Of a DNA stretch of 64,000 nt, positions 1 to 64,000 are shown piece after piece. Source of the DNA: Meghimatium bilineatum. Taxonomy: Eukaryota > Mollusca > Gastropoda > Stylommatophora > Philomycidae. The DNA lies in contig CM067317.1 in the NCBI GenBank assembly GCA_034231615.1, forward strand, positions 19,861,379-19,925,378. The letters are read 5' to 3'. Within the stretch, counting starts at the first letter, position 1. Each line of letters starts with the position of its first letter. The notes under the pieces are model-generated. The model saw nothing but the letters and a program-made list of their open reading frames with translations. It had not been told where the DNA came from and made no database searches. A program made the position numbers and the translations under genes.

Positions 1-3000
1 GTCCAGCCTACATCAAAGCCGGACATGAGTTGAAAAGTCCAATTAAAATAATACCAGCAATTAAAAACCCTAGAGAAATCTCCGAACCGCTGACCATAAC
101 AACAACAACAACCAAAAACACCCAAAAGACAAACCAAATTAGCAAAAACAGAGGAAATAAACCAACTTCAAGAAATTTCCAAATAAATTGAAAATGACAT
201 AGCAAAACTATGCGAATTTAAAAAAGATACAGAAGACCTCTTTAAGAAAATAGAATCAAACCAACCGGAAACAAAGATAGAAGAAGTCTAAACGAAAGAA
301 AAATGGGAAGAAGAAAAGAAGGACATAGGTAGATAGATTTTAAATGTCAATCAAGAAATGTCAGGAATAAAACAACTGCTGACAAATCTGATCAGTAAAT
401 AAAAAAGTTGCGACACCAAAAACGAACCATCAGGTCGAGTGACCAGAGCACAAGCCAAATGTGCCAAGGAAAACTGAACCTTAAATGTCACAAACACTAT
501 CCATGACCAACAAGGGAATACAAATGGATAATACAAAACGTAAAATAATTCAATGGAATTGCCGGAGCGCGAAACAAAACCTGGTAACAATTATGGCAAA
601 ATATAAAGAAGAGAAAGTAATATATGCCATCCAGGAAACAAGAATAAATAGGGCAGAAACTCAGCTTCCCTGGTCACATTGCCATACGGAATGACAGGGA
701 CAACAGAGGAGGTGGAGTGGCGTTCATCATCAACGAGACCTTCAAAATTAATCATTGGGAAAACATGAACACCAATAATATGGAAGGTCTAGCAATAACG
801 ATAGAAAGCCGACCAGAAAACCTCAAAATATTCAACATCTGGGGAACATCACGGGTGAGGACGTTTCAGAAGTATTATCCAAAATATCGTAAATGAGTAT
901 CATGTTAGGGTATTTCAACGCACATCAACAGGTCTGGGGATGTCATAACAATGACAGATCTGGAAATACGGTGGTTGAAATGTGCGAAAATAACAAACTG
1001 ATAATTCTTTGACGGATCCCCTACCAGGATCAACCCGGACGTGATAGGACGAGACTCTGCAAAAGACTTCACTATAGTGACTCCCAACCTACAGGCATCA
1101 GGATGGAACCTGTTGGAGGAATCTGGATCAGATCATCTTCCCATAGAAATCACGATAAAAGGAAGACCAACCACCAATTACATGAACACAAAACCAATAT
1201 TCAACTTCAACAAAGCCCAATGGGAGGACTTTTACTTAGAATTAAACAAACTAGGCATAGATATAATCAATATAGAAACAGTAGATACCTTCGTAGAAAC
1301 ACTTACAAAGGAAATACTAAAAACTGCTACCCAACATATCCCGCACAGAAATATACCAACTGAACTAACAAATAAACAAATACCCGAAACAAGGAGAGCA
1401 TCAAAAATAAAAAATCCAGTCCTCTGGTGGACAGAAATATGTGCAATCAAAAAAGAACAGCGAAACGCAGCGTTAAAAAAAATGCGGAAAAACAAGACAG
1501 AGGAAAACATTATATACTACAAAAACACTTCCAAAGAAGTAAATAGAACAATCAATAAGACCAAACAAGAATACTGGAGAACATTCTGCCAGACCCTTAG
1601 CTTCAGGAACACAACATCAGATGTCTGGAAAAAGCTAACAAGAATAAATGGAAACAACAGCACAAGAAACACAATGCCATCCCTGGACAACGCACAAGCA
1701 AAACAGACAAAGAAAAAGCAAACGCGCTAGCCAGACAATTCTACACACTCAGCAGCAACAACTTAACACCCAAGGAACTAAACAGAAGAACAAAACTCAT
1801 TCAAGAAATGGAAACAACACATATAAATCCAGAAGCTACATATCTCAACGCAGACATCACAATACAAGAAGTTACTAGTGCAATAGCCAGAAAATCAAAC
1901 ACAGCAGCAGGACCAGACATATTAAACTACACTATACTGAAGACAGTATCCCCTAACATCATTCAAATGATTACAACTCTTCTTTAATCAAATGATTAAA
2001 GACCCAAAAATAAAAGGTTCTTACCGACCCATATCCCTAACGTCGCACCTAGGGAAAATAATAGAAACAGTAGTAAATACAAGATTAACATTCCGCCTCG
2101 AAAAATATAACCTATACAGTCCCACACAAGCAGGATTCAGAAAAGGCAGAAGCACTGTCGACCAACTATTAAAGTTGCAACATGAGCTAAAAAAAGGCTT
2201 AATGAATAACAGTAAAACCCTGGCTGTATTCCTCGACGTCGCCAGAGCATACGATGAATGCTGGCTAGAGGGAGCCCTGATGGAAATACAAAAAACGGGA
2301 ATCCATGGGATAACCATGAACTACATTACAAATTTCCTGCATGGACGCTACTTCCGTGTGCAGATCAACAAGCATCTGTCCGATGTCTACGAAAAGGAAA
2401 CGGGATATCCGGGAAAAGGTTCTGTGATATCCCCAACTCTATTCACCATAATGGTGAACGACCTGGGGGAAGAGGTGGGAGATGTAAACAGTATATCCCA
2501 GTTTGCCGATGACGTAGCCATCTGGACCACAGGGAGAAACAGTGGCGTAGCGAGAGGGGGGCGGAGGTGCGGACCGCCCCGGGCGGCATCATCGGGAGGG
2601 CGGCAATTTTATTCTCGTCCAGGCTTTCCTAATCACTGCCATATTTTTTTAATGCCACAAGGGCGGAAAATTATGATTCCGCCCCGGGCGCCATTGACCC
2701 ACGCTACGCCACTGGGGAGAAACATTAAATATCTGGAGAAATCAATGCAGAGACAGTTCAAACTGGGAGCCAACTGGATGTCCAGGTGGGTTTCCAAATC
2801 AATGCATCCAAATCCATAGGAATGCTGTTCAGCCGAGGTAACAACCGCATGAATAGTAACCCAGATATACAAATAAATGACCAGCCCATCAAATTTAAGA
2901 AAACCACACGATTCCTTGGCATGACCCTAGAGCGGAGCCTGCGATGGGACAAACATATCAACAATATAGTTGACCATAGCAGAATGGGCCTAAACATGCT

Positions 3001-4450
3001 AAGATATATAAAAGGAAGTGGTTGGGGAGCGGACACGCATTCAATGCTCACATTCTACAAATCCCTTGTTAGAGGCAAAATGGAGTACGCAAGCATTGTA
3101 TGCATTGTATCTTCCGCCCCGTCAAATACAAAAAAACTGAACAAGATCCAAAACAAATCCCTAAACCACAACAGCCGGGGTACCACCAGGCACATCAGAA
3201 GAAACGCTTCAAGTAGTCCTAGGTATTCTGCCCCTAAGGCTCAGAAGAAAAGAGCTAAGACTGAACTACTGGGCTAAGATTAGAAGTGACAACTCACACC
3301 CAGCGTACAAATCTTTCTATGAAGATGTAGAGGAGGGTAATTACAAGCTTACGAAGCATAGATACCCAGCTGGATGGCGTACAAGCCACAACATCCAGAT
3401 ATCTGGGACCTGGTAACAACTAGGCAAAACCAAATGGCGGATTGCCCTCCATGGGAACTTGTGCGACCAACAATCGATACACAATTAACAGAAACAATTC
3501 CAAAAAATCTAGAAGTCCAGAATAGGACTATCAAGCATATTAACAAACACACACACAACCTTCTCAAAATATACACAGATTGTTCAAAAGGGGATGATGG
3601 TACTACGGAGGCAGGAGTCGTAATCCCAGAGAGAAGAATTAAAAGGGTATACAGACTCCCTAACAACATTTCAATATTTTCTGCTAGCTTACAGCCATAC
3701 TGAAAGCACTAGAGCTGATAGGAGAGAACCCACCTGAACATACCACGATCCTAACGGACTCACTATCTTCAGTACAAGCGCTTCAACTTGAGAAAAAAAA
3801 GTGAACGGCCCGACCTGGTAGAAGACTGTACGCTTACACACATCCTGGCACAATAAAGGAAAACACCTCACAATTATGTGGATTCCAGCCCATGTGGATA
3901 TAGCAGGGAACGAGTTGGCTGATATCGAGGCTAAAGCTGGAAGAGCAATAACACAACCAGAAAAGCTAGTACATTCAATGTCCGAAAGCAAATATTTCAT
4001 TAGGAAGGAAATCAACAAAGAATGGACACTTAAATGGTCAAATAGCTCCAAGGTTAGACATGCTTTCTCCTTACTTAAAGCTCCTACAGGAAAAACTCAA
4101 ATACGGGACGAGCTGAAAATTCCTAACAATAGGAAATACCAGAAGCTCAGACTAGCAGTTGCAGGGATCAAAATAAATGAACCCAAATGCGCGGAGTGTT
4201 ACGAGGCAAATTCTATAGAACACTACCTCCTAGACTGCGCCAAATACCGACAACAAGGAACGGCGATGCTAGATTTTTGTCAAAAACAACAATATAGAGT
4301 GCAGCTTGGTAAAGACACTAGCCGACAGAGTGGGCGTAGATTCAAAGAAAATAGTAAAACAATATATATCTCGAACCAAAGAACTAATATAATAAGAAAC
4401 GAAATTGATAAATAAAAACTACTATCTGGAAATAGCGATAGAGGATAACC
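1..4450 (+). pseudogene. Decayed LINE (I/jockey-like superfamily) with endonuclease, RT and RNase H remains
   Basis: A broken non-LTR retrotransposon read left to right. An APE-type endonuclease start is seen near 545-650 (QWNCRSAKQN, AIQETRINR). A linker region follows at 1041-1730. Reverse transcriptase runs from 1992 (YRPISLTSHLGKIIE, QAGFRKGRSTVDQ, FADDVAIW) and resumes in another frame at 2786-3277. RNase H pieces lie near 3570-3700 (IYTDCSKGD) and 3876-3960 (WIPAHVDIAGNELAD), and a C-terminal Cys/His knuckle lies near 4187-4240 (CAECYEANSIEHYLLDC). The block before 480 is A-rich with Lys/Glu-rich broken frames and may be the end of ORF1. Frameshifts, stops and a nested MITE mean it is dead. 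An RNase H placed after RT is known for I-, LOA- and Ingi/Nimb-type LINEs; the exact clade is not resolved. The 5' end lies outside the window. Confidence 0.85.
2540..2714. mobile_element. 175-bp hAT-type MITE nested in the LINE RT
   Basis: The ends are perfect 13-bp inverted repeats, CAGTGGCGTAGCG and CGCTACGCCACTG. The element is flanked by an exact 8-bp duplication GGGAGAAA at 2532-2539 and 2715-2722. An 8-bp target duplication with CAG..CTG ends is the hAT signature. The inside is GC-rich and non-coding. Removing the element and one duplication brings the RT codons on either side together, so it inserted after the LINE. Confidence 0.85.
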
Positions 4451-5425
4451 TGACACAAACAAACAAAAACACTATAGATACCTAGTAGAAATAAAACAAC
4501 ACACGGGAGCTCTTCGCGAGGGCACAATAGGGACCAATAAAACAAACAAGACGACAAAGGACTCCCACAATAAATCTGCCAGCAAGATTGACGGCTTACG
4601 TAAGCAAGACAATAGATACCTATTCAAACATTAGTCACGGACACAGAACACATAAAGAACCATACACTAAGAAACACATGACAGTACAGAATAATCACAA
4701 ATACACAACAGCCTACATCCACAAAATCTAGCACGTAAAACGTTTTATATAAAACACAATAACATCCTCCATGACAGCCTCACGAGTGTGCAAACATGAG
4801 TTTCAATAAATTACGTGCATTCCCAACTCCCCCCCCCCACCAATAACGACTACAGAGCTATGAAATTAAGTCTTAACACGACAACCCTCACAAAACAAAC
4901 CCCGCCCACTCATTAACAACATGGTTGGGCAACCAAATAGCAGTGCAAGTGAGATTCAACAACACAAGTCACAAAAACCCACCCCTCACTAACAACCACA
5001 TGATTGTAATAGCCAGAGCTTCACCGCCAAACAGTCAAACCAATCAACCAATAAACATACACACTCCAAGCACTGAACATCACCTTGCCAGTGCTATAGC
5101 GTTTCAGCACCATATATTTCACGCAAAACTAGGCCCAACCCCTCACAAACAATAAAAAATTGTGCACATGCAGAGTTTCACAGTACCAGACAAGTCAATC
5201 AATAAACATACACACTCCAATCAACAAAACACAACCTTACAACAGTGCTAAACCAAAATGAGTTTTCAATCAACCACCATACTCAAATCACTGCATTCAT
5301 ACCCACAAGAACAGAACCAGACAGGACAACATAAAGATACCCATAATACAACAGACAGGACACGAATAAAACTCTTAAACCCTCATAATACAGACGACAT
5401 ATAACCACCTGGTTCAGATATATAA
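4451..5425. other. A/C-rich non-coding stretch after the LINE
   Basis: No convincing gene. The + strand is strikingly poor in G and may include the LINE 3' UTR. Two diverged direct copies of a block built around CCAATAAACATACACACTCC occur near 5040-5100 and 5195-5250. A short C-run lies near 4830. Confidence 0.4.
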
Positions 5426-5499
5426 TCTAATAAAAAAAAGAGTGCAAGAGCAAAGAGTTCTCATACATGAGTACAAGATGAGTAAAGCACAAGTGTGTA

Positions 5500-5685
5500 T
5501 GAATATTTATGATATGTATAGTATTTGGGCAAATGGGCATTAATGATATGTAAAGTATAGGCCTATGGGTGAATATGAACTTATGATATGTAAAGTATAT
5601 GGGTGAATGTGTAAGTATGATATGTAAAGTATATGGGTGCATGTGTATTTTTCATATGTAAAGTATATTAGTGAATGGGTATTAT
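5500..5685. repeat. Diverged tandem repeat, unit about 35-45 bp
   Basis: Five imperfect units each contain ATGATATGTAAAGTATA followed by GGGTGAATGTGTA-like sequence. The overlapping minus-strand frames rich in His, Ile and Thr are repeat translations, not proteins. Confidence 0.7.
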
Positions 5686-5699
5686 TTTTTTTAACACCT

Positions 5700-6600
5700 T
5701 GCAAGGTCCCCCTGGTGTTGCCAACAACTGTCCCACCAACCCCTAAATGATGAATCGCGGTAAAATGTCCCTTAATGTCAGCCCAGACCGTCACCATGGA
5801 GCTCAACTGTAAACAGCGAAGGATCGAAGAGGAAGATAGAAAGATGAAGAGGAGATGGAAAGAGCAGTGAGAGGGTAGTGAGAAGCACAGCTTTGTCATG
5901 GCTCCAGATTCTACTCCCGATCCTCCTTCAACCTAATGATGCCTCTTCTTCGGCATTGCCTTCCCACGATCTTTCATCCACGCATCCCCTGGGCTTCTAT
6001 ATCAGCATCTCATTCATTTATGCAGTGATACCTCCCTGCGACGCACAGATCCGCGGCGGTTCCCTCCACTTCAGTAGTGCCTTCCTTGCTCCCCATCTAC
6101 TCATGTCTACTACTGTCTTATCTCTGTTATATTTCGGGGTCCACGCCCACTAGCAACTTCGTATTCTACCTTTACCTTTCTCTTCGACATTTATCAATGT
6201 ATGCTTCTTTGTCGAGTCATGGCTGCTGATAGCTGCACCGTTCTGCTCTATCCATCTCTATCCAACCATTTCATCTTGTTCATTTTGAGCACCCTATGGG
6301 CTGGCTCTTTTCGCTCCTTGGCCATCTTACTTACAAGCCCATCTTAAGCTCGATTAACTTTTACCACTTTTCCCTCTAGACACGAGGTTTTGTTCACACC
6401 TCGACTCTCATCATTTGTCTACTTCTGAACTTGATCTACATGGTGTTGTTCTAGACACATTTGCTAACTCCCATTGCATTGCAGTATTTCATTGAGTCAT
6501 TTGGATAATAATGGGACAAAACAGACTGATCTAAGTTACTAGCTTTATTACTTACTTGTTATTACTAATATTTAGCTAGTCTGCTGTTCGTCCGTCGAAG
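5700..6600. other. Moderately GC-rich unassigned stretch
   Basis: Base composition is noticeably less AT-rich than the flanks. The reading frames at 5878-6153 (+) and 5540-5899 (-) have no recognisable domain and are read as chance. The block may be an old mobile element, but no terminal repeats or duplications were found. Confidence 0.3.
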
Positions 6601-6614
6601 TCGATGATAACCGC

Positions 6615-7258
6615 TTAACTGGGATGATGATGTCTGCGATGTGCCAGACTATGACTAATGAGTCCTATGCGAGCGTGGAATATTTTACCACACTCTGGAC
6701 ACATGGGCCATTGAACAGCTCTTGCCCTTCTTCTATTTTTGTTGCGCATCACTGTGACTGAGGTTCTCTGCTGCTGCCTCACCACTCTTGATTTTGCGAC
6801 GCCAGTCGAATCTGTCTTGTGCAAGATTCTCTCATGAATTTTTGTCTATTTTGAAGTGAGTCAGTAATGCATTAAGAGTGTCTATAAAACGCCTCTTCTT
6901 TCCTCCTACCTTGGGGAGCCAGTCTGGAGTTTTCCATGTAGGCCTAACAACTTCTTTGGTAGACGATGACCTTTCATACGGCTCACGTGTCCTGTACAGC
7001 GTGTCATCACCATTGTATGTATGCTTATAGACTTAAATGTTATCAAATCCTTCACTGTCTGATATTTTATCCCATCAATGAATGTTTGAGTATCTTACGA
7101 AGGCAGCTTAGGTGGAAGTGGTTGAGTCTTCTATCATGTCTGGCATATGCTGCCAACTTTTCACAGGCATAAAGAAGTGATGATAATATTGCTGCTTGGT
7201 GAACTATGGGTTTGGTGGTTAGTCTTATTTCCTTTCTTTCCCATACGTATTTTCGCAT
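6615..7258 (-). pseudogene. LINE 3' fragment: RT C-terminal region and zinc finger
   Basis: Read on the minus strand, 7258-7067 gives LLYACEKLAAYARHDRRLNH followed by FHLSCLRKILK. This is the conserved post-RT block of a widespread animal LINE type. Some 250 nt downstream, 6824-6615 gives CPECGKIFHARIGLISHSLA, the C2H2-like finger that ends the same elements. The middle is deleted or scrambled, so this is a relic. The clade was not fixed. Confidence 0.75.
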
Positions 7259-7700
7259 CTACCACTGGCACTAAATTTGGTGAGTAGTACATGAATAAAA
7301 AAAGTCTGAATTATTTCCCGCAGCCTAAAGAAGTAACTGTTGAGGTCATGGGCCTCATATTTAGGATGTGTACAAATCAACATACATGTTTCCTCTACAT
7401 ATGTTTTTATACAATGATGTGTATAAGTCAACAGTTATATTTCCTCTGCATATGTTTTTCTAGGTGATTTCAGTACATAATTTAGGTATTTGGACATCAG
7501 GGATTAGTGTGTTTGGAAAATTTTGCTTAGACCCTATGCTATAAATTTCCAGTGACAAGGTTTCATTTAGTGATCGCGTCGTTTGTCATGTTTGAATCTA
7601 GATTTATTAATTCTGTAACTATTTTTCTTTTTATATATGTAACTTTCAAGAGGGTAAGACAATGCACAAACAAGTAGTTAATGTTTTAAAACATCAACAA
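7259..7700. other. AT-rich non-coding stretch
   Basis: No gene found. A short direct similarity (catatgtttttctaggtg-type, around 7390-7470) suggests minor local duplication. Confidence 0.3.
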
Positions 7701-7714
7701 TGTCAACATTTGTT

Positions 7715-8015
7715 TAAATTATGCAAATTAACCAACATTTTGAATATTAATTAGTTGTACGCGCATCTGAGAATCACAGCAATGTGATCAACAGATACGT
7801 CTTGTCTTTGCAAATACAAAAATATATAATTTATGTGGACCTCTGTGTGGTATTTTATTATGTTTAATAGATATATAATTTATTTTCATTATAATTATGC
7901 TAATTAGCCACAATTTTCAATATTAATTAGTTCTGTGTCCATCTGTAAATTTCAGAAATGTGATCAACATAAGCGTCTTGTCTCTGTAAACACAAAAATG
8001 TACAGTTTGTGTTTT
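7715..8015. repeat. Two diverged tandem copies of a block of about 175 bp
   Basis: Bases near 7715-7850 and 7890-8015 align colinearly: both carry AAT(A)TTAATTAGTT, then CATCTG, then AATGTGATCAACA, then CGTCTTGTCT and CAAATACAAAAAT-like sequence. The copies differ at many positions, so the duplication is old. Origin unknown. Confidence 0.65.
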
Positions 8016-8109
8016 GTGTTATTGAAAATAACAAAGATAATTTAGAAATTATCAGCTTGGCTACATTTTGTGGTCACAAGATTTATTTATATTTTCCTAT
8101 ATGTTTCAT

Positions 8110-8700
8110 ACATAATAATTAATGACACAAAATTAGCACAAGTTGAAAAAGTGAAATATCTTGGCACCCTGTTAACATCAGAAAGTAGATGCTCAAGTGA
8201 GATAAAGAGCCGAACAGCGCAAGTCAAATCAACATTCCAAAAAATGAGAACCATTTTGTGCACTGGAAGACTATCAATGCAGCACCAAATCTTTTTTTTA
8301 TTGATGTGAAGCATGGACTGTAAACAAAAAAATCCAAAACGAATTAGAGGCTACAGAAATGTGGTTTCTTAGAAGAATAAAGAAAATACCATGGACAGCA
8401 AAGAAAACTAATGCAGAGGTTCTCATTGATGCTGGCATAAAAAGATCAATCATATCAAACATTAGGTGCAGTCAGTCAAGGTTTCTAGGGCATGTGCTGA
8501 GAAGAACACAGAAGAACACTTAATAACCACTGGAAAGATCACGGGGAGAAGAGACAGGGTACGACATAGAGAAAAGTTACTAGATGGGCTTGTATTGTGG
8601 CATTGTAGAAGCTAACCAACTGAGCTTATTGACAACACAAGATACAGAGAGCCACGGAGAAACATTTTTCAGCATTGACGTACAGACTTGGTAGAGGTAT
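8110..8700 (+). pseudogene. LINE fragment: post-RT region, second LINE type
   Basis: The frame at 8106-8308 reads VEKVKYLGTLLTSESRCSSE followed by IKSRTAQVKSTFQKM. After a frame break, 8350-8520 reads ATEMWFLRRIKKIPWTAKKT and then FLGHVLRRT. This order (thumb, FLRR block, GH-R block) is the usual C-terminal half of an endonuclease-reverse transcriptase. Stops and shifts show it is dead. It lies about 200 bp upstream of the PLCXD start codon. Confidence 0.75.
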
Positions 8701-8903
8701 CGATGAATTACAATTTTTAAGGGCTATCTAACTATATTATTTGTAATTATGTAGCACTATTTTGAAAATTTTGTCCAAGTACCTACATATTTCTATGACC
8801 ATATAATGGTCATTTCTATGACTCCCACTTCCCCAAAATTTGTGAATTCACATTAATTTATTGCTTTCATATAACACATGACACAGTTTGAAACAGTAAC
8901 AGA

Positions 8904-9036
8904 ATGACTGTACATTTAAAAGCATCTGATGTAAATAGCAAATTGGAATTCAAAGATGTTATTGCAACAGAAAATTGGATGTCTTCACTGCCTGTCAGTT
9001 TACAACATATTCCTATTTCAAAGTTAGCAATTCCAG
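8904..9036 (+). CDS. PLCXD: PLCXD exon 1 (residues 1-44 and first base of G45)
   Basis: The ATG at 8904 is preceded in frame by TGA at 8889, which fixes the start if no upstream coding exon splices in between. It encodes ENWMSSLP and ends in KLAIP plus the first base of the glycine of the catalytic GTHNS motif. The donor is GTAAGA at 9037. Confidence 0.88.
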
Positions 9037-12000
9037 GTAAGACAACATTATTTTGGTATTTATTCATATAATCATTATTTATCTTGACTTCTGTGTACAT
9101 GTTGTTCAGAATTGAATGCAATGTTGTTGTCATGGTTTTCAGCTTAGCTGTTCTTCTGTATTCGTTCTCAAACTCCTGCAGATTACCAGGATGTAGTATG
9201 GAGAACGGAATGCGTTGTATCATGGTTTACATCTTAGCTGCAATCTCTACTCCTTTTTGACTGACACATGTGACTTCAGCATGGCTTCTGGGTCACTTTG
9301 ACCCTATATAGGAAAGAACAACCAATTCCACCCCAAATCTCTTTAGTTGCCTCTTACAACATGTATAGAAGGCATAGGTGTCAACTAGTACAGATTTTCT
9401 GTATTGATAATGCAGAGATTTTTCGGATGGGCGCAAAAACAAAGATTTGTTGGTATTATTTTTTTGGGGTGCTATTTACTGACATTTTATTGAAACAGAG
9501 AAATAAATTGTTAAAAGTACGGATTTATGGAAAAATAAGTTGACAGCTATGAGAAGGTAGCAGTGTTGCTATTATGTGATCACGTTGTGATCTGACACAT
9601 CCAACTTCAGCATGGACTTTAGTCACTTAACTTCTGAGATGGGACAGCCTACTTCATTCCTAAACCTCCTAAGTTGCATCTTAGAATATGCATGGAAGGT
9701 AACATTGTTACTGTTATTTATTCCCATTTCATACCCTGATAACACACAATCATGATTTATTAATTTATTAGCTTTAATTATTATCAGTGTGATGTTATTC
9801 GTGCATTACTGTGTTTGGAAAACTATGATAAAAGTTAAATAGCAGTTTTCTATTGAATAATGGCTGCTTGTTGATGTGGATACATTGATTTATGGGACGC
9901 CTAGATTTAGAAAAATATGTATAAAATCTAATATGAACAGAACTGAGCATCTTTATGGCAAAGCATGGAGTGTGTTTAAACATTGAGCAAGGAAACCACC
10001 AGCATGCATATGCTTCAAGATCTTCAGGGGAAGAGTGATTACCTATGGCTTTACCCAGAAAAATATCTTTGATAATTTACTCTTCTTCTGCATTCAGGAT
10101 TATTTTGGTCTTGCTTGATCTTCAGGCCAGTTGCCAGGATGAAACTCCCAGTCTTCTCCAGATCAGAGTGGCTGTCCCAAAGTTTTTGCCTCAGTTCAGT
10201 CCAGTGTGACTATTTCTTGACTAGTTTTCGTTATTTCACTATTGAAAGAATTGGTTCTTGTGGACCTGCATTATCTCTTTTTTATTTCTTATATACAAAT
10301 TTGTCTTATGCTCTCTATAGGAAATTCATAGAATTTGTCTGTAATGTGTATTTTAAAGCATGTATTGGTCTCTCCATGTCCGCAGTGAGTGTCCAACTCT
10401 CACAACCACACAGCACAACAGAAAGCACTAGTGAGTTATACAGTTTGATTTTCACTCTAACACTGTGATGTATAATGGTTTGTAGATACGTTTTTTGCCC
10501 TCAATGTATGGCCTTAATTCAGCAATATAGCAGAATAGTTACATTTGTCCTCCCACTTTTCCCAGAGCATATGCTCTCTTATTGCTATTGATACCACAGT
10601 GGCAGGTAGCCACTGAAGAATGATATTTACTTTGACATTGTTCATTTCTGTCACATACTCATTCAATCTTATTTTTTAGGTCATCTCACTGTTCATCCAT
10701 TTCTTCTTCTTCTTTCGTTCACTTGAAACATGTCTATATCTGTAATTCTGTCTCCTGAATAAAACTCAGTCTTTTGTAGTTCATACAATGTCCCATAGAG
10801 CTTTGATTCCAGTGTTGTTTCCTCTGGCCAATATTTCTGCCTAAGCGTTTCATGCTCAGAACACTCTTGAAGTATATGTTTGGCACTCAGTGCTGCCTGT
10901 CCACATGTACACATGGCAGTGTTGCCAATCTTGAACTTTCTATACATGTGACTGCGGAGTCGGTTGTGTCCTGTTCTGAGACATATAATTATAACTTGTT
11001 CTGATCTGTTCATAATGTGATAGTCATCATATGCTGGTGTTTGTGGCTTTCTTATTGACTTGATCATCAGGTGATGGTAGGTGATTGGTATATCTGGTTG
11101 GTTTTGGCAGCACCTTCCTTAGCCAGTTTTCTACTTTTTCATTTCCTGGTATTCCACAGTGAGAGGGTATCCACTGCATGGTTACCCTATACTGGTAAGA
11201 CAATTCACTAAGTAGTTTTTTTTTCAATTCTGTTAGTTTTCCAGAATGGAGAGCTTGAAGCACTGACCTTGCATCTGTCAGGAATACCACAGGCTGTAGG
11301 TCAGAGTTGGAGTTAGCAGTTTTTTAGCTGCCACACTAATTGCCTGGATTTCTGCATCATAATTATTGCAGAATTTCCCTGTTGGTGTTCTGATTGTATC
11401 TCTAGGCTTGTGTGGATATTCTATATATACACCTGCACGTCCATTCCTCACTGCATTCTGTGCTGACCCATCTGTGTATACTCTGACCCATATATCTTGT
11501 GGATATTCCTCATCCAGGAAACTGAGGGTGACTGTCCTTCGCTGCACGATATTCTGTTCGTCCTCGCGTAGTATTCCTTTCACATGGGTCTGAATGTATA
11601 TTGGCATTCCATGCCTTTCACTCCACGGGGTTTGTTCTAGTACAGACTTTAAGGGGCTGTCAACTTCAGGTAGGTCTGTAAGTTGTCTACAGAGTCATTT
11701 AGCGTGATGGATAAAGCTGCTTCTTTTCAGTTGCCCCATTGCTAGATTTTGGAATCTTTCCTTCATTGGATGACTTGGCATACACTGAAACTTTTTTGCT
11801 TAATTAGTACTTTTGTGTCATGCGTTCGCCAAGTGTTTGCATTCTTCCCATTTTCTGCATCTCTGCTATGGGTGTTGATTTCATTGCTCCTAACATTATT
11901 CTAAGTGCCTGGTTTTTCACTTTATCTAGATCTTGTAATGTGGTGTTTGATGCAGGACACCATGCAGCTGAACCATATTCCAGGTGTGGTCTTATGCCTT

Positions 12001-15000
12001 GCTAGTAAAGTTTACTGAGCATATTCCCACTGGCTCCCCATGTGGTTCCACTTAGTTTTCTCAGGATAGATAACTTCGTTCTGGCGTTTGTTGTTGCTTT
12101 GTTTATGTGCTGCTTCCATGTCAGCTTATCATCAAAAGTAACTCCGAGGTATGTGGGCTGTTTGTCTTCTTTCAAGAGCTCTCCATCTATCTTGATATGG
12201 CCGACTTTTTGTTTTGGTGAGAGGGTAAAGAGTGTAGTGCTGCACTTATCTGTATTAATGCTGACGCACCATCTATTTGCCCATAAGGTTAGGGCATCGA
12301 TAGCTCTTTGTATTTGTTTAGTGGCCACTGTTGCATGTTCTTCCGTGCACCAGATGACCAGGTCGTCAGCATAAATTGCCACTTTGGTCCCGTGTGGTAG
12401 TTCAGCAACTAGGTCATTGATGAAAACCAAGAAAAGTGTGGGTGACAGGACTCCTCCCTGGGGGACTCCATGACGCAGGACTTTCTTGCTCTTGCGACTA
12501 TCGAATTGTACCCTGGCTCTTCTATTATGCAGGTATGCTTTTACCAATTTGTACATTCGTGAGCTAACCCTGCAGTTTTGCAATTTCTTTAAGAACCCTT
12601 CTTTCTAGACCTTATCAAATGCTTTCCTGACGTCTATCCATGCTGCAAGTACCAATTTCTAATCGTGGAAGGCATCCTCAATCTCTTGGGAGAGGTACGT
12701 TGCCTGATCTTCAGTAGAGTAGCACTGTCTGAAATCCGCTTGCTGTGATACCAGAAGGTTTTCACTTTCAAGGTTCATCCAATGATATTATCACTTTAAA
12801 AAAAAGTATATTTGTATATTACTTATATTTATTCAATTTGTGTCATTCTAACAGATGAAGCTAATTTCTATAATTTCTTCATAGATGGATTTTATTTTTA
12901 CTTTCACAGGTACACATAATTCAGGTACATTCTCGTTGTCTAAAACTCTATCACCTGATTTAGATAAACTATGGGACTTATCATCCAAAACACCTTCTGA
13001 ACGTGCAGTTAAAGAAAGATTGATTTTCAACTGGGCACCGTGCCAGAAACTTGACTTCACACAACAGCTGTATGCTGGAATTCGTTACTTTGATGTGCGA
13101 GCTGCAGCCATGACAGGATCAGAAGACATTTTTATTGTGCATAGCGTTTTTGGACCAAAGGTTTGTAAATAAAAAATATAGAGTTAATAAAAACAATGTC
13201 TGTTCATTCTCAACAGGCCCATAATTGCTCATTGTTTTTTCCCGCAGATGATGAAGGGTTTTCGTTCTGATAGTTCCTGTAGATGTATCATCTTCTTCAT
13301 AGTTGACTCATGCGACATTTGAAGTCACAATTCTATCTTAACACTATGCAGATGGTTTCATATGAAAATCATTCCTCATTGAACTCTTGTAAAGGCTGTA
13401 CAACAACTATTTTCTCCTTTTTGATCACAAATCATATTTTTTAATATTAAAATATAGTTTCCTAAGTGACGGGTAATGCTAGGTATACCATTTTACTGCA
13501 GATGTGTCAACGTGTCTGACAGAAATAGATGAACTAGTTGTCCCAGAATGTGTATGCTATGCTCCTGGCAGCATGTGATGACCCTGAGATACAACTGTTA
13601 TGGAATGCCTCCATTTAGGGACTAAACATGCATCCATAGACTCCAAACATGTTTTTGAGGCAACCAAACCTTAAACGAGTTTGGGTGACACCATGGTTTG
13701 GATGACACCAAAGCATAGTTTCTAAACAAACCTCCGCCATCTTGTACTATCTTTAGCTATTGCATCTATAAATAACCAAACTGCCAGAGGATATGTGACA
13801 AGGTTGAGAGTGCCTTAGTAACTTAATAAATAAGCAATTAATACTATGTTGATGAAACTTACTGTATCTTAGTTGATGAAACTTACTGTATCTTAGTTGA
13901 TGAAACTTACTGTATCTTAGTTGATGAAACTTACTGTATCTTAGTTGATGAAACTTACTGTATCTTAGTTGATGAAACTTACTGTATCTTAGTTGATGAA
14001 ACTTACTGTATCTTAGTTGATGAAACTTACTGTATCTTAGTTGATGAAACTTACTGTATCTTAGTTGATGAAACTTACTGTATCTTAGTTGATGAAACTT
14101 ACTGTATCTTAGTTGATGAAACTTACTGTATCTTAGTTGATGAAACTTACTGTATCTTAGTTGATGAAACTTACTGTATCTTAGTTGATGAAACTTACTG
14201 TATCTTAGTTGATGAAACTTACTGTATCTTAGTTGATGAAACTTACTGTATCTTAGTTGATGAAACTTACTGTATCGTAATTGATGACACTTACTGTATC
14301 TTAGTTGATGAAACTTACTGTATCTTAGTTGATGAAACTTACTGTATCTTAGTTGATGAAACTTACTGTATCTTAGTTGATGAAACTTACTGTATCTTAG
14401 TTGATGAAACTTACTGTATCTTAGTTGATGAAACTTACTGTATCTTAGTTGATGAAACTTACTGTATCTTAGTTGATGAAACTTACTGTATTGTAATTGA
14501 TGAAACTTACTGTATCGTAATTGATGATACTTACTGTATCGTAATTGATGAAACTTACTGTATCGTAATTAATGAAACTTACTGTATCGTAATTGATGAA
14601 ACTTACTGTATCTTAATTGATGAAACTTACTGTATCTTAATTGATGAAACTTACTGTATCTTAGTTGATGAAACTTACTGTATTGTAATTGATGAAACTT
14701 ACTGTATCGTAATTGATGATACTTACTGTATCGTAATTGATGAAACTTACTGTATCGTAATTGATGAAACTTAATGTATCTTAGTTGATGAATCTTACTG
14801 TATCTTAGTTGATGAAACTTACTGTATCTTAGTTGATGAAACTTACTGTATCTTAGTTGATGAAACTTACTGTATCTTAGTTGATGAAACTTACTGTATC
14901 TTAGTTGATGAAACTTACTGTATCTTAGTTGATGAAACTTACTGTATCTTAGTTGATGAAACTTACTGTATCTTAGTTGATGAAACTTACTGTATCGTAA

Positions 15001-18000
15001 TTGATGAAACTTACTGTATCTTAGTTGATGAAACTTACTGTATCGTAATTGATGAAACTTACTGTATCTTAGTTGATGAAACTTACTGTATCTTAGTTGA
15101 TGAAACTTACTGTATCGTAATTGATGAAACTTACTGTATCTTAGTTGATGAAACTTACTGTATCTTAGTTGATGAAACTTACTGTATCTTAGTTGATGAA
15201 ACTTACTGTATCTTAGTTGATGAAACTTACTGTATCTTAGTTGATGAAACTTACTGTATCTTAGTTGATGAAACTTACTGTATCTTAGTTGATGAAACTT
15301 ACTGTATCTTAGTTGATGAAACTTACTGTATCTTAGTTGATGAAACTTACTGTATCGTAATTGATGAAACTTACTGTATCTTAGTTGATGAAACTTACTG
15401 TATCTTAGTTGATGAAACTTACTGTATCGTAATTGATGAAACTTACTGTATCTTAGTTGATGAAACTTACTGTATCTTAGTTGATGAAACTTACTGTATC
15501 TTAGTTGATGAAACTTACTGTATCTTAGTTGATGAAACTTACTGTATCTTAGTTGATGAAACTTACTGTATCTTAGTTGATGAAACTTACTGTATCTTAG
15601 TTGATGAAACTTACTGTATCTTAGTTGATGAAACTTACTGTATCTTAGTTGATGAAACTTACTGTATCTTAGTTGATGAAACTTACTGTATCTTAGTTGA
15701 TGAAACTTACTGTATCTTAGTTGATGAAACTTACTGTATCTTAGTTGATGAAACTTACTGTATCTTAGTTGATGAAACTTACTGTATCTTAGTTGATGAA
15801 ACTTACTGTATCTTAGTTGATGAAACTTACTGTATCTTAGTTGATGAAACTTACTGTATCTTAGGTGATGAAACTTACTGTATCTTAGTTGATGAAACTT
15901 ACTGTATCTTAGTTGATGAAACTTACTGTATCTTATATGATGAAACTTACTGTATCGTAATTGATGAAACTTACTGTATCTTAGTTGATGAAACTTACTG
16001 TATCTTAGTTGATGAAACTTACTGTATCTTAGTTGATGAAACTTACTGTATCTTAGTTGATGAAAATTACTGTATCGTAATTGATGAAACTTACTGTATC
16101 TTAGTTGATGAAACTTACTGTATCTTAGTTGATGAAACTTACTGTATCTTAGTTGATGAAACTTACTGTATCTTAGTTGATGAAACTTACTGTATCGTAA
16201 TTGATGAAACTTACTGTATCTTAGTTGATGAAACTTACTGTATCTTAGTTGATGAAACTTACTGTATCTTAGTTGATGAAACTTACTGTATCTTAGTTGA
16301 TGAAACTTACTGTATCGTAATTGATGAAACTTACTGTATCTTAGTTGATGAAACTTACTGTATCTTAGTTGATGAAACTTACTGTATCTTAGTTGATGAA
16401 ACTTACTGTATCGTAATTGATGAAACTTACTGTATCTTAGTTGATGAAACTTACTGTATCTTAGTTGATGAAACTTACTGTATCTTAGTTGATGAAACTT
16501 ACTGTATCTTAGTTGATGAAACTTACTGTATCGTAATTGATGAAACTTACTGTATCTTAGTTGATGAAACTTACTGTATCTTAGTTGATGAAACTTACTG
16601 TATCTTAGTTGATGAAACTTACTGTATCTTAGTTGATGAAACTTACTGTATCTTAGTTGATGAAACTTACTGTATCTTAGTTGATGAAACTTACTGTATC
16701 GTAATTGATGAAACTTACTGCAACTTAGTTGATGAAACTTAATGTATCTTAGTTGATGAAACTTAATGTATCTTAGTTGATGAAACTTACTGTATCTTAG
16801 TTGATGAAACTTACTGTATCTTAGTTGATGAAACTTACTGTATCGTAATTGATGAAACTTACTGTATCTTAGTTGATGAAACTTACTGTATCTTAGTTGA
16901 TGAAACTTACTGTATCTTAGTTGATGAAACTTACTGTATCTTAGTTGATGAAACTTACTGTATCTTAGTTGATGAAACTTACTGTATCTTAGTTGATGAA
17001 ACTTACTGTATCGTAATTGATGAAACTTACTGTATCTTAGTTGATGAAACAATACTGTATCGTAATTGATGAAACTTACTGTATCTTAGTTGATGAAACT
17101 TACTGTATCTTAGTTGATGAAACTTACTGTATCTTAGTTGATGAAACTTACTGTATCTTAGTTGATGAAACTTACTGTAACTTAGTTGATGAAACTTACT
17201 GTATCTTAGTTGATGAAACTTACTGTATCTTAGTTGATGAAACTTACTGTATCTTAGTTGATGAAACTTACTGTATCGTAATTGATGAAACTTACTGTAT
17301 CTTAGTTGATGAAACTTACTGTATCTTAGTTGATGAAACTTACTGTATCTTAGTTGATGAAACTTACTGTATCTTAGTTGATGAAACTTACTGTATCTTA
17401 GTTGATGAAACTTACTGTATCTTAGTTGATGAAACTTACTGTATCTTAGTTGATGAAACTTAATGTATCTTAGTTGATGAAACTTACTGTATCTTAGTTG
17501 ATGAAACTTAATGTATCTTAGTTGATGAAACTTACTGTATCTTAGTTGATGAAACTTACTGTATCTTAGTTGATGAAACTTACTGTATCTTAGTTGATGA
17601 AACTTACTGTATCGTAATTGATGAAACTTACTGTATCTTAGTTGATGAAACTTACTGTATCTTAGTTGATGAAACTTACTGTATCTTAGTTGATGAAACT
17701 TACTGTATCTTAGTTGATGAAACTTACTGTATCGTAATTGATGAAACTTACTGTATCTTAGTTGATGAAACTTACTGTATCTTAGTTGATGAAACTTACT
17801 GTATCTTAGTTGATGAAACTTACTGTATCTTAGTTGATGAAACTTACTGTATCGTAATTGATGAAACTTACTGTATCTTAGTTGATGAAACTTACTGTAT
17901 CTTAGTTGATGAAACTTACTGTATCGTAATTGATGAAACTTACTGTATCTTAGTTGATGAAACTTACTGTATCTTAGTTGATGAAACTTACTGTATCGTA

Positions 18001-21000
18001 ATTGATGAAACTTACTGTATAGTAATTGATGAAACTTACTGTATCTTAGTTGATGAAACTTACTGTATCTTAGTTGATGAAACTTACTGTATCTTAGTTG
18101 ATGAAACTTACTGTATCGTAATTGATGAAACTTACTGTATCTTAGTTGATGAAACTTACTGTATCTTAGTTGATGAAACTTACTGTATCGTAGTTGATGA
18201 AACTTACTGTATCGTAATTGATGAAACTTACTGTATCTTAGTTGATGAAACTTACTGTATCTTAGTTGATGAAACTTACTGCAACTTAGTTGATGAAATT
18301 TACTGTATCTTAGTTGATGAAACTTAATGTATCTTAGTTGATGAAACTTACTGTATCTTAGTTGATGAAACTTACTGTATCTTAGTTGATGAAACTTACT
18401 GTATCGTAATTGATGAAACTTACTGCAACTTAGTTGATGAAACTTAATGTATCTTAGTTGATGAAACTTAATGTATCTTAGTTGATGAAACTTACTGTAT
18501 CTTAGTTGATGAAACTTAATGTATCTTAGTTGATGAAACTTACTGTATCGTAGTTGATGAAACTTACTGTATCTTAGTTGATGAAACTTACTGTATCTTA
18601 GTTGATGAAACTTACTGTATCTTAGTTGATGAAACTTACTGTATCGTAATTGATGAAACTTACTGCAAATTAGTTGATGAAACTTAATGTATCTTAGTTG
18701 ATGAAACTTAATGTATCTTAGTTGATGAAACTTACTGTATCTTAGTTGATGAAACTTACTGTATCTTAGTTGATGAAACTTACTGTATCGTAATTGATGA
18801 AACTTACTGTATCTTAGTTGATGAAACTTACTGTATCTTAGTTGATAAAACTTACTGTATCTTAGTTGATGAAACTTACTGTATCGTAATTGATGAAACT
18901 TACTGTATCTTAGTTGATGAACCTTACTGTATCTTAGTTGATGAAACTTACTGTATCGTAGTTGATGAAACTTACTGTATCGTAATTGATGAAACTTACT
19001 GTATCTTAGTTGATGAAACTTACTGTATCTTAGTTGATGAAACTTACTGCAACTTAGTTGATGAAATTTACTGTATCTTAGTTGATGAAACTTAATGTAT
19101 CTTAGTTGATGAAACTTACTGTATCTTAGTTGATGAAACTTACTGTATCTTAGTTGATGAAACTTACTGTATCGTAATTGATGAAACTTACTGCAACTTA
19201 GTTGATGAAACTTAATGTATCTTAGTTGATGAAACTTACTGTATCTTAGTTGATGAAACTTACTGTATCTTAGTTGATGAAACTTAATGTATCTTAGTTG
19301 ATGAAACTTACTGTATCTTAGTTGATGAAACTTAATGTATCTTAGTTGATGAAACTTACTGTATCTTAGTTGATGAAACTTACTGTATCTTAGTTGATGA
19401 AACTTACTGTATCTTAGTTGATGAAACTTACTGTATCGTAATTGATGAAACTTACTGTATCTTAGTTGATGAAACTTACTGTATCTTAGTTGATGAAACT
19501 TACTGTATCTTAGTTGATGAAACTTACTGTATCTTAGTTGATGAAACTTACTGTATCGTAATTGATGAAACTTACTGTATCTTAGTTGATGAAACTTACT
19601 GTATCTTAGTTGATGAAACTTACTGTATCTTAGTTGATGAAACTTACTGTATCGTAATTGATGAAACTTACTGTATCTTAGTTGATGAACCTTACTGTAT
19701 CTTAGTTGATGAAACTTACTGTATCGTAGTTGATGAAACTTACTGTATCGTAATTGATGAAACTTACTGTATCTTAGTTGATGAAACTTACTGTATCTTA
19801 GTTGATGAAACTTACTGCAACTTAGTTGATGAAATTTACTGTATCTTAGTTGATGAAACTTAATGTATCTTAGTTGATGAAACTTACTGTATCTTAGTTG
19901 ATGAAACTTACTGTATCTTAGTTGATGAAACTTACTGTATCGTAATTGATGAAACTTACTGCAACTTAGTTGATGAAACTTAATGTATCTTAGTTGATGA
20001 AACTTAATGTATCTTAGTTGATGAAACTTACTGTATCTTAGTTGATGAAACTTAATGTATCTTAGTTGATGAAATTTACTGTATCTTAGTTGATGAAACT
20101 TAATGTATCTTAGTTGATGAAACTTACTGTATCTTAATTGATGAAACTTAATGTATCTTAGTTGATGAAACTTACTGTATCTTAGTTGATGAAACTTACT
20201 GTATCTTAGTTGATGAAACTTACTGTATCTTAGTTGATGAAACTTACTGTATCTTAGTTGATGAAACTTACTTTATCGTAATTGATGAAACTTACTGTAT
20301 CTTAGTTGATGAAACTTACTGTATCTTAGTTGATGAAACTTACTGTATCTTAGTTGATGAAACTTACTGTATCTTAGTTGATGAAACTTACTGTATCTTA
20401 GTTGATGAAACTTACTGTATCTTAGTTGATGAACTTACTGTATCTTAGTTGATGAAACTTACTGTATCTTAGTTGATGAAACTTACTGTATCTTAGTTGA
20501 TGAAACTTACTGTATCTTATTTGATGAAACTTACTGTATCTTAGTTGATGAAACTTACTGTATCGTAGTTGATGAAACTTACTGTATCTTAGTTGATCAA
20601 ACTTACTGTATCTTAGTTGATGAAACTTACTGTATCTTAGTTGATGAAACTTACTGTATCTTAGTTGATCAAACTTACTGTATCTTAGTTGATGAAACTT
20701 ACTGTATCGTAGTTGATGAAACTTACTGTATCTTAGTTGATCAAACTTACTGTATCTTAGTTGATGAAACTTACTGTATCTTAGTTGATGAAACTTACTG
20801 TATCTTAGTTGATGAAACTTACTGTATCTTAGTTGATAAAACTTACTGCATCTTAGTTGATGAAACTTACTGTATCTTAGTTGATGAAACTTACTGTATC
20901 TTAATAGATGAAACTTACTGTATCTTAGTTGATGAAACTTACTGTATCGTAGTTGATGAAACTTACTGTATCTTAGTTGATCAAACTTACTGTATCTTAG

Positions 21001-24000
21001 TTGATGAAACTTACTGTATCTTAGTTGATGAAACTTACTGTATCTTAGTTGATCAAACTTACTGTATCTTAGTTGATGAAACTTACTGTATCGTAGTTGA
21101 TGAAACTTACTGTATCTTAGTTGATCAAACTTACTGTATCTTAGTTGATGAAACTTAATGTATCTTAGTTGATGAAACTTAATGTATCTTAGTTGATGAA
21201 ACTTACTGTATCTTAGTTGATGAAACTTACTGTATCTTAGTTGATGAAACTTACTGTATCGTAATTGATGAAACTTACTGCAACTTAGTTGATGAAACTT
21301 ACTGTATCTTAGTTGATGAAACTTAATGTATCTTAGTTGATGAAACTTACTGTATCTTAGTTGATGAAACTTACTGTATCTTAGTTGATGAAACTTACCG
21401 TATCTTAGTTGATGAAACTTACTGTATCTTAGTTGAAGAAACTTACTGTATCTTAGTTGATGAAACTTACTGTATCTTAGTTGATGAAACTTACTGTATC
21501 TTAGTTGATGAAACTTACTGTATCTTAGTTGATGAAACTTACTGTATCTTAGTTGATGAAACTTACTGTATCTTAGTTGATGAAACTTACTGTATCTTAG
21601 TTGATGAAACTTACTGTATCTTAGTTGATGAAACTTACTGTATCTTAGTTGATGAAACTTACTGTATCTTAGTTGATGAAACTTACTGTATCGTAGTTGA
21701 TGAAACTTACTGTATCTTAGTTGATCAAACTTACTGTATCTTAGTTGATGAAACTTACTGTATCTTAGTTGATGAAACTTACTGTATCTTAGTTGATGAA
21801 ACTTACTGTATCTTAGTTGATGAAACTTACTGTATCTTAGTTGATGAAACTTACTGTATCGTAGTTGATGAAACTTACTGTATCTTAGTTGATGAAACTT
21901 ACTGTATCTTAGTTGATGAAACTTACTGTATCTTAGTTGATGAAACTTACTGTATCTTAGTTGATGAAACTTACTGTATCTTAGTTGATGAAACTTACTG
22001 TATCTTAGTTGATGAAACTTACTTTATCGTAATTGATGAAACTTACTGTATCTTAGTTGATGAAACTTACTGTATCTTAGTTGATGAAACTTACTGTATC
22101 TTAGTTGATGAAACTTACTGTATCTTAGTTGATGAAACTTACTGTATCTTAGTTGATGAAACTTACTGTATCTTAGTTGATGAACTTACTGTATCTTAGT
22201 TGATGAAACTTACTGTATCTTAGTTGATGAAACTTACTGTATCTTAGTTGATGAAACTTACTGTATCTTAGTTGATGAAACTTACTGTATCTTAGTTGAT
22301 GAAACTTACTGTATCGTAGTTGATGAAACTTACTGTATCTTAGTTGATCAAACTTACTGTATCTTAGTTGATGAAACTTACTGTATCTTAGTTGATGAAA
22401 CTTACTGTATCTTAGTTGATGAAACTTACTGTATCTTAGTTGATGAAACTTACTGTATCTTAGTTGATGAAACTTACTGTATCTTAGTTGATGAAACTTA
22501 CTGTATCTTAGTTGATGAAACTTACTGCATCTTAGTTGATGAAACTTACTGTATCTTAGTTGATGAAACTTACTGTATCGTAATTGATGAAACTTACTGT
22601 ATCGTAATTGATGAAACTTACTGCATCTTAGTTGATGAAACTTACTGTATCTTAGTTGATGAAACTTACTGTATCGTAATTGATGAAACTTACTGTATCG
22701 TAATTGATGAAACTTACTGTATCGTAATTGATGAAACTTACTGTATCTTAGTTGATGAAACTTACTGTATCGTAATTGATGAAACTTACTGTATCGTAAT
22801 TGATGAAACTTACTGTATCGTAATTGATGAAACGTACTGCAACTTAGATGATGAAACTTAGTATCTATTTCATCTAGCACTTTTCAAATACTGCACATAA
22901 TACTGCACAGGTATAATCACACAAATAATAATACACAGGACATAATAGATGTTTTGACCAAAAAGCATTTATCAAGATAAGCACATAACATCAAAAGACG
23001 ACGAGTAGAAATGACAACGACACACACACAGGTGTACGAGCAATATGTGGATGTGAGATGCCGGAAATATAGGAACAGGAAGTACATAGAAACTTAAATA
23101 TTGGGGTGTAAAGGTCCTTGCATTGCTCTCGCGAGGACCAGGGTTAGCAGAAAACCAAGATCCTAAAAGCACCTCCTTGTGGTGCACCCTGGAAATAGAA
23201 ATACAGTGGCTCTTGCTGTATTCCTGGCTAATGCTTTTAGGCTCGTGTTCGTGGATGTGAGAATACTGTAGATGGAATGAGAACTGCCTGCAGAGAGACA
23301 CGAGATATCTCAGAAACCTCTATACCATCGCATCCAACATATGCATGGCATCTGTGCTTTCCGACCTGGCCAGCTTAAAAAGCAGAAACATTGGAGGGGC
23401 GGCCAATGTGAATGTCCCTAACATACAGTGATTTGTATACACGTCATATGTAAAAGTTAACACTTGCTAGAGGACATCGCTGTGTACATGAATAGATTCA
23501 GTGGCAAGAGAGCTACAATGATCCAGCACAAGACTGACTGGTGTAAGCGTTGTTCATGCTCAAGAAAACTCTGAAGCTGACATGTTTCATCTCAATTGAC
23601 CCCGTTCAAAGTAGGAGTTATGACTCAGGTAATGGATACGCCAAGGTATTGGATACGTCAACTAGAACATGTACTCTTGGGTATGGAAGAAAGCTTTGAA
23701 TACAGCTTCCCATTGCACACAGGACAAGCATTGAACACATGTTGGTGAGCTCTTTGTTCAAATGTCTGACCGAAGTAGTGTTGAAACTCGGAATCTGGAC
23801 ACTGAGGGCAATGTAGAGGTGGGGGGTGGGTGCAAGTCCCTACCGACATTGCAAACTTAGCCAAACTCGACTGTCGGTCATTGCATAACACGGCTCATAC
23901 AGAGAGAATTGGGTTCAGTATCCAAGGGCCCACTGCAAAGCCCCTTGCCCAAGATTCGTATGTCTCTGGGTAATATATGCAATGGTGAAGAGTCAAAATA

Positions 24001-27000
24001 CACAAATCGCGCCTGACGATGGATTGGAAGACCATCTCAAGCGGACGAGGTGAGTGCATGAGAAATGCACAGGTCAAACTCCAGACACCCAACGTCCTTG
24101 GCAAATCAGCGCCTCGTCTAGGAAGATATATGAATCCTAGTCTAATTTGACCATCACCGTTACCCAACATGGCTCATATGGAAGAAACTAGGTCTGGGAC
24201 CTAGCAACAGAAAGGGTGGTAATGGAATGGTCTTCCTACACGAGGAACAGCTCGCTGGTTGCGAAGTGCCTCGTCAGAAGATAGACAAACACTGGGTGAC
24301 TCAAGCAAAGTATCAGACCACAGAGTCTTGTCTCATGTACCTCCCCTGAGTAGAAGGGTCCTCCAATAGCAATTGCACCAAACCAAAAGGTGAAGCCTCC
24401 TGGGTATGAAAGAAAGCTCAGAAACCTCCCATTGCAGATAGGAAGTAAGAGCTAATCGCTCGCTCGTAATTCCTGGGGTTCTCAAACAAACAACGTAAAT
24501 ATATGTGGAAATGAAACAAACAAAAGATTATGTAAAAGATTTCCTTAGTTCTTTCTCCATTTAGTTACCTGTATTATTAAAGTGGAATCCCTCTATAGCG
24601 CATTCTTTTATAACATATTTTCCAATATAACAACACTTTTCAAAATCTCAAAAAATATTCAAACATATTTATTCTATATTATTTATACTGTATGTAGCGA
24701 AGATATGTTATTACATACATATTTAATATTTTGTTTGTCCAAACCAAGTTGTTATTTTGGTACTCCACTATACTACTTGATTTATAATTTTATTAATCTC
24801 TAATTTACCTACAAATAATCGACAGGTATCAGATCTTGTTGAGGCTGTGTTGATGTTTTTGGAAGCACACAATCATGAAGTTGTACTCCTAGATTTTAAT
24901 CATTTTTATGCCATGGATAAAAAAGATCATAAACAACTTATGGACTATATCATCTCAAAGTTTGGCTCAAGAATATGTAACAAGTGTGATGACATCAGTA
25001 AACTAACTCTACACAATCTGTGGCAGCAAGAGAAACAGGTAAATGATAATAAAATATGTAACAAGTAAACTAACTTTACAGAATCTTTTTTGTTCCAACA
25101 TAGCAAACCAATCAAAGATATATCATAAAATTCCTGTTTGTTGTTGGGTCTGAAAGGACAGCAAAGAAGAGCAACACTGTTATCTGCCAGGCATGTTGTA
25201 AGAGGTGACTAAGGATGTATGGCTCACAAGCACATGAATATATCACACAATGGCATTGCGTCAAAGGTCATGAGCCCATGGACTGCTGGACCAGCAATCA
25301 ACCAACCAAAGAGGTTTGGCAGATGGAGTTGACTGTCCCATCCCATAGAGGGTCAAAGTAACACAGAAGCCATGCTGAAGTTGGATGTGTCAGGCTGAAA
25401 GGCGCAGATATCACAGGTAAGTTATAAATCATGACACAGCAAACTCCATTATCCGGACTACATTCTGCTAACTTGCAGGAGTTTGAGAATGAATGCAGAA
25501 GAAGTATATTAGAAGAAATATGACAAATAGTGAACAAATGAAAGATTAGATGGCTGTTTTCCATATAGCATAAATTCACCAGGGATAACAAATACATCTT
25601 AAGATAAGATAAGTAAGACAAAACTGGACAGTAATTATGAAAGTCCAAAGGGGAGGGGGGAATCTATTAGTCTCTAATACCAGCAAATGTATGGACATAT
25701 ATGGCCAGATTAATAGCCATCCAGACTGGTAAAAGGTAGGGCAATGTTGACCATACCTATCAATCAAATTAGTGAAAGTGGCCAGTATAAAATGCAAAAA
25801 ATGTGATAGACACGTAGTGAAGCATGGATGGTATACTAGCAAAATGGCTATGGATTGCTGTTATTCAGTGGAATCAGTAAAATGCTAAATGTTTTCTTTT
25901 GTGTTCATTCTCAAACTTCTGCAGATTAGCAGAATGTTGTCTGGAGAAAAGAATGTTTTGTGTCATGGTTTACAGCTTCGGTTGTGATTTCTGCACTTTT
26001 CGATCTGGTACAACAGACTGCAGCATGGCTTGTGGGTCACTTAGACCCTTCCCCCCACTCCCCAACGTTTAAGAGATTATGTGTCATATATTTGGTCTGC
26101 AGTGGTTTGACAAATTTCCAAAAATGTACAATCACTAATGAAAAATATGTTTGTTTGTTTGTTTTGCGTTCGCTCCATTGTAACCATCACGGGCATCCGT
26201 GCAATTTCCGCCGGGAGCGTGATTACGCTGTGCCACCGTTATGCGCCTTGCAGGCCCAGAACATCCGATTTCGGCATACCCCGACAATTCGGGTGGGCCA
26301 CCCCCAGCCTGTGACAGCCTCCATATCTGTCTCCAGGCACGCGCAGTGGCGACTCTTCGCCCAGACGATTCTCGCTCTCGACCGACTCGTACGAGGTGTT
26401 CCACTGTCTATGAACCCGCCTCGTGTAATTGGACGCGCTGCGCCTGTGCCCATTGGGCACTGAACCGTTTCTCATCCGTGAGCCTGGTTCCTCAAGAGGA
26501 AGAACCCAACAGAGGAGCTGGGCCCTGGCTCCTTCGCCCTCCTAGCCAAGGTGTCATTCACCGACATCGTGTACCCCTTGTCCAAGTTCGAGTCTCACAC
26601 CACGCGCCCGAGAGCAAGGCGTTCTCGAGCTGATCGTCCTTGTCCCAATAGCGCCCGAGCCCATCAGGTACTGAACCCTTTCTCTCCTCAAGTGTACCTC
26701 CGGTGTAGGAAAACCCGACAGCAGAGCTGGGCCAGGGCCAAATCGTTGTCCCTCTTGTGCCTGAACCCATCGGGCACGGAACCCTTTCTCTCTACAAGTG
26801 CACCTCCGGTATAGGAAACCCTGACAGTAGAGTTGGACCAGAACCACCATCGTTGTCCCCCTCTTACCTAAGCCCATCGGGCACAGAACCCCCTCTCTTC
26901 GCGAGCATACTTCCGGTCTAGGAAGGCCCAACACTAGAGTTGGACTAGGTCCTCCTACTCCACCAAACACCAATGAATTGGTCTGGGTCTCTGCCTTCAA

Positions 27001-30000
27001 GGAACTCAGGCAACTAGATGCTCGTCTCGAGCTGACGGAGCTTGTAGTTCCCCCTTCCCAGAGACCTCTCACCTTCCATTTGCAGTTCGCGCCGCCCTCC
27101 AGTGCTGTTCTGCCCTTTCATTGTTTCATTGTACTCAGCATGAAATCCATTTGTCTCCCGCCATGAATCCACCTTTACGCGCATCCCACATTGGCCGCCC
27201 CTCCAATGTTCGGACTGGACTGACTAGCTTCACTGTATGTCGACAGTGGCGCCACATGTGGTGATGCTGGTGGTGTCGGAGACATTGTCTGTCTCTTGTG
27301 CAGTCAAATCTCTTTCCATCTGCCACCTCCACACTCTCGGACACGATCCCCAAATGATTTCGCCAGAATCAGCTCGAGCTGCTGTATTTCTGTTTCCAGG
27401 GTGCACCGCGTGGAGGCACATTTGGGATCTTGGCCATCTGCCAACCCTGAGTCCGCCCAGAGCAATGCGTTCCCTTTGCACCCCACTAATGAAAAATATG
27501 ACCGGCTTACAGATTGACAGTATTTTATCACATAGATAGTATACTATTCATATAGCTGTCTTATTTATTTTGCAAGTTCAGGAGAATGGAACTATGACTG
27601 TATTGCTGTATTGATTTGTTCTACATTTGCAGGTGATCATATTTTACCGCAATGAAAAAGCTACAGAGAATAAGAAATTCTGGCCAGCAGAGAGCATTTC
27701 ATCCTCTTGGGCAAACACTGATAATCCCAATGCCTGTATTGAATATTTGGATAAGTATTTTTCTGAAGGTCCTAAAAAAGATTTTATAGTCTGCCAAGGT
27801 AAAAAGAATATAAATAATATAGCTAGAAATGCTCTACTGTCAGTACATTAAGCTGGGTTTGTTTTATTCTGTTTTAGAACCCCAGGAATTGCGACCGATT
27901 AGCTCTTACTTCCTATGTGCAGTGGGGTGGTTTTTCTGAGCTTTCTTTCATACCCATAAGACTTCAGCTTGCGACTTAGTTCAATACCATTTAAAGGAGT
28001 CTTCTACTCAGAAGGGGTCTATAATTGTATTGATAGTATGCTACGAAGCTTCCATAAGAGAGCCTCGATATAACAGCATGTCATCTACTAAGGTTTTCTG
28101 TTGCATGGGTGGTTTGTCTAGTGGGCCATTAGTGAGACTCACAGATGCAACCGCATGTGTATTAATCTGGGTAAATACATGCTGTAACAAAAAATTATAT
28201 ATGTGCATTCCTTTATATAGAAGGTCCCTAGATTGGTAGAGGTAGCACCACAGTCTGTAGTGTCCCATTCTAGGTCAAGCCATCATAGACTCTAAGGATA
28301 CTTCTAGCAATTAAAGACCTCATAGACAAATGAATGTCCATGTATAACTAGAATATGGATTCCTAAACATATGCTTCAAGACAGCTTAACTTACAGTGAC
28401 ATAAGTTGGCAGATCTAGCCATAGAATACAGAGCTGAGGCAAAAACTATAATGAAACATAACTGATGTGGAGAAGACAGCAGATTTCACTCTGGTGAAAA
28501 GATTGATGACAAGCATGACCACAAATCTGAATGCAAAAGATTATTTCATCTCATTTACATCTACTCTTCTCTCTATGTTTGAACAAGTGGCAATACATAT
28601 GTTGTTAAAAATTCACAGATGGTAAAAATTAATTTTTAGCAAGGAGACTAAGGTTCAACAGCGTACAGTATATGTTCCCAGTGTAATTGTACAACTGTGA
28701 GACGAGAACACTTCATACTGAAAAGGGAAGTCACATTCAAAATGAAGTACTACAGAACAATATGAGAATATCAAACACAAAGAATAGACCACCAGTGGAG
28801 TATTTAATATAATAAATGGTAAAAATAACTGGACTCAAAATATCATTGCAGTACATCAGCTACAATTTTTCAATCATGATAAATAAAACCTAGAATGGCT
28901 GATATTGTTGGTATCAGCAAGATATGATGGTGGTGAAAGAGCATTGTGGGATTATGAGTTGGTTACTCTTGTTCCCAAAGTCAGAGGGTGGAGGTTCACA
29001 TACTGATCTAGATCAGTCGTTCTGTTATTCTTTTTTAATTGAAAAGCTTTACCAAATATTTTGCTAGCGTAGGGAGGTCATGGGATAGAGCATTCAACAC
29101 CATACCTTACTTCCTTAGTTGATTCTTATAACATGCATAGCAGGTGGCAATGTTTTTACTCTTTGCCTGATTTTGGACCTCAGTATCACCCTGGCTATTT
29201 GTTTTTAATAACAGTTTGAGTGTTTTTAATATCAATGCTGGGTAATCTCTGGTATTATGGGCAAACCATTTGTCTTATGTTCATTTCTTCTTCTTCTTTC
29301 GTTCACTTGAAACATGTCTATATCTGTCTCCTGAATAAAATTCACTGTCCTTTGTAGTTTATACAGTGTCCCATAGAGCTTTGATTCCAGTGTTGTTTCC
29401 TCTGGCCAATATGTCTGCCTCAGCATTTCATGCTCAGAACACTCTTGAAGTATATGTTTGGCACTCTGTGCTGCCTTTCCACATGTACACATGGCACCTT
29501 GCTAATCATGAACTTTGTATACATGTGACTGCGGAGTCGGTTGTGTCCTGTTCTTATTATATCTTAAGTTCATGAAGTTGTGGGTTTGACATGAGCCCAA
29601 GACATCAATAGCCATGGTTGCCATGACAAGATTAACCACCATTTGGAAAAGCAGGATCACAACCTGTGTTAAGATTAACATATAAATCTTTGGTTTTGTT
29701 GTATGGCTGTGAGATTTGAACTCTTATTGTGGACTTAGAGAGAAAAATCCAGGGATTTGAAAACAAATGCTATAGCCGTCTGTTACTGAGAATGTAAGAC
29801 CAATGTGTTTTTACATGATACAATTAATGTATTTTCGAGTCAACAGGAACCGCTGTTAACATTCATGACACTTCATAAGCTCCAATAGTACAGGCATGCG
29901 GTAAGACATTCCTTGATGACAAAAGATGTTCTTCAAGGTACGGTGGAGGAAAGAAGACAAGGAGGTCAAAAGAAGACATGGATGGATAATATCAAAGACT

Positions 30001-31927
30001 GGACAGGGTATGAAGTTTCCAAACTCATCAGGATGGTAGAGGATAGAGATACGTGGAGATCTTTCTGCATAAAATGTCTCAATGTGACATTCCTACGACC
30101 ATGAATGATTATGGTTTCATTAATTTTAATAATTATTATTATGACATCTTGTTTACAAGTACATTTTTCAAAAGCTTCCTTGAGACTATTATTTGAACTG
30201 CAGAGTTATGTGCTTTGAATGATACTATCAGTGAGCAAGCACTGCCATGTTGAGAGATAGAGTACATGTGAGAAAATCCTAGTAATTCTCTTAGTGAAGC
30301 ACTCAACATATTCTTATTAGATTGTGTACGTGTATAGTTACTTATACAGTGGAATCCCATTATAACAGCTTGGTCCAGATCAGAAAATACGTATATAATA
30401 GCAGAAATTTGTCATATATATAGTACAAACAATATAGAATAAATATCATTGGCGATTTTGAAAAGTGTTGTTAAACAAGAATATTTGTTACAACAGATTG
30501 CACTATTTAGGGACTCTACTATATTTGATTTTTGTGATACATCTCCAACTTAGTTCTGGTTTTTTCTAGAAAGATATTTCTAGAATAGTATAGATATTTA
30601 CTATAGTATAGATATTTACTATAGTATAGATATTTACTCTAGTATGGATATTTACTCTAGTATAGATATTTACTCTAGTATAGATATTTATTCTAGTATA
30701 GATATTTACTCTAGTATAGATATTTACATTGCTCTTTGTGATATTTGTACTTCTATCAAGAGTATGTTGTATTTCTATTCTCTGCAAAGATATGATATTT
30801 ACATCTTTCTACCCAGATTAATGGTTTTCAGCAATTTTTGGCATAGAATTTCTACAGGATAGCCATCCATCCTTTGTCTCCTGCTGCATGCATGGCAGAT
30901 CATGTTACTGTTCTTTGCTTCTTTTTCAAACCATGGCATCACACAAGCACAATTTATGCTTGTTAACCAGTTTTTGTAACCAGCTTTAATCCCAGTTTGT
31001 ATCCATGATATTTCAAAGAATGATTTATAATTTTCTGATCTTGCATTCTTGCTTTCAATCCAAACCTATCAAAATTTTATGATATCTTGTACCACTGATT
31101 GTTTTAAATCTTGAGTTTTCCCCTAATTTACACTTTTTAGCATCCATTCATCATTTATTAAGTGCTGTAGTTAATATAGTAATTGAATCATAAGTTGCAG
31201 CAGGGAGGTGCAGAGTTCACTTTGGACAGCTAAAGAAACAGGTTCTATTTCTGCTACAAGATGTTATGCATTCAAACCATTCAGACAGCAATGGCAACCT
31301 ACTGAACAAAAAAATTGTTTTTGAACCACAAGTGTTTGAATCTGAGTTGTATTTGTGAGAAGGGCGTATTTACCAAACGACTGCACCAAAATTATGTACA
31401 GTACCTATAATAATAATATATAAATAACTATAGTGTGTTTGTTCGACTCTGTGGCAGTGTGATACAGAGTGCGTATGTGACAGCCAAGGTACCCAATTCA
31501 AAGCCAGCCTCAGGTAATTGTACATCCAGACCTTTCAGAAAACAATGGAAAACTGCAGAATGTAAATACTGCCAAGAAAATCATTATAGACAAAAAATGC
31601 TGGGTTGACGGCTACATTTTGTATAGGATATGCTATAATTTTTAAAATAATTTAACTGTTTCTTTAACACAATGTTCTACTAGTCTTACTGTCAGTTTTC
31701 ATTTCATTACAGGAGTACTTACACCAAACGAAAAAACAATACGTGATAACTTAGATTGGAATGTGAAAACTCTAAGTGATTCCTTGCTGCCATTACTGTG
31801 TTCCTGGATAGATCATCACAATGCTTATCCACTGACCATTGTCATTGCAGACTTTATAGAGAATGGAGACTTGATACAAAAAATACTAGCTCTAAACTAT
31901 AAACGAGCTGTGCATGTGAAGATCTAA
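8904..31927 (+). CDS. PLCXD: PI-PLC X-domain-containing protein, complete five-exon gene
   Basis: Coding exons are 8904-9036, 12910-13160, 24826-25038, 27633-27798 and 31713-31927. Their lengths (133+251+213+166+215) sum to 978 nt, or 325 residues plus stop, close to the roughly 320 residues of vertebrate PLCXD proteins. Every junction is GT-AG and the phases agree (1,0,0,1). Landmarks are the leading AIPGTHNS with H47, GIRYFDVR at 101-108, the second active-site-like H122 in IVHS, LLDFNHF at 149-155, WANT at 225-228, and the C-terminal IVIADFI near 297-303. PLCXD proteins have only the X half of the PLC catalytic barrel and lack PH, EF-hand, Y and C2 domains; they are generally cytosolic with poorly known substrates. 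No signal peptide or membrane segment is seen. Which vertebrate paralogue (1, 2 or 3) is closest was not decided. Introns are 3.9, 11.7, 2.6 and 3.9 kb and packed with repeats. Confidence 0.93.
9148..9385 (+). repeat. Dispersed repeat R, near full-length copy
   Basis: It contains the blocks shared by all R copies in order: TTCTCAAACTCCTGCAGATT, the TGTATCATGGTTTACATCTT-like box, ACTTCAGCATGGCTTCTGGG, TCACTTTGACCCTATATAGG, and a closing TTGCCTCTTACAACATGTAT box. It is non-coding. The class is undetermined. Confidence 0.65.
9588..9745 (+). repeat. Dispersed repeat R, 5'-truncated copy
   Basis: It starts within the GACACATCCAACTTCAGCAT block and continues through the TGGGACAGCC and AAGTTGCATCTTAGAATATG boxes, diverged from the copy 400 bp upstream. 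Confidence 0.6.
10700..12772 (-). mobile_element. (GAA)n-tailed LINE, copy A, 5'-truncated, intron 1 of PLCXD
   Basis: On the minus strand it is very similar to the intact copy at 44382-48233, from the RT region (matching about 46145 there) through YADDLVIW and RNase H to the zinc knuckle and (GAA)n tail. It is flanked by a 9-bp duplication GTTCATCCA at 10691-10699 and 12773-12781, which supports target-primed insertion. Small indels break the frame (pieces at 12002-12583, 11278-11607, 11027-11290 and 10693-11067). For example, KSKKVLRHGV has lost one residue relative to the intact copy. Antisense to the host gene. Confidence 0.9.
12910..13160 (+). CDS. PLCXD: PLCXD exon 2 (residues 45-128)
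   Basis: The acceptor TTTCACAG ends at 12909. The exon completes G45 and encodes the catalytic THNS, the substrate-cleft strand GIRYFDVR and the second catalytic-type histidine IVHSVFGPK. The donor is GTTTGT at 13161, phase 0. Confidence 0.93.
13161..13847. other. PLCXD intron 2, unique-looking start
   Basis: No gene, mobile-element domain or clear repeat was found before the satellite begins. Confidence 0.4.
13848..22865. repeat. 24-bp satellite array, about 375 units, in PLCXD intron 2
   Basis: Some 9 kb of head-to-tail units share the core GATGAAACTTACTGTATC. Units fall into two main types that differ at two bases three positions apart in the link between cores: TTAG-T versus GTAA-T; a GTAG-T intermediate also exists. 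Only three phase slips were seen: +1 near 17050, and -1 near 20431 and 22182. Because 24 is a multiple of 3 and the unit lacks stops in some frames, long frames appear on both strands (827 codons at 14569-17052 minus; 140 codons at 17041-17463 plus; 235 codons at 22173-22880 minus). These are artefacts. Higher-order periods are described in the findings. The GTAA type clusters near both edges (about 14480-14770 and 22565-22830). Confidence 0.98.
22866..23099. other. Satellite-flanking DNA with a fragment of the TIR element seen at 44234
   Basis: Bases 22915-22985 share GTTTTGACCAAAAAGCATTT and ATCAAGA-type sequence with 44275-44330, the left half of the TIR element that hosts the intact LINE. 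No gene found. Confidence 0.45.
23100..24495 (+). repeat. Unclassified repeat T, long copy
   Basis: It is colinear with 38310-39180: GCATTGCTCTCG, GGTTAGCAG.AAACCAAGATCC, GTGCACCCTGGAAA, then the shared 3' end with GGTATGAAAGAAAGCTCAGA, GGAAGTAAGAGCTAATCG and AATTCCTGGGGTTCTCAAAC. It ends in a short CAAA-type run. The copy has an internal duplication: the near-terminal box at 24395-24460 has a diverged partner at 23675-23740. There is no intact reading frame; the minus-strand frames here are not conserved. Confidence 0.6.
24574..24775. mobile_element. Possible pogo/Tigger-like MITE directly before exon 3
   Basis: The left end AGTGGAATCCCTCTATA and the right end, read inverted, AGTGGAGTACC, resemble pogo-type terminal repeats. 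It is similar to the element at 30348-30526, including the CAACACTTTTCAAAATC box. The ends are imperfect. Confidence 0.4.
24826..25038 (+). CDS. PLCXD: PLCXD exon 3 (residues 129-199)
   Basis: The acceptor ATCGACAG ends at 24825. It encodes 71 codons containing VVLLDFNHFYAM, which matches the conserved EVVFLDFNHFYG block of PLCXD proteins, and ends TLHNLWQQEKQ. The donor is GTAAAT at 25039, phase 0. Confidence 0.93.
25039..25309. other. PLCXD intron 3, start
   Basis: AT-rich. A piece near 25140-25210 (GGCATGTTGTAAGAGGTGAC) is a fragment of repeat R read in reverse. No gene. Confidence 0.4.
25310..25520 (-). repeat. Dispersed repeat R, minus-strand copy
   Basis: Reverse complement of the R order: GGGTCAAAGTAACACAGAAG, CCATGCTGAAGTTGGATGTG, CTGCTAACTTGCAGGAGTTT. 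It forms an inverted pair with 25866-26075. Confidence 0.65.
25866..26075 (+). repeat. Dispersed repeat R, plus-strand copy
   Basis: It reads GTTCATTCTCAAACTTCTGC, AGATTAGCAGAATGTTGTCT, GTGTCATGGTTTACAGC, then CAGCATGGCTTGTGGGTCAC. It lies about 350 bp from an inverted partner in the same intron. Confidence 0.65.
26150..27483 (-). mobile_element. GC-rich retroposon G (1334 bp) with 17-bp TSD
   Basis: An abrupt GC- and CpG-rich island in AT-rich DNA. It is flanked by an exact 17-bp duplication CACTAATGAAAAATATG at 26133-26149 and 27484-27500. On the minus strand it begins GGGGTGCAAAGGGAACGC and ends in an (AAAC)n tail, the form expected of a target-primed retroposon. The first 330 bp are homologous to repeat T (GGTTGGCAG, CCAAGATCC, GTGCACCCTGGAAACAGAAA, ACATTGGAGGGGCGGCCAAT). 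The middle contains an imperfect tandem block. The last 120 bp are homologous to 48247-48364. No RT or other known domain was recognised, so it is probably non-autonomous. Confidence 0.75.
26449..26960. repeat. Imperfect tandem block inside retroposon G (about 105 bp)
   Basis: CCCATCGGGCAC-GAACC boxes recur at 26449, 26660, 26768 and 26872. Each of the later ones is followed by a CTCCGGT.TAGGAAA.CC box and an AGAGTTGGACCAG-type box. Spacings are 211, 108 and 104 bp, so the first interval may be two units. The overlapping frames in several phases are repeat-driven. Confidence 0.7.
27633..27798 (+). CDS. PLCXD: PLCXD exon 4 (residues 200-254 and first base of G255)
   Basis: The acceptor ACATTTGCAG ends at 27632. 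It encodes VIIFYRN, FWPAESISSSWANTDNP and DFIVCQ, matching the VLVFYH, LWPG..PAPWANTTDP and FISQ order of PLCXD proteins. The donor is GTAAAA at 27799, phase 1. Confidence 0.93.
27868..28022 (-). repeat. Repeat T, short 3' fragment
   Basis: The minus strand matches the 3' end of the copy at 23100-24495: GGTATGAAAGAAAGCTCAGA, GGAAGTAAGAGCTAATCGG, AATTCCTGGGGTTCTAAAAC, with an A-rich tail. It is 5'-truncated and sits in intron 4, 70 bp after exon 4. Confidence 0.6.
28023..29284. other. PLCXD intron 4, left part
   Basis: AT-rich and non-coding. A short R-like piece (TTATAACATGCATAGCAGGT) lies at 29090-29185. The small frames at 28030-28268 are unsupported. Confidence 0.35.
29285..29555 (-). mobile_element. 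(GAA)n-tailed LINE, copy B, strongly 5'-truncated
   Basis: The minus strand gives the C-terminal zinc-knuckle block (MCTCGKAAQSAKHILQECSE) and the LESKLYGTLYKLQ end, then the GAA-rich tail, like the intact copy. A 12-bp flanking repeat with one mismatch (TCTTATGTTCAT at 29273, TCTTAAGTTCAT at 29562) is a probable target duplication, with six unexplained bases at the 5' junction. Antisense to PLCXD. Confidence 0.85.
29670..30105 (+). pseudogene. LINE fragment: RT C-terminal region, third LINE type
   Basis: The reading order is KSLVLLYGCEI, then LERKIQGFENKCYSRLLRM, then a broken stretch, then LQGTVEERRQGGQKKTWMDN and IKDWTG. This is the standard C-terminal order of a common animal LINE. Several stops make it a relic. 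Sense relative to PLCXD. Confidence 0.75.
30348..30526. mobile_element. Pogo/Tigger-like MITE
   Basis: TA is followed by CAGTGGAATCCCATTATAAC at the left, and at the right the inverted TAGTAGAGTCCCTAAATA is followed by TA. These are pogo-type ends with a TA target. It shares an internal TTTTGAAAAGTGTTGTT box with 24574-24775. No transposase frame. Confidence 0.5.
30589..30727. repeat. 18-bp minisatellite, about 8 units
   Basis: Unit TAGTATAGATATTTACTC with ATAG/CTAG variants. It gives repetitive Ser-Ile-Asp-Ile-Tyr frames on the plus strand and Val-Asn-Ile-Tyr-Thr frames on the minus strand, both artefacts. Confidence 0.95.
30728..31712. other. PLCXD intron 4, right part
   Basis: No recognised gene or repeat; AT-rich, unassigned. 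Confidence 0.35.
31713..31927 (+). CDS. PLCXD: PLCXD exon 5 (terminal; residues 255-325 and stop)
   Basis: The acceptor TTTCATTACAG ends at 31712. The exon completes G255 and encodes VLTPNEKTI, LLPLLCSWI and TIVIADFIENGDLI, matching the VVLTP, LPAMMQWV and NIVTADFV order of PLCXD proteins. The stop is TAA at 31925. Confidence 0.93.
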
Positions 31928-31944
31928 ATTCTTTAATCTTCAAC

Positions 31945-31950
31945 ATTAAA
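31945..31950 (+). terminator. Candidate poly(A) signal ATTAAA for PLCXD
   Basis: ATTAAA lies 18 bases after the PLCXD stop codon. It is a common variant signal, but in AT-rich DNA the match could be chance. Confidence 0.4.
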
Positions 31951-32087
31951 AATGTAATCAAGTGGCTTACATATATATTATTTTCTATATGGCACAGAAA
32001 CATGGATACTGAGCAAGTAACTGGAAGAAGCCTTTGAGATACGATTTAAGAGTTTGACATATCTCATTGACATAATTGAAGCCTTTG

Positions 32088-32158
32088 TTTCTATCTATCT
32101 GTCTGTCTATCTGTCTGTCTCTGTCTTTCTGTCCATCCGTCCGTCTCTGTCTATCAAT
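32088..32158. repeat. TCTA/TCTG microsatellite
   Basis: Interrupted run of TCTA, TCTG and TCCG tetramers. Confidence 0.9.
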
Positions 32159-32159
32159 C

Positions 32160-32714
32160 TACATACATATAGTCATCATCAAGTGCTGTCTTTGCAACGA
32201 AGGTAGGCTGCAACATACTTTTAACATCCCCTATTGTTTTGGTGGTGCACTCTGATAGACTGTAACCTGTCTACTTGTGATGTTACTCTCCCACTTGTAT
32301 CTCTGGCTACCTCTCCTCACCTCCCTTCAAGTGAGGTCTTCAACAATGTGTCATGTCTTTTAATGTGTCCAAGTTATTTTATTTTCTTGATCTTTATTTC
32401 CTTTAATAATTGTTTCTTATTAAGTGTTGTTAGAACTTCTCTGTTTGTTTTCTTCTCTTTTCACAATGTTCTCCATATTCTTATATATATCCACATCCCA
32501 AAGGCATCATTTCTATCTTCTAACTGCTGATTATCATGGTTTTTTAATTTAATTTTTGTATTTAGTCCAAATATCCAGTATATAAAGTATCCAGTATATT
32601 CTTGATTAATGTTCTTTTTGACAACCAGTCATGTGGCATTTAGTTGTATATTTATTCTTTTTTAATGATGTATTTGAGAAGACTCTCCCATTATGTACAT
32701 TTATTATAGATCAA
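32160..32714. other. Unassigned AT-rich stretch
   Basis: Phe/Ser-rich frame at 32234-32530 has no domain. The minus strand is faintly LINE-like but too weak to call. Confidence 0.3.
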
Positions 32715-33360
32715 GATCTAAAACACATGCTGACTATCAAATTATTAACAGATCAGATTTCGCAAAGAATCAAACAGACCACAGCTGTAATTCTATGGCT
32801 CAGAACTGGACACAACTGACTCTACTGTCACATGTACACATAATTCAGGACAAGCAACACAGAATGCAGGACATATACTTCAAGAATGTCCTGAATACAA
32901 AATGATGAGAGAAACATACTAGATCATAGAAACAGCACTAGAATCAGAGGAGCATGATAGCATAGTTGTTAATGAGCTTGCTCGGTTCGAAACTATGCCC
33001 AGATAAAAAAATCTGGGTCGTGATTTCTTGCCTTACATGAACACTTCTCCAGTTGTAAATAGGTACCAGACATATCAGTTAGCAGTTAGGTGAGGTAAAG
33101 ACACCAAGGAAAGGAACTGACCACCTCACCTAATAGTTGCTAAACATTATTGCATTAACAATTATATAACAATTATATTGCAACTAAGAACATGAAGAGT
33201 TATCTTTATCTCCAATGACAATATGCTGCCATGGGACCAAACTTTACCTTTAGAATCAAAACTCTATGGATTCCTGTATTAGCTGCAAAAGACAAGTTTA
33301 TTGAGGAGACAAAATTAGATATAAACATATTTTCAGCTAACAAAAGAAAATCTAAAACTA
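32715..33360 (+). pseudogene. LINE C-terminal fragment, diverged relative of the (GAA)n LINE
   Basis: Broken frames read INRSDF, then LWLRTGHN, then a Cys/His-knuckle-like stretch, and after an insertion LESKLYGFLY and an A-rich end. These match the C-terminal order NRSEQ, LRLRTGHNRL, CTCGQAAQ, LESKLYGTLY of the intact LINE at low identity. It is split by SINE-like DNA at 32946-33220. Confidence 0.65.
32946..33220 (+). mobile_element. tRNA-derived SINE candidate inside the LINE fragment
   Basis: An A-box-like TAGCATAGTTGTTAA is followed 13 bases later by a B-box-like GGTTCGAAACT, the spacing of a Pol III tRNA promoter. The LINE text AGAATCA appears on both sides (32933 and 33252), as expected for an insertion, though the repeated part is short and diverged. 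Confidence 0.5.
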
Positions 33361-33559
33361 TGACTTGTTTCAATTATAGTTATGAGGTGGTTTTGAAAAA
33401 AATACTTTTATGCTCAATGAATGAACAATGAATGAAGTGTGATTTAAATTATATTACATATTAAATGTCATGCTAACAACATATTGATATCTATTCTCAA
33501 TATTACAGATATGATTTTGATATCTTCTTTTGCGATCAGTTTCCTATGCTCATAAGCCT

Positions 33560-35020
33560 ATACAGGAAGGTGGGCCACCTCCATGAATTCATTTGTCATC
33601 ATGAGGTCCTAATGGTTGCCCCACAGCTTTACCTTCAGATCTGTCTCTTGGGGCCATATTTTATTATCATGTCATCGAAGAATGGTGTTCTTGAGTCTGG
33701 GAACCCTTTTGACATGTGCATTACTCAGTTTAGACAGCCTTCATTTTGTGGAGATGTGCTTGAAGTCTGCAGTGTCCTGTGCGGAGTCTAAAAATTGTGC
33801 TTTGCTGTGATCTGCTTAGCTTTAGAATTGGGTCCTGTGGAAAGTTAGTGCCTCTTCTCTGACTCCATGTATGTTTGTATTTTATATTGATGAGAGTTTT
33901 TGCTTCCGTTAGTGATATTCTGTTCTGGACTTGTTCTTTTTTTTTGCACCTACTTTTGCCAGCCTATCAGCTGCTTCATTTCCTGCAATTCTACAGTGTG
34001 CAGGGATCTGCTGCAGTACAACTTTATTGCTAGCAGATAGTTGATTTAAGAGTTCTACAGTTGTTTTTGTTAGCAGATCTTTGGGTTCATTTTGGATGGT
34101 CTGGAGTACTAACATTCAGTCATATTAGAAGACTATATTAGCTCTTTTGAGTCTCTGTTCCTCTAGAGCCTTTGATGCTTCTACGATTGCTTGTAGCTCT
34201 GCCTGGTAGTTTGTTGATAATTTGCCAGTAGCGATTGAGAGTAGCATTTTAGTTTTGGGGTGTATGGTATGAGTATTCGTATCCCAGCTCCTCCTTTCTT
34301 TACTGCATCCTCTGATGATCCATCCGTGAAGACATAAATCCACTGTGACCTGGGGTATTGGGTGTCTAGTTGATAAAGTGTTTTTTCCTTGAGGGCAGTA
34401 AGTGTTTCCATAGTTTTGCTCTCATTGCCTGAGATAATAAGTTTTGCAGTATATATGGGTGAGGTGTTTGCAATGTTGTAATATGCTTCTAGCTGTTCCC
34501 ATTCATCCGGATTGTTGCTGGTTACTCCTTAATTGACTTTCAAAGTTTTTTTATAGGTGATTGAAGCTTGGTATTTTCAGTTGGTTTTTGCTAGTTCATT
34601 TGTTTACTCATGCATAGGGTGATGTTTCAGTCTAAAAACTTTTGGTAATTATTGTGATTTATTCCATCCCTGCGATCTGTTAGATTTTGTAATCTTCCTG
34701 TTGCTTCCATTGACGTTAAAGGTGTTCCTTAGTCCTGCTGTTATAATTCAGAGACCTGCATTTTGAATTTTGTCCAGCTTCTGCAGATTGGTATTTGCTG
34801 CTGTTGCATATGTGTTTAATTCATATTCCAGAGTTGGAAGAATATGACCTACATAGACTTGTTTTATGGTTTTTATGTCAGCTCCCCAATCTGTTCCAGA
34901 TAGTTTTTTCATTATTTGTAGTCTGTGTGTGGCTTTTTTTCCTGTCTCTTCAATGTGTGATTCCTAAGTAAGTCTCTTGTCAAATTTTAGTCCCAGGTGA
35001 ACTGGGTTGTTTTCTTTTGG
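33560..35020 (-). pseudogene. LINE fragment: RT end, RNase H and C-terminal tail, diverged (GAA)n-LINE relative
   Basis: Minus strand from right to left: KKLSGTDWGADIK and LEYELNTYATAANTNLQKLD (RT thumb); then QWIYVFTDGSSEDAVKKGGA, LSTNYQAELQAIVEASKAL and QQIPAHCRIAGNEAADRLAK (RNase H); then IFRLRTGHCRLQAHLHKMK and a decayed knuckle (33800-33600). Stops and shifts throughout. RNase H residues are partly kept, so it is less decayed than some neighbours. Confidence 0.8.
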
Positions 35021-37019
35021 ATGTTAATATAATTATTATTAATATTTTCGTTTTGATATTAATGCATGCATTTTTAACAACTGTAAACTTGTGTTCATAA
35101 CACTGGTATGATATAGAGGAATGTCTCTTAGAGGTTAGCATGTATAAGCCCACCAGAGGCTATTTACTGTGTAACAAAACATCACAACAGTGCACACTAT
35201 GACTTTCTCACATTCAGTCCCCAAATATTCAACAAATAAATGCAAGAATCCAGCAAATCAACAAGTTTATTGTTTCAGATTTAGTTGCATGATATTGTTT
35301 GATATTGCACATGAATATCAGACCAGTGCATTCAAAACATATTTACACGCAAACACACTCTGTACAAAATATCTAACATGTTGACCACACAGACAAAGCA
35401 CACAAACAAGTTTACACAAAAAACACAGGCTGTACAGACATATTAAACAGCTAGATTTCACATACAATGATACTTAAGTATATAGCAGAATTGCTGTGAA
35501 TCATCAATTACTGTGTTAACATTATATTTACAGATACATCATTGTACCACCAGACTGTCATCCATTTTGGTTTCATCACTACGGAATAAGCGTGTAGTAA
35601 ACACCGTCAATGTCATGAGAAATTATACTTATCAGATTTGGTTTTTAAGCATTGTAGATATTTTTTTATGAGGCTCTTAAAAGCCTAACCTTTATAAAAT
35701 TTGTGGGTTTGCCAAACTACAACTTAAAAAAACATGCATAATCATTTCTTAATAATTTACAAATTTATTAATGAAATACATATAGAAAATACATATTGTG
35801 GTATCATTATATTTTAAAATGAAATAAATTTTATACTTGCTTGTATGTGCAAGATTTACACTCGTACACATTTTTTTATTACTGATTTTTTTGCCTTAAT
35901 GACCAGACAGTGCATACATTTGTTTAATTATCAGTGTCTGTGTGACTACTTTTATATGTCGATATTGTTCTTGTACAAACAATAATATATTTGTTTGATA
36001 TTGCACATGAATATCAGACCAGTGCATTAAAAACATGTTTACATGCAAACACACTGTACAGAAATATCAAACATGTCACAGACAAAGCACATAAATATTA
36101 AGCACAACAAACATGTTTACAGTGTGGTTAGATATACACTTAATAAGTGTATCTTTTCTTCTCTCATTTGCAGTCCTCAAGATTTGTTACTGCAAACACA
36201 CTCTTCTTGCATTTTATTTCAAACTGATGACCTATTTAATTTTTTTTAAATGTGTAAAGTCTAGCTTGATTCAGTCTTTCATAACAATCAAACACTGGCC
36301 ACTAACAAGATGGTTATCAATTTTCTATTTTACAAGTGATCCTTTGAAATATTTGTTCGTTGAAATAATATTTGTTCGAACTTGCCAGAAAATATGTTAT
36401 TTATTGTTTTGACCAACTACGGACAAATGTAGCAATCAGTGGCCATTGTGTTTAATCAATAACAAATTCCAACTTGCTTAGTCAGCAAATGTTCATTCTA
36501 GAGTACACAATGATGGTCTTAAATTTCAGTTTACACAAGTTTTCTACACATTTTGTTCTTGATCGAACTTTTATAGGCCTTCCTCCTAAGTTACCTACCA
36601 ACAGTAGTTCCTGTGATTGTAGCATGATCCATTCTGAAGGGCATATCTGACTTAATACTTGCTTAAGTATAATATGATGTGCATGTAATCTGATTTAGTT
36701 AATGAAAGAAGTTCTTGCTTCAAGGACATGTTTAGCCAAAATAATCAGGATTGTTCTTAGACAATTTCTGCCTGCACAGGTAACAATTTTGATATGTCCT
36801 TTCTGTCATTCTCTAACATTCTGCCATCAAAAGCTCAGTGCAACAGATATGTACAATCTCTAGCTTCTTCTAATCCATCTTCTAGTTTTACATCCAGTTT
36901 TGCAATATTAATGTCTTTTCGCTTACTTCCAGGTTAAAAATATATTAGTTACTCTACATGGACCAGTTGAATAAAAACTTTCCTAGACACTGTACAGTGG
37001 ACATTGAAAACTTCCCCAG
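35021..37019. other. AT-rich stretch with a dispersed duplication of about 110 bp
   Basis: No gene. Bases 35297-35400 and 35995-36095 are copies of one block (TTTGATATTGCACATGAATA, then TCAGACCAGTGCATT, then GCAAACACACT, then CAGACAAAGCAC), in the same orientation and about 700 bp apart. Confidence 0.55.
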
Positions 37020-37040
37020 AAACTGTACAGTGACATTGAC

Positions 37041-37455
37041 GACTTTCTTTGTTTTGTCATTGGATGCTTGCAGACTGCACAATCACAAAGTGCAGTGACC
37101 AGACAATTTAATGTGGTTAGAAGCACCATTAGTCGTCTTTGGAGGCGATTTCAACAATCTGGCTCAGTGGAAGACCGGCTGCACAGTGGAAGACCCAGAG
37201 TCACAACTCCTGCCGAAGACCACTTTATACTATTGCATCACCTGAGGAATCAGTTTGCATCTGTGTCCTCTACAGTCCAGTCAATGTCAGCAGTTCAATG
37301 AATTTCAGATCAAACGGTCAAGAACCTGCTGCATGATGCTAGTGTTTGGGCTAGGAGATTTCCTGTTCTTACAGACCAGCATGACTGCAGTTGGCAAACC
37401 AGCATCATCAATGGACCATTGGTAATTACTGGTGATGAGTTTGGTTTAGTTAAAA
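37041..37455 (+). pseudogene. Tc1-like transposase N-terminal fragment
   Basis: QTAQSQSAVTRQFNVVRSTI followed by SRLWRRFQQSGSVEDR, then HSGRPRVTTPAED and, past a stop, ISDQTVKNLLHDA. This is the paired HTH DNA-binding region and the GRPR hinge of Tc1/mariner transposases. The DDE catalytic domain is missing apart from a short GDEFGL-like trace, so the copy is inactive. Confidence 0.85.
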
Positions 37456-37558
37456 TCTGAAAGTTTCTTCATGCCAAGGTTGAAGCGTTAATTCAGTAAA
37501 ATAAAATTTGGCTACGTTTAAAATAATGTTGCGTTTTTGTGTGTGATTTTTTTGAACA

Positions 37559-37615
<57 letters not shown>

Positions 37616-38239
37616 GAGAACTGTGGTTGTATGTTCTGTCCGACTTTTAAAAAGTGCTCCATCAGTAATACAATGGATGGAAGTGTGAGCAGTGATATCT
37701 TTAAGGATGATGCAGATGATGAAAATGTACCAGTTGAAAGTGAGAGACATGATATCCACTCTAATGTTCCCATGACACGATGAAGTCCATGAACTGTTAA
37801 AAAATTCAGAGAGTGATTGAGACTTCAAAAGATGTGAATGGCTTTTTCTACCGGTAGGTTTATTTTTCTGTTACCAGGTACATTATTTGACAGTATTCTG
37901 TGTTTTCCTTTTTGTGCTTCTATGGGAGATTAAAAAACAAACAGTTTTTCATAGTGCAAGCATATACGCTGAAATCCCTCGATAGCAGAAAAAAATACAA
38001 ATATTCTCGTCTCATATTTGAAAATGTATGATATATTTCAAGTAAATATGATACAGTTTGTTTTTCTGCTAATGTTTTTAAATCCATGGGTAAAGTGAAC
38101 ACAATAAAGGTAATCAGTAATATCTGCACTGCATGTGCAATAACTTTAGTAGATATGCTAGTGACTTTCTAACCAAATGGCCTAAAACAGCAAGTCGTTC
38201 AAAAACGTGAATGCACAATTTTGGTGTTTGCTTGTTTGA
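37456..38239. other. Unassigned stretch with (TA)n
   Basis: It contains a (TA)26-type run at 37561-37612. The frame at 37620-37783 has an acidic end but no recognised domain. A pogo-like phrase (GAAATCCCTCGATAGCAG) near 37970 may be another MITE remnant. Confidence 0.4.
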
Positions 38240-39180
38240 AAATTCCCAGGAATTGCAATCGATTAGCTCTTACTTCCTATATGGGGAGGACCAGAACAAT
38301 AAGTAGGAAAAATTAGAGAATGGGTGCACAGGGTTCCGCATTGCTCTCATGCGAAACCAGCGTTAGCAGATAACCAAGATCCTAAAGGTACACCCTTGTT
38401 GTGCACCCTGGAAACAGAAGTACAACGGCTTGTGTTGTGTTCTAGCCAACACTTTTAGGGATGTTGGTGGATGTAGATGGAATGAGAACAATCTGCAAAA
38501 GAAAACAAACAATATCTTCAAATCTCTGCGGCAGCACATACAATGGCGCTGTCAAAACACAATGATGCAAAGCATTGTGGCTTGGTCGGCCTAAATGTAG
38601 ATACATTGGGGGGGGGGGGGGGGCAGCGCAATGTTGATGTCCCAACATGGGTAGATGTCGCTATCATTGTGATATGGCTGCTCTCAGAGCATACATTGAA
38701 GCTGGAGATGGCAACACGTGCTAGAGGGCAGCATTGTGTATGAGAAACGATAGAGTGGCAACGAAGTTACAATTGTCCAGCATGAGACAGATTGACGGAA
38801 GTGTTGTTCACCAGTGTGCAGCACCTCTTCATGGAGGATGTATTAACATTAAGTCTAATTTGATTGTTGTCACCCTTGCCCAATATGTCTCATACAGAAG
38901 AAATTAGGTCTGGGACATGGCGGGTAGTTATGGAATGGTCTTCGTACACGAGGAAGAGTTTGATGGCTGCAAAGCACCTCGTTGGACGACAGATACACAG
39001 TGGGTGACCCAAGCAAAATACCAGCTTGTCTCGTGACATATATCCCCTCGGAGTAGAAGGTTTCTTAAATAGGCATGCATTAAACCGAAAGCTGAAGTAT
39101 CCTGGGAATGAAAGAAAACTCATAGAAACCACCCCACTGCACATATGAAGTAAGAGCAAATTGTTTGCAATTCCTGAGGA
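38240..39180 (+). repeat. Unclassified repeat T, copy with terminal inverted repeats
   Basis: The left end (CCCAGGAATTGCAATCGATT, AGCTCTTACTTCCTATATGG) is the inverted counterpart of the right end near 39130-39180, giving an imperfect inverted repeat of about 45 bp. The body is colinear with 23100-24495 but shorter. A G-run lies at 38609-38623. No reading frame. It may be a TIR DNA element, or a retroposon copy with an inverted 3' piece at its start. Confidence 0.55.
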
Positions 39181-40949
39181 AAGCAAACATTATAGATGAA
39201 AAACATTACACAAAATCTGTCAATTTTAATAACATAATTAAAGGACTTTGTCACAGCAACTAGTTCTGCTTATGTCCCCTAGTAGTTCAAAAACCTAGGG
39301 GAATGAGCTTCTCACACTTTCGTTGCCACAACTTTTTAATCCTAAGTGTTTCCCACTATCACACCCTTTTCCTTTTTAAAAAAGTTTTATTGTTTTGCAA
39401 GTGATCATTTTATGAAATCAACCAATAAGTTAGGGCTTTGAACTTTCCGATGTTCAAACCAAAATAAGCTTCCCAAAACATTTTCTGAAGATTTTATATA
39501 AACGGTTTCATTTTCATTTATTAACGAATTATTTTGTCCAACAATGGCAGTGCCATACTCCCGTTCTCAAAGTGTAGAACTATCTTGCATCAACCCATGG
39601 CCATAGATACGCTTTCAGTTAGAAGTGGGTCTTACCTAAAAAGTAAGGTTATTTGCCCATTTTCATGTGTAATTCCCTTTTTTGATGAAAATTGTGATGA
39701 CTTCTTAGCGAAAAATTCTAAAAGGGAAGGATTTTAAACTCCTTTTGGCTACATTCCTAGTACTAAAATCATCTTATTATTTGCTAAGTAGGGAGGAAAT
39801 TGAAAGGGGCTTTGTGTTTCAACAATAAAGTGTAACTTGATGACCTGTGATAAAGGGTTAATTATATAAACAAGGCTACAATCAATATAAGGTAATACTG
39901 CATGAAACTTAACAACAATTAACCTCCTAGTGATTTTAGTGATAGTCAATGTCTAAGTGGGATGTTCTAAAAACCTTTGTTTTACGTAAGTATAAACAAT
40001 GCTAGGCAGCCAGGGATTAAAAGTTAAATAAACAATGCTAAGCAGCAGGGATTAAAAATTAAATAAACAATGCTAGGCAATCAGGACTCAAAGGGTTAAC
40101 TGTACATAACCAATGCTAAGCAGACAGGGCTGATACATCAACAAATAAGCCTAGTCCATATATGAGACATTAATATGTCAAATATATACAAGAAACACTG
40201 ATATTACATGTTTACTCCTTTCTAAAATCACTTCATAGAGTTTTATATATATATATATCAATGATCTTCGGGAATCCAATAAGGTTACTTAATGATCCGT
40301 ATTTACACATCATGAATAAATCAACTCTACAAACAACTGGCTACAATAACAACAGTTCAGAATAACACATAATTGTAATTAATGCTAGAGCTTTCTTGAT
40401 TGTCCAGGATTAATAATGAAGAAACTGTTCACCCAAAACATTACATAATCTGTTCTTGATTAAAACAGTTAAATTATAATTATATATTAATACCGTACGG
40501 CATGAAGAAAAATGACTTCTGCCCTACGTGCCGCCCTTGGCACCAAAGGAACACACTATCTAACAGAAGTTGTCAGCAATAGTTTTCCATATACTTGTAT
40601 GAATAGTTCGGAAGTTATAATTACACCTACCCGGTACTTATATAGTTTAGTATAAAACTCCAGTACATGCTCAGACTGTGATTATTAGTATAGATCATTT
40701 AGTATTTATGTTGAATCCCCAGAACAAGATACAATGCACCTTCCATCTCCTACTCAGAAAATTACAGAAGAGCACTCATATTAATTAAGAACTGTTCCTA
40801 ACCTAGGCTCTAAGCATCATCTACTTCACCATATTTCCAAATGAGATCCAATTAATCTAAACACTTTTAAAACACAATATACAATTTTATTATTAAGAAT
40901 CTCAGTTAACTACAAAGCTTGTACATCTTTTCAAATTTAAACATTTGTA
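39181..40949. other. AT-rich intergenic DNA with a small tandem block
   Basis: No gene. Three to four imperfect units with CAATGCTA(A/G)GCAG..CAGGGATTAAAA occur at about 39990-40130. The rest is unassigned. Confidence 0.4.
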
Positions 40950-42170
40950 AGTTCAAGATAGTTACGATCGGCAAGCTGTTAGAAAAGATTGTTGCGTGGA
41001 AATTGTCCCCACATCTAGAGAGGAATAACAGACTACCTTCAACGCTGGATGGCAGTCGTCCAGGTAAGCAGACTTGGCACAACGTAGCTGCATTCGCGCA
41101 AGAAGTATTCGAAAGTTTTGACGCATGAATGGAGACGTGCGCGGCTGCACCTGGAAGATGCTTATAATAGAGTGCTCTTGAATTTCTTGATGACCATAAT
41201 GATGCAACTCCAAGTAAATCCTTTTATTGTCAAATGGATTGTCTCTGCACTTTTTCAGAGACAGGTTATTCATAAGTGTGGGAGTTGGACTTCGGCACCA
41301 ACAGTCATAAGTGAGCGCGGGACTACCACAAGGGTCACCTCCGTCCCCAGTATTATTTAATGTGTATAAAGTTCAAATTATGAGCTGTAAGATTGCAGCA
41401 CTGGGGAGAACTATGTCCTATGCTGATGACATCTTGGTATATAGGCAGGGCAGAGATAGAGAAATGATCGCCAGGATTTTGCAGCGGGAGCTTGATCGTA
41501 TAAGGGAGTGGTGCAGTAATTCTGGAACTTTTATTAAACCATCAAAAGCATTGATAACACAGTTTTCCTGAAATAATCACATAGTAAACACGTCCATGTC
41601 ATCGGTTACTTTGAGAGGGGATGTCCTCAAGAGAACCAGCACAATGAAGAACTTGGACCGCAGTCTGAGTTTCAAAAATTATTGTAAAGGCTTATAAAAG
41701 TCTTGCGGTGATGAAAGTTATGGCTGCTGCTCAATGTGAACAGAGGCTGCTATTTCTGCTATATCAGGGATTGGTGGTGGCGGTGGTAGAGTACGCACTG
41801 GAGATTCTGACACTGAGTCAGACTCAAATAGAAAGATTGGATATAACCCAGAATGAGGCAAATGTGAATCATTTTGGAGTGTACGAGAGATACGCCGGCA
41901 AGTGCTATACAATACTTACTTGATTGCCGAACTGCAGAGCAAAGAATACAAATGTGCAGGGCATGGGACCACAACAAATGTGCAGGGCATGGGACCACTA
42001 CAAATCACTGCTGATAAAGAGCACCCTCTACACCCTGAAATTCTCAAAGTGAAAGGCATTCGACTTAAGAGAGGAAAGTCGTGGATAGGGCAAGCAGAGG
42101 ATATTATACAGAGTGTGTGCAGATTGGAGGATGTGCTATTCATACTTCTATTTCTGGATCCCATTTGAAT
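40950..42170 (+). pseudogene. LINE RT pseudogene, fourth LINE type
   Basis: Frames in order: TIGKLLEKIVAWKLSPHLER (RT start), LHLEDAYNRVLLNFLM (degraded active-site helix), GLPQGSPPSPVLFNVY, MSYADDILVYRQGRDREMIA (YADD kept), CEQRLLFLLYQGLVVAVVEY (thumb), and a C-terminal DKEHPLHPEILKVKGIRLKR then GKSWIGQAED. Several frameshifts. The 5' half (endonuclease) is absent. It runs into a 41-bp minisatellite. Confidence 0.85.
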
Positions 42171-42251
42171 GTGTCTCTCATTTTCTGTTCTGGCAGACAT
42201 TTTCTGGTGGGGAGAAAAATAGAACTGGGTAAAAGAAAGGATAGTTCAGTC

Positions 42252-42790
42252 ACTCTGTGTTTTAGTACTATTGGATTCTGTGGGGCTTCATCAATCTGTG
42301 TTTTAGTACTATTGGATTCTGTGGGGCTTCATCATTCTGTGTTTTAGTACTATTGGATTCTGTGGGGCTTCATCAATCTGTGTTTTAGTACTATTGGATT
42401 CTGTGGGGCTTCATCACTCTGTGTTTTAGTACTATTGGATTCTGTGGGGCTTCATCACTCTGTGTTTTAGTACTATTGGATTCTGTGGGGCTTCATCATT
42501 CTGTGTTTTAGTACTATTGGATTCTGCGGGGCTTCATCACTCTGTGTTTTAGTACTATTGGATTCTGTGGGGCTTCATCACTCTGTGTTTTAGTACTATT
42601 GGATTCTGCGGGGCTTCATCACTCTGTGTTTTAGTACTATTGGATTCTGCGGGGCTTCATCACTCTGTGTTTTAGTACTATTGGATTCTGCGGGGCTTCA
42701 TCATTCTGTGTTTTAGTACTATTGGATTCTGCTGGGCTTCATCACTCTGTGTTTTAGTACTATTGGATTCTGCGGGGCTTCATCACTATG
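42252..42790. repeat. 41-bp minisatellite, about 13 units
   Basis: Unit contains CTGTGTTTTAGTACTATTGG then ATTCTGYGGGGCTTCATCA. Units vary mainly at a T/C before GGGG and at the base after CATCA. The early units carry TGTGGGG and later ones TGCGGGG, so variants are positionally clustered. Confidence 0.97.
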
Positions 42791-44233
42791 ACTCTGACCA
42801 TTCGTTTGAGTTAAAATCTGCAACATTTTCTCCTATTGATGACATAGTATTAGCGCTGAAATCAGCTCCCAATGAATGGATACAAAGGGCCTATAAGTTT
42901 AGTTGAATTAGAAGAGTTTCTTCTGAGAGGTGGACCAACCTAATATATGGTGTAAATATATCTGGACCACAGAAAACAATTCAACTCATCTGATCAATAT
43001 ATTTTCCTGGATATACAGGGCAATCTGAAACACGCATCATAATACTGAAATATTCAATGCAAGGAAGGTGTTCTGTTATGATGACCTGACTATATATGGC
43101 ATAACTTAACCTCCTGATTATTCAAATGCAAGATGCAAACAATTCAACTTCTGGATATGGAGTGCTATTTTTGGTCATACAAGTTTCATGTATTCTCACA
43201 CAGTGTTCACCTGCTCACTCACAACTTTTCCAATTCCCAAAGTTCAGACACTATTCACTTTCCTCACATCCATTCGTGCCCCCTAATCAACTAAAATGTG
43301 GTTCTAAAATTATGGATGAGCCTTGCCACCCGCCCCCCCATTTCTTGCAACAGTCATCCAAAAATACTACCATACTGTTACAGTATTACTCTTTAGCATC
43401 CTGTATTACAAAATATGTCATTTTCTCTGTGACATTGAATTCTTTTTTTTTTAAACTACACATTAATTATGGAAGGTATTTGGAAAATGCAATAACTTTT
43501 ATGTTTTAGAGCTTTTTGTATAATTTGTTAATGGAATAAAGGAATGGTTACTGAATGTAATGTTGTAAGTCTTTTTCACGTATGTATGCTATCTGATAAA
43601 ATGGTGAAGATGAAAAATGCACACCATAAAGCAACATACCAGTTACTCACCTGTTCTTATCTAATATATTAAATCCAGGATAAAAATGCTGCTAAATGCC
43701 TAGGTCTATTTATTTGTGATGTCATTTCATAACCATACTAATGTGTTCATATAATATTGTCTATGAAAACAAATGAAACATGCTGATATACCAGTAAAAA
43801 AAGTTATCAGCTAGGACTAATGGTTCTATAAACTTTGATATATTCAATGCAGAATAAAGTGCATAGGCCTATTCAATTAGTGATATAATTTCATAACCAA
43901 ACTAAAGTGTTAATATATAATCTGTGAAAATAAATGAAATGCATCAATCAGCTATCACCATCAGCTATGCTGACAGAAATCAGAAGTAAAAAATAATCCT
44001 CAAAAATTACTGTTATTTTGACGAATTACATCAGCAACTAAAACAGTCACTACCTATCTATGTCACATCCTATTGAGCTGAACATTAGCAAAAAGGAAGT
44101 GAATATGTCTATTTTCATTTCCTATGTTAGCCGGATGAATAATGTTAGTTTACAATCATGATTTCCTTGTTGAAAGAGGTACATAACAATGGGCAATTAC
44201 AATGGGAAAATATATTTGGGTTTGGTAGTGAAA
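42791..44233. other. AT-rich intergenic DNA
   Basis: No supported gene. The frame at 43126-43509 lacks any domain. Two diverged blocks near 43720-43770 and 43870-43940 (ATTTCATAACCA.ACTAA.GTGTT) are a local duplication. Confidence 0.4.
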
Positions 44234-44370
44234 CTTGTAACAGAGTAATGAAGTTTTGCTAATCACTAGTTGCACACATAATAAAAACATACAAAATGAT
44301 GTTTGACCAAAAGGCCTTTATCAAGAACACAAAGAAATGATGTTTATGCATGTTAGACTCCTGATTTTAT

Positions 44371-47300
44371 ATGAGCATAATATCTAATAAACGTTATGGT
44401 GCCTGCCCTGTGGCGGACGTTCAGGCAGGGACGGTGCCGGGCCCTATACCTCGAAAGGGCCCAACCTCAGTTACTGGAAGTCCTTCTCAATTGCCCCGAG
44501 GAGCCAGGAGGCAAGGGAATAGAGCTACTGGCCAAACAAACAAACGACCAATAAAAATAATGCACTGGAATGCTGAGGGTGTCAACAGTAAAAGAGATGG
44601 ATACAGCAAAAAATTGGAACTTGAAAATGTCCTCAGTGAAGAACAAGTAAATATATGCTGTATCCAAGAAACACACCTCAGCAGCGACATAGCCTTCAAA
44701 ATCAGAGGCTACCAGTGCTACCGATCTGACCGAAAAGACAGGCGAAAGGGTGGAATTCTGACACTAGTTAAAAACAATATCAGCGCATGTCAGCTGGAAG
44801 TATACATGGACGGGGCAGAATACCAGATGCTCCACCTAAAAACAGACAGTGCAGAATTCCATCTCCTGAACTACTACTGCCCAAATGATAAACCATTGGC
44901 ACTAGACACAATTCCAGACAAAGAAAGGCTTATGGTGTGTGGTGACTTCAACAGCCACTCTCAGAGCTGGGGCTACGATCATATCGACAAGAGAGGTGAG
45001 GAACTTGAGAGCTGGCAGGATGAAAATAATCTCATTCTTATTAACCAGCCAGCAGACTCACCAACCTTCTACTCGAGAGCATGGCACACCACCTCTACAC
45101 CAGACCTGGCATTCTACTCACCAGGCCTGGAATGGAACATCACACGTGTCGTTGGAAAGCAGCTTGGGGGTAGTGACCACAGACCAGTATTTCTGGAAAT
45201 TCACAATGAATATACCAAGGACAGCAGCACGCTCACTAGGTGGAACTATAAGAGGGCAGACTGGAAAATGTACCAGCATTTAACCAGTGTTCTAGCTAAG
45301 GACATGAACTTGGACAAAGACATCAATAGAGCAGTGAGTGAATTTAATAGATGTATACTACATGCTGCTAGTAAAACCATACCCAGGGGGGCACGCAAAA
45401 ACTACAAACCCTACTGGAATGATGAACTGGAAAAGCTGCAAAATGAGATGGAAACATCTAGAAAGCAGGCCGAGAACAGACCTAGCCAAGAACATCACAA
45501 CAAATATCAGCAAACAAAGGCTAAATTTCAAAGAGCCAAGTTACAAGCCAGACGGAGCAGCTGGAAAGAAAAAACAGAGTCGCTGAACCTAGAAAGAGAT
45601 ACTAGGAAATTATGGAAACTTGTAAAACAACTAAATGATGAAGGTACAGGGAGAAATACCAGGATCACACTTTATAAAGATAGAAACATTTTAACAGGTA
45701 AACATGCAGCTGATTACTTTGCAGATTCCTTTGCAGAAGACAATAACGTCAAAGTCAGCCCAGACAAACAACAGGAGGTTCGAGAGAACCAGCAAAACAT
45801 TGGACAAGGTGAACCTATACCTGAAGTCATGGAGGCACCAATCACAATGAGAGAACTGGAGCATGCAATATCCAAATTGAAAATGAAAAAGTCCCCTGGA
45901 GCTGATGGAGTGTCCAATGAAATGATTAGAAACCTGGGAAGTGCAGCAAGAGCAAAGCTACTGCAGATCTTTAACACAAGCTGGTCCACAGGTAATTTAC
46001 CACAGGCGTGGAGAGAAGCAATAATGATACCACTCCTCAAATCAGGAAAAGATGGCAACACAGTCTCCAACTACAGGCCCATCAGCCTCACAAGCTGTCT
46101 ATGTAAAACAATGGAACGCATTATCAATCTTAGGATGCAGTGGTACCTTGAAAGTGAAAACCTTCTGGTATCACAGCAAGCAGGTTTCAGACAGTGCTAC
46201 TCTACTGAAGATCAGGCAACCTACCTCTCCCAAGAGATTGAGGATGCCTTCCAAGAAAAGAAACTGGTACTAGCAGCATGGATAGACCTCAGGAAAGCAT
46301 TTGATAAGGTCTGGAAAGAAGGGCTCCTAAAGAAATTGCGAAATTGCAGGGTTAGCTCAAGAATGTACAAATGGGTAAAAGCATACCTGCATAATAGAAG
46401 AGCCAGGGTACAATTAGATGGTCGCAAGAGCAAGAAAGTTCTACTGCGTCATGGAGTCCCCCAGGGAGGAGTCCTGTCACCCACACTTTTCTTGGTTTAC
46501 ATCAATGACCTAGTTGCTGAACTACCACACGGGATCAAAGTGGCAATGTATGCTGACGACCTGGTGATCTGGTGCACGGAAGAACATGCAACAGTGGCCA
46601 CTAAACAAATACAAAGAGCTATCGATGCCCTAACCTTATGGGCTAATAGATGGTGCGTCAGCATTAACACAGATAAGTGCAGCACTACACTCTTTACCCT
46701 CTCACCAAAACAAAAAGCTGGTCATATCAAGATAGATGGAGAGCTCTTGAAAGAAGACAAACAACCCACATACCTCGGAGTTACTTTTGATGATAAGCTG
46801 ACATGGAAGCAGCACATAAACAAAGCAACAACAAAAGCCAGGAGGAAGCTAGCTATCCTGAGAAAACTAAGTGGAACCACATGGGGAGCCAGTGGAAATA
46901 TACTCAGTAAAGTTTACCAGCAAGGCATAAGACCACACCTGGAATACGGTTCAGCTGCGTGGTGTCCTGCATCAAACACCACATTACAAGATCTAGATAA
47001 AGTGCAAAACCAGGCACTTAGAATAATGTTGGGAGCAATGAAATCAACACCCATAGCAGAGATGCAGAAAATGGGAAGAATGCAAACACTTGGCGAACGC
47101 AGAGACACAAAAGTACTAATTCAAGCAGAAAAGTTTCAGTGTATGCCAAGTCATCCAATGAAGGAAAGATTCCAAAATCTAGCAATGGGACGACTGAAAA
47201 GGAGCAGCTTTATCCATCAAGCTAAACGACTCCGTAGACAACTTACAGACCTACCTGAAGTTGGCAGCCCCTTAAGGTCTGTACCAGAGCAAACCCCGTG

Positions 47301-48198
47301 GAGTGAAAGCCATGGAATGCCAATATACATTCAGACCCATGTGAAAGGAATACTAAGCGAGGACGAACAGAACAGTGTGCAGCGAATGACAATCACCCTC
47401 AGTTTCCTGGATGAGGAATATCCACAAGATATATGGGTCAGAGTGTACACAGATGGGTCAGCACAGAATGCTGTGAGGAATGGAGGTGCAGGTGTATATA
47501 TAGAATATCCACACAAGCCTAGAGATACAATCAGAACACCGACAGGAAAATTCTGCAATAATTATGATGCAGAAATCCAGGCAATTAGTGTGGCAGCTAA
47601 AAAACTGCTGAACTCCAACTCTGACCTACAGCCTGTGGTATTCCTGACAGATGCAAGGTCAGTGCTTCAAGCTCTCCAGTCTGGAAAACTAACAGACTTA
47701 AAAAAACTACTTAGCGAATTGTCTTACCAGTATAGGGTAACCATGCAGTGGATACCCTCTCACTGTGGAATACCAGGAAATGAAAAAGCAGACCAACTGG
47801 CTAAGGAAGGTGCTGCCGAAGACCAACCAGATATACCAATCACCTACCATCAGAAAAAACAGATGATAAAGTCAATAAGAAAGCCACAAACACCAACACA
47901 AGATGACTATCACAATATGAACAGATCAGAACAAGTTATAATTCTACGTCTCAGAACAGGACACAACCGACTCCGCAGTCACATGTATACAAAGTTCAAG
48001 ATTGGCAACACGGCCATGTGTACATGTGGACAGGCAGCACAGAGTGCCAAACATATACTTCAAGAGTGTTCTGAGCATGAAACGCTGAGGCAGACATATT
48101 GGCCAGAGGAAACAACACTGGAATCAAAACTCTATGGGACACTGTATGAACTACAAAAGACAGTGAGTTTTATTAAGGAGACAGAATTACAGATATAG
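44371..48198 (+). CDS. LINE polyprotein: endonuclease, reverse transcriptase, RNase H, zinc knuckle
   Basis: A single open frame of 1275 codons. Endonuclease: MHWNAEGVNS from M64, QETHL with E100, CGDFNSHSQ near 190, SDHRPV near 268. Reverse transcriptase: WIDLRKAFDKVW with D639, GVPQGGVLSPTLFLVYINDL, MYADDLVIW with the YADD at 727-730. RNase H: YTDGSAQNA from Y1026, NNYDAEIQA, LTDARSVL, WIPSHCGIPGNEKADQLAKE from W1127. A terminal CTCGQAAQSAKHILQEC knuckle begins at C1217. All expected catalytic residues are visible. RNase H plus a C-terminal knuckle fits the I superfamily (I, Nimb and related). The ATG at 44371 lies in the left target duplication, outside the element; the first methionine inside the element is M64 at 44560. 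Confidence 0.93.
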   Translation: MSIISNKRYGACPVADVQAGTVPGPIPRKGPTSVTGSPSQLPRGARRQGNRATGQTNKRPIKIMHWNAEGVNSKRDGYSKKLELENVLSEEQVNICCIQETHLSSDIAFKIRGYQCYRSDRKDRRKGGILTLVKNNISACQLEVYMDGAEYQMLHLKTDSAEFHLLNYYCPNDKPLALDTIPDKERLMVCGDFNSHSQSWGYDHIDKRGEELESWQDENNLILINQPADSPTFYSRAWHTTSTPDLAFYSPGLEWNITRVVGKQLGGSDHRPVFLEIHNEYTKDSSTLTRWNYKRADWKMYQHLTSVLAKDMNLDKDINRAVSEFNRCILHAASKTIPRGARKNYKPYWNDELEKLQNEMETSRKQAENRPSQEHHNKYQQTKAKFQRAKLQARRSSWKEKTESLNLERDTRKLWKLVKQLNDEGTGRNTRITLYKDRNILTGKHAADYFADSFAEDNNVKVSPDKQQEVRENQQNIGQGEPIPEVMEAPITMRELEHAISKLKMKKSPGADGVSNEMIRNLGSAARAKLLQIFNTSWSTGNLPQAWREAIMIPLLKSGKDGNTVSNYRPISLTSCLCKTMERIINLRMQWYLESENLLVSQQAGFRQCYSTEDQATYLSQEIEDAFQEKKLVLAAWIDLRKAFDKVWKEGLLKKLRNCRVSSRMYKWVKAYLHNRRARVQLDGRKSKKVLLRHGVPQGGVLSPTLFLVYINDLVAELPHGIKVAMYADDLVIWCTEEHATVATKQIQRAIDALTLWANRWCVSINTDKCSTTLFTLSPKQKAGHIKIDGELLKEDKQPTYLGVTFDDKLTWKQHINKATTKARRKLAILRKLSGTTWGASGNILSKVYQQGIRPHLEYGSAAWCPASNTTLQDLDKVQNQALRIMLGAMKSTPIAEMQKMGRMQTLGERRDTKVLIQAEKFQCMPSHPMKERFQNLAMGRLKRSSFIHQAKRLRRQLTDLPEVGSPLRSVPEQTPWSESHGMPIYIQTHVKGILSEDEQNSVQRMTITLSFLDEEYPQDIWVRVYTDGSAQNAVRNGGAGVYIEYPHKPRDTIRTPTGKFCNNYDAEIQAISVAAKKLLNSNSDLQPVVFLTDARSVLQALQSGKLTDLKKLLSELSYQYRVTMQWIPSHCGIPGNEKADQLAKEGAAEDQPDIPITYHQKKQMIKSIRKPQTPTQDDYHNMNRSEQVIILRLRTGHNRLRSHMYTKFKIGNTAMCTCGQAAQSAKHILQECSEHETLRQTYWPEETTLESKLYGTLYELQKTVSFIKETELQI

Positions 48199-48233
48199 AC
48201 ATGTTTCAAGTGAACGAAAGAAGAAGAAGAAAA
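44382..48233 (+). mobile_element. (GAA)n-tailed LINE, copy C, intact reading frame
   Basis: A 3.85-kb insertion bounded by an exact 13-bp duplication ATATGAGCATAAT at 44369-44381 and 48234-48246, ending in a GAA-repeat tail. It matches copies A, B and D in their shared parts. It carries no separate ORF1 and may be 5'-truncated; the first 190 bp are GC-rich and encode a Pro/Gly/Arg-rich stretch. Confidence 0.93.
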
Positions 48234-48497
48234 ATATGAGCATAATGCAGAAATCAGATGTGCTGGGCCTAAAAGGCGAATACTGGTGGCACAACATAAC
48301 TACACTCCAGGTGGAAATCATACGGATATCCGTGCTGATTAAAATGGAGCAAACACAAAACAAATATCAAGAACACACAACATAATCTGATGAGTAAGAA
48401 TGGACTATTCACATTCACATGGTAGATAAATATATATACCCTCCTTGTGTGTGTGTGTTACCAGTGATTAGCAAAACTTAACTACCCTGTTCCAAGC

Positions 48498-50029
48498 TAC
48501 GCCTGTTGAATTTCAGTTTTGCTGCAGTTAGTACAAGTTATAATTAATCTTCAATAGTCTAGAAGTAAGTCTATGCTTTTCTATGCCTTTAGGGCATATT
48601 GGAGACATGTTAGGCCTGTATTTTTAATTTACTAATTGCATACTAGGGATGATGTGGTCAGCATCAGGCTGCCACTTTCCCAGGAGATCTGTTACACCCT
48701 TCATTATGTTGGGTTGACCAAAGAGTCAATGGTAATGTTAAAAATATATTGTTAAACTGGACATTGAACCTCAGGTCACCAACATAGGAAACCATGCAAT
48801 AAGCAGTGGGCTACCATGGTCTGAGTGACTATATGTGGAGCTAAAGAAATGTTGCACTCTTCTGTTTTTCAGTTGAGTCTGGTAATGTTTTCCATGCAAC
48901 TATTTTCTCTTCTGTTTATCGCAAAAGATTTTCTTCACAGCCAAAGATATTACTCTGTTTTTTACTTGTTTAAGCGCAGAATGCCATGCTCTATTTTTCT
49001 GGGTTTAGAGGGAGGAGGGAAACTATCTACAGCTTAGAGTTGTGTCATTAAACATTAAGTAGTGAAATACTGTCAGGCTGGCATAATGTAAGAATGTGAA
49101 ACTTAACACAACTAAACAAAATATATCCAAAGTTAGAATTGCATACTTCAATTATGAATGAGTGTCTAATTTCACACATCAACATTTTAAAATGTATTTT
49201 ACAGTTTCACACATCAATCAACCTTTTAAAATGTATGTTACAGCTTCACACATCAAGATTTTAAAATGTATGTATGTTAGTTTCACACATCTAAATTTCA
49301 AACATTAAAAACTACAATAGTTTTCACACACTTAACACTATAAATGTAAAATAAAACAATTCAACATAATTTGATACCCCATGCTCCAAATATAAATAGG
49401 TATGTTTATAAGCATGAAATTTGGATATAAAATATAGCATTCATTTTTTTGGCATTCAAGTTAGGAAAGCTGCCTATATCAAAGACATGTTTGCTAAACA
49501 AGACATGTAACTGCCCTCTGTTTTACACAATCACACTTGTCCCTTAGGATGCTTTAAATCAACAGATATTCATGAATACATTCAGGTGATTCTTCGTGTG
49601 GTCTCACTTTCAATTCTGATATTGCACATTTTGAATGCCCAACAAGCCATGGATTAATGCATACAATTTTCTAGTAAGGGAGATTAAGGCAAATGGAGAG
49701 CTGAAAGACATGGCCTAAGACCATATAAGAATAGACAAGACTAAATGATGTGTGCTCATGCAGGATACTGACAAATTAAAATCAAAGTAAATGACTTTAT
49801 GTCAATGTATTGGTCCGAACAAGCAAGTTTATGGTAATGAACAAAATGAACATGCTTGCTTCAGTAGAGCTAAAACTAGGGACATACTGAGGTCATACTA
49901 AAACTACTTTGAGCATGACTCAGTCATGCAAAGATGAGATTGAAATCAAATTTAACATGAGAAAAATGGAGATAAATATGCATGCTGATGGTTCCTGTAA
50001 TCTCACTTGCTATACACATATTATGAGGG
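48498..50029. other. AT-rich intergenic DNA with a small tandem block
   Basis: No gene. Three imperfect units (GTTTCACACATCAA then TTTTAAAATGTATG) lie at about 49165-49290. The rest is unassigned. Confidence 0.4.
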
Positions 50030-50104
50030 TCAGCTGAAAAGTAATGTGCATTAATAACTTACATAGGGAAATAGATATTGGAATGAAACACAAAAATAAG
50101 TATG

Positions 50105-50258
50105 CATCTACATCCAATCAACCACAAGGGTTTACATTTGTTATTTCATCAATCAACCACAAGGGTTTACATTTATTATTTCATCAATCAACCACAAGGG
50201 TTTACATTTATTATTTCATCAATCAAACCACAAGGGTTTACATTTGTTATTTGATTTA
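50105..50258. repeat. 35-bp tandem repeat, 4 units
   Basis: Units of CAATCAACCACAAGGGTTTA followed by CATTTRTTATTTCAT; the last unit has one extra A. The block directly abuts a mariner transposase remnant. The phrase AGGGTCAGCTGAAAAGTAAT at 50028 looks like a mariner end, so the repeat may sit within the old element. Confidence 0.9.
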
Positions 50259-50261
50259 GTT

Positions 50262-50545
50262 ACCATTTAGTTACACATTTTTCCCAATGCTGATCCAATT
50301 TTCTCATTCAATGAAGAATTCTTGCAGTCTTTCCTGGATCTATGACCACAATAGATCCTTCCCGTCATCATCCATGATGAAATAATGCTCTTAAGCTCCT
50401 GCAAATGTGGAAAACAATGAATACTGCAGAGTGCCAAATCCTGTGTGTATGGAGGGTACAGAACGGGTTCAAATTTTAAGTTCAGAAGAGCCTCAAATAT
50501 AGTGTATGACATTTGCACACTATTTGCTACCAGCATTAACAATTT
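50262..50545 (-). pseudogene. Mariner transposase C-terminal fragment
   Basis: Minus strand: LNLKFEPVLYPPYTQDLALC then SIHCFPHLQELK. This matches the end of the mariner catalytic domain (PHPPYSPDLAPxDYHLFPxLK), with the catalytic Asp of SPDLAP-D replaced by Ser in the SIHCF position. The N-terminal part is missing. Confidence 0.75.
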
Positions 50546-50639
50546 TACAGTAACTTATTTACTAGTTAATGTGTCCTCTATATACCTAGCTGGGTGATGC
50601 TATGTTGTTCTGTGACACAATGTTCGCTTTGAATCATAT
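50546..50639. other. Short unassigned spacer
   Basis: Nothing recognised between the mariner remnant and the next repeat R copy. Confidence 0.3.
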
Positions 50640-50905
50640 CTCTGTCACGTCTATGTCTGGCCGGGCTACAAAAACAGCGACACTGCATTCTGCAATGCAC
50701 AACGTAAGAGGCAACAAAGAAGGTTTTAGGAGTGAAGTGGGCTGTCCCATTTAATAGAGGGTACAAGTAACACAGAAGCCATGCCGTGTCACTTCAAAAA
50801 GTGTAGATATAAAGGGATAAACTATGACAACACATTCTATTTCCAGATTACATCCTGCTAATCTACAGGAGTCTTGAGAATTAAGGTATACAAAGAAGAA
50901 ATCTG
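50640..50905 (-). repeat. Dispersed repeat R, minus-strand copy
   Basis: Minus orientation of the R order: CACAACGTAAGAGGCAAC, GGGCTGTCCCATTTAATAGA, AGTAACACAGAAGCCATGCC, ACATCCTGCTAATCTACAGG. It ends about 20 bp before the left target duplication of LINE copy D. Confidence 0.6.
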
Positions 50906-50937
50906 TCATTGCTTCTCATCAGTCACAGAAACAGGTT

Positions 50938-51791
50938 CTTCTTCTTCTTTTGTTCACTTGAAACATGTCTATATCTGTAATTCTGTCTCCTGAATAAAAC
51001 TCACTGTCTTTTGTAGTTCATACAGTGTCCCATAGAGTTTTGATTCCAGTGTTGTTTCCTCTGGCCAATATGTCTGCTTCAGCGTTTCATGCTCAGAACA
51101 CTCTTGAAGTATATGTTTGGCACTCTGTGCTGCCTGTCCACATGGCAGTGTTGCCAACCTTGAACTTTGTATACATGTGACTGCGGAGTCGGTTGTGTCC
51201 TATTCTGAGATGTAGAATTATAACTTGTTCTGATCTGTTCATAATGTGATAGTCATCTTGTGTTGATGTTTGTGGCTTTCTTATTGACTTGATCATGTTT
51301 TTTCTGATGGTAGGTGATTGGTATATCTGGTTGGTCTTCGGCAGCACCTTCCTTAGCCAGTTGGTCTGCTTTTTCATTTCCTGGTTTTCCACAGTGAGAG
51401 GGTATCCACTGCATGGTTACCCTATACTGGTAAGACAATTCACTAAGTAGTTTTTTCAAGTCTGTTAGTTTTCCAGACTGGAGAGCTTGAAGCACTGACC
51501 TTGCATCTGTCAGGAATACCACAGGATGTAGGTCAGAGTTGGAGTTCAGCAGTTTTTTAGCTGCCACACTAATTGCCTGGATTTCTGCATCATAATTATT
51601 GCAGAATTTCCTTGTCAGTGTTCTGATTGTATCTCTAGTTTTGTGTGGATATTCTATATATATATATACACCTGCACCCCCATTCCTCACTACATTCTGT
51701 TCTGACCCATCTGTGTATACTCTGACCCATATATCTTGTGGATATTCCTCATCCAGGAAACTGAGGGTGACTGTCCTTTGCTGCACACTAT
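50938..51791 (-). mobile_element. (GAA)n-tailed LINE, copy D, 5'-truncated
   Basis: An exact 13-bp duplication ACAGAAACAGGTT flanks it at 50925-50937 and 51792-51804. The minus strand encodes RNase H (VRVYTDGSEQNVVRNGGAGV, QWIPSHCGKPGNEKADQLAK) and the C-terminal knuckle, closely matching copy C from about 47373 on. A deletion has removed bases in the knuckle codons and frames shift near 51300 and 51130. It has an expanded TATATA tract that adds codons in the RNase H. Confidence 0.92.
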
Positions 51792-51804
51792 ACAGAAACA
51801 GGTT

Positions 51805-53870
51805 AATCACTACAAGGTTCATTCTCAATATTCCCTTTGCCAGCTTGTGATTCACAAACTTTTATTGCCCAACTCTTTCAATTAGTTTGATCAACAGTTT
51901 CATAACCATAAACCAGATATTTTAGTCAAGCTGTAAACCATGACTCAATGCATTTCATTCTCTGGACTACATCCTGCTAATTTCCAGGAATTTGATAACA
52001 AACAGGGAAGAAGATGAATCACCATAAACAACTTGCAAATGTCAATGAATGCCATTAGGGTTAACTTGTTTTGGCTGTAAAAAAAATTCAACTACTAACT
52101 AAATGTTGTTTTAAATGTGCTGTCATAGTAGATAAACTAGACTCCTAAGCTATGGCTACTAACAAACAAACAAATACCAGTGAACAAGATTAAATGAGAC
52201 TTGGCATGTTTATAGTCAGGAAATATAACTAAAAGAAGACACAATCTGCAGCTGTATGTTTATATAATACTTTTATTTCTTATTTTGTTAAGCTGTGAAT
52301 TACTTTGTACCAGGCCTCCATAATTGTGGTTACAGTTGCTTACTACTAGATGAACATAAAGGACATAATAAAATTTCAGCACAGATATTAGGACACAGCA
52401 GCACTGGCAAAGAGCAGACATGTCAGCAGGGTACTGATATTATGAATGCAATCGTGGAGTTGGACCAGTTGAAAGATATAGGGCATATTTCTTCTTCTGC
52501 ATCCATGGCTAGAATACAGGACCTTGGAGTGAAGCGTGGTGTTGCAAGAAATGAGCAGCATAGAGGAATCACAAGAAGAATTATCAACCAACACAGAACT
52601 GGAATCAATCAACAATTTCCAAGTAACATCATTTGTCTGTCTTTCTCTCCTAAAGTGAACAATCAGTACTATGATTTACATTCACCAAACTTCTTATGAA
52701 ACATGCTTAGAACACGAAACTAAATGTAAGCATAATTTTCAGAAAACTATATTTGTGATAGGAGAAGGATCATATATGATGGCATCCAGTTATGGGAGAA
52801 GGTCACGGAGAGTAAGCAAACTGATACAGTACAGAGTAAGGAAACAGATACAATGCCTGTAGGGAGCTTGTGTATGAGAAATGCCTTTCTCTTAGAATGC
52901 TGTATATGAAAGTGCAGCATTAGTTTGAATTTACTAGAATATTAAGTTCTCAGATGAGTGTTAGCAATCAAATAATTTTCTACCATCAGAAGAATCCCCA
53001 TAAAATGAGTGTTTAAATTTAAAAATATACAAGTCCCTAAAATGGGCGCTAACTCCATTGTTGTCTGTATGGAACAAGGGTCTGGGTTAATTTTTGGCCT
53101 CTATCCCAAATTTCATTAAGAAAAATTACACAGCATAAATTTTTCTACAAAAATATTGATATTGTTCATAATAAACAATTTGAACATTCAAATATGATTA
53201 AATATGTCAAATATCTTTCAATCAATATTGTTTCTTTGTTTTGATCCCTAGGGATTATGAGCAATAGAGGTTCTTCTATTGTTTTGTGTAATGGGCAGAG
53301 CTTTTTTTTCATACCAAGAAGACAGCTGAGATGCACACCCCATGTATCCAGCAGTATCAAGCAAGTATGAGTCTTATAAACTAATGTTGCTGGTGTTATG
53401 TTACTGACAGACCAGGAACATGCCGGGATAGAGGGAGGGGGAGGAGATAATTCTTGGCAAAATTATTCAAAGTGTATTATTTGTACCCATTACCCTTGTA
53501 GGCAAGATGTCTAGAATAAAAACCTTTGATGGGCAAAGACTAGGGAAACACATTCTGCCTCAAAAATAAAATGAAAGGAAATGGATTGAAAGGTACAGAA
53601 TAATCCAGCCAGTGTGTAACTGTCAGGGTTGGGAACCACAGTGCCATGCATTGACTTCATATGTCATACATGTAACAAATACTCCAGAAGACTTCAACTT
53701 TCAGCTGTGTGTAATGATTTGAGATGTGGCTTACCCAGAGGATAGTCAACATGTCATTGTAAAGATGAAGTGTCACTTCATCAAGGTTTCTTCACCTTTT
53801 CTTCACAACTTCACGTTTATTGAAGTTTGTCACTTCATCTGGGCTTCCACAAGGGGAAAGTCTCACTATA
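51805..53870. other. Intergenic DNA with an R fragment and an unassigned frame
   Basis: An R fragment on the minus strand lies at 51920-52015 (CTGGACTACATCCTGCTAAT). The frame at 52295-52699 (134 codons) has no recognised domain and no visible splice context; I do not call it a gene. Other frames are unsupported. Confidence 0.35.
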
Positions 53871-53875
53871 TAAAC

Positions 53876-54010
53876 ATGTCATCTAATAGAGGTTTGATGG
53901 TTGGTCTTGTGGGTCACATGTCATCTAATAGAAATTTGATGGTTGGCCTTGTGGCCCACATGTTATCTATTATAGGTTTGATGGTTGGTCTTGTGGGCCA
54001 CATGTCAGAC
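53876..54010. repeat. Tandem repeat of about 54 bp, 3 units
   Basis: Each unit contains GGTTTGATGGTTGG, YCTTGTGGGYCACATG and TCATCTAATAGA. The third unit is more diverged. Confidence 0.9.
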
Positions 54011-54865
54011 ATTTTATTTTATGAAATTGATTAAATCATCATAAATTAATATTATCACATGAAATTCAACTACTCAAGAAATTATACCATTTCATGTTCG
54101 ATAAAAGCTTCAAAATGTGAAATTTGAGCAACTTTAGAGTTTAGCAAATCAAATACATGTGAATCTAGAGTTATGCTGTATTCTTCTCTCTCATTAAGAC
54201 CATTTATAACTTTGTGTTCCCTGTTATTATTATTGTTAGTCATCATCATTAGGTGCCATGTCACTGGCAATCATGGATCTTCACAATTTACAGTATCTTT
54301 GATCTGGATCATTGTTAAATCTTTGCCTAGCCAGAATGTCACACTAACTAATATTGTGAGACAGTTATGGCAGCACTAAAATATATTTATGGCACATCAA
54401 CAATGGGAAGTCTTAGTGACAGACTCTCAGTCCATGTTAAGTAAGATCTAAAATAGGCAGTCCAGATATGGTGGGTGGAGTCGATTGCTTACTCTAATCT
54501 GCTGAGACTTCTGGGGATGTACTGTCTTGAACATGTGGGAGTTCGTGTCAATAAAAAAACAGACACGTCAACGTTGAAGGCACCAATTCTAGGAGAATTA
54601 CGTATGAACAAGAATGACATTAAGATTTCTACATGAACATTATCTAATTGAGGGAACACAACTGGAAGAACACATAATATTGTGCTTAAAAGAATGTTGA
54701 ATTACCCACAACTTGAATAGAAAAGGAAGTTATTAATGAGTGTGTGTAACCATCGAGATATATTAACTTTAAACATATATAACCTTCACAGTGTACTGGG
54801 AGAGGCTGAGCACCAATGGATTTGTCTAGAGTTCATCAACTTATTAAACTAAACTAAACTAAACT
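54011..54865. other. Unassigned AT-rich stretch
   Basis: No gene. A (AAACT)n run lies at 54847-54865. Confidence 0.35.
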
Positions 54866-54866
54866 G

Positions 54867-55010
54867 GGGGATCTTCCTGGCTTAGTGGTTAAGCCATTAG
54901 TTTTGCACTCAAGAGGTCACAGGTTTGAATTCGAGTCACGTTATCTTGTTTATAAAGTGAAAATTTATGATGACCACAATCATAAGTGTATAATGTTTAA
55001 ATATTAATTG
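54867..55010 (+). mobile_element. tRNA-derived SINE head, second type
   Basis: TGGCTTAGTGGTTAAGCC (A-box-like) and, about 25 bases later, GGTTTGAATTC (B-box-like) give a tRNA-like Pol III promoter. The body after it is AT-rich. It directly follows the (AAACT)n run. Confidence 0.55.
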
Positions 55011-55867
55011 TCATAACCAATGAGCAAACATGTTCCAACTGATAAGCGTCTCAGCTCACTAATGTATGTACTAATAGTAAATGATTTCAATAGATCAAAC
55101 AGTCAATCCATACCATCATACAGTTCACATATCCTGGGATTCTAATAAAATAAATCAAATATTCTATTTGTACATTACAGTTAGTCACACATACTAGCTA
55201 TCCATCATAACAATTTCAAAATTCTAAGTGTACATTATAATTGGTCAATTTAAAACAATACAAACACTCACATTGTACATTTAATTGGTCGACAATTTTA
55301 GCCAAACAATTAAAAAAACTTCAAGTTTACACATTCTCCCAATGACTTTAAAAAAATAGATCAAACACTTCAAATATTTGTTTTCTATAGCTATCAGGAT
55401 ATAACAAAATATATACATTGGTACCATTAAAAATACTAATCGCTGAGTATTCAAGGAACATTTAATTAAGTTCTCAATTGAAAAGTTGTATATTTATTTG
55501 TAAAACTTTATCCTGTGATTCTAGTAGTTGTGCTCACAGTTTATTAGAATATACATAATATTTGTGGCATGGAGCTTGTTCATTAGTTGTTACCGTGGAG
55601 TAAACTAAACAAATACAGAATAGTTTTTTTTTCAAATGCAGCAAAAGTTCACATAGCTTCAGCTGAGACAAGTGTCACCAACTGGGCACTTTACCCTATG
55701 AGAACACAAAATAATTGAAACATTGTATTGGTGGATTCACATTTCAAATCCTATTATAACATGAGAATGTGGTCTATTGAAGAACAAAATAATAGATAAT
55801 CCATTTAAGAGATAACTGATATATCTGACTAATTTCTGAAAGTCTATAACAAGCTTGATTTAAGTTA
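55011..55867 (-). other. AT-rich DNA, likely including the 3' UTR of the minus-strand gene
   Basis: No coding signal. Minus-strand AATAAA is present (as TTTATT near 55494), within reach of the stop codon at 55868, but AT-rich context makes it uncertain which signal is used. Confidence 0.35.
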
Positions 55868-57767
55868 TCACCTTCTTTGGTTATCATGTTGATTGGTGGA
55901 AGGAGCATTTGTGACTGGTTTGCAGGTCATAGGTTGAGGTGGCTGATACATTGAGTGTTTTGTGGATGAGTGAACCTGCTGGATTTTGTAAGTGGAAGAC
56001 TGCATGGCAAACTGCATATTTGGACCATGGGTTTTTACCGTGTAAGTTGAGGATGATGAGCTGACTTGTCCCTCGGGAAATGGCGGTGTAGGACCATAAA
56101 GGGATGATGATGATGGGAGAGGTTGGTTGTGGTGAGATGATATCTGCTGCGGATAATATGAAGATGATAATGTGCTCACTGGGGCTGAGGCAGAGCGGTT
56201 GTAAGGTTGAGGTGGTCCACGGGTTGACTGTTTGAGGGTGCTAGAAGTATTTGAATATGAAACAGGTTGATGGGTTGGAGACTGACCAGCATGGCTGGAA
56301 GAAGCTGAATGTTGAGAGACTGAACCAGAATGTGAGGAATGTCCGTCACTCTCAAAAGACAGAGGAGATGATGACCGTGACATCCAGTCATCACCTATTA
56401 GTTGACGCTGGTATTGGTCGATAATACGCTGACGTCGCAGTTTCTCACTGTAACGGTAGAAGTCAGATATTTCATATGGCTTCGAGACCTCAGTGTGAGG
56501 CTGAAGACGGGATACAGTTATCAGAGTGCTAGTGGCATGACTTGTAGGACCCCGAGGAGAAGATGGACCCGATGATGCTGGAGATCCACCATGATATGCA
56601 CCTTGATGGTGATACTGCGGAGCAGGAGATGACGATGGAGGTGTCTCAATTCGCTGTATTGGGATAGTTCGCGAAGAGCTGGAATAATAACTTGTTGGAG
56701 ATTGCTGAGAGTGGGTAGGTGATGTGACTGACTGTTGGTAATGGTATGAATGCTGCTGCTGTTGTGGAATTACTTGAGGTCTTTCAAATCCAGAAGGTGG
56801 AAGTGGTCTTTGGTGCAGCTGTTGGTAATGTGGAGGGAGGTTGTGTTGGGAGCGAAGAGGAGATATACTCCTTTCTGTTCTGTGAAAAACTGGTTGTGAA
56901 GTTGTGTGGTGGCCAATAACATGTGAATGTTCTTGGTGCCCTTTTGGGTGAATATGTGATACATCTACATCCTGATATGCTCGATGTGTAGAGCCCTCAT
57001 ACATACGAGGACTGTAGCAGTGTTCAGTACTGAATGATGATCCGCTAGAACCAACGTTTCCTTGTTTAAGTCGATCATCAGTGCCTTGAAGCAGTAAAGA
57101 AGTACCAACCGGATACCCCCAAATCTGTTTCGTAGATGATGGTGGTGGCATAGACTGCCCTCTTTCATGGTGAACTGGGACTTCAACTATAACCCCTACT
57201 GGATTTCCCATATCTCCATACCTACTTCCACATACTACATCACTATTACCTAATTCGGAATCACCATCTTGGCTTGGTCTCTGCTTGTATCTCACTGGTG
57301 AGACATCTCTATATATCTCTTGCCTATAATCTCTACGTTTTCTATCCAAACTTCCATAGTGTAAGTTAGACGTGCCTTGACCTGGAGTTTTACGCTGAAA
57401 AGGTTCATCGCCAGTTCCACGTTTGAAAGGTCCAAAATGTGGTCCACTCTCATATGCTCCCTGAGAGAGTAAAGGAGAAATAACACCCGGTTCAGATGTC
57501 GCCGGTGACCGAAGTTGATCAGTGCTTTCATAATGTGATGTACGTTGTGAATTAACATTATACATATTATTGGCAGAGCTAAATCCACTGTCATGACTTC
57601 CGTCCAGTCGCAAATTTGCTGACAGTTGTAGTGTGCCTGTGTGATCTGTACTTGTGTCCAGCTCAACATTATTACGGCTACTGATGACTGATGGGTGAAC
57701 AGTTGGTCTGTGGTATCCACGTCCTGCAACACCTCCATTCGGAGCATAGCCAGCAGAAAGCTGTGGA
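55868..57767 (-). CDS. Terminal coding exon of a minus-strand gene; long disordered Ser/Gln/His/Pro-rich tail
   Basis: A 1900-nt exon encoding 632 residues then TGA. The reading frame extends upstream to 57832 but the acceptor TTATTTGTCAG places the true exon edge at 57767; its first base completes a serine codon begun in the exon at 60827-60903. The sequence is low in hydrophobic residues, with Gln/His tracts, poly-Ser, PPSSSPAP-type and SPxx motifs. One ordered-looking segment stands out: SKPYEISDFYRYSEKLRRQR, about two-thirds along. The general form, a conserved short block in a long disordered tail, fits a cytoskeletal or junction scaffold; an FRMD4A/B-like protein is possible, but no FERM domain is in the window and this is a weak guess. 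Confidence 0.75.
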
Positions 57768-57849
57768 CTGACAAATAAGAACACATTTATAAACATTTGC
57801 TCATGAGGCTGGAAGTGTCTAGCAAGTGTCAAAACAGGACAATAACAAT

Positions 57850-59085
57850 CACTTCTTTTTCTGTGTTCATTCTCAAACTCCTAAAGATCTGTGTGTGGTG
57901 AATAATACAGATTATATTGTGTCATGGATTGTCTGTGATAGTTATACCTTTCAGCATGACACATTCAACTTCAGCATGACACATTCACCTTCAGCATGAC
58001 ACATTCAACTTCAGCATGACACATTCACCTTCAGCATGACACATTCAACTTGAGCATGACACATTCAACTTCAGCACGACACATTCACCTTCAGCATGAC
58101 ACATTCACCTTCAGCATGACACATTCAACTTGAGCATGACACATTCAACTTCAGCACGATGACACATTCAACTTCAGCATGACACATTCACATTCAACTT
58201 CAGCATAACATATGGAACTTCAGCATAACACATTCACCTTCAGCATGACACATTCACATTCAACTTCAGCATAACGAATGCAACTTCAGCATGACACATT
58301 CACCTTCAGCAAGACACATTCACATTCAACTTCAGCATAACACATTCAACTTCAGAATGACACATTAAACATTAGCATGACACATTCAACTTCAGCATGA
58401 CACATTCACATTCAGCATAACACATTCAACTTCAACTTCAGCATGACACATTCAACATCAGCATAACACATTCAACTTCAGCATGACACATTCAACTTCA
58501 GCATGACACATTCAACTTCAGCATGACACATTCAACTTCAGCATGACACATTCAACTTCAGCATGACACATTCAACTTCAGCATGACACATCCAACTTCA
58601 GCATGACACATTCAACTTCAGCATAACACATTCAACTTCAGCATGACACATTCACCTTCAGCATGACATATTCACATTCAACTTCAGCATAACACATGGA
58701 ACTTCAGCATGACACATTCAACTTCAGCATGACACATTCACATTCAACTTCAGCATAACACATTCAACTTCAGCATGACACATTCACATTCAACTTCAGC
58801 ATAACACATTCAACTTCAGCATGACACATTCACATTCAACTTCAGCATGACACATTCACATTCAACTTCAGCATGACACATTCACATTCAACTTCAGCAT
58901 AACACATTCAACATCAGCATGACACATTTAATGTCAGCATGACACATTTAACGTCAGCATGACTGCTGGGTCACTTTGATCCTCCAAAAGTGGGACAGCC
59001 AAAATTTCTTTTTGTCATGCATAGCAGGTCACAGTGTTGCTATTGCCTGCTTCCCTTACTGGCAACGGTGTAAAAATCACTGACT
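57850..59085 (+). repeat. Dispersed repeat R, copy split by a 20-bp minisatellite
   Basis: R sequence at 57858-57950 (GTTCATTCTCAAACTCCTAA, GTGTCATGGATTGTC) stops at the ACATTCAACTTCAGCATGAC box. After the array, R resumes at 58955 (CAGCATGACTGCTGGGTCAC, TTTGATCCTCC, GTGGGACAGCC, CATGCATAGCAGGT). It lies in an intron of the minus-strand gene. Confidence 0.75.
57950..58965. repeat. 20-bp minisatellite with compound variants
   Basis: About 1 kb of units CTTCAGCATGACACATTCAA with many variants (CATAACACATT, ACCTTCAGC, TGAGCATGAC), single-unit edits and inserted CATTCACATTCAAC spacers in the second half. Fixed A/C alternation (AACTT/ACCTT) in the first 200 bp suggests 40-bp dimers. Confidence 0.95.
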
Positions 59086-59659
59086 TTGTCTGCTTTCCTT
59101 ATTGGCAATGGTGTAAAAATGACTGATACGTTATTCAATAACACTTTACAGGGAATTTAAAAACAAAACAAAAACTAAAATATTTGCTTATACAGAAAAT
59201 AACTGTCTGCCTGTTCCTATGAGTAATAACACATCCACTACTGATGTCCTATAGCACGTTATGCCAGCTTTGCCCAACTTAAAAACTATTCCAGCTTTGC
59301 CCAACTTAAAAATCATGTATCTCAGGTAATATATAACACATTTAATTGAAATTTTGTGTGTGAATTTGAAATGATATAGACCCTACGAATTAATTTTTTC
59401 TTTAAATTGCTTTTCATTAGTTTCAATTTTCGCTTATTTGCGATATAGATTAAAAGTCTTCTTGCCATCACACATCTCACATACAAAAATTAGAGTATTT
59501 ACAATTAATTATATGATGTCATTTACACATGATTTGTTATCATACATTTAGCATGATTAAAGCATGAAATTTGTACTCTCGAACACAAGACAGGTGAGGT
59601 TTAAGGCCAGGTGTAATGTCTGAAGCGGTAAAATTTCTTTTCTTGAGACACAATAATTA
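59086..59659. other. AT-rich intron DNA
   Basis: No gene. A phrase near 59210-59250 resembles the 50-bp tandem unit at 60141. A short duplicated CCAGCTTTGCCCAACTTAAA occurs near 59262-59310. Confidence 0.35.
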
Positions 59660-59671
59660 TTATGTCGACAA

Positions 59672-59952
59672 GTATCTCCCAAGCATGTTGGGAGCCGCGT
59701 AGCGCAGTGGTTAGCGCACTGGCTTCGCATATGAGTGGTGCTGGGTTAATTCCCCGGTTGAGGCGGAAATGTTTTTCAGATCGCAACGGCTCCCAGGTCG
59801 ACCCAGCCGTAAATGGATACCGGATTAATCCGAAAGTAAAGACTGCAAGGGAGAGGAGATGGCTACCGACCTCATTTGCAGAGCCTCTGAAATGTGAGAT
59901 CGCTAACTTCTCACACCTCTATGGCATTAATAAATACTATGGGTTACTTTAC
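59672..59952 (+). mobile_element. tRNA-derived SINE with 12-bp TSD
   Basis: The head carries TAGCGCAGTGGTTAGCGC (A box) and CTGGGTTAATTCCCCGG (B-box region, diverged from the canonical GGTTCGANTCC). A conserved body follows (GGTCGACCCAGCCGTAAATG). The element is flanked by an exact 12-bp duplication TTATGTCGACAA at 59660-59671 and 59953-59964. The A/B spacing is that of a tRNA promoter. The embedded frames on both strands are not genes. Confidence 0.88.
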
Positions 59953-60140
59953 TTATGTCGACAAAGATCAAAGGATTTCATTCATGCATAAAAACTGGAC
60001 ATGATGCACAAATATAAAGTATAAATTTGCTGGACCTAACCAAAAATAACATTGTATGTAAAAAAAAATGGCATTAATACATTAGACAGTTACTCAAATA
60101 ATTATATTTGTTTGAGGGTAAAGCTAGTGAAACATGCTAT

Positions 60141-60350
60141 AGATGTGTCACAGTTCCTATGAGTACTAACACATTCACTATTGATTTGTTAGACATGTAA
60201 CAATTTCTGTGAGTACTAACACATCCACTCTTGACTTGTTAGACATGTAACAATTTCTGTGACTACTAACACATCCACTCTTGACTTGTTAGACATGTCA
60301 CAATTTCTATGAGTACTAACACATTTAGTATTGATTTCCTAGATGTGTCA
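60141..60350. repeat. 50-bp tandem repeat, 4 units plus partial
   Basis: Units begin at 60141, 60191, 60241 and 60291 with AGACATGTAACAATTTCTGT then GAGTACTAACACATCCACT. The second and third units are the most alike, the outer ones diverged. Confidence 0.92.
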
Positions 60351-60419
60351 CATGAAACCAGTGTCAACAAGTATCCTACTTATACAGAAACTGTACAAAA
60401 ATATTTCCTGTGTACATTT

Positions 60420-60545
60420 TTCTTCTTCTGCATTCGCTTGTATATAGCAAGCACAAGTTTGCATGTGATTTGAGCTAGAGTTGAATATGTTGTGTTGATA
60501 GTTTACAGTCGAGCTGCAATATTTGCACTTGTTGGTTCATCAGAC
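60420..60545 (+). repeat. Dispersed repeat R, diverged partial copy
   Basis: TTCTTCTTCTGCATTCGCTT, then GTTGATAGTTTACAGTCGAG and TGCAATATTTGCAC match the first half of R at low identity. The second half is missing. Confidence 0.45.
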
Positions 60546-60826
60546 ACATCAAATTTGTGCATGAAAATTATTGACATAAAAAGTGGGCCATTTGTATTTG
60601 CAAGACATGTCATCTTAGTGATAGGATGGATAGTGGCATTGCCCACAAATACAACTCAGCCGAATTAGCTTGTGGCTCAAAAGTCAATCGTCGACATTGT
60701 ACTGGCAATGTTAATGAATAAATATGTGGTGGCTACCAATAATTAAAAATAGCAGTCTTATACAGGATATGCTAGAATTTCTGATGAATAGATTGTAAAA
60801 TGTGTTATAATTTGTCTAGAACTGAC

Positions 60827-60903
60827 CTGCTGTGACTAGGACTGAGAGCAGTTCTGTGATTATGGTCATCATAGGTTGGATCTATCTGCTGACCTGATGG
60901 GAC
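60827..60903 (-). CDS. Internal exon (77 nt) of the minus-strand gene
   Basis: Minus strand: acceptor ACACTTCCAG, then GTCCCATCAGGTC.., encoding VPSGQQIDPTYDDHNHRTAL followed by SPSHS, then donor GTCAGT. The final two bases AG join T of the next exon to make serine. Its open frame and phase agree with both neighbours. Confidence 0.8.
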
Positions 60904-60967
60904 CTGGAAGTGTAACAATTAAATGGGCTGCTATAATAAAGTGAACAACTAAAATATATTTTGAAAG

Positions 60968-61078
60968 AACAAAGTATCAGCTCAACACAGTACCATCTTA
61001 ACACAGTACCATCTCAACAAAGTACCATCTCAACACAGCACCATCTCAACAAAGTATCATCTCAACACAGCATCAGCT
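60968..61078. repeat. 16-bp tandem repeat, about 7 units
   Basis: Units of CAGTACCATCTCAACA with C/A and T/C variants. Two alternate forms (CACAG and CAAAG) tend to alternate. Confidence 0.92.
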
Positions 61079-61374
61079 GATGATTTAATTTAGTCAGACA
61101 TATAATCTAGATCCCACATTTTTTTTGCCCGCCTCTTTTCATTCTACGATTGACTTTTCCTTGTAAAACATTTTTTTAAAGTGAACCTTATCTCGTCATA
61201 TTCAAACCAAACAAGTTTTGGCCATTTCACCACTGTCAAAAGTGGTTCTTGATAACCTGCAAGCTTGTTTATTTACTGTTAAATGAAGACATATGTATTA
61301 TATAGCTTCAAAATGTTCCAAGAATTAGTGGAATATATAGAAATAAGTAACAATATCTACAATATATAGGGTAA
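61079..61374. other. AT-rich intron DNA
   Basis: No gene or recognised repeat seen. Confidence 0.3.
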
Positions 61375-61600
61375 CATTATCTACACTACATTTCCTTCAA
61401 AGTAGTTTTCTTCGGCACCTACGCATTTTTACCAACATGCATACAGCTGCTGGAAACATATGTGGAACCGATTCTTTGACATCTAGCTCAGCTGTCTTGT
61501 CACATTGGTGAGAACGTCATCTGCATCATCGAACCACTGTTCTTTCAGTCTTGATTTAAGTTGAGGGAACAAGAAAAAATTGTGATCCACAAGTAATTTC
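61375..61600 (-). pseudogene. Mariner transposase C-terminal fragment
   Basis: Minus strand: FFLFPQLKSRLKEQWFDDAD then DVLTNVTRQL, and KCVGAEENYFEG at the end. It matches the last part of the mariner catalytic region and C-terminal tail, with a stop within. Different from the copy at 50262-50545. Confidence 0.75.
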
Positions 61601-61753
61601 TTCCAAACATTGTGCCAGATTTTTAATACATGTTCAGTTACAAACTATATGAAATACAAGACATTACACATAAACAAATGTCATATTCATCTGCTAATCT
61701 ACACTAACACAGTTGACCGGATGACACCAAAGTGGAACACTTAAACTACTTAC

Positions 61754-61779
61754 ATGATTATTGGACTTTGTTGTGCGAT
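61754..61779 (-). CDS. 26-nt microexon of the minus-strand gene
   Basis: Between acceptor TTATATTTTTCAG and a perfect consensus donor GTAAGT. With phase continuity to the exon at 60827-60903 it encodes RTTKSNNH after a split codon ending in AT, and needs a phase-1 intron upstream. Its short length makes it the least certain exon; the strong splice signals and fitting phase support it. Confidence 0.6.
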
Positions 61780-62311
61780 CTGAAAAATATAAAATTAAAC
61801 AGATTATGAGTTCTGATATTGATATCATATTTTTTATTTGTTCTTCATTTTATAATGTTTCATTATGTGTGTGCTTGTCTTTTGTATAGAGAACATGAAT
61901 AGATAAATTCTGTATGTGTAATATATACATATATGCATGTCTGAGAGAATATGTGTGTGTTATATATATAAATGAGTATATGTAATATATAAATGTGTGT
62001 TTGTGATATAATTTGTATGTGTATTTGAGACTAGTTGAATAGTGCTGTTGAATGACAGAAACTTGTTTGTATCACTTAGTCTTTACCCGTGAATGGTAAT
62101 GGAAGGTTCAGTATAGGTGATGCTAAGTTAAATAGTAGATAATGTCTGTTCCTATTATTCTCTAAAATCTGTAGGTATAGTGGTCAGTTCCTTTATCTTG
62201 GTGAAGTTGCTGGTTCTCTTTCTATCTAACCTATATGACCTGTAGTGGTCAATGACTGACAATTGACTGGTTGCATCAGAGACAATGAACAAGATCTGCC
62301 ATGATCTTAAT
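61780..62311. other. AT-rich intron or upstream DNA
   Basis: TG/TA-rich runs near 61900-62010. No further exon of the minus-strand gene was confidently recognised here. Confidence 0.3.
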
Positions 62312-62602
62312 TCAACATTCAAGTAGTGATGCTAGATAACAGGTTGTAACAGAAATCTTACTCAACATTCAAGTAATGATGCTAGATAACAGGTTGTAAC
62401 AGAAATCTTACTCAACATTCAAGTAATGATGCTAGATAACAGGTTGTAACAGAAATCTTACTCAACATTCAAGTAATGATGCTAGATAACAGGTTGTAAC
62501 AGAAATCTTACTCAACATTCAAGTAATGATGCTAGATAACAGGTTGTAACAGAAATCTTACTCAACATTCAAGTAATGATGCTAGATAACAGGTTGCAAA
62601 AG
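62312..62602. repeat. 50-bp tandem repeat, 6 nearly identical units
   Basis: Units start at 62312, 62362, 62412, 62462, 62512 and 62562 with TCAACATTCAAGTAATGATG and continue with CTAGATAACAGGTTGTAAC. The first unit has AGTAGTG; the last ends in a diverged AAAAGAATAG. Very low divergence implies recent expansion. Confidence 0.97.
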
Positions 62603-62754
62603 AATAGTTATGATCAAGGAGTATAAATAATAGAGGGACAGGATTATAGAGGGACTCAACTCAATATACGGTGCTCAAATAATGTAAGAGTTCCAAGTAG
62701 CACAATAAAGCTGTATCCATGAATTCATTGCATCCATTCTGCAGGTTACATACT

Positions 62755-62960
62755 GCTAATCTATTAAAGCTGTCTTATTTTGGTCATATAAAGAACATAA
62801 CGGTGTGGAAAGGTTAATAGCTGAAGGCAGAGTTAATGGCAACAGAGGAAGAGGGCGCCCAAGACAATGATGGTGCAGTGATATATCATATTGCTTAAAC
62901 ATGTCTCTAGCTGCAGTAGGTTAATTCACCCAGAATTGCTGAGTGTTCTGAGAATCCATA
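62755..62960 (+). pseudogene. LINE C-terminal fragment (RLSYFGH-type)
   Basis: Reading frame KLSYFGHIKEHNGVERLIAE followed by GRVNGNRGRGRPRQ, a stop, then DISYCLNMSLAAVG. This is the standard FGH and RGRPR block of LINE C-terminal regions. About 200 bp long. Confidence 0.75.
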
Positions 62961-63264
62961 AGGAAGACCACGTTCTGGAAAGAATATGTCATATGACAAA
63001 TTATATGTTCAGCTTTAAGTGAGGAATTTAACAATTCTGGTAGTGTTTTATGACATATCCATCTTTCAAATATTTAGGATGGCCCCCCCATATTTTCCTA
63101 AAATGCTGGTGAAGCAAGTCTGTAGCTGTTTATATGTCTACTTTTAAGGTTTCTGGTTTGGAGCGGAGGATTAGATCATACTGCCTTAGGTTTGTCTAAT
63201 CTTCTTATAGGGAGAGTATGATAGGGTAAGATTATAATGTCTTGGGTTTGTCTAATCTTCTTAT

Positions 63265-63480
63265 AGGGAAAGTATGAACATGAGCAGACTTTTAACTGGA
63301 ACCCACAGGGAAAGAAGAGAGATGAAAAATGGAGGAACACCTGGAGAAGAACAGTAGAGGAAGAAACCAAATCAATGGGGACCTCGAGGACACAGATGAA
63401 GAGAACTGAGCAGCACAGAAATCACTGAAGAGTGACAGTTGCAGCCCCATGTTCCACAGGGAACTGGAAGGAGGTAGATA
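63265..63480 (+). pseudogene. LINE C-terminal fragment (WNPQGK-type)
   Basis: Reading frame FNWNPQGKKRDEKWRNTWRR followed by TVEEETKSM, QMKRTEQHR and VTVAAPCSTGN. It matches the terminal WNPQGKR..R..TWRR..E block of a common animal LINE type. A duplicated (CTTCTTATAGGGA) phrase precedes it near 63200-63270. Confidence 0.75.
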
Positions 63481-64000
63481 GGGTTCAATACAAGGAGACG
63501 TGCCTACATTCCAACTTTTTAATATTATGCAGTTTCATTTAGCTTCCATGAGATCTGAACTCAAATTAAAAAGTTGCTAGGTTTATTTCCGGATGCACCG
63601 GTCTGTGTACTGAGAGCCCCCCCATGGTCATTCAAGAAGGAGGTTCTCTCAGTATGTGGCGCACAGATAAATGCATCAGGCAGCAGTACTAGCTACTGAA
63701 AATGTGTCTGTATTGTTTAAAAAAAATTATATAGTAATTTATTTTGTTAAATAATGTAGGCACTTCTACTTGTATTGTACCATAGATATAGGCAATACAA
63801 CGTCCTCTGACATTACAATGTCATGAAGTACAGACACTTGGAACTTTGTTCATTCTTTGTCATCGAGGATGATCATTTAAATATGGTCAGCAGCATGGAT
63901 CAAGATGATGATGACTACTGTGTGCTACTGAGACACACATGTGACTAGAATTTCCTTCAGTCCTATTACTATCTAGCTATAGGTCTGGTGGTCAACTTAA
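63481..64000. other. Right end of the window, unassigned
   Basis: No gene, exon or known repeat recognised. Confidence 0.3.

Follow-up and report, generated by a model that had tools for sequence, protein, structure and literature searches.

A 24-bp intronic minisatellite that probably predates a tandem gene duplication in Meghimatium bilineatum and probably grew about 15-fold in one copy

A 24-bp tandem array occupies most of an intron of a PLCXD-like gene in the window, a 64-kb stretch of DNA from the slug Meghimatium bilineatum. The array is probably a locus-private intronic minisatellite (VNTR) that predates the duplication giving rise to two of the gene copies, A and B, and that then expanded about 15-fold in copy B through block copying. 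At the corresponding position the twin gene copy has no more than about 26 repeats, and the long array in copy B therefore looks like an ordinary type of repeat that has grown locally.

The array (consensus GTTGATGAAACTTACTGTATCTTA, plus strand) spans positions 13848-22866 and comprises 375.6 copies (TRF call: 13848-22860, period 24, 96% matches). Decomposition into units, with one stray edge base dropped, yielded 376 units, of which 372 have the full 24 bp, two have 23 bp and one has 25 bp, the last one being partial. This confirms the initial annotation, which described a 9-kb array of about 375 units of 24 bp, and all 20 of the marker positions it quoted were correct, with identical context inside each set. 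The units fall into 35 types, with the consensus represented by 211 units, and 17 exact consensus units follow each other at the left end (13848-14255). As in minisatellites generally, the units are arranged head-to-tail with a length within the range of roughly 7-100 bp, and their number varies, in this case between paralogs (25.4 versus 375.6 units).

The intron that contains the array (13161-24825, plus strand) is 11,665 bp long, 77% of which is array, and the homologous introns in copies A and C measure 7,108 bp and 1,354 bp, respectively. It is preceded by a PLCXD-like exon at 12910-13160 (GTHNSG...NWAPCQKLDFTQQLYAGIRYFDVR), which has a donor GT at 13161 and homologous exons in copies A and C, and it is followed by a second such exon at 24826-25038 (VSDLVEAVLMFLEAHNHEVVLLDF...). 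Both exons were delimited by translation and splice signals, and a third PLCXD-like coding block on the same strand, with approximate ends at 31707 and 31915, encodes the C-terminal part. The canonical splice sites thus support the previous placement of the array in an intron of a PLCXD-like gene, but the family match is weak. The best of three matches to Pfam PI-PLC-X scored 19.6 bits (E 7.7e-4), which is under the cut-off of 23.1, and the host protein matched solved PI-PLCs with an E-value of 0.0016. Single exons gave no domain match at E 0.001, and an NCBIfam search gave no match. The host exons presumably resemble PLCXD exons.

Since 24 is a multiple of 3, the array might itself be a coding repeat specifying an octapeptide, and open stretches of up to 655 aa on the plus strand and 1081 aa on the minus strand, in one frame per strand, would be in line with this idea. 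However, no frame remained open across the array, as each of the six contains between 146 and 548 stops. Moreover, the reading frame changes at indels, a common unit variant, 15A, with 22 exact units, brings TAA into the plus frame, and the array sits between good splice sites of another gene. A coding role is therefore extremely improbable.

The initial annotation had raised the question whether the 24-mer is centromeric or private to this locus. Searching the 1.6-Gb assembly with the 24-mer pattern, allowing up to 3 mismatches, returned 389 matches, 25 of them in copy A and 364 in copy B, and none in the reverse orientation. All matches are thus held by two paralogous arrays, as would befit a minisatellite confined to one or a few loci, and in the assembled sequence the unit does not recur at many loci or chromosomes in the manner of a satellite. 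The array is not centromeric. Dispersed repeats are found nearby on the left (~13460-13692) and on the right (~23103-24493), which could suggest that the array arose by expansion of the core of some dispersed mobile element, or that it belongs to a genome-wide satellite. This is very unlikely in view of the restriction of the pattern to the two arrays. In addition, the dispersed matches among those listed, with 40 candidates scored out of 1703 in one list and 40 out of 13435 in the other, end near 13698 and begin near 23092, well short of the array edges, and the weak matches to the 24-mer (66-75%) at the 10 places examined outside C1, C3 and C6 turned out to be minisatellites with other unit lengths.

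The module that carries the gene is present as three tandem copies on one chromosome. Copy B takes up positions 1-43759 of the window (plus strand) and copy A lies at approximately C20:19816097-19853392, with indels between the two. Their flanks differ by 2.48% over 32,912 aligned columns. In copy A, the array (C20:19828271-19828880) consists of 25.4 units, and it occupies the identical site and retains both edges. Two variant doublets, CGTAATTG and CGTAATTG...CTGCAACTTA, are common to both arrays. We infer from this that an array of modest length was already there before A and B separated. A 3.3-kb retroposon has inserted into the last unit of the copy A array; as it sits between two copies of a 10-bp target-site duplication, GTTGATGAAA, beyond which the array edge is identical to that of copy B, the copy A array is not a truncated remnant. 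The homologous intron of copy C is without the array. It carries an unrelated stretch of 940 bp, so the pre-array state is unreadable from this copy, and a low-stringency search of this intron for the immediate flanks of the array gave nothing convincing.

Alternatively, the short array of copy A may derive from a longer one. The ancestral array would then have been long, copy A would have contracted to about 26 units, and copy B would have kept its length and merely been rehomogenised. The direction of change is indeed not directly observed, with copy C offering no outgroup state, and the 768-bp blocks within the copy B array described below, which differ by 1.3-2.5%, could date from around the time when A and B separated. 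Nevertheless, unit diversity in the array of copy A (pi 0.077, with 25 units belonging to 12 types) exceeds that of copy B as a whole (pi 0.042) and that of any 25-unit run of copy B, for which the highest pi is 0.073 and the number of types does not go beyond 10. This excess (0.077 versus 0.073) is only slight, but it is as expected if B grew more recently. Furthermore, the copy A array includes the CATAGTTGCTG doublet three times, and its absence from B would be unexpected if A were the remnant of a B-like array. On balance, we regard contraction in copy A as unlikely, though less so than the other alternatives considered here, and favour growth in copy B.

The divergence between A and B is not uniform, since exon e1 differs by 10.4%. 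For e1 and e2, with e3 left out because the copies differ in its length, dN/dS values of 0.54 (A-B), 0.44 (A-C) and 1.03 (B-C) were obtained. The A-B dS of 0.119 far exceeds the 2.48% divergence of the flanks, and for this reason we read it as a likely sign of mosaic exchange among the copies, rather than of selection. On the right flank of the array the divergence is raised for about 300 bp (4, 6 and 9 per 100), and on the left at 12972-13472 (4 to 16 per 100), much of this falling in the exon, with the left bases closest to the array showing an ordinary divergence of 2-3 per 100.

Higher-order periods in the copy B array were assessed against 1000 shuffles of the units, using a register that holds the CTTA|G junction within the unit. 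In the array as a whole, the 768-bp period of the initial annotation was strongly borne out (z 8.9, family-wise p < 0.001) and the 120-bp period was just significant (z 4.5, p 0.018). The values for 1536 bp were z 4.0 and p 0.075, the 384-bp period fell short of significance (z 3.8, p 0.105), and 1752 bp was absent from the ten best lags. In the unshifted register, 768 bp (z 10.7) and 120 bp (z 4.4) were again found, and 384 bp had a z of 2.6. The periods of 384 and 1751 bp proposed previously thus do not emerge from the whole array, but they are prominent in their own zones: z-values were 7.7 for 384 bp in 20500-21200 and 11.0 for 1752 bp in 20100-22500, as compared to 13.2 for 768 bp in 17900-20150 and 4.6 for 120 bp in 15850-16450 (p 0.007, or 0.071 once this zone is widened to 17000). 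It should be noted that these local p-values are optimistic, because the zones were taken from the coordinates of the initial annotation itself.

Blocks of several units that are more similar to each other than neighbouring units are, as in higher-order repeats, thus occur in part of the array only. The 120-bp (5-unit) period is located at 15937-16412. The 768-bp (32-unit) zone at 17999-20136 consists of three adjoining copies, with exact shared runs of 391 bp at a shift of 768 and 384 bp at a shift of 1536, and the 384-bp (16-unit) zone extends approximately from 20480 to 21150. The block at 20152-20741 has a second copy at 21903-22492, a downstream shift of 1751 bp; the two differ by no more than 3 mismatches and have a one-base deletion in common. 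At the right end (22512-22833), 226 bp matched at a shift of 96 bp (local p 0.04). All of these zones are given on the plus strand. The earlier remark that 768 is twice 384 finds no support as a relationship between periods, because the two zones differ in their variant units and 384 bp is outside the five best lags in the 768-bp zone.

The length of the copy B array derives from one assembly and one haplotype, and the nine kilobases or their higher-order structure could in principle be an assembly artefact. A 100-N gap at C20:19975855, about 92 kb away amid other tandem repeats, indicates that the assembly does break at such places. The 64-kb window, however, is free of N throughout, the variants and indels are arranged as nested blocks, and copy A matches both array edges, which makes an artefact improbable.

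How copy B may have grown was explored by simulations seeded with copy A units (6 block sizes, 4 mutation rates and 12 runs each, with parameters of our own choice). The shared run observed was 12, as compared to at most 7 in 200 unit shuffles. It was reached in 0 of 144 runs with steps of up to 4 units, in 8 of 48 with blocks of up to 16 units, and in 88 of 96 with blocks of up to 32 or 80 units. These results are a guide to block size only, since the number of unit types in the simulated arrays varied from much lower to much higher than the 35 observed. A first statistic had been dropped because it did not separate the models, as runs of a single variant scored high. The simulations favour local duplication in blocks, in line with the repeated local duplication that the initial annotation had proposed. 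The unequal exchange it invoked is one process that yields such blocks, but it is indistinguishable here from other block copying. In copy B, blocks tens of units long would then have been copied in tandem time and again, whether by unequal exchange (of sister chromatids or of alleles) or by an equivalent break-induced block copying, and this may have left zones with differing periods. We also considered whether the blocks clearly postdate the separation of A and B. Those stretches of the 768-bp copies that match best, with 3 differences in 657 bases and no more than 3 in 540, would fit this reading, but whole 768-bp blocks do not support it, with 10 to 19 differences at the four starting points tried. 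As this is close to the A/B flank divergence, the relative dating of the blocks is weak.

Large minisatellites are known from human introns, among them the CACNA1C 30-mer and the WDR7 69-mer, which have grown in the human lineage. Unlike the present arrays, they do not set two tandemly duplicated paralogs against each other. The CACNA1C repeat is, we assume, the 30-mer minisatellite at chr12:2255791-2256090. For the latter, 100-3000 copies are given in the relevant part of PMC10502081. A near counterpart is the VNTR in intron 18 of human ABCA7, which has a 25-bp unit and, according to the portion of PMC5954066 drawn on here, alleles of 315 to 9711 bp and a reference of 592 bp (23.7 copies); the reference and the 9711-bp allele have nearly the sizes of copy A and copy B, respectively. 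There the length varies between alleles, whereas in the slug two copies of a gene differ, and the ABCA7 array starts at the splice donor whereas the slug array starts 687 bp from it. The ABCA7 VNTR reportedly alters splicing. The sections of PMC2588610 on VNTR arrays report irregular higher-order structure, with several large arrays in Table 2 being intronic. This table seems to list large-unit arrays, so its intronic entries are not a direct instance of a VNTR with higher-order repeats inside an intron. An 18-kb array at human Xp22.33, also covered there, is non-centromeric with a simple unit and irregular higher-order repeats (1.6 and 2.5 kb), but its sequence and its 61-bp unit are different. 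To the extent of these excerpts (PMC2588610, PMC5954066), the earlier view that such arrays are unusual outside centromeres is weakened. The array is not new as a sequence category.

Two paralogous introns with the same minisatellite site and edges, but with 26 versus 376 units, represent an internally controlled case of minisatellite growth, and the same pair may serve as a test bed for the effect of a nine-kilobase intronic array on its gene. The array would be spliced out as part of the intron, and a selected function is most likely lacking; that it alters how gene copy B is expressed or spliced is a very slim possibility. Its sense RNA would contain 344 CUUAC motifs, 341 of them within ACUUAC, and 303 UUAG motifs. 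ACUUAC is exactly complementary to GUAAGU, the core of the 5' splice site, and forms part of the 5' end of U1 snRNA. If there were such an effect, the expanded array could pair with splice donors, or supply hundreds of branch-like (CUUAC) or acceptor-like (UUAG) motifs, and splicing of B would depend on repeat number, with copy A, at about 26 units, hardly affected. When folded as DNA, the plus strand forms weak hairpins (z -1.9 for two units and -2.3 for four units), as compared to a z-value of -0.6 for the minus strand.

The 24-bp minisatellite array in copy B, the window copy of a tandemly repeated gene module, is real, of a known kind, and was correctly seen in the initial annotation, which gave both its location and all 20 of its 20 quoted marker positions accurately. 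TRF places it at 13848-22860 (period 24, 375.6 copies, 96% matches), and unit decomposition moves its end to about 22866 once the final partial unit is included. The exact consensus GTTGATGAAACTTACTGTATCTTA is found in 211 of the 376 units, and 35 unit types are present. The array lies within an 11,665-bp intron that extends from the donor at 13161 to the acceptor end at 24825; it is presumably removed by splicing and probably has no function. The exons on either side are PLCXD-like: once joined, the exon pieces matched Pfam PI-PLC-X with 19.6 bits (E 7.7e-4), which is under the curated cut-off, and solved bacterial PI-PLC with an E-value of 0.0016; searched singly, the exons had no Pfam hit at E 0.001. 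The window corresponds to C20:19861379-19925378 of the assembly. When the whole assembly (1.61 Gb, 32 contigs) was searched with the exon pieces, 9 matches were obtained at E 1e-4, all on contig C20 at 19.78-19.90 Mb and representing three copies with three exons apiece.

These copies were delineated by a self-comparison of 265 kb in which, among matches of at least 700 bp, the module recurs at a spacing of about 42-52 kb: copy C at about 19.78-19.81 Mb of C20, copy A at 19.816-19.853 Mb, and copy B in the window. Copies A and B diverge by 2.48% (an alignment of seven pieces totalling 32,912 columns; 0.0 to 8.0% across 500-bp blocks), and copy C is about 69-94% identical to B in blocks around the gene and up to 96% further along. 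In a comparison of 12972-13472 with C20:19827347-19827597 in copy A, the PLCXD-like exon before the array (e1) differs by 10.4% between A and B, against about 2.5% for the flanks. Towards its 3' end the B exon is almost the same as that of copy C, a pattern pointing to exchange (gene conversion) among the three copies. In the third coding block, a short stretch at about 31740-31770 of B is strongly divergent from both other copies and also differs in length; the rest of that exon is conserved.

Copy A carries a sister array of 25.4 units at the corresponding site, directly after the left flank shared with B. It is followed by a 3,271-bp non-LTR retroposon (C20:19828881-19832151), which lies in the last array unit with a 10-bp target-site duplication and is 97% identical to an element at 44974-48231 of the window. 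Because GTTGATGAAA stands on either side of this retroposon and the right flank beyond it resumes as at the right edge of the B array, the copy A array is complete, the mobile element having landed in its last unit. The copy C intron (1,354 bp) is without the array and contains a different stretch of 940 bp instead. A genome-wide search for the 24-mer, as suggested in the initial annotation, was performed with a 31-base pattern allowing up to 3 mismatches; it returned 389 forward and no reverse matches in the whole assembly, a count equal to the sum of those in the A array (25) and the B array (364). Weaker matches elsewhere have 66-75% identity, and the 10 places examined, which lie outside contigs C1, C3 and C6, are minisatellites of other TRF periods (15, 20, 22, 23, 27, 28, 33 and 41 bp).

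Unit diversity is higher in A (pi 0.077, 12 types in 25 units) than in B (pi 0.042), and any 25 consecutive B units remain below A, with pi of at most 0.073 and at most 10 types. Six position variants are common to both arrays, including the ones found in the CGTAATTG doublet and in CGTAATTG...CTGCAACTTA, which argues that a varied array already existed before A and B separated. Between the best-matching stretches of the 768-bp copies of B the divergence is about 0.5%, compared with 2.5% in the A/B flanks. Taken as whole 768-bp blocks, however, the copies have 10 to 19 differing bases (1.3-2.5%), and the blocks are therefore not datable with confidence. The simplest account is that the B array grew after the A/B split; that the A array shrank instead is a possibility to be allowed for.

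The initial annotation described nested higher-order periods, which we assessed by a lag test with 1000 unit permutations as the null, the units being phased so that the common CTTAG to CGTAA doublet change falls within one of them. Array-wide, the period of 768 bp stood out (z 8.9) and that of 120 bp narrowly reached significance (z 4.5; family-wise p 0.018), but the 384-bp (p 0.105) and 1536-bp (p 0.075) periods were not significant. Within local zones, picked after the annotated coordinates were known, z-values were 13.2 for 768 bp, 7.7 for 384 bp and 11.0 for 1752 bp; the 120-bp period had a p-value of 0.007 in 15850-16450 and was not significant (p 0.071) when this zone was widened to 17000. 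That 768 equals 2 x 384 is probably fortuitous, since the two zones use different variant units.

The exact shared runs with the most variants are one of 391 bp, at a shift of 768, and one of 384 bp, at a shift of 1536. Growth from the copy A units to a length of 376 units was simulated: none of the 144 runs with steps of 1 to 4 units matched the informativeness of the observed shared run, whereas blocks of up to 16 units did so in 8 of 48 runs and blocks of up to 32 or 80 units in 88 of 96. Because the small-step simulations failed and the large-block ones mostly succeeded, the array most likely grew by the copying of blocks of tens of units. The unequal exchange invoked in the initial annotation would fit such block duplication, but template switching or break-induced copying would fit it too, and the choice among them is beyond sequence alone.

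Large and intronic arrays have precedents. The VNTR in intron 18 of ABCA7 is built on a 25-bp unit, with 23.7 reference copies and an allele that reaches 9711 bp, and it is reported to affect splicing (PMC5954066); large human arrays, VNTRs with higher-order structure among them, are known, and according to the text several arrays of Table 2 are intronic (PMC2588610); and further large VNTRs are described (PMC10502081, PMC8239992). These parallels weaken the earlier claim of rarity. What is new here is that arrays can be compared as a pair between gene copies.

In the surrounding 265 kb, 12.9% of the sequence is called as tandem repeat by TRF, with 14 minisatellite arrays of at least 500 bp including both 24-bp arrays; the largest after the copy B array measures 1.8 kb. 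Length change between copies also affects other arrays in the module, because a 41-bp minisatellite (window 42245-42787) that counts 13.2 units in B is shorter in A, with 9.2, and longer in C, with 31.2; of the two, the 24-bp array changed more between copies. On another contig, C12:4328000-4347800 is a 15/30/45-bp array end to end over two adjoining 9.9-kb pieces, at about 19.8 kb twice the size of the copy B array. An open frame of 1277 aa at 44365-48198 of the window, with endonuclease, reverse transcriptase and RNase H matches, marks a non-LTR retroposon; its sequence recurs at C20:19962073-19965922 with 99.7% identity across 3850 bases. At C20:19966564-19985106 there is a tandem duplication whose copies share 93.9% identity across about 8.5 kb; it contains 37-bp arrays, and the assembly has a gap of 100 N at 19975855.
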